Virus record (IMG/VR): IMGVR_UViG_3300048587_000213
Location: 1 to 37,690 of that record
DNA length: 37,690 nt
From: a virus
Reading direction: 5' to 3' (one strand)
The position numbers were made by a program, and so were the translations under genes. A model generated the notes under the pieces. That model was not told the origin of the DNA. It saw only the letters and a list, made by a program, of their open reading frames with translations, and did no database searches. Of the stretch, positions 1 to 37,690 are shown in pieces (positions within the stretch are counted from its first letter, which is position 1; every line of letters starts with the position of its first letter).

Positions 1-56
1 TCGTTGGGCAGCGGCTGGCCGTCGGCGCCGATTTTGATGAGGGTGATAGGTGACAT
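1..56 (-). CDS. DGR target gene, third tandem copy (5' end only)
   Basis: Only the first 18 codons are present, and the gene runs off the left end of the window. It starts at ATG 54-56 on the minus strand with an AGGAG ribosome binding site at 64-68. The visible protein start (MSPITLIKIGADGQPLPN) is identical to that of the complete gene at 90-515, and the DNA is identical over this whole stretch. This is therefore most likely a further copy of the same lectin-like target family. Whether it keeps a variable C-terminus cannot be seen. Alternatively it could be a truncated remnant left by the duplication. Confidence 0.7.
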   Translation of the reverse strand, partial: MSPITLIKIGADGQPLPN

Positions 57-127
57 GGTGATGCTCCTGTTGATGATCAAAAAGGCCAATTACTGACTGG
101 CACGACGCACGGCCAACGCGAACCCGT
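1..127. repeat. 127-bp direct repeat, copy A (copy B at 460-586)
   Basis: Bases 1-127 match bases 460-586 without a mismatch by eye, at an offset of 459 bp. The repeat covers the last codons of one target gene, the short intergenic region with its ribosome binding site, and the first codons of the next target gene. Immediately past the repeat the two copies become the diversified stretch of the variable regions. The repeat shows that the target genes arose by tandem duplication or recombination. The window starts inside it. Confidence 0.9.
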
Positions 128-515
128 TGTTGTTGCGGAGGTAGCTGCTGACGTTGCCGTAGCCGAAATTGACGTTCCACGCGGACGCCGAAGACCAGGC
201 AGCCGGCGTCTTCGACCAGTACCAATCGCTCTGGATGTTGGTGAAGAAGTCGGTGTTGATGGCCGGCTGGTAGCGCGTGCGATCGATGAGCAGCTGCAGC
301 TCTTCGATGGTGGGCAGATCCCAGTCGGTCTTGCCCAGCAGGTCGAGTGCACTGGCGCGTGCCTGCAGGTCTTCCTGGGACTCTTCTTCTTCGTTGATCT
401 GGGTGGCGCTGAATTGCAAGCCAAGGCCGGCAACTTCCACTGCAACCCATTCGATGGCGTCGTTGGGCAGCGGCTGGCCGTCGGCGCCGATTTTGATGAG
501 GGTGATAGGTGACAT
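90..515 (-). CDS. DGR target protein 1, DUF1566/C-type-lectin-like
   Basis: The 141-residue protein starts at ATG 513-515, with AGGAG at 523-527 on the coding strand. A longer TTG-started frame is less likely. Residues about 65-141 look like the C-terminal domain of DUF1566 (Lcl_C) proteins: a DWDLPT-EEL segment, PAI near 85, WYWS at 98-101, an AW pair and a final ALAVR. This fold family includes known DGR targets. The last 28 residues hold an Asn/Ser/Tyr-rich stretch that differs from the gene at 549-1178 only at codon positions where one copy, or a presumed template, has A. The role is inferred to be a ligand-binding display protein whose C-terminus is diversified. It is the second member of a tandem array at the distal end of the leftward operon, 33 bp after its neighbour. 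Confidence 0.8.
   Translation of the reverse strand: MSPITLIKIGADGQPLPNDAIEWVAVEVAGLGLQFSATQINEEEESQEDLQARASALDLLGKTDWDLPTIEELQLLIDRTRYQPAINTDFFTNIQSDWYWSKTPAAWSSASAWNVNFGYGNVSSYLRNNNGFALAVRRASQ
128..206 (-). other. DGR variable region (VR1)
   Basis: This is the 3' part of the target gene at 90-515. Aligned with 587-665, it has 13 differences, all between 128 and 176. In 12 of the 13, one copy carries A on the coding strand; the thirteenth (CTC against CCC) fits an A in the template mutated in both. All ten affected codons change the amino acid: N/G at 114 and 116, G/D 118, Y/N 119, N/V 121, S/G 123, Y/N 125, L/P 126, N/S 129, N/D 130. Bases 177-206 are identical. Adenine-restricted change is the hallmark of mutagenic retrohoming. 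The boundaries are approximate because the template repeat is not in the window. Confidence 0.85.
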
Positions 516-586
516 GGTGATGCTCCTGTTGATGATCAAAAAGGCCAATTACTGACTGGCACGACGCACGGCCAACGCGAACCCGT
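460..586. repeat. 127-bp direct repeat, copy B (copy A at 1-127)
   Basis: This is the second copy of the repeat described at 1-127. It holds the start of the gene at 90-515, the intergenic sequence, and the 3' end of the gene at 549-1178. In a DGR the constant 3' flank of the variable region (the initiation of mutagenic homing area) should be conserved between targets. The end of this repeat next to the variable region fits that place. Confidence 0.9.
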
Positions 587-1178
587 CGCTGTTGCGGGGG
601 TTGCTGCCGACGACGCCGTTGTCGAAACCGACGCCCCACGCGGACGCCGAAGACCAGGCAGCCGGTGTGCTGGTCCAGTGCCAGCGCGGCTTGACGTGAG
701 GGAAGAGGCTCACGTCGATTGCGGGCTCGTGGCGCGTGTCGTCGACCAGGTCGGCGAGTTCGGTGCGGGTGGGCAAGCGCCAGTCGTCGTAGCCCAGCAG
801 GCGCAGCTGCTTGCAGCGTTCGATGCAATGCTCCTGGGTGATGCCGTCGTTTTCGTCAGACGGGTCGCCGAGAGATTCGACGGACCACATCAGACCGGTG
901 CTGTGATCGATCACGGCGAAGTGGTCGGTGCGGTCGCTGTCGGCGGGCAGGTGCAGGCCTTCAGCGGTGACCTTGGTGAAGGCGGTGCGGATGCGTTCAC
1001 CAGGCTGCAGGATGGCCGGCACTTCGTCCGGCCGCAGTCCGGCGATGCCGCCGCTGTGGTAGCGCACCGCGGCGTTGTAGTCCGCCGGTCCCGGCAGTGC
1101 TTTGGTGATGCCGGCGGCAAGCGTTGCCAGCTGTGGCGCAAACAGGTTGCCGGCGACGTGGATGGTGATCTGGTTCAT
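549..1178 (-). CDS. DGR target protein 2, DUF1566/C-type-lectin-like with tape-measure-like motif
   Basis: The 209-residue protein starts at ATG 1176-1178, with AAGGAG at 1186-1191. Residues about 84-209 form a DUF1566 (Lcl_C)-type domain: DHSTGLMW at 91-98, DWRLPT-EL at 132-141, PAID at 152-155, WTSTP at 168-172 and a terminal ALAVR. The C-terminus is a DGR variable region (residues 182-198). The N-terminal part is odd: residues 39-66 (from RYHSGGIAGLRPDEVPAIL onward) closely match the C-terminus of this phage's tape measure protein at 24612-24695. This could be a particle-anchoring or processing motif, or a recombination relic. The gene lies in the leftward operon, 21 bp after its neighbour and followed by target 1. 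Confidence 0.85.
   Translation of the reverse strand: MNQITIHVAGNLFAPQLATLAAGITKALPGPADYNAAVRYHSGGIAGLRPDEVPAILQPGERIRTAFTKVTAEGLHLPADSDRTDHFAVIDHSTGLMWSVESLGDPSDENDGITQEHCIERCKQLRLLGYDDWRLPTRTELADLVDDTRHEPAIDVSLFPHVKPRWHWTSTPAAWSSASAWGVGFDNGVVGSNPRNSDGFALAVRRASQ
587..665 (-). other. DGR variable region (VR2)
   Basis: This is the partner of VR1, at the 3' end of the gene at 549-1178. It has fewer Asn codons than VR1 (GGC, GGT, GTC, GGC and CCC stand where VR1 has AAC, AAT, AAC, AGC and CTC), as if it had gone through more adenine substitutions. At three other places it keeps AAC where VR1 has TAC, or GAC where VR1 has GGC. Neither copy is therefore the template, and both appear to be independently diversified from a common AAC-rich repeat. 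Confidence 0.85.
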
Positions 1179-1199
1179 GGGTGTGCTCCTTGGTATCGG

Positions 1200-1421
1200 T
1201 TAGGAAAGGACTGCGGCAGCACGCTGTGCGCGATCGCGCAGCGCGGAGATTTCGGTGGTTTGTTGCGCAATCAATTCGCGTGCTTCGCGCTCGCTACGCT
1301 CGAGCTCGCGCCACTGACCGGCGCGTTTGCGGTATTCGTGGGCGTTAATGTCGAAGCCACTGCCCGACTCGGTGTCCGCCAGCTTGTCCAGGAAGTCTGG
1401 GCCGGAAAGTTCTGTGCACAT
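1200..1421 (-). CDS. Small coiled-coil phage protein
   Basis: The 73-residue protein starts at ATG 1419-1421, with GAGGAA at 1428-1433. The open frame extends upstream, but only inside the preceding gene. The second half (about residues 30-73) is rich in Arg, Glu and Ala with heptad-like spacing, which suggests a coiled coil. I do not recognise the family. It lies 10 bp after the winged-helix gene and 21 bp before the DGR target gene. It is too short and unlike the usual four-helix Avd to be called a DGR accessory protein, though its place just upstream of the targets makes that worth testing. Confidence 0.6.
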   Translation of the reverse strand: MCTELSGPDFLDKLADTESGSGFDINAHEYRKRAGQWRELERSEREARELIAQQTTEISALRDRAQRAAAVLS

Positions 1422-1431
1422 GGTGGGTTCC

Positions 1432-2082
1432 TCAATCGTCGGTTTCGTCGTCGGGTTCTTCGACGGGGTTTGCGGGAAGGGCGCGCATGGCGTGTGCCTG
1501 GAACGCGCCGCGCTTGGTGCTGTTGATGGTGAAAGCGTCGCGGTAGTCGCCGTTGAGCGGGCGCGAGGTTTCATGCATGCCCAGCTGCTGGATTTTTCCG
1601 CCGCGTGCTTCGAAGTCGGCGATGTCATCAGCGATCTGCATGCTCTCGATGCGCTTGGCAGCCAGGTACGCGCCGCCGTGTGCATTGGCGGCGGTGAGGC
1701 GTTGGGTGTTGATGACACGCGAGGTGAGGCCGGCGCTGTGCTGTGCCTTGACGCGTGGCGTGGGGGCAGGTGCAGCGGTTGGCGTTCGCTTCGCCGGCCT
1801 CGTCTTCACCTGCTGGATGGATGCGGCTTGCGCTTTGGCGGTGCGCTTGTCGATCAGCGCGCCCGGTGCGATGCGGAACATGTTGTTGCCGCCCACTTTC
1901 TTGACCAGCAATCGGCCTTGGCGCTGCAGAGTGGACAAGGTGCCGTACATCAGCGTGCATTCGCTGACGCCCACGGCATCCATGATGTCGCGCACGTTGC
2001 GCGACCGGGTCTGCTTTTCCAGGTAGGTAAGCACCGCGACCGAACGGCCGGTGCGGATGCCGCGTTCGGGAACGCTGCTCAT
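1432..2082 (-). CDS. Winged-helix-like DNA-binding phage protein
   Basis: The protein is 216 residues from ATG 2080-2082, which overlaps the upstream stop in an ATGA arrangement. A GTG three codons earlier is possible. Residues about 12-75 read like a winged helix-turn-helix: a helical segment ending in YLEKQTRSRNVRDIMDAV, then VSECTLMYGTLSTLQRQGRL and a short hairpin with a GGNNMFRI strand. A Pro/Ala/Lys-rich linker of about 50 residues follows. The C-terminal part has no motif I recognise and ends in acidic residues. A regulatory or accessory DNA-binding role is inferred only from the predicted fold. Confidence 0.7.
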   Translation of the reverse strand: MSSVPERGIRTGRSVAVLTYLEKQTRSRNVRDIMDAVGVSECTLMYGTLSTLQRQGRLLVKKVGGNNMFRIAPGALIDKRTAKAQAASIQQVKTRPAKRTPTAAPAPTPRVKAQHSAGLTSRVINTQRLTAANAHGGAYLAAKRIESMQIADDIADFEARGGKIQQLGMHETSRPLNGDYRDAFTINSTKRGAFQAHAMRALPANPVEEPDDETDD

Positions 2083-2627
2083 GCGTCGCACCCCGGTCCG
2101 CGTTCGCCGTAGCTGCCAGGCTTGGTGAAGCGCATGAAGTGGATCCAGCCTTGGTCGGGGCAGTGGAAGCCCCAGTCACGCACGCGAGGTCCGGTGATGA
2201 AGAGCGTCCAGCAGGGTGCTACTACCGTAGCGGACCACGAATATGGATTGGTGCAGTCCATGTTTGGATCAGGTACCTGCACCAGCTCTATGCGGTGTGC
2301 GCGGCTGGGCAGACTGAACTTCCAACTGCCGGCGTGGCGCAGACGCTTGTGGTGGACGCCGCCTGCGGCGATGGTGTGCTCGATGTAGCTGCCACGCAGC
2401 AGCCACGATGCCCAGGCCCACGGATGATCGTGCAGTGCGCGGTCATCGTCGTCACGCAGGAAGTGGTGCAGGTAGACATTGCAGATCGGGTTGCGCGGCA
2501 GCAGGTACCAGCGGCGTAGGTACGCGCCCTGTGGATCCTCTGCGCCCACCACGAAGTTGGGTGGACGCTTGGCGGCGACACGCTGCATGAGCTGGATGAA
2601 GATGAAGTTGGTGAAGCGCTGGATCAC
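2079..2627 (-). CDS. Cupin-like phage protein
   Basis: The 182-residue protein starts at GTG 2625-2627, in a GTGA overlap with the upstream stop. The central region has the look of a cupin or cysteine-dioxygenase-like beta barrel: LHDHPWAWASWLLRGSYIEH around residues 65-84, a GSWKF strand, an AHRIEL motif and a C-terminal strand rich in Trp and His. LHDHPW and AHRIEL could supply the metal-binding histidines. I recall similar uncharacterised proteins in other phages, but the substrate is unknown. It is probably cytoplasmic, as no signal peptide is seen. Confidence 0.7.
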   Translation of the reverse strand: MIQRFTNFIFIQLMQRVAAKRPPNFVVGAEDPQGAYLRRWYLLPRNPICNVYLHHFLRDDDDRALHDHPWAWASWLLRGSYIEHTIAAGGVHHKRLRHAGSWKFSLPSRAHRIELVQVPDPNMDCTNPYSWSATVVAPCWTLFITGPRVRDWGFHCPDQGWIHFMRFTKPGSYGERGPGCDA

Positions 2628-2902
2628 TGCACACCCGCCTTTGTCAGCTCATCGGCAATGCGTTCCCCTTCGCTGGTCAGGGTGATCTGCGTGGGGAATT
2701 CGGGTTCGTCGAAGGTGACCAGGCCGGCGTCATGCAGGCGGTTGACGGTGCGGCGCGTGAACGCCTGGTACATCACGGGCCCGCTGGTGCGGATGCTTCC
2801 GCCGGTGGCGATGTAGCCGCCATTGGCGCGGCGCAGGCTGTGGCTGGGTGTACGCGATGCAGCGAGCAACGCGTCGCGCATCTTGGGTTGCAGTTCTGGC
2901 AT
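2624..2902 (-). CDS. Small winged-helix-like phage protein
   Basis: The 92-residue protein starts at ATG 2900-2902 and overlaps the next gene by 4 bp. The segment from about residue 45 to the end (AFTRRTVNRLHDAGLVTFD, then a TQITLTSEGERIADEL strand and helix) resembles the recognition helix and wing of small MarR-like or phage DNA-binding proteins. The first 40 residues include a Gly/Ser-rich GGYIATGGSI stretch typical of uncharacterised phage proteins. Its function is unknown, and the place in the leftward operon suggests an early or accessory role. Confidence 0.65.
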   Translation of the reverse strand: MPELQPKMRDALLAASRTPSHSLRRANGGYIATGGSIRTSGPVMYQAFTRRTVNRLHDAGLVTFDEPEFPTQITLTSEGERIADELTKAGVQ

Positions 2903-2903
2903 T

Positions 2904-3074
2904 TCAGGCTCCGGGAACGCTGGCGGCGGCCAGCACGAAAAGGGACAGCAACACGACGGCCGCCCAGCCGAGAACGGCAGGCAGCGGGTTGCGTTTGCGG
3001 GGTGTGCGCCGACCAGGCGTGGTGGCGTGGATGCTTTCCATCACGCCTTGCGAGAGCATGTGATCGATGCTCAT
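2904..3074 (-). CDS. Small membrane protein (56 aa)
   Basis: The 56-residue protein starts at ATG 3072-3074, in an ATGA overlap with the stop of the upstream gene, and ends 1 bp before the next start. It has a polar, basic first half (including GRRTPRKRNP at 21-30) and one hydrophobic segment at about 32-52 (LPAVLGWAAVVLLSLFVLAA). This is consistent with a single-pass inner membrane protein. No family is recognised. The coupling on both sides is the main reason to believe it is a real gene. Confidence 0.6.
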   Translation of the reverse strand: MSIDHMLSQGVMESIHATTPGRRTPRKRNPLPAVLGWAAVVLLSLFVLAAASVPGA

Positions 3075-3487
3075 GCGGCACCGCCTACGCGTAGTAGTGC
3101 AGCGGCACGACGGGCGATCGTTGCGCCCAAGTGACGCACTGCGGCCGGAGTCAGGTTTTTCTGACAGGCCTCCCGGGCTTTGTCGTACGCCTGATCCGCG
3201 ACGACCAACTCTTCCACGGCAGCAATTGCTTCGTCCGCCTTGTGAGCTAACGGGTGGCTTCGCGGCATGAAGCTGATGGGATCAGGTGGTGCGTGCAGCT
3301 CGTTGCGCATGGCGCGCATCGTATCGATTGCTTCGACACACGTGCGCACCCCGCCTGGATCGCGTGTAGGTGGGTTGGGTTCGCTGGCTTGAAGACGCAG
3401 GCTATGATCGTTATTGCTGACGATGCCTCCCCGTGAATGACGCCCAGGCCAGATTGCAGACAGGATCCGGTGCAAGAGGGCGCTCAT
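3071..3487 (-). CDS. Hypothetical phage protein
   Basis: The protein is 138 residues from ATG 3485-3487, chosen because that ATG overlaps the upstream stop (ATGA). The open frame extends further upstream only as a shadow of the preceding gene. The C-terminal half is helical and Ala-rich (HKADEAIAAVEELVVADQAY onward) and ends in an RRAAALLRVG helix. There are no catalytic motifs, signal peptide or membrane segment. The function is unknown; it is part of the leftward operon. Confidence 0.55.
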   Translation of the reverse strand: MSALLHRILSAIWPGRHSRGGIVSNNDHSLRLQASEPNPPTRDPGGVRTCVEAIDTMRAMRNELHAPPDPISFMPRSHPLAHKADEAIAAVEELVVADQAYDKAREACQKNLTPAAVRHLGATIARRAAALLRVGGAA

Positions 3488-3714
3488 GCCGTCACCGCCC
3501 GCGGATGGATATCGTCGTTGCAGTGCTGGACGTCGCCTTCGATGAAGGGTTCCACCTTGCCGGTGGCGGTGAGGATGGCCTGCGCGAATGCGGCCATTTC
3601 CTCGCGTGTGCCCACCAGGTTGGGCGCGTGCATGCCGAAGGCGATGTGGATACGTCCGTGCAGGCCGACATGCACGACCGGCACCACGACCAGGCTGGCT
3701 TGGTTGCACATCAT
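3484..3714 (-). CDS. Hypothetical phage protein (76 aa)
   Basis: The 76-residue protein begins with two Met codons. ATG 3712-3714 is favoured because it overlaps the stop of the upstream gene by 4 bp. The protein also overlaps the next start by 4 bp, so it sits in a chain of coupled genes. It has a beta-strand-like first half (SLVVVPVVHVGLHGRIHIAF) followed by a helical segment with TREEMAAFAQAIL. I do not recognise the family. Confidence 0.55.
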   Translation of the reverse strand: MMCNQASLVVVPVVHVGLHGRIHIAFGMHAPNLVGTREEMAAFAQAILTATGKVEPFIEGDVQHCNDDIHPRAVTA

Positions 3715-3923
3715 CCGCGCACCGCACCGCACACTGGCGCCTTGGTGTTGTGGTAGTTGGCGAGCTCCATGGCGCGCATCGGCACGACCCACAGCGCGAG
3801 CAACGCCATTGCCACCCACGCGAGGGTCAGCCAGTGACGGCGCAGCCAGTTGCGGGCGGTGTGGACGTCGCATTCGATGCGGCGTCGCAGGGAAAGAAGG
3901 GCGGGGCGCTGGGCGGTAGCCAT
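3711..3923 (-). CDS. Small membrane protein (70 aa)
   Basis: The 70-residue protein starts at ATG 3921-3923, which shares one base with the preceding TGA (TGATG). An ATG five codons upstream is possible but lies inside the previous gene. Residues 10-30 are basic and Trp/His-containing. A single hydrophobic helix lies at about 31-49, and the remaining 20 residues are polar with one Cys. It is probably a single-pass inner membrane protein of unknown role. Confidence 0.55.
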   Translation of the reverse strand: MATAQRPALLSLRRRIECDVHTARNWLRRHWLTLAWVAMALLALWVVPMRAMELANYHNTKAPVCGAVRG

Positions 3924-4168
3924 CAGCGTGCCTCCCATGCCAGTTCGTCGCTGCGTGCTTCGGTGCGCTTTTCCTTTACCTTCAGCAGCCGCGCACGGCG
4001 CTTGTGGTCCTGGAAGTGCTCACCGCCTGCGCTGCTGCGCAGTGCCTTGGCGTGCTGGTGGTCTGCGCGGCTGGCGGCACGCATGCAGCGCATGGCAGCC
4101 GGGGGCAGGGTGGCGGTGGGCTCTGCGGTGCTGGTTTCGCTGTCCAGGGATGCGATGGCGTCGAACAT
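3923..4168 (-). CDS. First gene of the leftward operon, basic hypothetical protein
   Basis: The 81-residue protein starts at ATG 4166-4168 with a GGAGAGG ribosome binding site just upstream. The first 25 residues are acidic or neutral, and the rest is strongly basic (HFQDHKRRARLLKVKEKRTE), suggesting nucleic acid binding. There is no recognised domain. As the first gene after the operator-controlled promoter at 4318-4346 it holds the place of an early regulator such as lambda N, but the sequence alone does not show antitermination activity. Confidence 0.55.
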   Translation of the reverse strand: MFDAIASLDSETSTAEPTATLPPAAMRCMRAASRADHQHAKALRSSAGGEHFQDHKRRARLLKVKEKRTEARSDELAWEAR

Positions 4169-4317
4169 GGCGGCCTCTCCGGTGTGGAAAGGGCGACCCG
4201 CCGCGCAGGCAAGGAAGGGGGCGATGCCTGCGCTGGCGGGTATTGCCACCGGAAAAGCCGAGGGGATGCGGCGAAACCGGCGGTGCCCTGCCCGGTCGGG
4301 TGACCGGACGGCTCGCA

Positions 4318-4346
4318 CCCTACACGTAGCGTGTAGCGCATGTCAA
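4318..4346 (-). promoter_or_regulatory. Leftward early promoter (PL-like)
   Basis: On the minus strand a perfect TTGACA -35 element lies at 4341-4346. A weak -10 (TGTAGG, 16-bp spacing) lies at 4319-4324. The promoter is bracketed by the two operators at 4321-4335 and 4345-4359, so a bound repressor would cover both elements. It would drive the whole leftward operon from 4168, including the DGR target genes, with a leader of about 145 bases. Confidence 0.6.
4321..4335. promoter_or_regulatory. Repressor operator, left site 1
   Basis: This is the perfect inverted repeat TACACG-TAG-CGTGTA. It shares its form with 4345-4359, 5174-5188 and 5190-5204, and overlaps the spacer and -10 of the leftward promoter. 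Confidence 0.75.
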
Positions 4347-4359
4347 CACGAAATGTGTA
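4345..4359. promoter_or_regulatory. Repressor operator, left site 2
   Basis: AACACG-AAA-TGTGTA is one base away from an ideal half-site on the right arm. It overlaps the end of the TTGACA element of the leftward promoter. The centres of the two left operators are 24 bp apart. Confidence 0.7.
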
Positions 4360-4419
4360 GCTGTGCCGCAATATTTGTAATCAGGGCACTTTTGGCCCCG
4401 GCTACGCTGGTTTCAGCGC

Positions 4420-4692
4420 TCAGTCTTGGGTTTTGGCGGCTGCAGGAACGGGCGGGGGTGATCTGGCGGCATGTTCCCGATGCGCGAACTGCTGCGCCAT
4501 GACGCTATTTTCGGGAATCATGTTCCGGTTGCCGCAGGACGGGCAGGCTTTGTGGCGTGCTGAAATGCGCCAAATGCTATAGATCAAACCGCCGATGATG
4601 AGGCAAAAAATGTATAGGCCAAGTTCGATGATGATCGACCCTGGTGTGACGCTACGGGGCAAGCCCCGGAAGCCGCAGTTGGTGCAAAGCAT
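4420..4692 (-). CDS. Zinc-ribbon membrane protein downstream of the repressor
   Basis: The 90-residue protein starts at ATG 4690-4692 with AAGGAG at 4698-4703. It has CxxC pairs at residues 3/6 and 50/53, which could form one zinc ribbon, and a hydrophobic helix at about 19-41 between them. A Pro/Ala-rich tail follows. It is transcribed with the repressor gene, which ends 9 bp upstream, so it should be made in the lysogen. A role in lysogenic conversion or superinfection immunity is possible, but nothing in the sequence proves it. Confidence 0.65.
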   Translation of the reverse strand: MLCTNCGFRGLPRSVTPGSIIIELGLYIFCLIIGGLIYSIWRISARHKACPSCGNRNMIPENSVMAQQFAHREHAARSPPPVPAAAKTQD

Positions 4693-4701
4693 GCCATCTC
4701 C

Positions 4702-5121
4702 TTATGCCGAATGTTTTGTACGCACCGCCGGCTCTGAGATTTCCTGTTTTTCCGGCGTTACTTCGTAGCCCGATTGAGCATCCGCAACGCCATGAATGGC
4801 GCGCTTCCCGCGGTCGTCTGTAGTCCTGTATTTCTCGAATAGCGCCTGTTCGTCCTTGCCCATGATGGCATCAGGGAACCCCAGGATGGCCGAGGGTGAA
4901 ATGTTGCCGTAAATGCTGCACAAGATCTGTATTACCAAGGGGTCTGGCAGGCGCGTCCCCTGTTCGTAGTTCCCTATACGTGATGAAGGCAGTTCTTTCC
5001 CCAAAGCGCGGCCCAGTCGTTCAGCAGCAATTTCCTGCGTGATATCGGCGGATTCCCTTGCCACCTTCAGGCGTTTCCCCACTTCGCGCCTGTATTCCGA
5101 CTTTTTCTGATCGTAGTTCAT
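4702..5121 (-). CDS. XRE-family phage repressor (CI-like)
   Basis: The protein is 139 residues from ATG 5119-5121. The frame stays open into the operator region, so a longer form starting nearer 5229 is possible but would run through the operators. Residues about 10-70 form an HTH_3/XRE domain (GKRLKVARESADITQEIAAE, then SSRIGNYEQGTRLPDPLVIQ). The C-terminal part is short and helical and lacks an S24/LexA-type peptidase domain, so RecA-stimulated self-cleavage is not expected. No ribosome binding site is seen before the start, as in leaderless repressor mRNAs. It is divergent from the Cro-like gene and presumably binds the four ACACG-N3-CGTGTA sites. Confidence 0.85.
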   Translation of the reverse strand: MNYDQKKSEYRREVGKRLKVARESADITQEIAAERLGRALGKELPSSRIGNYEQGTRLPDPLVIQILCSIYGNISPSAILGFPDAIMGKDEQALFEKYRTTDDRGKRAIHGVADAQSGYEVTPEKQEISEPAVRTKHSA

Positions 5122-5173
5122 CACAAAAGCGTAGGGTGACCCTGAACGGGCGGCCAGATTGGAACCGTGTAGA

Positions 5174-5188
5174 TACACCTTGCGTGTA
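5174..5188. promoter_or_regulatory. Repressor/Cro operator, right site 1
   Basis: TACACC-TTG-CGTGTA overlaps the proposed -35 (TTGCGT, 5180-5185) of the rightward promoter. A weaker half-site (CGTGTA at 5166-5171) precedes it at about one site's spacing and may belong to a third, degenerate operator. Confidence 0.7.
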
Positions 5189-5208
5189 GAACACGTTTCG
5201 TGTAGTTT
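5180..5208 (+). promoter_or_regulatory. Rightward early promoter (PR-like)
   Basis: TTGCGT at 5180-5185 is followed 17 bp later by TAGTTT at 5203-5208. Transcription would start at about 5215, so the cro-like mRNA would be nearly leaderless. Both right operators lie inside the promoter. The -10 is weak, so the exact placement is uncertain. Confidence 0.45.
5190..5204. promoter_or_regulatory. Repressor/Cro operator, right site 2
   Basis: AACACG-TTT-CGTGTA starts 16 bp after right site 1, so both would lie on nearly the same face of a helix about 1.5 turns apart. It covers the spacer of the rightward promoter. Confidence 0.75.
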
Positions 5209-5216
5209 GCCGGGCC

Positions 5217-5444
5217 ATGACGACATCATTGGCTAATTTCATCACCGAAGTGGGCGACGCCGAGGCGGGTGCCTTGTTCCAAGTGAAGCTGCGCACCGTC
5301 CAGTCCTGGCGCCGCGGCGAGCGCTTCCCGCGCCCGGAACAGGCCCGGATCATCGTCGACGTGACCAATGGTCGCGTGGATATGCAGGGTATCTACGGAA
5401 CTGCTTTCCGTGAAACCAGCGAACAGCTGGCAAGGGTGGGCTGA
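5217..5444 (+). CDS. Cro/YdaS-like helix-turn-helix protein
   Basis: The 75-residue protein starts at ATG 5217-5219. Its first 55 residues have the layout of Cro/YdaS proteins: a helix ending in AEAGALFQVKLRTVQSWRRG, then RFPRPEQARIIVDVTNGRVD. It is the first gene of the rightward early operon, and the divergent repressor and shared operators support a Cro role in the lysis-lysogeny switch. No ribosome binding site is evident; a leaderless message is inferred. Confidence 0.8.
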   Translation: MTTSLANFITEVGDAEAGALFQVKLRTVQSWRRGERFPRPEQARIIVDVTNGRVDMQGIYGTAFRETSEQLARVG

Positions 5445-5445
5445 C

Positions 5446-5709
5446 ATGCGCTCCATTTCCGATGACGACATGGAACGCGCACTCAACAGTACGTTGGGCG
5501 AAGACGCCGTTCTCAGAGTGGTTCGCCGGAAACAGGCGGCCCTTGCAGCGCCTCGATCAACTCTGAGTAGTGTGCGAGTGTCTTTCGCCACCCTTCGGAT
5601 ACTTCTGCGCTGGGCGCGGGATCTGATCCGACAAGCTCGTCTACAAGCTCTGGCAGAACTTCTGGCCACATCTGCGCCAGGGAATGCGGCAAGGGATGCG
5701 TCGCCATGA
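5446..5709 (+). CDS. Possible small early gene after cro
   Basis: This 87-residue frame begins 1 bp after the cro-like stop, with GGGTGGG upstream of ATG 5446-5448. Its first 30 residues (MRSISDDDMERALNSTLGED onward) look like genuine protein. The rest, rich in Arg, Ala, Leu and Ser, overlaps the opposite-strand gene at 5513-5788, whose product looks more natural. Either the gene is real and the two overlap antisense, or it has been truncated by the insertion of the minus-strand gene. Confidence is low. Confidence 0.35.
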   Translation: MRSISDDDMERALNSTLGEDAVLRVVRRKQAALAAPRSTLSSVRVSFATLRILLRWARDLIRQARLQALAELLATSAPGNAARDASP

Positions 5710-5788
5710 CGATGTCCAGGACATACCGCAACGCACGCACTTCGCCTGACAACTGCAAAAGCAGTTGCCGTTCCAATTTGCTTTCCAT
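5513..5788 (-). CDS. Small helical protein encoded against the early operon
   Basis: The 91-residue protein starts at ATG 5786-5788 with a GGAG ribosome binding site about 7 bases upstream (CCGGAGACC). It is helical and acidic: MESKLERQLLLQLSGEVRAL at the start, then a segment with two Trp. There is no signal peptide, membrane helix or recognised domain. It is the only minus-strand gene inside the early rightward region, so it is either independently expressed (for example in the lysogen) or antisense to the cro operon. Confidence 0.5.
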   Translation of the reverse strand: MESKLERQLLLQLSGEVRALRYVLDIVMATHPLPHSLAQMWPEVLPELVDELVGSDPAPSAEVSEGWRKTLAHYSELIEALQGPPVSGEPL

Positions 5789-5874
5789 GTCGGTCTCCGG
5801 TGGTGGGATGGTTGTCGGGCGATTCCCAGCCTATCACCGGCAGACCGGCACCCATTGGGGTGCGGTGGTGATCT

Positions 5875-6195
5875 ATGCGTAAGCTCAGCCAGCTGCAGGT
5901 GTTGGAAATGGTGCTCAACAACTGGCACCGCAAGGAGTATCCCGCCGGCAGCTTCGGGCCGTCAGTACGGGGCACGGCTTGGTTTCTCTGGGTGATTGTT
6001 CTGGCTGCCCTGGTCTTGGCCGCGCTGGCTGTGATCGTGCAGCTGTATCCCCAGCCGAAAGAACACTGCGACCACCGCCCCCGGGCCGGTGCGGATGTTG
6101 AATGTCCGCATGACGTGCAGGCGAAGGCGGGTAGGGAAGGGAAGGACGTTGTGCATGGCCTGGATTCTGCAGGCCCGCATGAGGTGCGCGCATGA
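5875..6195 (+). CDS. Early membrane protein
   Basis: The 106-residue protein starts at ATG 5875-5877. A Trp-rich hydrophobic helix lies at about 35-57 (TAWFLWVIVLAALVLAALAV). A polar N-terminus precedes it and a His/Asp/Glu-rich C-terminus follows. The end overlaps the next gene by 4 bp (ATGA). The family is not recognised. Confidence 0.6.
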   Translation: MRKLSQLQVLEMVLNNWHRKEYPAGSFGPSVRGTAWFLWVIVLAALVLAALAVIVQLYPQPKEHCDHRPRAGADVECPHDVQAKAGREGKDVVHGLDSAGPHEVRA

Positions 6196-6770
6196 AGGCC
6201 GCCCGTCAATTTCTGCCGCCGCGGCAGTCGGTTATCTATGCGCACACGCGTCAGATGCTGGACAGCACAGGCTGCAACTACACGTCGTTCGCAATGACGG
6301 TGGCCGAGAACTACATCGGCATGACCGCACCCGATGTGCGCCAGGTCAAGCTGCGTACCGGTGACGGCGCTGACCTGATCAAGGCCATGGACAACAACGC
6401 CCAGATCATTCGTCGCTACATGGATGGCACAGTCAAGACGCTGCCCGCCGATCTGGAAGATGCGTGGGTGATGAGCCTGCCCGAGCCGTATCGCAGCAAC
6501 TGCGAACGCGACTTGGCGCGCAGGCGTGGTGTGCTGCCGGTGAAGCTGGTCAGCGATACCGAAGCTGACCAGGCGGTGGGCATTGCCAACCTGATGTCGG
6601 AGTTCGGCGATCTGATTGCCGCGCTGTCGCCTGCGATGAGTGATGGGCGCATTGATGCAGAAGACTTGCCGCACGCTAGGAGAATCCTTGATGAGTCGGA
6701 TGACCTGATCATCGCCATCACTGGTGTGCGCAGGCGCGTGCATGCGCTACTCCCCGGTGTCGAGCCCTGA
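6192..6770 (+). CDS. Early phage protein, possible CII-like regulator
   Basis: The 192-residue protein starts at ATG 6192-6194. It is mostly helical with no Cys pairs. Its segment VAENYIGMTAPDVRQVKLRT, followed about 15 residues later by IIRRYMDGTV, could be a DNA-binding helical region. Position between cro and the replication genes is where CII-type or replication regulators lie in lambdoid phages, and that is the only basis for the suggestion. Coupling to both neighbours (ATGA before, TGATG after) supports expression in the early operon. Confidence 0.6.
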   Translation: MKAARQFLPPRQSVIYAHTRQMLDSTGCNYTSFAMTVAENYIGMTAPDVRQVKLRTGDGADLIKAMDNNAQIIRRYMDGTVKTLPADLEDAWVMSLPEPYRSNCERDLARRRGVLPVKLVSDTEADQAVGIANLMSEFGDLIAALSPAMSDGRIDAEDLPHARRILDESDDLIIAITGVRRRVHALLPGVEP

Positions 6771-6991
6771 TGCTTATGGCCAGGGGGAGGCCGCCACACT
6801 GGAACCGCAGCGTCATTGCACATCCAAACGTGCATGCGAACGCGGGTTTGGTGCGTGCGATGACTGAGCTATACAGCGACGCACCTGGTCTGGCTGGAGA
6901 CGATGCGCTGGCTGAGAAAGCGCGATACCGCATCGAGGATGACGCCAAGCGCACGTGCCAAGGTGTTCTGGTGCTTGAGGTCAAGGCATGA
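6770..6991 (+). CDS. Hypothetical early protein (73 aa)
   Basis: The 73-residue protein starts at ATG 6770-6772, sharing one base with the previous TGA, and overlaps the primase start by 4 bp. It contains LVRAMTELYSDAPGLAG and a basic, Trp-containing N-terminus. There is no recognised motif. Translational coupling on both sides is the main support. Confidence 0.55.
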   Translation: MLMARGRPPHWNRSVIAHPNVHANAGLVRAMTELYSDAPGLAGDDALAEKARYRIEDDAKRTCQGVLVLEVKA

Positions 6992-8109
6992 ACGAGCGTC
7001 GCATCAATGACGTAGAGCGCGCTCGCTTGTGCGAGCAAGCCAACCTGGTTGACCTGATCGGTGGATCCATCCAGCTGAAGAAGCGCGGCAAGAATTACGT
7101 GGGGTGTTGCCCGTTCCATGGAGAGCGCACGCCCAGTTTCAACGTGATTCCGTCAAAGCAATATTTCCACTGCTACGGATGCGGCAAGAACGGCGACGCC
7201 ATCACCTGGTTGATTGAGCAGCATGGACTGGATTTCGTCGAGGCTTGCAAGTGCCTCGATGAACGGGCTTTCGAAAGGCTGGATCTGACCACCGCCCGCA
7301 TCATCGCGCCTGCGCCGGAGGCTGTCCCCGACGTGCGGCTGGTGCCGCTGCTGCCTGTGCCCCGCGATGCGCCTTCGCTGTTCGGGACTGATGGTTGGAC
7401 AGTGCCCATATTCAACCCGGGCAAGAATAAGGCATCCAAGTGGAAGCCACTGCGGGCCGACGAATATCGAGACGGTGAGGGTGGTCTGCTGGGCTACGTG
7501 TTACGGGCGGAATTCAAGGACGACAGCGGCAAGTTCACGAAGGTGACGCCGACGGTCACGTACTGCATCAAGCCCGATGGCAGCAAGACGTGGGCGCTGT
7601 GCCTGTTCCCCATCCTGCGCCCGTTGTGCGGCCTTGATGAGCTTGCGGCGAAGCCTGACGCGCCTGTTTTGATCGTGGAGGGCGAAAAGTGCCGCGCCGC
7701 TAGCGCTGGCGCGTTGCCGATGTACGCGACGGTGACATGGCCAGGCGGCAGCAACGGCTTGGGTGGCACGTCGTGGCATGACGCCGTGAAGGGTCCGCAC
7801 TACACGCAGCCGCTTGTGGACTGGTCTGCCATGGCCGGCCGCGATGCGGTGTTGTGGCCCGATGCCGATGAGGCGGGACAGCGCGTGATGCTTGGCCACA
7901 AAGATTCCAGCGGGCGATGGCATCCGGGCGTGGTGGATTTTTTGACCCGCGCAGGAGCTCGCTCCATTCGAATGATTGATACCACTGGGCAGCCGAAAGG
8001 CTGGGATATAGCCGACGCGCTAGATCCTGCTGGCAATGGTTGGTCGCCGCCTCAACTTGCTGCATGGGCCAAAGAGCGCGTGGTGCAGGTCGAAGTTCAC
8101 CGGGTATGA
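6988..8109 (+). CDS. DNA primase, CHC2 zinc finger plus Toprim-like domain
   Basis: The protein has 373 residues. The N-terminus carries a CHC2 zinc finger: C41-P-F-H44, the ERTPSF motif, then FHCYGCGKNGDAI with C62 and C65. The C-terminal half has Toprim-type acidic motifs: LIVEGEK with E231 and WPDADEAG with D292 and D294. Such proteins make RNA primers or recognise the origin in phage and plasmid replication. It is shorter than bacterial DnaG and paired with a VirE-type helicase by an ATGA overlap, so the two probably form the phage primase-helicase. It is preceded in the same operon by small early genes. Confidence 0.85.
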   Translation: MNERRINDVERARLCEQANLVDLIGGSIQLKKRGKNYVGCCPFHGERTPSFNVIPSKQYFHCYGCGKNGDAITWLIEQHGLDFVEACKCLDERAFERLDLTTARIIAPAPEAVPDVRLVPLLPVPRDAPSLFGTDGWTVPIFNPGKNKASKWKPLRADEYRDGEGGLLGYVLRAEFKDDSGKFTKVTPTVTYCIKPDGSKTWALCLFPILRPLCGLDELAAKPDAPVLIVEGEKCRAASAGALPMYATVTWPGGSNGLGGTSWHDAVKGPHYTQPLVDWSAMAGRDAVLWPDADEAGQRVMLGHKDSSGRWHPGVVDFLTRAGARSIRMIDTTGQPKGWDIADALDPAGNGWSPPQLAAWAKERVVQVEVHRV

Positions 8110-9446
8110 CTGTGCCGAAGAAACTGACAGTGATCGTGGGCGGTGGTAGTCCGCCAGGCGGCGGGCAGACCGGCGCCGACGATTGGCAAAACAAGCTGAC
8201 CTGCACCAAAGACGGTGCGGTCCAAGCCGCCATGCACAACCTGATGCTGATTCTGGAAATGGATCCGCAACTGGCTGGGCTGTTGGCGCTGGATGAGTTC
8301 GCCAACCGCGTGGTCGTGCGCCGAGCGCCGCCGTGGAGTGGCGGCAACGACGGTGAGTTCACTGAGCTGGATGGCGTTGAGCTTTCGGCCTGGTTGGGCT
8401 CACCGGATCGATACCAGATGATCGTGAAGTCATCCATGGTGCTGGAGGCCGTTGAAGCGGTAGCGCGTCGACACAAGTTCCACCCGGTGCGTGATTACCT
8501 GCGCACCTTGAAGTGGGACGGCGAGCCCCGGTTGCGGCGACTGTTCGTGGATCACTTCGGTGCAACGGATGATGAGTATCACCAGCGCGTTGCTGAGATA
8601 TTCATGGTCAGCGCCGCGGCCCGCATTCTGCGCCCAGGCTGCAAGGTTGACACGATGCTGGTGCTCGAAGGCGGGCAAGGGCTCGGTAAAACCCGCGTGA
8701 CGCAAGTCCTGTTCGGCGGTGACCGGTGGTACATGGATGCGCAGCGCAGCCCCGCTGAAAAAGACTTCTATCAGGACATCGTGGGGAAGTGGGGTGTGGA
8801 GATCGGCGAGATGACGTCGTTCTCCAAGGCTGAGACCAACAAGGTCAAGCAAACACTTTCCGCCACCAGTGACACGTACCGGCCCAGCTATGGCCGCTAC
8901 AGCCGCACCTTTCCGCGGCAGTGCGTCTTCATCGGCACTACCAACGAGAACGAGTGGCAACGCGACCACACCGGTGGGCGTCGCTTTCTGCCTGTAGGCG
9001 TGACACGTGTGGACGTGAGTGCGATTGAAGCCGTGCGCGACCAGCTGTGGGCTGAGGCTGTGGCGCTGTTGGATGATGGTTTGGATTGGTGGGTGTTGCC
9101 CTCGGATGCGAAAGACCAACAGGACGAGCGTTACCTGGAGGATTCGTGGTCCGAGCCGATCAGCCGATGGTTAGACGGGCGAGCGCCCAGCAGCGACAAG
9201 GTGGATGTGTATGCAGGGATCGAGATGTGCCAGAACCCTTACATCGTCACTGAGTGCTCAACGACCGAGATCCTGACTCGCGCCCTGCACATCGATCTTG
9301 CGCGGCATACCAAGCAGGATCAGATGCGCGTGGCCGCAATCATGACGCGCCTTGCTTGGGATAAGTACCGACCTCAACGTTATGGAACGCGGGTGTGGCT
9401 GTGGCTTCGGACTGGGCCATATAGGGGGGGCGATGCGCCAGCCTGA
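8106..9446 (+). CDS. VirE-family (virulence-associated E) replicative helicase/ATPase
   Basis: The protein is 446 residues from ATG 8106-8108, which overlaps the primase stop. It has a Walker A motif LEGGQGLGKT at about 187-196 and, further on, GEMTSFSKAETNKVKQ and an arginine-containing GTTNENEWQRDHTGGRRFLP motif, as expected of VirE (PF05272) proteins related to SF3 helicases. This ATPase is expected to unwind or melt the phage origin in partnership with the primase. It is immediately followed by the iteron cluster at 9455-9682, which suggests that origin recognition happens next to its own gene. Confidence 0.9.
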   Translation: MTVPKKLTVIVGGGSPPGGGQTGADDWQNKLTCTKDGAVQAAMHNLMLILEMDPQLAGLLALDEFANRVVVRRAPPWSGGNDGEFTELDGVELSAWLGSPDRYQMIVKSSMVLEAVEAVARRHKFHPVRDYLRTLKWDGEPRLRRLFVDHFGATDDEYHQRVAEIFMVSAAARILRPGCKVDTMLVLEGGQGLGKTRVTQVLFGGDRWYMDAQRSPAEKDFYQDIVGKWGVEIGEMTSFSKAETNKVKQTLSATSDTYRPSYGRYSRTFPRQCVFIGTTNENEWQRDHTGGRRFLPVGVTRVDVSAIEAVRDQLWAEAVALLDDGLDWWVLPSDAKDQQDERYLEDSWSEPISRWLDGRAPSSDKVDVYAGIEMCQNPYIVTECSTTEILTRALHIDLARHTKQDQMRVAAIMTRLAWDKYRPQRYGTRVWLWLRTGPYRGGDAPA

Positions 9447-9852
9447 CTCGCGACCTGCCCAACCAGGTTGGACGTGCCCAACCTGCTGCCCAACCTCTAT
9501 AGCTAGCAGGGACGGGCGGCCGTCCAACCTGCCCAACCTTTTCTCCATGCGCACGTGTAAGAGAGTGGCTCGGTACTTCCTCTATGTATGTTCGTACAGG
9601 TTAGGCAGGTTAGGCAGGTTGGACGCAGCCAGCAATGGCGTGGGTTTCCGCCTGCCTAACCTATGCGCTATTGGTTGGGCAGGTATGGCAGGACGTTTCA
9701 CGGGAATCCCTAGGGGCGTTCAGGTTAGCGGCGCCTGTTCGAACCTGAACGCCAAGCTGAACAATGGGTCCTCCCTGGGGGTCGTGGTTACGGGTAATTC
9801 GGACCTCGGTTTGTCGCTAGTCACAAGGGTGATTCAGCGGGGGGGGTTGTAA
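9433..9852 (+). CDS. Doubtful ORF across the iteron region
   Basis: This 139-residue frame starts at ATG 9433 after a G-rich stretch (9424-9430) and ends with a TAATG overlap with the terminase small subunit. Repeated PNL and RLG units in the product simply translate the DNA iterons, and the composition (Cys-rich, no domain) is unlike a folded phage protein. It is listed because of the ribosome-binding-like sequence and coupling. The stretch 9447-9851 is more likely an origin and spacer than a gene. Confidence 0.2.
   Translation: MRQPDSRPAQPGWTCPTCCPTSIASRDGRPSNLPNLFSMRTCKRVARYFLYVCSYRLGRLGRLDAASNGVGFRLPNLCAIGWAGMAGRFTGIPRGVQVSGACSNLNAKLNNGSSLGVVVTGNSDLGLSLVTRVIQRGGL
9455..9682. repeat. Iteron cluster, candidate replication origin
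   Basis: The 10-bp motif CTGCCYAACC occurs in plus orientation at 9455-9464, 9486-9495, 9529-9538 and 9652-9661, and with one mismatch at 9474-9483. It occurs in minus orientation (GGTTRGGCAG) at 9599-9608, 9608-9617 and 9673-9682, with core-only copies at 9466-9471, 9524-9529 and 9617-9622. Plus copies cluster on the left and minus copies on the right of a less GC-rich segment (about 9541-9598). Such inverted iterons beside primase and helicase genes fit a replication origin with an unwinding element. Function is inferred. Confidence 0.6.
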
Positions 9853-10400
9853 TGGAAGGGCTCACTGTCCCGCTCACTCAGGCGGAGTTCGGCGAGTTGA
9901 TCGGCGTCACGCAGCAGGCGGTCGCCGGTCTATTGCAGCGCGGCGTGCTGGTCGATGGCGCCGCTGGTGAGGATTGGCTGATCGCGTACTGCGAACACCT
10001 GCGCGAGATTGCCGCTGGCCGCGGCGGAGAGGAGGGCGTCCGCCTGAATCTTGAGAACACCAGGGCGACCATCCGCGGCAAGAACGCCGACAACGCACGC
10101 AAGGAACTCGCGCTCGCTGAGAAGCGGCGCGAGCTCATGCCCACCTATCTACTGGAAGAAGTGCTCGCGAAAGCCAGCTCTCGCGCTGGCCGCATCCTGG
10201 ACACGATCCCGGGCGAGGTCCGCCGCCGGCTGCCGCAGCTCACCAGCAGCGACATCGCCGCCGTGACCGCGACGGTTGCCCGCGCACGCAACCTGGCGGC
10301 GCAGGTATCGCTCGCCGACCTTGAGATCAGCATCGACGCCGCTGCCGACCAGGACGCAGAAAGCGACGAAGCCCTGCAGGCCGAGGCGGACGCGGCATGA
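9852..10400 (+). CDS. Terminase small subunit (Nu1-like)
   Basis: The 182-residue protein starts at ATG 9852 after a run of G (9839-9846). Residues about 5-40 form a winged-helix DNA-binding domain of the Nu1 type (TQAEFGELIGVTQQAVAGLL). A long charged helical region follows (ENTRATIRGKNADNARKELA), and then a segment that would contact the large subunit. It recognises the packaging site and delivers DNA to the motor. It overlaps the large-subunit start by 4 bp. Confidence 0.85.
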   Translation: MEGLTVPLTQAEFGELIGVTQQAVAGLLQRGVLVDGAAGEDWLIAYCEHLREIAAGRGGEEGVRLNLENTRATIRGKNADNARKELALAEKRRELMPTYLLEEVLAKASSRAGRILDTIPGEVRRRLPQLTSSDIAAVTATVARARNLAAQVSLADLEISIDAAADQDAESDEALQAEADAA

Positions 10401-12478
10401 GCCTCATGCGCATCGACACCCAGCAGCTGGTGGAGATCGACCGCCGGCTGAAGCGCGGCATGCTCGCCCTGGCGGTGCCGGAACCAGAAACCCTGAACCA
10501 GTGGGCGGAACACAACTTCTACCTGTCGGCCGAATCCTCCTACGTCGAGCAAGGCTGGACGCCCTGGCCATTCCAGCGGGCCATCCTGTCGGTCTTCAGC
10601 AACGACGACGTGCAAGAGGTCGACGTGAAGAAGTCGGCCCGCATCGGGTACACGAAGATGCTGCTCGCCGGCCTCGGATATTTCGCCGCCCATAAGCGCC
10701 GCAACCAGGCGCTGTGGCAGCCCACGGATTCGGACGCCGAGGACTTCGTGAAGTCGGAACTGGATCCAATGCTGCGCGACGTCGAGGCCATGCACGTCGT
10801 GTTCCCGTCGCACCTGCAGCGTCACAAAGACAACACGCTCACGCAGAAGCGCTTCGTGGGCAGCGTGCTGCGCGTCTTGGGTGGCAAGGCCGCAAAGAAC
10901 TACCGCCGCATCTCCATAGACCGCGCCTGGTTGGATGAGTTGTCGGCTTTCGATCGCGATATCGAAAAGGAAGGCGATCCGCGCAGCCTGGCGAAGAAGC
11001 GCCTTGAGGGTGCTACGTTCCCACAACTGGTCTGCGGCAGCACGCCAAAGCTCAAAGGCTTCTGCCTTATCGATGACGCCTTCATCGCGGCGGATGAGCG
11101 CTTCACTTTCCAGATTCCATGCCCGCACTGCCACACGCACCACCCGTTGTCGTGGGGCGGCAAAGACGAACCCCATGGATTGAAATGGCGTGATGGCAAT
11201 CCCGCGACTGCATATCACCTTTGCCCGCACTGCGCGTCTCCCATCACCCAGGCGGACTACTTCAATGCAGCTGACGGGGGCGTCTGGATAAACGACAGCG
11301 ACGCCGTATGGCTGCTGGATGACGGCACATTCACTACGCCGGAAGGCGCGCAGCTCGACGCGCCTAAGCACATAGCCTTGCACGTGTGGACTGCGTACAG
11401 CCCATCAGTGCAGTGGTCGGAGATCGTCAAAGAATTCCTGGCGGCCTACGAGAAAATGCAGGAAGGCGACGACACCAAAATGAAGGCGTTCGTCAACCTG
11501 ACGCGTGGCGAGACGTGGGAAGGTGACATCGAGAAGACCGATGTCGACGACTTGAAGAATCGTGCGGAGCCTTTCGCACTGCGCCGCATGCCACGCGACT
11601 GCCTGCTGTTGCTGTGTGGCCTGGACACACAGGACAACCGCATCGAGGCGGCGGTGTGGGGCTATGGCCTAGGCGGGCAGATGTGGACGATCGACCACAT
11701 GGTGTTCTTCGGCAATCCTGCGCTGCCCGAAGTATGGGCTGATGTCGAGGAGTTCCTGCGCACTTCGGAGTACGAGCACAGCTGCGGGTTTCCTCAGAAG
11801 ATCTACGCAAGTGCGATCGACTCCGGTGGCCACCATGCCGATGCCGTGTACGCGTTCGCACACCGCCTGAAGTCAATGCGCGTGCACGCAGTCAAAGGTG
11901 CCAGTGGCCGCGAGCGTTCGATCGATAACGGAAACGCCCGGGTTTCCTACAAGTGGAATGGCAAGGTAGAGAAGCAAGGTCCCGTGTTGTGGCAGGTCGG
12001 CACGAACTTGGCAAAGGACCGTTTCCAGGCACGCATGACGGTCGGCGCTCCTGGTCCGGGCTACGTGCACTTCTCAAGTGAGCTCTCTGACGAATGGTAC
12101 AAGCAGCTGGCCGGTGAAGTTCGTGCGTTCAAGCGGACGGCCAAGGGCACTGAGTCTCGCTGGACTGCGACCCGGAAGCGCATTGAGGTCAAGGACTGTC
12201 TCACCTATGCGATCTGGCTCGAGGAGCGCCTGGATCTCTGGCTTCCCAAGAAAGCGAATTGGTGGAAGCAGCTTGAACAAGCGGTGCAACCGCCGAACGA
12301 TTTATTCACTGGCGCAGACGCAGTCCAGTTGGATTCCCGTCAAACACCACCAAGCCCGCCGCGCAGGTCGGCTGCCGATGATTCCCGTGAAACATCGCGG
12401 AGCCTGGATGGCGATAGCGACCTGCCCACCAACACCAAACCAGCCCGGCGCCGCAAGGGCTGGGTGGATGCCAACTGA
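10397..12478 (+). CDS. Terminase large subunit (lambda gpA family)
   Basis: The 693-residue protein is the DNA packaging ATPase and nuclease. A Walker-A-like KKSARIGYTK lies at 78-87 and an acidic ISIDRAWLDEL segment at about 171-181. A CPHC...CPHC zinc-finger-like pair sits near residues 234-281, and LLLLCGLDTQDNRIEAAVWG near 397-416 begins the nuclease domain. The length is near the family norm of about 640-700. Membership of the gpA group suggests cos-type packaging with cohesive ends. The last 60 residues are Pro/Ser/Arg-rich and probably disordered. Confidence 0.95.
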   Translation: MSLMRIDTQQLVEIDRRLKRGMLALAVPEPETLNQWAEHNFYLSAESSYVEQGWTPWPFQRAILSVFSNDDVQEVDVKKSARIGYTKMLLAGLGYFAAHKRRNQALWQPTDSDAEDFVKSELDPMLRDVEAMHVVFPSHLQRHKDNTLTQKRFVGSVLRVLGGKAAKNYRRISIDRAWLDELSAFDRDIEKEGDPRSLAKKRLEGATFPQLVCGSTPKLKGFCLIDDAFIAADERFTFQIPCPHCHTHHPLSWGGKDEPHGLKWRDGNPATAYHLCPHCASPITQADYFNAADGGVWINDSDAVWLLDDGTFTTPEGAQLDAPKHIALHVWTAYSPSVQWSEIVKEFLAAYEKMQEGDDTKMKAFVNLTRGETWEGDIEKTDVDDLKNRAEPFALRRMPRDCLLLLCGLDTQDNRIEAAVWGYGLGGQMWTIDHMVFFGNPALPEVWADVEEFLRTSEYEHSCGFPQKIYASAIDSGGHHADAVYAFAHRLKSMRVHAVKGASGRERSIDNGNARVSYKWNGKVEKQGPVLWQVGTNLAKDRFQARMTVGAPGPGYVHFSSELSDEWYKQLAGEVRAFKRTAKGTESRWTATRKRIEVKDCLTYAIWLEERLDLWLPKKANWWKQLEQAVQPPNDLFTGADAVQLDSRQTPPSPPRRSAADDSRETSRSLDGDSDLPTNTKPARRRKGWVDAN

Positions 12479-12489
12479 GCGAAACCACC

Positions 12490-12810
12490 ATGGCCGAAGA
12501 CGCAAAAGCTGACGAAATGACCGACACCCTACGCACCTCCTTTGCGGAAAGCATCCGCCGTGGCGTGCCGGATATTCCTGCGCATCACGCACTGCAAATG
12601 GCGGATGCACTCTGTGCGGTCCAGGCCGATGTGTTGGCGGGGCTTCGTGTCACGTATAGAGCTCGACCAGAAGTGGATGTGGAAGCGATTGCTGAGGACT
12701 GGCGGCAAGGGCGATCAATTGGCGAGATTGTGGAAAAGCACAAGGTCAGTCGATCGATGGCCTATAAGTGCCACCCCAGCAAGACTGTGCGTCCGGCAAA
12801 GCAGGGCTGA
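12490..12810 (+). CDS. Small HTH (Mor-like) protein
   Basis: The 106-residue protein starts at ATG 12490. The C-terminal part (VDVEAIAEDWRQGRSIGEIV, then EKHKVSRSMAYK) is a helix-turn-helix like that of the Mor/C family of Mu-like activators, preceded by a helical region. A regulatory role in late gene expression is possible. Position between terminase and portal, where no regulator is needed, also allows a packaging or head accessory role. Confidence 0.6.
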   Translation: MAEDAKADEMTDTLRTSFAESIRRGVPDIPAHHALQMADALCAVQADVLAGLRVTYRARPEVDVEAIAEDWRQGRSIGEIVEKHKVSRSMAYKCHPSKTVRPAKQG

Positions 12811-12866
12811 AAATAGTCCACAGAAAACCGTGATCGTGGACAGATAGATGTATAGCTTGGGCGTCC

Positions 12867-13085
12867 ATGAGCACCCAAGCGCGTCTGGACAACTACCTTG
12901 CCGCTGAAGCCCGCATCCTCACGCGGGGCTTCAGCTTGCGGCTTGGTGAGCGTCAGCGACAGGAGGCGGAGCTCGCCGAGATCCGCAAAGCCATCACCCA
13001 GTTGCAGCGTGAACTGACCGCGCAAACGGGTGCCGGCACTGGCCGCGGAAGCCTGCGTTACAGCACTGCGGTGTTCAACAAGTGA
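12867..13085 (+). CDS. gpW-like head-tail joining protein
   Basis: The 72-residue protein has the size and placement of lambda gpW, between terminase and portal. It has a helix with LDNYLAAEARILTRGFSLRL, a second helix with QEAELAEIRKAITQLQRELT and a short C-terminal strand. gpW-type proteins bind under the portal after DNA packaging and make the tail-attachment surface. Its stop overlaps the portal GTG start. Confidence 0.7.
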   Translation: MSTQARLDNYLAAEARILTRGFSLRLGERQRQEAELAEIRKAITQLQRELTAQTGAGTGRGSLRYSTAVFNK

Positions 13086-14677
13086 ATCTTCTGGATTCCG
13101 CCATCGCCGCGGTTTCGCCGGCGCTCGCGATCAAGCGCGCCCAGGCGCGCAACGTGCTTGCGGCATATGAAGGCGGCAAATCAACCAAGCGCCGCAAGAA
13201 AAACAAAGACAACAGCACGGGCGAGCGGCAGGTGGTGCGTGACGCCGCAACGGTGCGCGCCACCATGCGCGATCTGGAGCGCAACCACGATCTGCTCCGT
13301 GGTGCGCTGCTAACGCTGACGCGCAGTGTTATCGGCCCAGCGGGTATCAGCGTCGAGCCCACTCCGCGGATTGGCAAGCCAGGCGCCGAGAACTACGACG
13401 ATATCGACGACGACTTCGCTCGCGACTTGCTCAACCTGTGGCGCGAGTGGACCGCCAGCCCGGAAGTTACGCGCACCATGTCCTGGGTGCAGGCGCAGGA
13501 ACTGGCTTGCCGGTCCTGGCTTCGTGATGGCGAGATGTTCGTGCAACTGGTCGAAGGCAACGGTGCCTTCATCCGTCATGCCTCGCGGATCCCGCTGTCT
13601 CTGGAATTGCTGGAGGCGGACGTAGTGCCGCTGAATTACGACAGTGACACCCCGAATATCCAGGCAGGCATCGAGCGCAACGAGTGGGGCCAGCCCATCG
13701 CGTATCACGTCCACAAGCGTCACCCCGGCAACGGTGGGTGGTTCGTCGAGAACGATCTGAAGCGGGTGCCGGCCGAACGCTTCCTGCATCTTGCCGTACG
13801 CGAGCGTCTGTCTGGCCTTCGTGGCATCAGCCTGTTCGCCAGCGCCATTGATCGTCTGCTCGACATCAAGGACTACGAAGAATCCGAGCGGACCGCCGCA
13901 CGCATCGCCGCACGCATCGCGGCATTCATCAAGCGCGACAAAGACATGGACGGCTACGTGCCGCCCACCAACGACGATGGCAGCGCAGTGGAGCGCGACT
14001 TCCTTCTCGAGGCTGGTGCGATTTTCACCGACCTGATACCAGGCGAAGAGATCGAGATGGTCAACCCGAATCGCCCCAACACTGCGCTGGGCGATTTCCG
14101 CATGAACATGCTGCGTGCTGCCTCGCGCCCTGCGCAGCTCAGCTATTCCAGCTTTGCCGGCGACTACGACGGCACGTACTCCGCGCAGCGCCAGGAGCTG
14201 GTCGAGTCTTACGACGGCTACCGCATGCTCACGCAACAATTCGTGTCGCGCTTCATCCAGCCCGTCTGGGAACGCTTCGTGCAGATGGCCATTGTGTCGG
14301 GGCAGTTGAAAGTGCCGGCACACATCCGGCCCGAGACCGTTGCTCAAGCGGAATTCCGCGGCCCGAAGATGCCGTGGATTGATCCGAAGAAAGAAGCCGA
14401 CGCGATGTTGCTCATGTCGCGTGGCGGCATCCAGTCGCTGCAGCAGCTCATCGCCGAGCGTGGTGGTCGCTTGCAGGACGTGTTCGAACAGCTGCGTCGC
14501 GAGCGCGCCTTGGCGGATGAACTTGGCCTGGTGCTGGAGTCTGACGCACGCAACACGCTATCGACAGCACAGCAGTCACCAGCGCCAGAAGAGCCTGAAG
14601 AAGAAGAGAAAACTCGTCGCGGACCGCGCAGTCGCGCCGCTCGCATGCGCCTGGTCAATAACGGAGACACCGTCTGA
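13082..14677 (+). CDS. Portal protein (lambda gpB-like)
   Basis: The 531-residue protein starts at GTG 13082-13084, overlapping the upstream stop. It is a lambda-family portal: RDLERNHDLLRGALLTLTRS near the start, GISLFASAIDRLLDIKDYEE in the middle, and a C-terminal LSYSSFAGDYDGTYSAQRQE. It forms the dodecameric channel at one vertex for DNA entry and exit. The C-terminus is charged and probably flexible. It shares one base (TGATG) with the capsid fusion gene. Confidence 0.95.
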   Translation: MNLLDSAIAAVSPALAIKRAQARNVLAAYEGGKSTKRRKKNKDNSTGERQVVRDAATVRATMRDLERNHDLLRGALLTLTRSVIGPAGISVEPTPRIGKPGAENYDDIDDDFARDLLNLWREWTASPEVTRTMSWVQAQELACRSWLRDGEMFVQLVEGNGAFIRHASRIPLSLELLEADVVPLNYDSDTPNIQAGIERNEWGQPIAYHVHKRHPGNGGWFVENDLKRVPAERFLHLAVRERLSGLRGISLFASAIDRLLDIKDYEESERTAARIAARIAAFIKRDKDMDGYVPPTNDDGSAVERDFLLEAGAIFTDLIPGEEIEMVNPNRPNTALGDFRMNMLRAASRPAQLSYSSFAGDYDGTYSAQRQELVESYDGYRMLTQQFVSRFIQPVWERFVQMAIVSGQLKVPAHIRPETVAQAEFRGPKMPWIDPKKEADAMLLMSRGGIQSLQQLIAERGGRLQDVFEQLRRERALADELGLVLESDARNTLSTAQQSPAPEEPEEEEKTRRGPRSRAARMRLVNNGDTV

Positions 14678-16911
14678 TGAAAACCAATCTGCTCACCACG
14701 GCGCTACTGCTGGCCATGGCCACCGGCGTACAGGCAGGTCCACGCGACCCGCACAACCGGCCGCATATCGAGCCTGTCATGCGCTTGGCACCAATGGCGG
14801 CGGATGCGAGCGCCTACGAACTGCTGATCTACGGCGATATCGGTGACAGCTGGTGGGGCGATTCGGTCACAGCGCAGTCGGTGGCCCAACAGCTCAACGA
14901 TCTGCCCGCCACGGTTGCCACTATCAATGTGCGCATCAACAGCTACGGCGGCAGCGTTGCCGATGGATTTGCCATCTACAACGCACTGAAGCGCCACAAG
15001 GCGACGAAGGCCGTGACCGTGGACGGCGTGGCAATGTCAAGCGCATCGCTGATTGCCATGGCCGGTGATACCCGCGAAGTTCCGCCCACCTCGCTGCTCA
15101 TGATCCACGCGCCCTGGGGCGGCCTGTATGGCAATGCCGTAGAGATGCGGCAGTACGCCGACGTGCTGGACAAGTTCAGCGAGGCCATGGCCGATGCCTA
15201 CGTCACCGCATCTGGCATGTCGCGAGAAGACGTGCTGGCGTTGCTGACCGATGGCGTCGACCACTACTACACCGGCGACGAAGCAGTCGCTGCTGGCTTC
15301 GCGACTGCGCTCGGCAACACGCTCGAGGAAGACAAGGACCCGGACGAGAACGCCAGGGCCTTCGCCGCGGCGCTGCTTGAACGCATCAGCGCTCGGGGCG
15401 CACCTGCGAAGTATGCCGGCCTTGCTGTCGCTGCCGCGCTGCGTTCCGCACCTCACGCCGCCACAACCAAGCCCGCGCCTGCAGCGCCGGCTGCCACGAA
15501 TCCGCCGGTCATCCAGACCGAGCCCACCCCGCCGGCGGATGCCGGTAATCCAACTGGAGTTACCACCATGAACGAAGAAGAAAAGAAGGCCGCCGCCAAG
15601 GCTGCCGTCGCCGCCGACAAGGCACGCCGTGACGCCATCCGCTCGCAGTTCGCTCCGTTCGTGGCGCGCACTGACCTGGATGTCGCTGCCATCGCCAAGG
15701 TCCAGCAGGAATGCGAGGACAACGACGAAATCACCCCTGAAGCTGCTGGCACTAAATTGCTCGCACTGCTGGGCAAAGACACCACGCCCATTGCCGGCAA
15801 CCACCGCGTGGAAGCGGGCAACCAGGACGAAACCAAGACCTACCGCGACGGCGCGATCAACGCCGTGCTGCACCGCTACAACCCGGGCGCCTACAAGCTG
15901 GACGAACAGTCAAACGGCTTCCGTGGCTTCGACCTGATGGACCTCGCCCGCGATACGCTGGCCCGTGCCGGCAAGAACACCCGCGGCATGTCCAAGTCCG
16001 AGATCGCCGTGCAGGCGATGCAGACCACCAGCGACTTCCCCAACATCCTGGAGAACGTGGTCACCAAGAGCTTGCGCTCCGGCTACGCCGGTACGATGCG
16101 CACGTTCCTGCCCTTCAGCCGCCAGGCCATCCTGCCCGATTTCAAGCAGATCAGCCGCGCCCAGTTGGGCGGTGCGCCCAGCCTGAAGCGCGTGCTGGAA
16201 GGTGCCGAGTATGAGCACGGTGTCATCGGCGACGGCGCCGAGAAGTATGCCGTGCAGAAGTACGGCCGCATCGTTTCGCTGAGTTGGGAAACCATCGTCA
16301 ACGACGACCTGGACGCGCTGACCCGCATCCCGTTCGCATTCGGCGCCAGTGCGGCCGACCTCGAATCCGACCTGGTCTACGCGATCCTGACCGGCAATGC
16401 CGCAATGTCCGACAACGTTGCCCTGTTCCACGCGGACCACGGCAACCTCGGCACCGCCGCCAAGCTGGCCGATGCACTCGATCCGACCAAGGCCAATCCG
16501 CTGGCGGAAATGCGCCAGAAGATGCTGTTGCAGAAGGGCCTCGAGGGTCGCTACATCACCGTGCGTCCGCAGTTCCTTATCGTGCCGCCGGAGCTGGAAG
16601 AGGTGGCGCTGAAGGCAACCAACGCTGCCATCGTCGCGTCGAAGGGTATCGACCTCAACGTCACCGGCGTCAGCCTGACGCCCATCGTCGAGCCGCGTCT
16701 GCATGACGGCAGTGCGACGGCATGGTTCGGTGCCGCGGCGCCGGGAACCATCGACACCATCGAGTACGCCTACCTGGAAGGCCACGAAGGCGTGTTCACC
16801 GAAACCAAGTCCGGTTTCGAAGTGGACGGCGTGCAGATCAAGTGCCGCCACGTGTTCGGTGCCAAGGCCATCGACTTCCGCGGCCTGTTCAAGAACGCCG
16901 GTCTGGCCTGA
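14677..16911 (+). CDS. Fusion of ClpP-like prohead protease, scaffold and major capsid protein
   Basis: The protein has 744 residues. Residues about 45-215 are a ClpP/S49-like prohead protease: INSYGGSVADGFAIYNAL at 87-104, the catalytic-serine region GVAMSSASLIAMAG at 117-130 and MIHAPWGG with the likely His at 142-149. Residues about 216-390 are Ala/Pro/Glu-rich and charged, as in scaffolds. The rest (about 391-744) is a HK97-fold-type major capsid protein. The first 20 residues look like a signal peptide, which is odd for a cytoplasmic head protein. An internal in-frame ATG at 15568 with its own ribosome binding site could yield the scaffold-capsid part alone. Confidence 0.9.
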   Translation: MKTNLLTTALLLAMATGVQAGPRDPHNRPHIEPVMRLAPMAADASAYELLIYGDIGDSWWGDSVTAQSVAQQLNDLPATVATINVRINSYGGSVADGFAIYNALKRHKATKAVTVDGVAMSSASLIAMAGDTREVPPTSLLMIHAPWGGLYGNAVEMRQYADVLDKFSEAMADAYVTASGMSREDVLALLTDGVDHYYTGDEAVAAGFATALGNTLEEDKDPDENARAFAAALLERISARGAPAKYAGLAVAAALRSAPHAATTKPAPAAPAATNPPVIQTEPTPPADAGNPTGVTTMNEEEKKAAAKAAVAADKARRDAIRSQFAPFVARTDLDVAAIAKVQQECEDNDEITPEAAGTKLLALLGKDTTPIAGNHRVEAGNQDETKTYRDGAINAVLHRYNPGAYKLDEQSNGFRGFDLMDLARDTLARAGKNTRGMSKSEIAVQAMQTTSDFPNILENVVTKSLRSGYAGTMRTFLPFSRQAILPDFKQISRAQLGGAPSLKRVLEGAEYEHGVIGDGAEKYAVQKYGRIVSLSWETIVNDDLDALTRIPFAFGASAADLESDLVYAILTGNAAMSDNVALFHADHGNLGTAAKLADALDPTKANPLAEMRQKMLLQKGLEGRYITVRPQFLIVPPELEEVALKATNAAIVASKGIDLNVTGVSLTPIVEPRLHDGSATAWFGAAAPGTIDTIEYAYLEGHEGVFTETKSGFEVDGVQIKCRHVFGAKAIDFRGLFKNAGLA
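15568..16911 (+). CDS. Possible separate scaffold/major capsid product from an internal start
   Basis: ATG 15568-15570 is codon 298 of the fusion gene, in frame, and is preceded by TGGAG at 15555-15559 with 8-base spacing. Translation from here would give 447 residues beginning MNEEEKKAAAKAA: an acidic/basic helical delta-like or scaffold region followed by the capsid domain. Lambda makes its scaffold Nu3 from an internal start in the protease gene C, which is a precedent. This would allow many capsid subunits per protease. It is inferred from the ribosome binding site only. Confidence 0.5.
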   Translation: MNEEEKKAAAKAAVAADKARRDAIRSQFAPFVARTDLDVAAIAKVQQECEDNDEITPEAAGTKLLALLGKDTTPIAGNHRVEAGNQDETKTYRDGAINAVLHRYNPGAYKLDEQSNGFRGFDLMDLARDTLARAGKNTRGMSKSEIAVQAMQTTSDFPNILENVVTKSLRSGYAGTMRTFLPFSRQAILPDFKQISRAQLGGAPSLKRVLEGAEYEHGVIGDGAEKYAVQKYGRIVSLSWETIVNDDLDALTRIPFAFGASAADLESDLVYAILTGNAAMSDNVALFHADHGNLGTAAKLADALDPTKANPLAEMRQKMLLQKGLEGRYITVRPQFLIVPPELEEVALKATNAAIVASKGIDLNVTGVSLTPIVEPRLHDGSATAWFGAAAPGTIDTIEYAYLEGHEGVFTETKSGFEVDGVQIKCRHVFGAKAIDFRGLFKNAGLA

Positions 16912-16918
16912 TCCAGCG

Positions 16919-16940
16919 CGGCGCGGTGAAAGCCGCGCCG
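16919..16940 (+). promoter_or_regulatory. GC-rich hairpin after the capsid gene
   Basis: CGGCGCGG and CCGCGCCG form a perfect 8-bp stem around a TGAAAG loop. No T-run follows, so it is probably not a strong terminator. It may stabilise the capsid mRNA or partly uncouple the decoration gene. Confidence 0.4.
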
Positions 16941-16994
16941 GTTCCTGGTTAGTTCGATACCCGCACTCACTCAATCTCTTCGAGGTATATCGCA

Positions 16995-17369
16995 ATGGAA
17001 AACTATGTTGATGACGGCACGACCGTCAACTACACCAACGGCGGCGGCACCACCATCGCCAGCGGCACGCTCATCAAGATGAGCCACTGCTTGGGCGTCG
17101 CGCTTGTCGACATCGCTGCCGGTGCGACTGGTGCGGTGAAGATCAAGGGCAAAGTCACGGCACCCAAGGTGTCTGCCGCGGTGTTCGCGGTCGGCGAGAA
17201 GCTTGTGTTCGATATCAGCGCCAACAGCGGCGTGGGTGCATTCGATGACTCGGCAGCTTCGCCGGCCACCGGAGACGTCACGGGTGGCGCGATCGCAGCG
17301 GTCGCCGGCGCCAACACCGAGACCACGTGCACCGTGATCCTGACGCCAGGCAACGCAACCCTGACGTAA
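16995..17369 (+). CDS. Capsid decoration protein (DUF2190)
   Basis: The 124-residue protein starts at ATG 16995 with GAGG upstream. It is mostly beta strand and Gly/Ala-rich (GTTIASGTLIKMSHCLGVAL, then AVKIKGKVTA), matching the DUF2190 family that sits after major capsid genes and is thought to act as cement on the capsid surface. It is the last gene before the strong terminator at 17377-17429, so high expression with the capsid is likely. Confidence 0.8.
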   Translation: MENYVDDGTTVNYTNGGGTTIASGTLIKMSHCLGVALVDIAAGATGAVKIKGKVTAPKVSAAVFAVGEKLVFDISANSGVGAFDDSAASPATGDVTGGAIAAVAGANTETTCTVILTPGNATLT

Positions 17370-17376
17370 GTCCTGG

Positions 17377-17429
17377 CCACCACCGCACGCAGATGCCCGG
17401 GTGGCGCGTGCGGTGGTGGGTCTTTTTTT
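17377..17429 (+). terminator. Strong intrinsic terminator after the head operon
   Basis: A perfect 14-bp stem, CCACCACCGCACGC (17377-17390) with GCGTGCGGTGGTGG (17406-17419), has a 15-base loop and is followed by TCTTTTTTT. It separates the head operon from the lysis genes, which then need read-through or their own promoter. Confidence 0.9.
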
Positions 17430-17451
17430 ACCAAGTAGTCGGACAGGGGCG

Positions 17452-17754
17452 ATGAGCGAGCAGCACATGAACATCGAGCAGGCCACAGAGAGCACGTTAG
17501 CCAAGGCGATCACGCGCTTCGGCGTGCCTCTGTTCCTATCAGTCATCAGTTTTCTTGGCGGCATCGTGCTGCTGGATATCCGCAGTGAGACACGCGAGAA
17601 CGGTACCGAACAGGCCAAACAGAGTCGTGAGCTGCAGCAGTTGACGGCCGACGTACGCGTGTTGAAAGAGACCGTCAATGCCGGACTTGTCTGGCGCATC
17701 ACCGAAATCGAACGCCGCGTCAACACCGTCGAACAGGCACAGAAGACCCCATGA
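17452..17754 (+). CDS. Membrane coiled-coil protein in the lysis cassette
   Basis: The protein is 100 residues from ATG 17452-17454 (GGGG upstream); the frame is open upstream but only across the terminator. One membrane helix lies at about 23-43, followed by a heptad-rich stretch (TEQAKQSRELQQLTADVRVL, then TEIERRVNTVEQ). Position before the endolysin with a 4-bp overlap makes a holin, antiholin or other lysis accessory role likely, but the family is not recognised. Confidence 0.6.
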   Translation: MSEQHMNIEQATESTLAKAITRFGVPLFLSVISFLGGIVLLDIRSETRENGTEQAKQSRELQQLTADVRVLKETVNAGLVWRITEIERRVNTVEQAQKTP

Positions 17755-18272
17755 CTGACCGCTTCCCCATCTTCATTGACCGGCTGCTTTCACACGAAGG
17801 CGGCTACACCGCTGACAGTCGTGATCCGGGCAACTGGACGGGTGGTCGGGTGGGTGTCGGCCAGCTGAAGGGCACGAAGTTCGGCATCGCTGCCAACACG
17901 TATCCGACGCTGGACATCAAGAACCTGACGCGGGAGCAAGCCATTGCGATCTACCGCCGCGATTTCTGGGAAGCCGCCAAGTGCGACAAGTTGGCGCCAG
18001 TGGTCGCGTTCCAGTTGCTGGACGGCGCAGTCAACAGCGGCATCGCCCAGGCCACGCGCTGGCTGCAGCGTGCCGTCAAGGTCGCGGACGACGGAATGAT
18101 CGGAAACATGACGCTGGCGGCCATACGGGCCACGGATCACAACGACATCGCGTATCGATTCAATGCGGATCGCATGGAGTTCATGACGCGCTTGAAGAAC
18201 TGGAAGGTGCACGGCGCGGGTTGGATGCGCCGTATCGCCGCCAACTTGCGGTTCGCCGCCGAAGACAACTGA
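17751..18272 (+). CDS. Endolysin, glycoside hydrolase family 108
   Basis: The 173-residue protein carries the GH108 signature HEGGY at 15-19, where E16 is the catalytic glutamate, then GGVGQ-like and TKFGI segments, and a C-terminal peptidoglycan-binding-like part (VNSGIAQATRWLQRAVKVAD DG region around residues 93-115). It should cleave the glycan strands of peptidoglycan at the end of infection. It has no signal peptide, so it needs a holin for export. Confidence 0.85.
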   Translation: MTDRFPIFIDRLLSHEGGYTADSRDPGNWTGGRVGVGQLKGTKFGIAANTYPTLDIKNLTREQAIAIYRRDFWEAAKCDKLAPVVAFQLLDGAVNSGIAQATRWLQRAVKVADDGMIGNMTLAAIRATDHNDIAYRFNADRMEFMTRLKNWKVHGAGWMRRIAANLRFAAEDN

Positions 18273-18282
18273 GGATCCTGAC

Positions 18283-18639
18283 ATGCAACTCTTCTTCACC
18301 CTGCTCCTGGTCCTGCTGATCGCAGTGGCTTACCTGTTCTACGACAAGTTCACCCGCAAGGGTGCCGTGCCGCTGGGTAGCGCGTGGAAGTCCTTCACTG
18401 TCTGGCTGGCCGCTGCCGGCACCGTGTTGGGACAGTACCTGGTGGACCTGTTTGCATGGGGTGCCACGCAGGTGGATTTCCTGCAGGACCGGTTCGGCGG
18501 CTTGCTCGCGGATCCATCGGCTGGCCAGGCGCTGCAGCTGCTGAGTTGGTTTTTCCTGTTGCTGCGACTGAAGGGGCAGGGCTTGCCGAGCATCCGCCTG
18601 CCTGATCTGCCGGACGACACCAACACGGCGGGCGCCTGA
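18283..18639 (+). CDS. Holin-like membrane protein
   Basis: The 118-residue protein starts at ATG 18283, with GAGGA upstream. Hydrophobic segments lie at about 2-20, 37-56 and 83-95, with a Pro/Asp-rich C-terminal tail. Three membrane spans and the place between endolysin and spanin genes fit a holin that makes the lethal membrane hole. The spans are judged by eye. Confidence 0.65.
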   Translation: MQLFFTLLLVLLIAVAYLFYDKFTRKGAVPLGSAWKSFTVWLAAAGTVLGQYLVDLFAWGATQVDFLQDRFGGLLADPSAGQALQLLSWFFLLLRLKGQGLPSIRLPDLPDDTNTAGA

Positions 18640-18648
18640 GATCCACTC

Positions 18649-19104
18649 ATGACCATCCTGGCCAAGCTCAGCGTCAAGCCACTGCTGTACGCCATCGGCG
18701 TGCTACTGGTGGTGGTGGTCGCGTTGTCCGTCGCCCTGTTCGTGCAGGGTGCGCGTGTCGACACGGCCACTGCTGAGCGCGCCACTGCCGAAGCGGCACA
18801 GCGCAGCACGGTCACCGAGCGCGAGGCCTGGAAGGTTCGCGCAGACGAACTGGCCGCGGCAAACGCCGCCTACGGCACCAGCTTCCGCCAGCTGCAGGCG
18901 GAATTGAAGCTGGCGCAGGACCAGGCCACAGAGGTGCGCACGCAGGCCGCGGAAGCGCAGGCCATCGCTCAGCGCGAAACCGCTGCGGCCGAGCGGACGC
19001 TGAAGGAATTCACCACGCGCTACCAGGTGCAGAGCCGCGTCGCGGATTGCGCTCGCGCCCTTGAACAAGTGGAGGCGGTATGTCCGGCATTCGAGCACTA
19101 CTGA
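18649..19104 (+). CDS. Inner membrane spanin (Rz-like)
   Basis: The 151-residue protein has a single N-terminal membrane helix at about 11-32 and then a long periplasmic coiled coil (from TATAERATAEAAQRS through QLQAELKLAQDQATEVRTQA) with Cys residues near the end. With the overlapping lipoprotein gene it would form the Rz/Rz1 complex that fuses inner and outer membranes in the last step of lysis of Gram-negative hosts. Confidence 0.75.
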   Translation: MTILAKLSVKPLLYAIGVLLVVVVALSVALFVQGARVDTATAERATAEAAQRSTVTEREAWKVRADELAAANAAYGTSFRQLQAELKLAQDQATEVRTQAAEAQAIAQRETAAAERTLKEFTTRYQVQSRVADCARALEQVEAVCPAFEHY

Positions 19105-19376
19105 TCCTCCTGGCGATCGCACTGCTGGCCGCCTGTGGCCGCAACGCCAAGCCCGATCTGCCGCCTGCTGCTGGCGCAGTCACGCCCGTCGTGCAGGTGG
19201 TCGAGCGTCGCGTGTACGTGCCGATTGGCGAAGACCTCACGCGACCCGAGCCGATCGCGGAAGGTCCGATATCCATGTGCTTCGACGTGGCCGCCCAGCG
19301 CCGCGCCGCGATCGAGCGTGGCAATGCCAAGCTCAAGGCGATCGGGGCGAAGCAAGGCACGGTGGTAACGCCGTGA
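19080..19376 (+). CDS. Outer membrane spanin lipoprotein (Rz1-like)
   Basis: The 98-residue protein starts 25 bp before the end of the Rz gene, in another frame. The signal sequence has a clear lipobox LLAAC with Cys19. The mature part is Pro-rich near its start (KPDLPPAAGAV), as usual for o-spanins. The gene ends in a GTGA overlap with the neck protein gene. Confidence 0.75.
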   Translation: MSGIRALLILLAIALLAACGRNAKPDLPPAAGAVTPVVQVVERRVYVPIGEDLTRPEPIAEGPISMCFDVAAQRRAAIERGNAKLKAIGAKQGTVVTP

Positions 19377-20152
19377 GCCTGATCAAGATCCAAGTCGATG
19401 CTGATGACATGCTCAATCGGCACTTCACCGAGATCGAGCAGAAGAACCTGCCGTTCGCGGTGATGCAGGCGGCCAATGCGACCGCCTTCGGTGTGCGCGA
19501 AGCCTGGAAGAAGGAAGCGCCCCACGTGTTCGATAACCCGGTGTCGCTGACCATCAACGCCGCGCAATACCGCAAGGCGACCAAGAACAAGTTGTACGCC
19601 GAGGTCTACCTGCGCGACGAAGCGACCAACGGCACGCCGCCTGCGAAGTACCTGCTGCCGCAGGTGGAAGGCGGCACGCGCCGCAAGAAAGGCCTTGAGG
19701 TGCTGCTGCAGGCGAAGGGCGCCATGCCCGCCGGTATGTTCGCCGTGCCTGGCAAGGGCGCCACGTTGGATGCGTCCGGCAACATCCAGAAAGGGCAGAT
19801 CAACAAGATCCTGTCGCAGCTGGGTGCGCGCAACGATTCGCTGCAGAACGAAACGGACACCAGTCGTGATCGTCGCCGCAAGCGTGCCGCCAAGAAAGGC
19901 GACCGCGGCGGCGAGTTCTTCGCCATACAGAAGCAGCGCGGCCGCATGATGCCCGGCATCTACGAGCGCCTGCGGACTGGCTTCGGCAGCGGTGTGCGCT
20001 CAGTGCTGGTCTTCGTCAATCGCACCAGTTACAAGCCTCGGTACAACATCTTCGACTATGCCCAGCGCACCTGGGACAAGCTGATGCCGTTCCACTTCCA
20101 GCGCGAGTTGGAGAAGGCCGTGCAGACCTCCAAGTTCAGGGGGCAGGCATGA
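19373..20152 (+). CDS. Minor tail/neck protein (lambda gpZ-like)
   Basis: The protein is 259 residues from GTG 19373-19375, chosen because it overlaps the Rz1 stop; the frame is open upstream only as a shadow. It is highly basic in the middle (DRRRKRAAKKGDRGGEFF), with an N-terminal helix containing FAVMQAANATAFGVREAWKK and a C-terminal FDYAQRTWDKLMPFHFQREL. Size, charge and position before FII-like and U-like genes match gpZ-type neck proteins. The family match was made by eye. Confidence 0.65.
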   Translation: MSLIKIQVDADDMLNRHFTEIEQKNLPFAVMQAANATAFGVREAWKKEAPHVFDNPVSLTINAAQYRKATKNKLYAEVYLRDEATNGTPPAKYLLPQVEGGTRRKKGLEVLLQAKGAMPAGMFAVPGKGATLDASGNIQKGQINKILSQLGARNDSLQNETDTSRDRRRKRAAKKGDRGGEFFAIQKQRGRMMPGIYERLRTGFGSGVRSVLVFVNRTSYKPRYNIFDYAQRTWDKLMPFHFQRELEKAVQTSKFRGQA

Positions 20153-20472
20153 GCCAGCAAGCCTTCCTGCGCGACTTCGACAACGCGGCCTTCGCTACAT
20201 TCCTGGCGGCTGGTTTGGCCGACGTGGCCACGTACACCACCGCAGACGGCCTGACGACGACGGCATGCGATGTGCTGGTCGACCGTAACGTGCGCGACTT
20301 CGGTGAGGACGCATCGCCGGTTGCAGCGGCCTACACGCTGGTCACCTTCCAGCGCGCCCAGGTCACGCCCGCACGCGGCGGCACGGTAGTGGTGGAAGGT
20401 GAGTCCTTCACGCTCGATGCCGAAGTGCGCAGCGATGAATCCATTACGCGCTGGGTGGTGACCCGTGTCTAG
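20149..20472 (+). CDS. Head-tail connector (lambda gpFII-like)
   Basis: The 107-residue protein starts at ATG 20149, in a 4-bp overlap with the upstream gene. An N-terminal helix (LRDFDNAAFATFLAAGLAD) precedes a beta barrel containing CDVLVDRNVRDFGED, a TLVTFQRAQVTP strand and a VVVEGESFTLD hairpin, as in gpFII-type proteins that join head and tail. The order after a gpZ-like gene supports the call. Confidence 0.7.
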   Translation: MSQQAFLRDFDNAAFATFLAAGLADVATYTTADGLTTTACDVLVDRNVRDFGEDASPVAAAYTLVTFQRAQVTPARGGTVVVEGESFTLDAEVRSDESITRWVVTRV

Positions 20473-20896
20473 CCGCGCAGACCTGAAGGCCGCCGTCATC
20501 GCCTGCCTGGCGCGCATCGCCACGGTCGACGGTTACCACACCAACGCCGGCAGCGTGGTCACCGGCGAGCCTGGCCAGATTGCCGACGATGCCACGGCCG
20601 CACTCGCCGTGGTGATAGAAGCGCAAGCGCGTGCCACAGATCCGGCAGTACTCCGCACGCATCGCCTCACCACCGTTGCGGTGATCGCCAAGGTGCCAGC
20701 TGCACAGGCGAATGCGCAGGATCGACTGGAGCTGATCCTGGACGACGTGGAGCGCGCCATGGACGGCCAGCAGGCCCGCTATCCCAAAGGCATCAGCACA
20801 CCGCAATACCAATCCATGCAGCCCGTTGTCGCCGAAGCCGGTACCGGCTGGGTGGGTGCGGTGCTGCGCTACACCTCACACGTACCGATTCGATAA
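20465..20896 (+). CDS. Tail terminator (lambda gpU-like)
   Basis: The 143-residue protein starts at GTG 20465-20467, overlapping the upstream TAG. It is an alpha-beta protein with an N-terminal SRADLKAAVIACLARI helix, a VVIEAQAR strand and a C-terminal VGAVLRYTSHVPI strand. gpU-type proteins cap the tail tube and set its length. Position between the FII-like connector and the tube protein fits. Confidence 0.7.
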   Translation: MSSRADLKAAVIACLARIATVDGYHTNAGSVVTGEPGQIADDATAALAVVIEAQARATDPAVLRTHRLTTVAVIAKVPAAQANAQDRLELILDDVERAMDGQQARYPKGISTPQYQSMQPVVAEAGTGWVGAVLRYTSHVPIR

Positions 20897-20931
20897 CCCG
20901 CCGCCCCGCGGCACAACCGGAGAAAGCCACC

Positions 20932-21681
20932 ATGGCCGAAGATTACAGCTACCTGGGCAGCGGAATGATCCACTTCCGTGAATATCAAGCCGCCGCCCCT
21001 TTCATCGAAGCGGGCAATTGCTCAGCGCTCAACTTTTCCCCGCAAGCCGCCAGCATCGAGCTGCAGAATTACACCGAGCCGGGTGGCGGTTTGCAGAACG
21101 AAGTGAACCGACTGACCGGCGTCGAGATGGCCTACACTTTCCACGACTTCAGCCCGGAAAACATTGCCCGCGGTTTGCGTGGCGATGCAACGCCTGCGGT
21201 CGCCGGCACGGCCACAGAAGAGCCGGTCGTGGCATACAAGGGCGGCTTCACGCCCTTGGCCCGAATCCCAACTGCCATCACCCTGGTGGAGCCAGCTGGC
21301 GGCGGGACGGCCTACGACGTAGGCGACGATTATGAATTCCGCAATGGCGGAATCTACATTCCGGCAACGTCCAGCATCGTCAACCCGGTGGCTGGGGCAG
21401 CCAATATCGACGTGACCTATACCTACCCTGCGCAGACCAAGGTGGAAGCCTTGATCAATTCGGCGAAGACCTATGAGGTCATGTTCACCGGCTTGAACGA
21501 AGCGCGCAGCGGCAAGGAAGTGCGTATCCACGCGCACAAAGTGTCAGGCGGTGTGTTGGCACAGTTTGCAGCGATCGGCGAGGAATTCGGCGCCGGCGAG
21601 GTGACGGGCAAACTGATGAAGGACGGTACCAAGATCGGCGATGCCATCAGCAAGTACTTCGTGTTCGAGATGGTCAACTGA
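20932..21681 (+). CDS. Major tail tube protein (lambda gpV-like)
   Basis: The 249-residue protein starts at ATG 20932 with GGAG upstream. It is beta-rich, starting MAEDYSYLGSGMIHFREYQA, and ends GDAISKYFVFEMVN, typical of siphophage tube proteins that stack as hexameric rings. Its place before G/GT chaperones and the tape measure gives the call. It shares one base (TGATG) with the next gene. Confidence 0.8.
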   Translation: MAEDYSYLGSGMIHFREYQAAAPFIEAGNCSALNFSPQAASIELQNYTEPGGGLQNEVNRLTGVEMAYTFHDFSPENIARGLRGDATPAVAGTATEEPVVAYKGGFTPLARIPTAITLVEPAGGGTAYDVGDDYEFRNGGIYIPATSSIVNPVAGAANIDVTYTYPAQTKVEALINSAKTYEVMFTGLNEARSGKEVRIHAHKVSGGVLAQFAAIGEEFGAGEVTGKLMKDGTKIGDAISKYFVFEMVN

Positions 21682-22121
21682 TGGATGACCTGAACGTCAT
21701 TGATCCGGCTGGCACGGCGGTCAATTTCCGGGGTGAGCGGCTTGAGATCAAGCCGCTCACCATTGGGCAGCTGCCGCAGTTCACCCGGCTAATCAATCCG
21801 GTGATGGAGTTGCTGTTGAACTCAGGCCGTACTGGGCAGAGCGAGACACGCGAACTCGAGTTCCTGGTCGATCTGCTCGCGGACCACGCGGACAACATCT
21901 TCGAAGCGGCGGCGCTGGCCACTGGCCGCGAGCGTGCCTGGCTGGAAGGTGCGCCTGGCGATGACCTGTCGAAGTTCATCGAGCTGGTGCACGTGATCAT
22001 CAAGGTCAACAAGGATTTTTTTTCCCGGAAGCTCGCGGTGCTGCTGGAGGCGCGGGCAAGGTCATCCGCTGGGATTGGTCCGACAGCATCCAGCACCTCA
22101 TCGGCGCAGGCCATTCACTGA
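21681..22121 (+). CDS. Tail assembly chaperone G
   Basis: The 146-residue unshifted product starts at ATG 21681. The helical N-terminal part (RLEIKPLTIGQLPQFTRLIN onward) is the functional chaperone. The residues after the slippery site, rich in Ala, Ser and Thr, are a non-functional tail, as in lambda gpG. The protein keeps the tape measure soluble while the tail tube assembles around it. Confidence 0.8.
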   Translation: MDDLNVIDPAGTAVNFRGERLEIKPLTIGQLPQFTRLINPVMELLLNSGRTGQSETRELEFLVDLLADHADNIFEAAALATGRERAWLEGAPGDDLSKFIELVHVIIKVNKDFFSRKLAVLLEARARSSAGIGPTASSTSSAQAIH

Positions 22122-22279
22122 CAGATATCAAGGGCTACACGCTCGCGCAGTTTCGGGCGTTCACCGTGGCAGCCGATCGCGCGCGCAAGCGTCGGTTGCT
22201 GGATGAAGTGATCAACCTGCGTGCGTCGCAATACGAAAAAAACCCGTTCACGAAATACCTCAAGGGCTTGAGCGACTGA
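21681..22279 (+). CDS. Frameshifted tail assembly chaperone GT
   Basis: A -1 slip at 22016-22022 joins the first 114 codons of G to a second frame that has no start of its own and ends at TGA 22277-22279, 1 bp before the tape measure ATG. The product is about 199 residues. The T domain reads VIRWDWSDSIQHLIGAGHSL and continues through TLAQFRAFTVAADRARKRR to YEKNPFTKYLKGLSD. This looks like natural protein and would otherwise be an unexplained 160-bp gap. Confidence 0.85.
22016..22022 (+). promoter_or_regulatory. Programmed -1 frameshift site
   Basis: The heptamer T TTT TTT (inside an 8-T run, 22016-22023) is in phase with the G frame as GAT-TTT-TTT-TCC, satisfying the X XXY YYZ rule. It controls the ratio of G to GT. 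Confidence 0.85.
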
Positions 22280-22280
22280 C

Positions 22281-24866
22281 ATGGCACAACCGGCAGCGAA
22301 TCTCCGCGTACGCATTTCTGCAGACCTTGCTGATATCAAGCAAGGTCTGGGCTTGCTGCGTGGCGAGCTGGCCAAGGTCAAGAAGGACGCGGCGCAGACC
22401 ACGCCCGACACCACCAAGTGGGCAGCGGGCATTGGCAAAGTACGTGCGGAGCTGGTGAACTTGGCAGGGGCATACATTGGCCTGCGCGGAATCACGGCAG
22501 GCATTCAAGGACTGTTCGCCGCGATTGATCGTGCCGATCGCGTCGGTGAGCTTGCTGTACAAGCCGGCGTGTCGGCAGAAGCGCTCTCTCGCTTAGGGTA
22601 TGCGGCCGGGTTTGCCGGCATTGACGTCGAGCAGCTGGGCGACGGCTTGGTAAAGTTCAGCCGCACCCTCGTGTCCAACTCCGACTTGATCAGCAAGCTT
22701 GGTGTCGATGTCTACGAGGCGGGCACCAAGAACTTCAGGCCAACCGAACAGATCATTGCCGACTTGGCCGATACGTTCGCGAGCCTGCCCGATGGGCCTT
22801 ATCGTGCAGCACTCGCTGTAAAGCTATTCGGAAAATCCGGTGCAGATCTTATCCCGCTATTAGTAGAGGGCAAAGAGAAGCTCAAGGAATACGCCGATGA
22901 AGCAGATGCAACTGGCCGTACGATTACCGGAGCCGCGACAGCGGCAGCGAGCGAGTTCAGAGACAACTTGGACCGGCTCAAAGGTACGCTGACGGGCCTC
23001 GCAAATGAGACCGTCAAGAACCTGATACCGGCAATTTCAGGGTATGCGGAAGAAGCGGTAGCCGCAGGAGAAGCATCAAATTATGCAGCACGTGGCGGCA
23101 AATTCCTCGCGACGGTGCTGAAGGGCGTGTCCGTCGTCGGCATTGTGCTGAAGAACGTGATTGAAGGCGCAGTAAATGTAATCACGTTCCTCGGTACGAC
23201 CTCCGTCAGCGTGGCCAAGATTGTTTCGGGTTCGCTAGGCAAAGCGCTAGGCGCGGTTGCTGCTTCGTACGACAGCTTGTTGTCTGGCACTAGCCCGCTG
23301 CAAGTGTTCGCCGCTTTCCGCTCAGCAATGAACGGTATCGACACCGCTGCTGCGACTGAGATTACCCGGATTCGTGCGGGCTTTGACTCCATGCGTAGCG
23401 GTCTCGGGGATGCCGCGTCTGATATTGCGCAGGTTGGCAAGATATTCAGCGAAACAGCGCAGCAAGCAGCAGATGATGCCAAGGACATGGGGGACGCTGC
23501 CAACGGTGTCTCCCCCGCCAGCAAAGAAGCGATGGACGCCATTCGCAAGCTATTGGCGGGCGATGAAAAGGGGGGCAAGGATTCCGACGCCGCCGCCAAG
23601 CTGAAGAAGCTGCGCGAAGAAGCCGAGCGCCTGCGCAAAGAAGAGGAGAGGGCCGCTGCCGAGCGCGCCAAAGAAGCGGAGGATCTGGCCCGCGACCTCG
23701 GCCAGGTAAAGATCAAGCTGCTCGAGCTCGATGGCGAGACCGGCCGTGCTGCACGTGCGCAGCTGGAAGAGGAATACCTGGACCTATTCCGCCGCTTGGA
23801 AAAGGCCAGTGATGAAACCGGCACCGCCATGGTGCGGAACCTCATCGAGCGTCTGGCCGCCAAGGCGCAGCTGGACCAGATCGAAAGCAAGGTCGGTGAA
23901 GCCACCGGCTCGCTTCAGGGCACGGAGACATCCATCTCCGCCCAAGTATCCGCTGGCATGCTCAGCAGCCTGGAAGGTGAGCGCCAGCTCGAGGCCGCAC
24001 GTAAGCAAGCAATCATCACGCTGGCCGCCGCACGCCAGTCCACGCTGGAATATCTGGCCACGCTCGCGCCGGGCAGCATGGAGGCGGACGCCGCCCGCCT
24101 GACCCTCCAGGGCATCAACACCGACATCGCCAACATCGTCGCGTCGCAGAACCAATGGAAGCAGGATGTCGAGTCGGCCGGCCAATCCTCTCTGATGACG
24201 TTCTTCACCGACCTGAAGAATGGAGCAATGAGCGCGGGCGAAGCGGTTCTTGCGTTGGGCGCAAACTTTGCCGACGCCATGTACCAAATGGCATCGACAG
24301 CCTTGTCCAAGAAAATCGTCGGTGCTATCAGCGGCCTCTTCAGCAAAGGCGCTGGCGGCGACCAGGCTGACGTGGCTGCCGGCGCCACCAAGCTAACGGC
24401 TGCCGCCACCGAAACGGCGCTTGCAGGGGGCATCGTTGCACTCGGCGCCACCAGCCTCAGCAGCGCCGCGAAGGAACTGCAGGCCGCTGCCACATCGCTG
24501 ATGATCGCAAACAGCTTCGGCAGCTTCGGCGCCGCACACGGTGGCGGCACCGTGGGTGCGTTGACCATGACGCGCCACAACATCAACCCCATGGTGTTCG
24601 GTGCCGCGCCGCGCTACCACGACGGTGGCATTGCCGGCCTGCGCCCTGGCGAAGTGCCGGCTATCCTGATGGAGGGCGAGCGCATCCGCACCGCCGAGCA
24701 GGAAAAAGCCCTGCAGGCGCGACTGGCGGGTGCGGGAAGCACCGCCATGCCCACACCTATCCTGGTGTTCGGCGAAGACCAGCTTGCCGATGCGCTGGCC
24801 GGCAAGGCCGGTGAGGCGGTGGTAGTGCATCACGTCCGTAACAACCGGGCGGCCATCGATGTCTGA
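22281..24866 (+). CDS. Tail tape measure protein
   Basis: The 861-residue protein starts at ATG 22281. It is a long helical protein with membrane-like Gly/Ala stretches (VLKGVSVVGIVLKNVIEGAV near 277-296), a strongly charged coiled coil (LKKLREEAERLRKEEERAAA near 441-460) and an Ala-rich hydrophobic region near 700-745. The C-terminus has YHDGGIAGLRPGEVPAIL, a motif common in tape measure proteins of this group. It sets tail length and helps DNA cross the envelope. It overlaps the next gene by 8 bp. Confidence 0.9.
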   Translation: MAQPAANLRVRISADLADIKQGLGLLRGELAKVKKDAAQTTPDTTKWAAGIGKVRAELVNLAGAYIGLRGITAGIQGLFAAIDRADRVGELAVQAGVSAEALSRLGYAAGFAGIDVEQLGDGLVKFSRTLVSNSDLISKLGVDVYEAGTKNFRPTEQIIADLADTFASLPDGPYRAALAVKLFGKSGADLIPLLVEGKEKLKEYADEADATGRTITGAATAAASEFRDNLDRLKGTLTGLANETVKNLIPAISGYAEEAVAAGEASNYAARGGKFLATVLKGVSVVGIVLKNVIEGAVNVITFLGTTSVSVAKIVSGSLGKALGAVAASYDSLLSGTSPLQVFAAFRSAMNGIDTAAATEITRIRAGFDSMRSGLGDAASDIAQVGKIFSETAQQAADDAKDMGDAANGVSPASKEAMDAIRKLLAGDEKGGKDSDAAAKLKKLREEAERLRKEEERAAAERAKEAEDLARDLGQVKIKLLELDGETGRAARAQLEEEYLDLFRRLEKASDETGTAMVRNLIERLAAKAQLDQIESKVGEATGSLQGTETSISAQVSAGMLSSLEGERQLEAARKQAIITLAAARQSTLEYLATLAPGSMEADAARLTLQGINTDIANIVASQNQWKQDVESAGQSSLMTFFTDLKNGAMSAGEAVLALGANFADAMYQMASTALSKKIVGAISGLFSKGAGGDQADVAAGATKLTAAATETALAGGIVALGATSLSSAAKELQAAATSLMIANSFGSFGAAHGGGTVGALTMTRHNINPMVFGAAPRYHDGGIAGLRPGEVPAILMEGERIRTAEQEKALQARLAGAGSTAMPTPILVFGEDQLADALAGKAGEAVVVHHVRNNRAAIDV
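24612..24695 (+). other. Tape-measure C-terminal motif shared with DGR target 2
   Basis: These 28 codons encode RYHDGGIAGLRPGEVPAIL followed by MEGERIRTA. The DGR target gene at 981-1064 (minus) encodes RYHSGGIAGLRPDEVPAIL followed by QPGERIRTA. The two agree at about 24 of 28 residues and share long runs at the DNA level. Confidence 0.85.
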
Positions 24867-26034
24867 CCCTGTCGCCTGGACCTTCGCCACGGGCGGCACC
24901 GTCACCGAACAGCTGACCTGGCTCACCGACGTCCTGCAGGCCACCACTGGCCCATCGCAGCACCGCCGTCTGCGCACCGCGCCGCGCACTGTGTTCAAGT
25001 TCGACGGCCTGGAGACCGGCCGCCGCCGTCGCTGGCTGGAAGCGCTGCTGGTATCCAACGGTGCTGGCCAGTGGCAGGCACCGTTGGTCATGGAAGCAGG
25101 AGCGCTGGCCAGCGACCTGTCCGCGGCCAGCGACACCATCGACATCGACACCACCACCCGCCGCTTCGTGGCAGACGGCCACGCGCTACTGATGGGCGAG
25201 GATCCGCAGGCGTTCGAACTGGTGCAGATTGATTCCATCGCGGCCGGTGCGCTCACGCTGGTCGACGACACCGTCAACGCATGGCCTGCCGGCACTCGCG
25301 TATTTCCCGTGCGCCGTGCGCGCCTGGAAGGCATGCCCAGCCTGTCCCGGTTCACGGGTGACGCCTCGCCGTACCAGGTGCAGTTCCGACTGGAAGAGCC
25401 GCTGGAGTTCACGCCTAACTTCGGCACCGCCAGCTATCGCGGGCTGCCCGTGGTGGAGTGGCAACCCGTGTGGACGGCGGATCCGGAATGGACGCCCGAG
25501 CGCCAGTTGAGCACGGAAGACGAGCAGACCGGCAACGCCGAAGTGTTCGACCTGGTGGGCATTCCGCTGGGCAAGCAGGTCATGCAGTGTGCCGCGCAGG
25601 GTGCTGCCCAGATCGCCGCCTTCCGTGGCCTGCTGTTCGCACTGTGCGGGCGTTGGTCAGTCGCGTGGGTGCCCAGCTGGACGCAGGACCTGCGTATCAC
25701 GGCCGCCGTCGCCAACGGCGCCACCACGCTGGACGTGGAAGGCCCGGCGTTGTCGCCGTGGCCACTGCAGGTGAATCGCCGCGACATTCGCATCCAACTG
25801 CACGACGGCACCGTGCTGTATCGCCGCGTGACCGCCGCCGTGGCGCACACCGCCACCGTTGACCGCCTGACCTTGGACGGCGCCATTGCCATCGGCTTTG
25901 CCGCCAGTGCGGTGGCCAGCGTGTCCTTCATGGCCCTGAGCCGGCAGGACACCGACGTCAACCTGCTGCGCTACTGGAACCACGACACCCTGCAAAGCGA
26001 ACTGACGTTCCGGGCGGTGGCCAGTGACGTTTAG
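24859..26034 (+). CDS. Minor tail protein after the tape measure
   Basis: The 391-residue protein is beta-rich with Thr-rich strands (SDTIDIDTTTRRFVADGHAL) and two similar stretches (ADGHALLMGEDPQAFELVQI and the NGATTLDVEG part), suggesting internal duplication of a beta domain. In siphophages the genes right after the tape measure encode distal tail and baseplate hub proteins. The exact family is not recognised. Confidence 0.65.
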   Translation: MSDPVAWTFATGGTVTEQLTWLTDVLQATTGPSQHRRLRTAPRTVFKFDGLETGRRRRWLEALLVSNGAGQWQAPLVMEAGALASDLSAASDTIDIDTTTRRFVADGHALLMGEDPQAFELVQIDSIAAGALTLVDDTVNAWPAGTRVFPVRRARLEGMPSLSRFTGDASPYQVQFRLEEPLEFTPNFGTASYRGLPVVEWQPVWTADPEWTPERQLSTEDEQTGNAEVFDLVGIPLGKQVMQCAAQGAAQIAAFRGLLFALCGRWSVAWVPSWTQDLRITAAVANGATTLDVEGPALSPWPLQVNRRDIRIQLHDGTVLYRRVTAAVAHTATVDRLTLDGAIAIGFAASAVASVSFMALSRQDTDVNLLRYWNHDTLQSELTFRAVASDV

Positions 26035-26875
26035 CCTCTTCGAACTCAGTCGCTGGGGCGGCAAGCCTGTCCACCTGTTCCGCTTCACCCGAGGCACGCT
26101 GGTCTGGCGTTACACCAGCGCCGATCGCGAGATCGAACTTGGTGACGAAATCTTCCTGCCGGCGGCGATCGCACGTGGGCCGATTCGCGAGAGCATGGAG
26201 TCGGCCAAGAACAACCTCACCATCACGTTCCCGTACCTGCTCAATCCCCTGGCAACGGACATGCCCGCCACGCAGTCCCTGGGTGACAACTGGCGGCCGT
26301 ATCCGCCCAGCGATCGCATCACGGTCACCTGCATGGCGTTGCACTACGGCGACGATGAGGCCGCGATTGAGTGGACGGGCCGCGTGGTGTCCCCCAGCTT
26401 CACCGACACGAAGTGCACGCTGACCTGCGACCCCTCGCACCGCTCGGCCAAGCGCAGCGGCATGCAGCGCAAGTGGCAGCGCAGCTGCGACGTGCCGGTG
26501 TACTCGCAAGGGCATGGCATGTGCAACGTGGACAAGGCGCTGCACGCGCTGCCGGCCACCATCGAGAGCGTGGCAGGCCTGATGGTGGTGGCCGCGGCAT
26601 TCGACACGCTGCCGGCCGGCCGGCTGTCGGGCGGCTTCTTGGAGTGGACACGGGCCGATGGTTTGAAGGACTACCGCACCATCATGGCGCACACCGGCGA
26701 TGTCATCGTCGTGAACTACGGTGCCAGCGATCTGCTGGAGGCGCTCGATGTCACGGCCTATCCAGGCTGCGCCCACAACGAAGCGGCCTGCGCCGAGTTC
26801 GACAACAGTCCCAACTATGGCGGTGCCAAAAACCTGCCGAACAAGGACGTGATGTCGGGGGTGCCGGTATGGTGA
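26024..26875 (+). CDS. DUF2163-family baseplate hub protein
   Basis: The 283-residue protein starts at GTG 26024-26026, overlapping the previous TAG. Typical features of the DUF2163/BR0599 family are present: PVHLFRFTRGTLVWRYTSAD near the start, RKWQRSCDVPVYSQGHGMCN in the middle, then a C-terminal AYPGCAHNEAACAEFDNSPN segment with Cys that could bind metal. These proteins form part of the tail tip in siphophages and gene transfer agents. Confidence 0.75.
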   Translation: MTFSLFELSRWGGKPVHLFRFTRGTLVWRYTSADREIELGDEIFLPAAIARGPIRESMESAKNNLTITFPYLLNPLATDMPATQSLGDNWRPYPPSDRITVTCMALHYGDDEAAIEWTGRVVSPSFTDTKCTLTCDPSHRSAKRSGMQRKWQRSCDVPVYSQGHGMCNVDKALHALPATIESVAGLMVVAAAFDTLPAGRLSGGFLEWTRADGLKDYRTIMAHTGDVIVVNYGASDLLEALDVTAYPGCAHNEAACAEFDNSPNYGGAKNLPNKDVMSGVPVW

Positions 26876-27333
26876 TCGCGAGCCTGGTTCGGCGTGGCAT
26901 CAAGCGCTACCTGTGGGCGGGGTGGACGCTGCGCTACTGGGTGCAGGACAAGTACCACGAGCAGCTGCGCCTGGTCGCGTTCGGCCTGGCCATCCTGATC
27001 GCCGTGGCCATGATGCTGTCGATGCACTTCAGCCTGGTGGAAAGCTACGTCCTCGCCAGTGCGCCGGAGATGCCGTCGCACAAGGTGCCGGTGGTTAAGG
27101 CGTTCGTGTGGTGGGTGCAGCTGATCATCATGATCGTGGCCGCCCTGATCAGCTACGCGATGCGCCCGAAGGTGGAAGGTGCGAAGCCGCAGAAGGGGAG
27201 CGTGCCGGTCGTGCAGGACGGCAAGTCCGTCATTCGTATCTACGGCACGGTGTGGGTCGACGACTCCATCATCCTGGGCTGGAACACCGACGAGCCGCCG
27301 GAACCCATCAAGAAAAAAGGCGGCAAGAAATGA
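26869..27333 (+). CDS. Tail-module membrane protein
   Basis: The protein is 154 residues from ATG 26869, which overlaps the DUF2163 stop; the longer open frame upstream is a shadow. Two hydrophobic helices lie at about 34-53 and 78-97, followed by a soluble beta part (KSVIRIYGTVWVDDSIILGW) and a Lys-rich end. Two membrane spans in a tail gene are unusual; it may help DNA injection or tail tip assembly, in the place of lambda gpI. The family is not recognised. Confidence 0.65.
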   Translation: MVIASLVRRGIKRYLWAGWTLRYWVQDKYHEQLRLVAFGLAILIAVAMMLSMHFSLVESYVLASAPEMPSHKVPVVKAFVWWVQLIIMIVAALISYAMRPKVEGAKPQKGSVPVVQDGKSVIRIYGTVWVDDSIILGWNTDEPPEPIKKKGGKK

Positions 27334-27530
27334 TCGTGCGCATGGAACATGCCCGCAGCCTGGGCTGGTGCGCCAAGGGCGGCCGCGCTTTCGCGGCGCG
27401 TCACAACCTGGACTGGTCGGAGTTCCTGCGCAACGGCCTCGATGCCGAAGTGTTGCTGGCCACCGGCGACGGCCGCATGGTCGAGCTGGTCGCGCACGCG
27501 AAACGCATGGGGGCTGACCGTGGGAAGTAG
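27330..27530 (+). CDS. Small tail-module protein (66 aa)
   Basis: The 66-residue protein starts at ATG 27330, in an ATGA overlap. It reads as one small folded unit: EHARSLGWCAKGGRAFAARH, then LDWSEFLRNGLDAEVLLATG. It is coupled on both sides, since its TAG overlaps the GTG of the J-like gene. No function is known to me, but the placement suggests tail tip assembly. Confidence 0.6.
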   Translation: MIVRMEHARSLGWCAKGGRAFAARHNLDWSEFLRNGLDAEVLLATGDGRMVELVAHAKRMGADRGK

Positions 27531-30500
27531 CAAGAAGCAGACCGTCGGCTACTGGTACCGCCCACTGATCCACTTCGGCTGGTGCCAGGGCCCCATCGAT
27601 GCGTTCCTGCAGTTCCGTGGTGGCGATCGTCCGGCGTGGGAAGGCCGGCTGACCGAAAGCGGCACGATCTACATCGATGCGCCGGATCTGTGGGGTGGTA
27701 CCGATTCGGAGGGCGGCATCCAGGGCGACTTCGATGTGATGTTCGGCGAGCAGGACCAGGACGTGAATGCGTACTTGGCCGCGCACATGGCGGAGACGTC
27801 AGCGTTCCGCGCCAAGGCGACCGGTGTGTTCAAACGCGGCCGCTATGGCGCAATGAATCCATATCCAAAGCCGGCTTCATTCAAGCTTGAGCGGATACTG
27901 AAGGGGTGGGACGAGGACGAGTGCTGGTATCCGGAGAAGGCGACCATCGGTGTTGCAGGTGCCGACGGCGGCGCTTTGGTCTTGGCCGTTTCTGCGAAAG
28001 GCCAGCACCTGGATGAAACGGGAGAGTGGGTAGGCCCTGACGATGAGGGGTTCCAGCACATTGTTGCCACTCCGCGACGTTATGTTCGCTGGAATACAGG
28101 CGGCGCAGAGTGGGCGGACAGTGCGGAGCTAGTTTGGACTACAAGCGGTGGCGTCGATCTTGGGCACGCCGGCGGCAACCGAGGCGGGGTGTACTTCGAC
28201 GAGACCGTCATGGTGGCCGGCGGCATCAACGGCCTGTATCGGATTATCGACGATGGCGAAACCGTGGTGAACGATCCGCCGCCATCGGTTCCGCTGCTCG
28301 CCAATATGGTCTGCAACAACGACTTCGTGCTCGGCACCGCGTCGAACAACAGCACCCTCTGGATGACCGGAAGCGCGGCGGGCCCGTGGGACATGGGCGT
28401 GGACTGCGGAATCTACTTTGGCTACGGGATAGCGATGTGCTGGGGTGACAAGACCTTCATGCTTGGTGGGTCTGCCGATTCGCCATTCAACACGCCAAAG
28501 ATCGTGACCACGACAGACGGCCTTGCTGTCTCAGCACCCGAGGTGCTGCCTACCCTCACGGGCGCGACCCTCATCAACGGCCTGGCATATGGCGTGGTGA
28601 ACGGCGTCAAGCGCTACGTGGCCTCGACGGACAACGGCATCCTTATCTATCGCAGCGCCGGCACCTGGTACGTTGGCACCGGCGTTGTGATGAGCGGCGC
28701 CGCCGTCACTAGCGCGTTGGATTTCGTCAACGACAAGTTCTACTTCCGCACCACGGACGCATCGTGGGAAAGTGACGACGGAATTGTCTGGGTGCCCTCG
28801 ACGTTGGCAGTGGACAGCAATCGCGTGGCGGGTGGCCTGGTCTTCGATAATCGCACCTTCCAGACCCGTGGAATCAACCCGGCGCATATCATCTATGACT
28901 CGCTGGCTTCGCAGTTCATGCAGGGCGAACCGGTCGAGCTGATCAACGACGCCAGCTTCCGCGCCGGTGCCGATACGCTGCACAGCGAAGGCTTTGCCTT
29001 GTGCACCGAGTACGATCCCGACGCGGAGACCGTTGAGGAGTTCCGCCAGCGCATTTGCACGGTGATCGCTGCATCGTGCAGTCGCAGTCGCGTCAATGGC
29101 CAGTGGTACCTGGACCTGATCCGTGGCGAATACGTCTTGGAGGATTTGCCCATCCTCACGGATGCCGACATTCTGGAATTCCAGGAAGAACCCACGCTCA
29201 TCGATGACGCCGTCAACCAGGTGGTGGTGGAGTGGTTCGACCCCGTTGCCAAGGAAGTCCGCAGCACGGCACCCGTGCACGCTCTTGGAGCCATCCAGGC
29301 GACCGGCTGCATCATTTCGGAGACGATCAAGTTCCCCGAGATACCGTATGAAACTCTGGCTTTGCGCGTTGCCGAGCGCGAGCTGCGTAAGAAGGCCACG
29401 CCGCTCAAGCGCTACAAGGAAGTCTGCAACCGCACCCCGCACGCGTGGCGCATCGGCACCTACTTCCGCCTGCAGACACCCAAGCGCGGCATTGCGGACA
29501 TGGTGTGCATGGTCGGCGATATCGATACCGGCACACTGCGATCTGGCGCGATACCGCTGGTGGCCGTGCAGGATGTTTTCAGCATGCCCAGTACCAGCTA
29601 TGTGGTTGGCCAGCCGAGTGAGTCCACCGCCACTACGCCCACGGCATCGCCCCATCAACTGCTGATCGAAGCACCCTACGTAGAGCTGGCGGCGCTAATG
29701 CCCACGACGGAGCTGTCGGCGATGGCCGACGATGCCGGCTACGTGCTCAGCCTAGCCGCACGGCCTACCAGTGGGCGCAACTATGAGCTGCTGACGGCCG
29801 CCGCCGGCGAGGAATACGACAGCCACGGCCTGGCCGAATGGTGTCCGCACGCGCTGGTGGTGGAGGCCGCGGAACCGTTGGATACGGCGTTCACGCTGAG
29901 TGATGCTGTTGACCTGGCTCGCGTGACTGAGGGCACGGCAGCGTTGTGGGGAAGTGAGATCGTCCGCGTGGACGCGCTCGATGCCGAGGCGGGCACGATC
30001 AGCCTAGGCCGTGGTTGTGCCGACACCATTCCGTGGCCACATGCCGCCGGCGAACGCATCTGGTTCTATGACGAGTGGCGTGGAACGGACAGCCGCGAGT
30101 ACGTGATGGGTGAGACGGTGCGCGCCAAGTATCTGTCACGCACGTCGTCCAGCAAGCTGTCGGCTACCTACGCCATCCCAGTGTCCGCCGTCATGGCAGG
30201 CCGTGCGGCGCTGCCGTATCCGCCTGGCAATGTCCAGATCGATGGTGACTCCTTCCCGGCAGCAGTCGCCGAGACGTTCAACCTCACATGGGCCCATCGC
30301 GATCGCGTCCTGCAGGCGGATCAACTGGTAGACACCCTGGTCGGCGACGTGGGTCCGGATACCGAGACACGCTACGCGGTGCGCGTGCTGGACGACACGG
30401 ACGCGCTGCTGGTGGAGAAACTGGACATTGCTGGTGCCCCTGCGTCCATCGTGCTTGATTACACCGGCGATGTGACCGTGCATCTGTATTCCATCAACGA

Positions 30501-30633
30501 GGCGGGGGAAAGTCTCCAGAGGCACGCACTCACGTTCGCGTACACGCCGCCCGCAGGAACGGTCACCACGTCCATCACCGCAACTATCTACACGCCCACC
30601 GATGAAATCATCGACGGCGGGGAGATCACCTGA
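27520..30633 (+). CDS. Tail tip / host specificity protein (J-like)
   Basis: The protein is 1037 residues from GTG 27520-27522 (GSSKKQTVGYWYRPLIHFGW). This start was chosen for its overlap with the upstream stop; the longer frame is a shadow. The N-terminal part resembles tip attachment proteins. About residues 130-480 form a repeated, propeller-like region with Trp-rich strands, and LTDADILEFQEEPTLIDDAV begins a hub-like domain near 545. The C-terminus has fibronectin-like strands. It likely forms the tail tip and contacts the receptor. It is the largest gene in the window. Confidence 0.8.
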   Translation: MGSSKKQTVGYWYRPLIHFGWCQGPIDAFLQFRGGDRPAWEGRLTESGTIYIDAPDLWGGTDSEGGIQGDFDVMFGEQDQDVNAYLAAHMAETSAFRAKATGVFKRGRYGAMNPYPKPASFKLERILKGWDEDECWYPEKATIGVAGADGGALVLAVSAKGQHLDETGEWVGPDDEGFQHIVATPRRYVRWNTGGAEWADSAELVWTTSGGVDLGHAGGNRGGVYFDETVMVAGGINGLYRIIDDGETVVNDPPPSVPLLANMVCNNDFVLGTASNNSTLWMTGSAAGPWDMGVDCGIYFGYGIAMCWGDKTFMLGGSADSPFNTPKIVTTTDGLAVSAPEVLPTLTGATLINGLAYGVVNGVKRYVASTDNGILIYRSAGTWYVGTGVVMSGAAVTSALDFVNDKFYFRTTDASWESDDGIVWVPSTLAVDSNRVAGGLVFDNRTFQTRGINPAHIIYDSLASQFMQGEPVELINDASFRAGADTLHSEGFALCTEYDPDAETVEEFRQRICTVIAASCSRSRVNGQWYLDLIRGEYVLEDLPILTDADILEFQEEPTLIDDAVNQVVVEWFDPVAKEVRSTAPVHALGAIQATGCIISETIKFPEIPYETLALRVAERELRKKATPLKRYKEVCNRTPHAWRIGTYFRLQTPKRGIADMVCMVGDIDTGTLRSGAIPLVAVQDVFSMPSTSYVVGQPSESTATTPTASPHQLLIEAPYVELAALMPTTELSAMADDAGYVLSLAARPTSGRNYELLTAAAGEEYDSHGLAEWCPHALVVEAAEPLDTAFTLSDAVDLARVTEGTAALWGSEIVRVDALDAEAGTISLGRGCADTIPWPHAAGERIWFYDEWRGTDSREYVMGETVRAKYLSRTSSSKLSATYAIPVSAVMAGRAALPYPPGNVQIDGDSFPAAVAETFNLTWAHRDRVLQADQLVDTLVGDVGPDTETRYAVRVLDDTDALLVEKLDIAGAPASIVLDYTGDVTVHLYSINEAGESLQRHALTFAYTPPAGTVTTSITATIYTPTDEIIDGGEIT

Positions 30634-30839
30634 TGGCCCTGTATCGATTCCTGGTGCGCGGCGGTGAAGCCGCGGCGGTTGCTGCCCTCAACGAGATCCC
30701 GCTGGCACGTGAGCTGATTGTCGAAACCGATACCGGCAAGTCGAAGCTTGGCGATGGCGTCACCCACTACAACGACCTGCCGTACTTCGGCGGAACCCCC
30801 GCCGGCGCTTTGATGGCGCGCATTTCAATGAGGTGCTAA
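30633..30839 (+). CDS. Mtd_N-like mini fibre protein
   Basis: This 68-residue protein starts at ATG 30633 (TGATG). Residues about 8-53 (ALNEIPLARELIVETDTGKS, then KLGDGVTHYNDLPYF) match the N-terminal domain of major tropism determinant and many tail fibres (Mtd_N). In those proteins this domain links the fibre to the tail. Here it stands almost alone, ending soon after. It may trimerise at the fibre base or be the remnant of a longer fibre. Confidence 0.75.
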   Translation: MALYRFLVRGGEAAAVAALNEIPLARELIVETDTGKSKLGDGVTHYNDLPYFGGTPAGALMARISMRC

Positions 30840-31655
30840 ATGATTCTCCTCGACAGCAGCCACACCCTGCAGATACTGCTCGCCGGTGCGACTACTACAA
30901 CGCCGGGCGACATCCTCGCCAGCTGGGCTGATATTGCAGACGACGGCTCATCGTTCGCACCAGGCTGTGCGGACAACACGACCAACGGCACCACCGCTGT
31001 CACGATCGCAGGATCGCCGGCCAGCTCGATCTTCCGTCAGCTGAAGTACCTGTCGGTTTATAACGCCGACACCGTTGCGATGACGGTCACCGCCCGCGTA
31101 TCCAACGGCGGCACGCACAGGAAGCTGATCACCCAGGAGCTTGAGCCGGGTGAGCGGCTGGAATACGTAGACGGCCGCGGATTCCAGACAGCTGTGGTCG
31201 CATCGGGTGGCAGCGGTGGGGGTGATGTGGAAGGGCCATCAAGCGCGGTGGACCTGACGCTGCCCCGTTTCGATGGCACCAGCGGTAAGCAGTTGAAGGG
31301 CTCGGGCATCGCTGTGTCCGACCTCAATGAAATCAGCGGCTACAAAGGCAACATCAATACGCAAACCGGCACGTCATACACCTTGGTCGCGGCGGATAGC
31401 GGAAAGATCGTTGAGCTCACCAATGCCGCATCGATCGCCCTGACGGCAGACCCCACGCTACCCAAGGGGTTCTGCTGCACGATCGTGCAGGGCGGTGCTG
31501 GCGTGGCAACCATAGCGTCAAGCGGCTCAGGAACAGTCGTAAACCGCCAGTCGCAATACAAGACCGCTGGTGCCAACGCAATGTGCTCCGTCTACGTCCG
31601 CAGCAATTCGGGCAGCGATGCGGTGTTCGTGTTCGGCGGAGACACGGCGACATGA
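30840..31655 (+). CDS. Tail fibre/appendage protein
   Basis: The 271-residue protein starts directly after the previous stop. It is Thr/Ser/Gly-rich with beta strands; a Gly-rich linker (GGSGGGDVEG) near residue 125 separates an N-terminal domain from a C-terminal one. The latter contains TSYTLVAADSGKIVELTNAA, a pattern seen in phage fibre and appendage proteins. It is likely exposed on the virion and involved in receptor contact. Confidence 0.65.
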   Translation: MILLDSSHTLQILLAGATTTTPGDILASWADIADDGSSFAPGCADNTTNGTTAVTIAGSPASSIFRQLKYLSVYNADTVAMTVTARVSNGGTHRKLITQELEPGERLEYVDGRGFQTAVVASGGSGGGDVEGPSSAVDLTLPRFDGTSGKQLKGSGIAVSDLNEISGYKGNINTQTGTSYTLVAADSGKIVELTNAASIALTADPTLPKGFCCTIVQGGAGVATIASSGSGTVVNRQSQYKTAGANAMCSVYVRSNSGSDAVFVFGGDTAT

Positions 31656-32149
31656 TTGCACTGCCGTCCGCAATCGGGTTGGTTCGCCCCGCCGTCAGCA
31701 GTGGTGGCACGCCACACGCGGCCTGGCGCGTCTTTATCGACGCGAACAACGGCGGTTTGTACTGTGGGTTTACCGAGCTGGAGATGATGACCAGTATCGG
31801 CGGAAGCACCGTTACCGCTGATGATGGCCGCATTTTCGGGTCAAGCTTCGTCAACAGCGACAACGCCACTTTCAAGGCCTTCGATGGCGATGTCACAAGC
31901 ACCGGCTGGCTTTCGGCGGCAGCATCATCAAACGAGTACCTCGGTTTTGAGTTTTCCAAGTTTGGCGCCCCGCCAGTGGCCATTGTTCAAATTGCCATCT
32001 ATGGGTCGTGGAATCATGCACCCGGTTCGCCTCGTGATTTCAGGCTGCAATGGAGCGACGACATGACGGCGTGGACGGATGCGCTGGTCGTCACCGGCGA
32101 GACAGGTTGGGACGACAGTCCGCCCGAGCGCCGGGTGTTCAACGTCTAG
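31652..32149 (+). CDS. Discoidin (F5/8 type C)-like fibre tip protein
   Basis: The protein is 165 residues from ATG 31652-31654 (ATGA overlap). The bulk reads as a jelly-roll carbohydrate-binding domain of the F5/8 type C kind: WRVFIDANNGGLYCGFTELE, AFDGDVTSTGWLS, EYLGFEF, and the ending PRDFRLQWSDDMTAWTDALV. Such domains commonly bind surface sugars. As the last gene of the tail operon it is a good candidate for the receptor-binding tip. Confidence 0.65.
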   Translation: MIALPSAIGLVRPAVSSGGTPHAAWRVFIDANNGGLYCGFTELEMMTSIGGSTVTADDGRIFGSSFVNSDNATFKAFDGDVTSTGWLSAAASSNEYLGFEFSKFGAPPVAIVQIAIYGSWNHAPGSPRDFRLQWSDDMTAWTDALVVTGETGWDDSPPERRVFNV

Positions 32150-32177
32150 TTCGATCAGATGAATTGAGGGATTCCGC

Positions 32178-32414
32178 ATGAGACGCATCCGCTTCGAAGT
32201 ACTCCCCGCCGGCGACGGCCGCTGGAACATCACCCGCGACAGCGTGGTGGTGGACTGGTGCAACAAGAAAGACGACGCGGTCGCCCAGGCGGTGACTCGC
32301 TGCCACGTCTCCCGCGCCGCCGGCGTCAACTGCCAGCTGCTGATCAAGGGTAAGGACGGCCAGATCCAGGACGAGCGCACCTACGGCAACGACCCGGCCG
32401 AGATCCCGGGCTGA
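32178..32414 (+). CDS. DUF2188 protein
   Basis: The 78-residue protein starts at ATG 32178. It follows the DUF2188 pattern: a strand with GRWNITRDSVVVDWCNKKDD, an Ala-rich helix, then LLIKGKDGQIQDERTYGNDP. DUF2188 proteins are small, widespread and without known function. It lies between the fibre genes and the methylase, 28 bp after the former. Confidence 0.75.
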   Translation: MRRIRFEVLPAGDGRWNITRDSVVVDWCNKKDDAVAQAVTRCHVSRAAGVNCQLLIKGKDGQIQDERTYGNDPAEIPG

Positions 32415-32420
32415 TGTAAA

Positions 32421-32506
32421 GACGGAGCGACCGACGACGTGCGCTAACACGCCGCCGGCCGCCAGTATCCACGTGCATGAACACGTGTCCCAGCCATGGC
32501 TCCGTC
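32421..32506. other. Structured intergenic element of unknown function
   Basis: GACGGAGC (32421-32428) pairs perfectly with GCTCCGTC (32499-32506). Inside are a short CGTG-CGCTAA-CACG hairpin and the CACGTG-CATGAA-CACGTG hairpin at about 32470-32487. A CCCCTGCAGGGG palindrome follows at 32508-32519. The fold would be a three-way junction of about 86 bases. It may be an RNA structure, a protein-binding site, or a terminator-like spacer before the methylase. Confidence 0.4.
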
Positions 32507-32546
32507 ACCCCTGCAGGGGCGGGGCGAGCATAACAAAGGACACGCA

Positions 32547-33338
32547 ATGCCAAACCCCATCATCCCGTGGCCAGGCGGCAAGCGCCGCCTGCTGAAACAC
32601 CTGTACCCGCACTTCCCCGCGCACGAGTGCTACGTGGAAGCCTTCGCCGGCGGCGCCGCGGCACTGCTGCTACGGCCCACGCCAGCCAGGGTGGAAGTGC
32701 TCAATGACATCAACGGCGAGCTCGTACGCCTGTATCGGTGCGTGCGGCACCACCTCGATGAGTTCGTGCGCATGTTCCGCTGGAGCCTGGTCTCCCGCGA
32801 AATGTTCGAGTGGGCCCAGATGGAGCGGCCGGAAACCCTGACCGACATCCAGCGTGCCGCCCGGTTCTACTACCTGCAGAAGCTGGCGTTCGGCGGCAAG
32901 GTGCATGGCCAGAACTTCGGATACGTGGCCAGCGGCAACGGTCCAAAGCTCAACCTGCTCCGCATCGAGGAGGAGCTGAGCATGGTCCACCTGCGCCTGG
33001 CTAACGTGATCATCGAACACGGGCCGTGGCATGAGGTCCTGCAGCGGTACGATCGCCCCGCCACGCTGCACTACCTGGATCCGCCGTACTGGGAGACCGA
33101 AGGCTACGGCGTCGACTTCCCCTTCAGCGAATACGAGCGCATGGCCAGCCTGATGCGATCTGCGCAGGGCAAGGTGATCCTGTCCATCAACGACCACCCG
33201 GATATCCGGCGCGTCTTCGACGGCATGGCCATGTACCCGCTGCAGATCCACTACACCGTGGGCAAGGCGGGCCGCGACCAGGCCGCCGGCGAGCTGATCA
33301 TCAAGAACTGGGACGACAGCCAGGCGCAGCTGCTTTAA
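32547..33338 (+). CDS. Adenine-specific DNA methylase (Dam/D12 class)
   Basis: The protein is 263 residues from ATG 32547-32549 with AAAGGA upstream; an earlier in-frame start lies inside the structured element. It has the D12-class motifs: PWPGGKRRLL at 7-16, FAGGAA (motif I, SAM binding) at 33-38 and the catalytic DPPY at 178-181. It transfers a methyl group from SAM to the N6 of adenine in a target site that cannot be read from the sequence. No cognate nuclease is nearby, so it is probably an orphan phage methylase guarding against host restriction. It ends tail to tail with the minus-strand gene. Confidence 0.9.
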   Translation: MPNPIIPWPGGKRRLLKHLYPHFPAHECYVEAFAGGAAALLLRPTPARVEVLNDINGELVRLYRCVRHHLDEFVRMFRWSLVSREMFEWAQMERPETLTDIQRAARFYYLQKLAFGGKVHGQNFGYVASGNGPKLNLLRIEEELSMVHLRLANVIIEHGPWHEVLQRYDRPATLHYLDPPYWETEGYGVDFPFSEYERMASLMRSAQGKVILSINDHPDIRRVFDGMAMYPLQIHYTVGKAGRDQAAGELIIKNWDDSQAQLL

Positions 33339-34042
33339 GAGACCTTGGCACCGTAAACGCGAGCGTCCTTGGCTAGCTCATCTTTGAGCAGCTTTTCGCA
33401 CTTAGCCACGGCCTGCTCAATCTCGGTTCGCAGGCTGCTGTCGGTGTCGCTCATGCTCCAGAACCGGTCGTGAGCTTTGGTCATTGCTGCCAAAGCCTCG
33501 TCGATCGCCTTCTGGGGTATGGGCGAGTGCTCGGCGCGACGAACTAGGCTGTCGAATTGAATTTGGCGCGTGTAGGCGTGCTGTCCGGCGATCGAGATTG
33601 AGTTCCTGAGCAGGATTAGGTCAACGACCGCCTTGTACACGGCCTCTCCCAGTATCGCGCGGGCCCGGAATGCTTCGGTGCGGAGAGCTGAAAACCTATC
33701 AGCGTAGCTTTGGATACGCAGGCCGACAGCCGCATAGGATTTGCGGGCGTCATAGTCGGCGTCTGTCTCCTTTTCATTTCTCTCGACTTTCGTCAGCTCG
33801 GCCGCGGTCACGAAGGGAGCGGTAATGTCTCGGAGAACCTCGTCGATCTCGTAAACCTTGCCTAGTAGGTCCTGGGCGAGCTCGAGCCGCCGCAGCCCGG
33901 TTGCCTGGTCTCGCCAGGCGCCCAGTCCCCGTGCGCCAATGATGGCCAGCGCGATCGTAGCGCCGCCCGCAATCAAGGCGCCGACGCCGCTAAGGACCTG
34001 GCCAATGGCCGTCCAGTCGATCTGCAATTGCCAACAGTCCAT
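33335..34042 (-). CDS. Opposite-strand membrane protein, cargo (moron) candidate
   Basis: The 235-residue protein starts at ATG 34040-34042 with GGGAG upstream. One hydrophobic helix lies at about 15-37 (TAIGQVLSGVGALIAGGATI onward) and is followed by about 190 residues of charged, mostly helical cytoplasmic domain. It runs against the late operon and overlaps the methylase end by 3 bp, and it appears less GC-rich than its neighbours. This is the usual picture of a prophage cargo gene expressed in the lysogen. Such membrane-plus-helical proteins may act in superinfection exclusion or phage defence, but that is inference only. Confidence 0.65.
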   Translation of the reverse strand: MDCWQLQIDWTAIGQVLSGVGALIAGGATIALAIIGARGLGAWRDQATGLRRLELAQDLLGKVYEIDEVLRDITAPFVTAAELTKVERNEKETDADYDARKSYAAVGLRIQSYADRFSALRTEAFRARAILGEAVYKAVVDLILLRNSISIAGQHAYTRQIQFDSLVRRAEHSPIPQKAIDEALAAMTKAHDRFWSMSDTDSSLRTEIEQAVAKCEKLLKDELAKDARVYGAKVS

Positions 34043-34127
34043 TCGCTGCTCCCTTGGGGTATGGCGGCACTTTACGTGAACGGCAGGCCAGCCAGGCGCT
34101 GAGACGGCAGGGCGCTAGGCTTCGTCC

Positions 34128-34424
34128 ATGCTTCCTGCCCCTTGCCGCTGGATCCACATAGACGCCGGGTCGTTCCTGCAGTGGCATGCCGGCTGCGTGG
34201 GCAGCGTCAAGTGCAGAGACGGCCGTTGGCTGGTCACGCTGCAGGGGTGGGGGATAACAGGCGAGCACAGCTGCGGCAGCCGCCGGCTTGGAATCTACTA
34301 CTTGGAGCGGTGGGTGTCGGCTAGGGCTGGCCTTCCTGGTTTTGGCAGCGTAGTGGAAGCGCGACGCCGGTTAGCCACGGCTGGCCAGAGCGGCCTCGGA
34401 TTGAAGGCACTGCTCGCACCGTAA
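34128..34424 (+). CDS. Hypothetical cargo protein
   Basis: This 98-residue frame starts at ATG 34128. The first 70 residues look like a small beta domain (DGRWLVTLQGWGI, then RRLGIYYLERWVSARAGLPG). The remainder is Ala/Arg-rich. There is no clear ribosome binding site and no family that I recognise. It stands alone between the minus-strand membrane protein and tcmP. Confidence 0.45.
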   Translation: MLPAPCRWIHIDAGSFLQWHAGCVGSVKCRDGRWLVTLQGWGITGEHSCGSRRLGIYYLERWVSARAGLPGFGSVVEARRRLATAGQSGLGLKALLAP

Positions 34425-34507
34425 ATAGTTCACACCCCAGCATTCCCGCAACTGACCGATGCGCGACAGTGTAGGCTGCCGGCAAGTTGTGGCCTCGGGG
34501 AGAGGGC

Positions 34508-35371
34508 ATGCAGCATCGATTCGGTGGCAGGTGGACAGCTGAAAAGCTGTCCGTCCTACAAGATTATTTGAAGCAATACGTTCAGGCGTTGAAGTGGAAA
34601 AATTTCACTCTTCACTACGTGGATGCGTTCGCGGGGTCTGGCTCATTTGCGCCCAAGGGTGGTGATACGCGAGAGCAGAAAGGGTCCGCGCTGATCGCCA
34701 TGGGTGTGCCTGGTTTTCATCATTTACACTTTATAGAAAAGGGGTCGCGCCGGTGTCAGCACCTACGGAAGCTGGTGGCTGATCATGAGGGGGCCGACAT
34801 CGTCGTGCTCGAAGGCGACGCCAATCGCCATCTGCGGGAGCTGTGCTCGGACACGAACTGGAAGTCGAGTCGCGCTGTGCTATTCCTTGACCCTTATGGC
34901 ATGCAGGTGGATTGGGAGACCCTTGAAGCAGTTGCAAGCACCGGTGCGATAGATGTCTGGTACCTGTTCCCTCTCAGCGGCGTAACCAGGCAACTGACGC
35001 TGCGCGAATCCAACATGGATATGGACAAGAAAAAGTCATTGGATCGAGTGCTCGGCACAGATGCATGGCGCGAGGCTTTTTACGATACGAACCCAGCACC
35101 AGACCTGTTCGGCGACACCAGTGTAAACAGGCATGCGGACAGCGAGGCAATTGTGAAGTGGGTGTCCGCAAGACTGGGTCAAATATTTCCTCTGGTCGTG
35201 GGTCCGGAGGTTCTGCGGCGTGGTTCGAAGGGCAGGGCTGATGGCGGCCCACCACTGTTTGCGCTTTATTTCTTGGCATCATCACGGAGCGAAAAAGCAA
35301 AAGACGTCGCTGGCCGAATCGCCCGAGGTGTCCTGAAGAAACTGCGCCGAGATGTACACGGCGTGGGATAA
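34508..35371 (+). CDS. tcmP: Three-Cys-motif partner protein TcmP
   Basis: The protein is 287 residues from ATG 34508-34510, with GGGGAGAGG just upstream. Residues 38-47 (VDAFAGSGSF region) resemble the SAM-binding loop of Rossmann methyltransferases, LEGDAN follows near 101-106, and LFLDPYGMQVDW with DPYG at 128-131 occupies the place of a catalytic motif. This matches TcmP, named for its constant pairing with a three-Cys-motif protein, here the next gene. The biochemical activity is not established to my knowledge; nucleic acid modification is plausible. It appears more AT-rich than the tail genes. Confidence 0.85.
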   Translation: MQHRFGGRWTAEKLSVLQDYLKQYVQALKWKNFTLHYVDAFAGSGSFAPKGGDTREQKGSALIAMGVPGFHHLHFIEKGSRRCQHLRKLVADHEGADIVVLEGDANRHLRELCSDTNWKSSRAVLFLDPYGMQVDWETLEAVASTGAIDVWYLFPLSGVTRQLTLRESNMDMDKKKSLDRVLGTDAWREAFYDTNPAPDLFGDTSVNRHADSEAIVKWVSARLGQIFPLVVGPEVLRRGSKGRADGGPPLFALYFLASSRSEKAKDVAGRIARGVLKKLRRDVHGVG

Positions 35372-35467
35372 GCCTGCGCAGACGCAGCTTTTGCGACCGG
35401 CCAGATGGTAAAATTCGCTGCGTTGGTGAACCTCTGCGCACTTCCCCGAACGGCTACGGACGATCCC

Positions 35468-36289
35468 ATGACAACCAAGTCGAGAATCGAGTGGACCGAG
35501 AGCACGTGGAATCCGGTGGTCGGATGTACGAAGTTGTCCGCCGGCTGCAAGCACTGCTATGCGGAGACCATGGCGAGGCGCCTGCAGGCCATGGGTGTTC
35601 CCGGCTACGAAGCTGGCTTCAAGAAGGTCCGCACGTTGCCGAACCGGTTGGCTGAGCCTCTGCAGCGAAAGAAGCCCACGGTCTATTTCGTCAACTCAAT
35701 GAGCGACCTGTTTCACGTGCAGGTGCCGATCGCCTTCATCGACCAGGTGTTCGACACGATGGCCGCGGCACCGCAGCACACCTTTCAGGTTCTGACGAAG
35801 CGCGCAGATCGTGTGGCCACGTACACGTCCGATAAGGTCGTGCCCGAGAATGTGTGGATTGGCACGTCTGTGGAGAACAAGCGCCACGGCGTGCCCAGGA
35901 TTGATCACCTACGGTCAGTCCCCGCGAAGGTCCGGTTCCTGAGCATCGAGCCGCTGCTGGAAGACGTGGGCGAGCTCGACCTGACCGGGATCCACTGGGT
36001 CATCGTTGGGGGCGAATCCGGACATGGGGCCCGGCCCATGAAGGCTGAGTGGGTCACTTCCATTCAGAGGCAGTGCGCCCAGCAGGGCGTGAAGTTCTTC
36101 TTCAAGCAGTGGGGCGCCTTCGGCGAAGACGGCCAGCACCGCTCCAAGAAGGCCAATGGACGGCTCCTGGCCGGTCGGACGTTTGATGCGATGCCGCCTT
36201 ATGCTGGCGAGCTTCCGGTGATCCGCGCCTCCGTAAAAAAGCCGGGGCCAGCCAGCAGTGGCGGGCGTTCCACGGCGGTGGCTCCGTAA
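35468..36289 (+). CDS. Gp37/Gp68-family (DUF5131) three-Cys-motif protein
   Basis: The protein is 273 residues from ATG 35468-35470; an upstream in-frame ATG at 35405 is possible but gives an unlikely N-terminus. It carries the family's IEWTESTWNPVVGCTKLSAG start and a C20-x6-C27-x2-C30 cluster ending in CYAE, resembling the iron-sulfur cluster site of radical SAM enzymes. Further motifs are FVNSMSDLFH and the LSIEPLLEDVG, VIVGGESGHGARPM segments typical of the family. It is found in phages and mobile elements beside TcmP. The pair may modify DNA or RNA, or take part in defence or counter-defence. The function is unproven. Confidence 0.85.
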   Translation: MTTKSRIEWTESTWNPVVGCTKLSAGCKHCYAETMARRLQAMGVPGYEAGFKKVRTLPNRLAEPLQRKKPTVYFVNSMSDLFHVQVPIAFIDQVFDTMAAAPQHTFQVLTKRADRVATYTSDKVVPENVWIGTSVENKRHGVPRIDHLRSVPAKVRFLSIEPLLEDVGELDLTGIHWVIVGGESGHGARPMKAEWVTSIQRQCAQQGVKFFFKQWGAFGEDGQHRSKKANGRLLAGRTFDAMPPYAGELPVIRASVKKPGPASSGGRSTAVAP

Positions 36290-36331
36290 ATTTGAGCGGC
36301 CTAAGCCCTTGATTCAATGACTGCGTGGTCC

Positions 36332-36379
36332 TGACTCTTAATCAATAGGTCGAAGGTTCGAATCCTTCACAGCCCACCA
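36332..36379 (+). other. Phage attachment site core from the 3' part of tRNA-Lys(CUU)
   Basis: From the anticodon stem on, the sequence is tRNA-Lys-like: TGACTCTTAATCA with anticodon CTT, the T arm GAAGG-TTCGAAT-CCTTC and a 3' end AGCCCACCA ending at 36379. Upstream there is no D arm and no 5' acceptor strand to pair with CAGCCCA, so it is not a full tRNA gene. It is the identity core used to integrate into a host tRNA-Lys gene and restore its 3' end. Phage genes lie on both sides, as expected for attP. Confidence 0.8.
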
Positions 36380-36393
36380 TACTAAACAACGAC

Positions 36394-37623
36394 TTAGGCA
36401 TCCGAGAGGGTGCCTTTTTTGTTGCCTCCCGAAAAATCTCCCGAAAAATCAGCACGTGAAGCTGGTTCCACGACTTGCATTTCATGGTCGTAGCGGTCGA
36501 AGGCGGCGTCGGTACGGTGGCCGCTGGCGTCCTTCTTGGCGGCACGGGTGCCGGCGGTATCGGTGATGCCGCGGTGCTTGATGCCGTGCAGGGTGAAGCG
36601 CTGCTCCGGTGTGATGACGCTTTCCTCGATCGCCAGCTTCATCAGGCGCTGCCAGTTGGAATCGAAGCCGGACTTGGTCATCGGGGCGCCATCGGCGGCG
36701 ACGAACAGGAACCGCTGGCTGGCCAGCAGTGGGATGGGCCGGCCGGTGCGCTCGATGGCGGCCTTGCGCACGGCCGCGGCGGCGTCCCACGCGGCCTGCA
36801 GGCGCGGGTTCCAGCGGGTTACGTTGTCCAGGCTGCCCTTGCGGCGGTTGCTCTGCAGGCCGGCTTCCAGCGCGTGTGCGTCGGTAAGCGTGGTGACCTC
36901 GATGCCGCGCAGGCGGGCGGCGTGTGCGATTTCCATGGCGGGCCAGAGCGTGGGCGACACGCTGCCCTTGCTGTGCGCCTTGCGCTGGCCACGTTCCTGG
37001 GCGAAGCGCAGCACGGCGGTGAACGCGCCCGGGTCTGGCATCTTGAACTCGCCCGCTTCCTCAGCCTGGCGGACGCCGCGGCCCGGGTTGTGGGTGACGT
37101 GGCCCATGCGTGCGCCCCAGCTGTACACGCGGCGCAGGTAGCGCAGCACGTGGTTGGCCTTGGCCGGTCGTGGCTCGATGCCGTCGCCTGCGCCTGTGCG
37201 GCTTTCAGCGCGGCCAGCGGCGATGTCTTCCACCAGGCGCTGTACCAGCGGCAGCGGGACCTTGCTGGCCAGCAGCTGGCCGAACGGGCGGGCCTTCAGC
37301 ACCTTGGCGCACCACTTGTAGTCGCGCTGGGTGCCGGTGGCCAGCTTCCTGAACTCGGTGCTGCCCTGGAACTGCTCACCCAGCCAATCCACGGTGCCGC
37401 GAGTGGTGTCGTTGCGGCGTGCTTCGGCGATCGCGTGCAGATCCGATAGCTTGGCCATGGGGCCCGCGACGGACGTCACCTTGGTGCCGCCCTCGGGGTT
37501 TTCGTCGCGCACGTACCAGCGGCCGGATCCACTCGGGTCCCAGTACAGCCCGGCCGGCACGCGGCTGTAGTCGATGTGCTTGGGCAGGTTGCGTGGTGCT
37601 TTACGTGGGCGGCCGCGGGCCAT
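36394..37623 (-). CDS. int: Tyrosine recombinase (phage integrase)
   Basis: The 409-residue protein starts at ATG 37621-37623. An N-terminal arm-binding region and a core-binding helical domain (about 75-180) precede the catalytic domain. Visible catalytic residues are R239 in AARLRGIEV, the H346-G-I-K349-H box, H369 in ASGHRTD and the nucleophile Y378 in FDRYDHE. The HxxR box reads HxxK here, a modest departure. It performs recombination between attP and the tRNA-Lys attB. Its 3' end adjoins the att core, the usual layout of tRNA-integrating phages. It shares one base (TGATG) with the gene upstream. Confidence 0.95.
   Translation of the reverse strand: MARGRPRKAPRNLPKHIDYSRVPAGLYWDPSGSGRWYVRDENPEGGTKVTSVAGPMAKLSDLHAIAEARRNDTTRGTVDWLGEQFQGSTEFRKLATGTQRDYKWCAKVLKARPFGQLLASKVPLPLVQRLVEDIAAGRAESRTGAGDGIEPRPAKANHVLRYLRRVYSWGARMGHVTHNPGRGVRQAEEAGEFKMPDPGAFTAVLRFAQERGQRKAHSKGSVSPTLWPAMEIAHAARLRGIEVTTLTDAHALEAGLQSNRRKGSLDNVTRWNPRLQAAWDAAAAVRKAAIERTGRPIPLLASQRFLFVAADGAPMTKSGFDSNWQRLMKLAIEESVITPEQRFTLHGIKHRGITDTAGTRAAKKDASGHRTDAAFDRYDHEMQVVEPASRADFSGDFSGGNKKGTLSDA
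36396..36420 (+). terminator. Intrinsic terminator inside the att region
   Basis: AGGCATCC and GGGTGCCT (one G-T pair) form an 8-bp stem with a GAGA loop and are followed by six T including the last stem base. It lies 16 bp after the tRNA 3' end and overlaps the last codons of the integrase on the other strand. After integration it would end the restored tRNA transcript. Confidence 0.75.
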
Positions 37624-37690
37624 CAGATCCTCGTGTCCGCCGAGTAGTGGCGGTCTTCGTTGGCGGCGGCGCCCAGGCCCATGGCGGCAT
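37623..37690 (-). CDS. 3' end of the gene upstream of integrase
   Basis: Only the last 22 codons are in the window, ending MGLGAAANEDRHYSADTRI at TGA 37623-37625, which overlaps the integrase ATG. In many phages the gene in this place is an excisionase or a small early protein, but too little is visible to assign it. The coupling shows that integrase belongs to a longer leftward operon that continues beyond the right edge. Confidence 0.4.
   Translation of the reverse strand, partial: AAMGLGAAANEDRHYSADTRI

Follow-up and report, generated by a model that had tools for sequence, protein, structure and literature searches.

Two targets of a diversity-generating retroelement at the left end of a truncated temperate-phage contig

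The window analysed here, i.e., an IMG/VR viral record of 37,690 bases, is a truncated phage contig with two neighbouring genes on the minus strand at its left end. Target gene 1 (549..1178; 209 aa) combines an N-terminal tape-measure-like segment with a C-terminal Lcl_C domain (E 1e-25), and target gene 2 (90..515; 141 aa) carries the same domain (E 5e-21); a Pfam profile search thus assigned both to Lcl_C (PF07603/DUF1566), with the domain at the C-terminus, in keeping with the DUF1566/C-type-lectin-like context recognized in a preliminary description of this DNA. Direct repeats occupy window positions 1-286 and 460-745, at a spacing of 459 bp. On the coding (minus) strand, 177-206 is identical to 636-665 and 1-127 is identical to 460-586, with 13 substitutions located in 128-176; the 13-base difference between the C-terminal repeats of the adjacent genes, along with its flanking identities, was therefore reproduced exactly as first reported. 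An A is found in one of the two copies at 12 of the 13 differing positions on the coding strand, and every change in the 10 affected codons is nonsynonymous, both as originally stated. The remaining position (139/598, T versus C) had been proposed to represent a template A lost from both copies, and the template located subsequently reads CAC at this site, making it a template A as well.

Target 1 was modelled with AlphaFold (mean pLDDT 75, with the N-terminal 60 residues poorly and the variable part moderately resolved), and the best PDB match of the model was the C-terminal domain of Legionella Lcl (8q4e, E 9.5e-4), followed, weakly, by C-type lectins. From the Lcl_C matches and this fold match, the variable repeats (VRs) sit at the C-termini of C-type-lectin-like targets.

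No reverse transcriptase (RT) was found inside the 37,690-base window in an RVT_1 search, and the template repeat (TR) and Avd also lie outside it; the lack of an RVT_1 match is explained by truncation of the contig. Three related IMG/VR records (G001-G003) encode the same gene pair, all with an RVT_1 reverse transcriptase. In G001, positions 5605-24354 align to window positions 72-18821 and the record extends past the contig break, revealing the gene order target 1, target 2, avd-like gene, TR, RT. The avd-like product (147 aa) matches phrog_3206 ("Avd protein of DGR", E 3.9e-17) as well as NF033474 of NCBIfam (E 1.4e-10) and PF22296 of Pfam (E 6e-5), the latter two below curated cut-offs; an Avd-like accessory protein is a frequent, though not universal, component of such elements. 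The RVT_1 match has an E value of 1.6e-14 in G001 and of about 1e-15 across G001-G003 and relatives, with the catalytic YVDD and an IGNLSSQ motif invariant or nearly so in this set, matching the DGR-type pattern (YxDD, and [I/V/L]GxxxSQ in motif 4); the best solved-structure match for the RT is 8ub7 ("Reverse transcriptase", E 3e-35), and identity to BPP-1 brt is about 31%. The RT and Avd-like gene of a diversity-generating retroelement (DGR), predicted at the outset to lie left of position 1, are hence both encoded by the same phage in G001; the opposite outcome, in which neither an RT nor a template repeat existed anywhere, is not the case. Judging by this alignment, the avd-like gene, TR, and RT of G001 most likely represent what stands to the left of window position 1.

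The TR spans 108 bp (L001:10950-11057) and is flanked by avd and the RT domain; its variable part reads AACGTCAATTTCAACAACGGCAACGTCAACAACAACCACCGCAACAACAAC. The preliminary description had called for a template carrying A wherever the two VRs of the window differ (13 positions), mostly in AAC codons, and the G001 TR is precisely of this form. Compared to the template, VR1 (555..662, minus strand; 108 bp) is changed at 13/24 A sites and VR2 (96..203, minus strand; 108 bp) at 7/24, with 0/84 other bases changed in each (Fisher P for A versus non-A sites, 1e-10 and 1e-5, respectively). Pooling of six distinct VRs, each scored against the TR of its own record, gave changes at 82/144 A sites and 0/504 non-A sites; change is thus confined to adenine, with no sign of C, G, and T template positions being altered as often as A. 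The VR of G002 target 2 (L002 10391 region), which is shorter than its own TR by one codon, was left out of this pool. Where G003 departs from the G001 template at non-A sites (two differences), its own TR does so too. As the template is known and only A sites have changed, a chance origin of the 13-base pattern is excluded. At the level of sequence, a single template serves both targets, with the gene order and the A-confined substitutions supporting a DGR.

Between window positions 72-18821 and G001 (18,750 bp), there are only 17 mismatches, five of which (75-87) belong to the stub at the contig end and twelve of which (127-176) belong to VR2. Outside of the stub, i.e., across the 18,734 bp of window positions 88-18821, each of the 12 differences is at a TR adenine of VR2; were 12 substitutions scattered at random over 18.7 kb, the probability of all falling inside the 108-bp VR would be about 1e-27. 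On these alignments, the divergence of VR2 between the window and G001 provides strong evidence for a natural record of mutagenic retrohoming. In the middle of VR2, five substitutions are common to the window and G001, with both ends of the window copy being identical to the template, such that the window VR2 may have arisen piecemeal over successive events, or else have been blended in assembly. Were it a blend, whether several VR2 variants or VR2 and the TR went into it, the count of 12 differences from G001 would be misstated. The shared mid-repeat substitutions and template-like ends fit such a blend; however, retrohoming in patches over time, or recombination between variants, would look alike, and we consider blending a tenable but less probable origin for this copy. 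Whether or not VR2 was blended, the A-only pattern stands.

Repeat comparison identified bases 1-127 of the window as a contig-end copy of 460-586 (100% identical), beyond which lie avd, TR, and RT in G001. In the window, VR2 thereby runs into the gene 1 flank, which differs from the sequence 3' of target 2 in G001. A usual largest k-mer of metagenome assemblers is 127. Since the length of the copy equals this value, and since the G001 target 2 flank differs, bases 1-127 are probably an assembly-end artefact in which the graph re-entered the repeat. A genuine DGR with three tandem targets could also be envisaged, in which 1-89 would start a further gene copy, generated via unequal crossing-over between VR 3' ends; this would account for the joining of VR2 to the gene 1 flank and has a parallel in the related locus L107, where three tandem targets are spaced about 464 bp apart. 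Against this, the identity covers exactly the 127 bp of the k-mer and ends at a variable site, and G001, G002, and G003 contain only two targets each, rendering a third target in the window unlikely. As for a tandem duplication of a lectin gene with positive selection on the binding loop and no retroelement, it would explain the tandem paralogues with the same domain and the uniformly nonsynonymous changes, but it is refuted by the adenine restriction and the template (not one of the non-A sites being changed), and with an intact TR/RT/Avd cassette adjoining the targets in the same phage (G001) and two genomes that are the same over 18.6 kb save for 12 VR2 adenines, its probability is negligible.

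Toward the other end of the window, an attachment-site-like core (36332..36381) corresponds to the 3' half of tRNA-Lys, the complete tRNA-Lys being found there in G001/G002, and is followed by an integrase (36394-37623, minus strand) that is 100% identical to that of G003 and 46% identical to that of G001. The tRNA-Lys core and the integrase together indicate a temperate phage and a contig that runs through the attachment junction; this junction would be that of either the circular form or a neighbouring prophage, and either phages would have exchanged modules or prophages would lie in tandem. Given the difference between the integrases, the stretch missing from the window could differ from that in G001. 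Also encoded in this region (35405-36289, plus strand) is a DUF5131 protein (PF07505, E 9e-109), which likewise resembles radical SAM mobile pair protein A.

The same organization, with the TR directly upstream of the RT domain and with one to three VRs per locus, was detected in 27 related viral loci (L098-L125 minus L116, which starts 171 bases before its RT match; G001-G003 are included). For the best 60-mer per VR in the main register, no non-A mismatches were present across these 27 loci, except for two VRs with one each; two 60-mer rows that show three non-A mismatches repeat, in a shifted register, VRs already in the set. Some VRs are up to about 6 kb away from the TR. At L104 2189, L105 2191, L108 2462, L110 2029, and L125 2646, additional DUF1566 targets lie about 5-6 kb away from the TR; they again show change at A only, and the 3' flank is similar in those inspected. 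Relatives of the RT (66-72% identity) were found in 4/91 Stenotrophomonas genomes. A nucleotide search of the phages collection, using the repeat region and 24 kb of the genome, returned no match, and the matches to target 1 in a search of genome contigs were dominated by its tape-measure-like segment and do not denote hosts of this DGR.

Beyond the region of TR homology, where a difference between the IMH of a VR and the IMH* of a TR would be sought, the 3' flank reads CAGTRRTTKG after the VRs inspected and GAGTTTCAGGG after the TRs. This common VR flank may serve in recognition, or may be a mere trace of joint duplication of a VR and its flank. In BPP-1 and many phage DGRs, a GC-rich hairpin/cruciform is located just after the VR (PMC3240598), and such a hairpin is not strictly required (PMC12875486); here, no perfect stem of at least 6 bp with a 3-6 nt loop was present in the 80 nt that follow any VR inspected. 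The post-VR hairpin is an associated, rather than a defining, DGR feature. Across all 27 loci, the RT frame runs uninterrupted from a start codon that shares bases with a TGA, through the TR, and into the RT domain; the overlap ahead of the TR is ATGA (GTGA once), with the TGA in L001 being the avd stop codon. The frame of the TR within the RT open reading frame (ORF) is also that used in the targets, in all loci except L107. The template may thus be translated as the N-terminus of the RT. Support for translation through the TR comes from the open frames and the in-frame nature of length changes, and not from a test of codon positions for the peptide encoded ahead of the TR, in which the third-position excess was modest (0.24, 0.31, 0.38). 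A TR inside the RT ORF was rejected as a novelty in itself, as DiGReF group 3 already has the TR overlapping this ORF (PMC3521204).

Taken together, the left end of the window almost certainly holds the target portion of a DGR that has two targets and resides in a temperate tailed phage, whose host is probably Xanthomonadaceae/Stenotrophomonas-like. By extension of BPP-1 biology, TR RNA would be reverse transcribed by an RT-Avd complex, with errors introduced at adenines, and the resultant cDNA would replace VR1 or VR2, so as to randomise about a dozen residues of the C-type-lectin-like binding surface. Both lectin-like proteins would then recognise a variable surface, whether in phage adsorption or in a role at the lysogen surface.

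Where the hypervariable proteins might be located is hinted at by target 1, in which residues about 20-66 resemble a C-terminal segment of tape-measure proteins, including that of the phage itself: a 93-bp stretch of the gene (981..1073, minus strand) shares 81% identity with the 3' portion of the phage's tape-measure gene (22281-24866), the matching segment (24603..24695, plus strand) lying near the tape-measure C-terminus. This segment is missing from the G002 homologue of target 1, and the motif was confined to this phage among the DGR loci scanned. Based on the likeness, we hypothesize that target 1 may be positioned at the tail tip. A more elaborate proposal is that a borrowed tape-measure C-terminal segment anchors target 1 in the virion, presenting a hypervariable lectin at the tail tip, the place at which the tape measure ends, and that this DGR group recognises its targets by a conserved linear flank (CAGTRATTKG) instead of the BPP-1 hairpin; we regard this combination as speculative and quite improbable.

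Ultimately, two environmental phage records that match over more than 18 kb and part only at 12 template adenines in a single target most likely constitute a clean, rare natural record of retroelement hypermutation. The system belongs to a temperate-phage family in which one template serves several lectin targets, one of them with a tape-measure-like segment, and it suggests testable ideas as to the site of hypervariable proteins and the recognition of targets in the absence of a hairpin.

Several VRs per system are common, occurring in 28.6% of non-redundant DGRs; moreover, among named DGR target domains, DUF1566 is the commonest, and five DUF1566 targets have been described for one Stenotrophomonas DGR (PMC6642488). 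In several clades, most targets of viral DGRs are proteins of the tail (PMC8144416). As multi-VR, DUF1566-target, and tail-protein DGRs are all already in the literature, the present system is a further case of a known kind; less usual are (i) its conserved flank without a BPP-1-type hairpin, (ii) a TR that may be read in frame as the RT N-terminus, and (iii) the tape-measure-like segment in target 1. The DGR of Bordetella phage BPP-1 (mtd-avd-TR-brt) is alike in its target-avd-TR-RT order, its adenine-restricted VR, the C-type-lectin-like C-terminus of its target, and its homologous RT (31%). It differs in having one target as opposed to two, in that target being Mtd as opposed to DUF1566/Lcl_C proteins, in the GC-rich hairpin (PMC3240598) that was not found after the VRs here, and in the in-frame placement of the TR within the RT ORF here. 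The DGR of Stenotrophomonas sp. SKA14 (PMC6642488), likened by description, is also multi-target with DUF1566 targets and comes from a genus with related RTs, but is reported to have two TRs and six VRs, compared to the one TR and two VRs of the present system. The likeness to DiGReF structure group 3 (PMC3521204) lies in the overlap of the TR with the 5' part of the RT ORF, with the RT frame here open from the avd ATGA/GTGA overlap through the TR in 27/27 loci. Finally, the nearest solved fold to target 1, the C-terminal domain of Legionella pneumophila Lcl (8q4e), is part of a bacterial collagen-like adhesin, whereas here it is matched by a phage-encoded DGR target.
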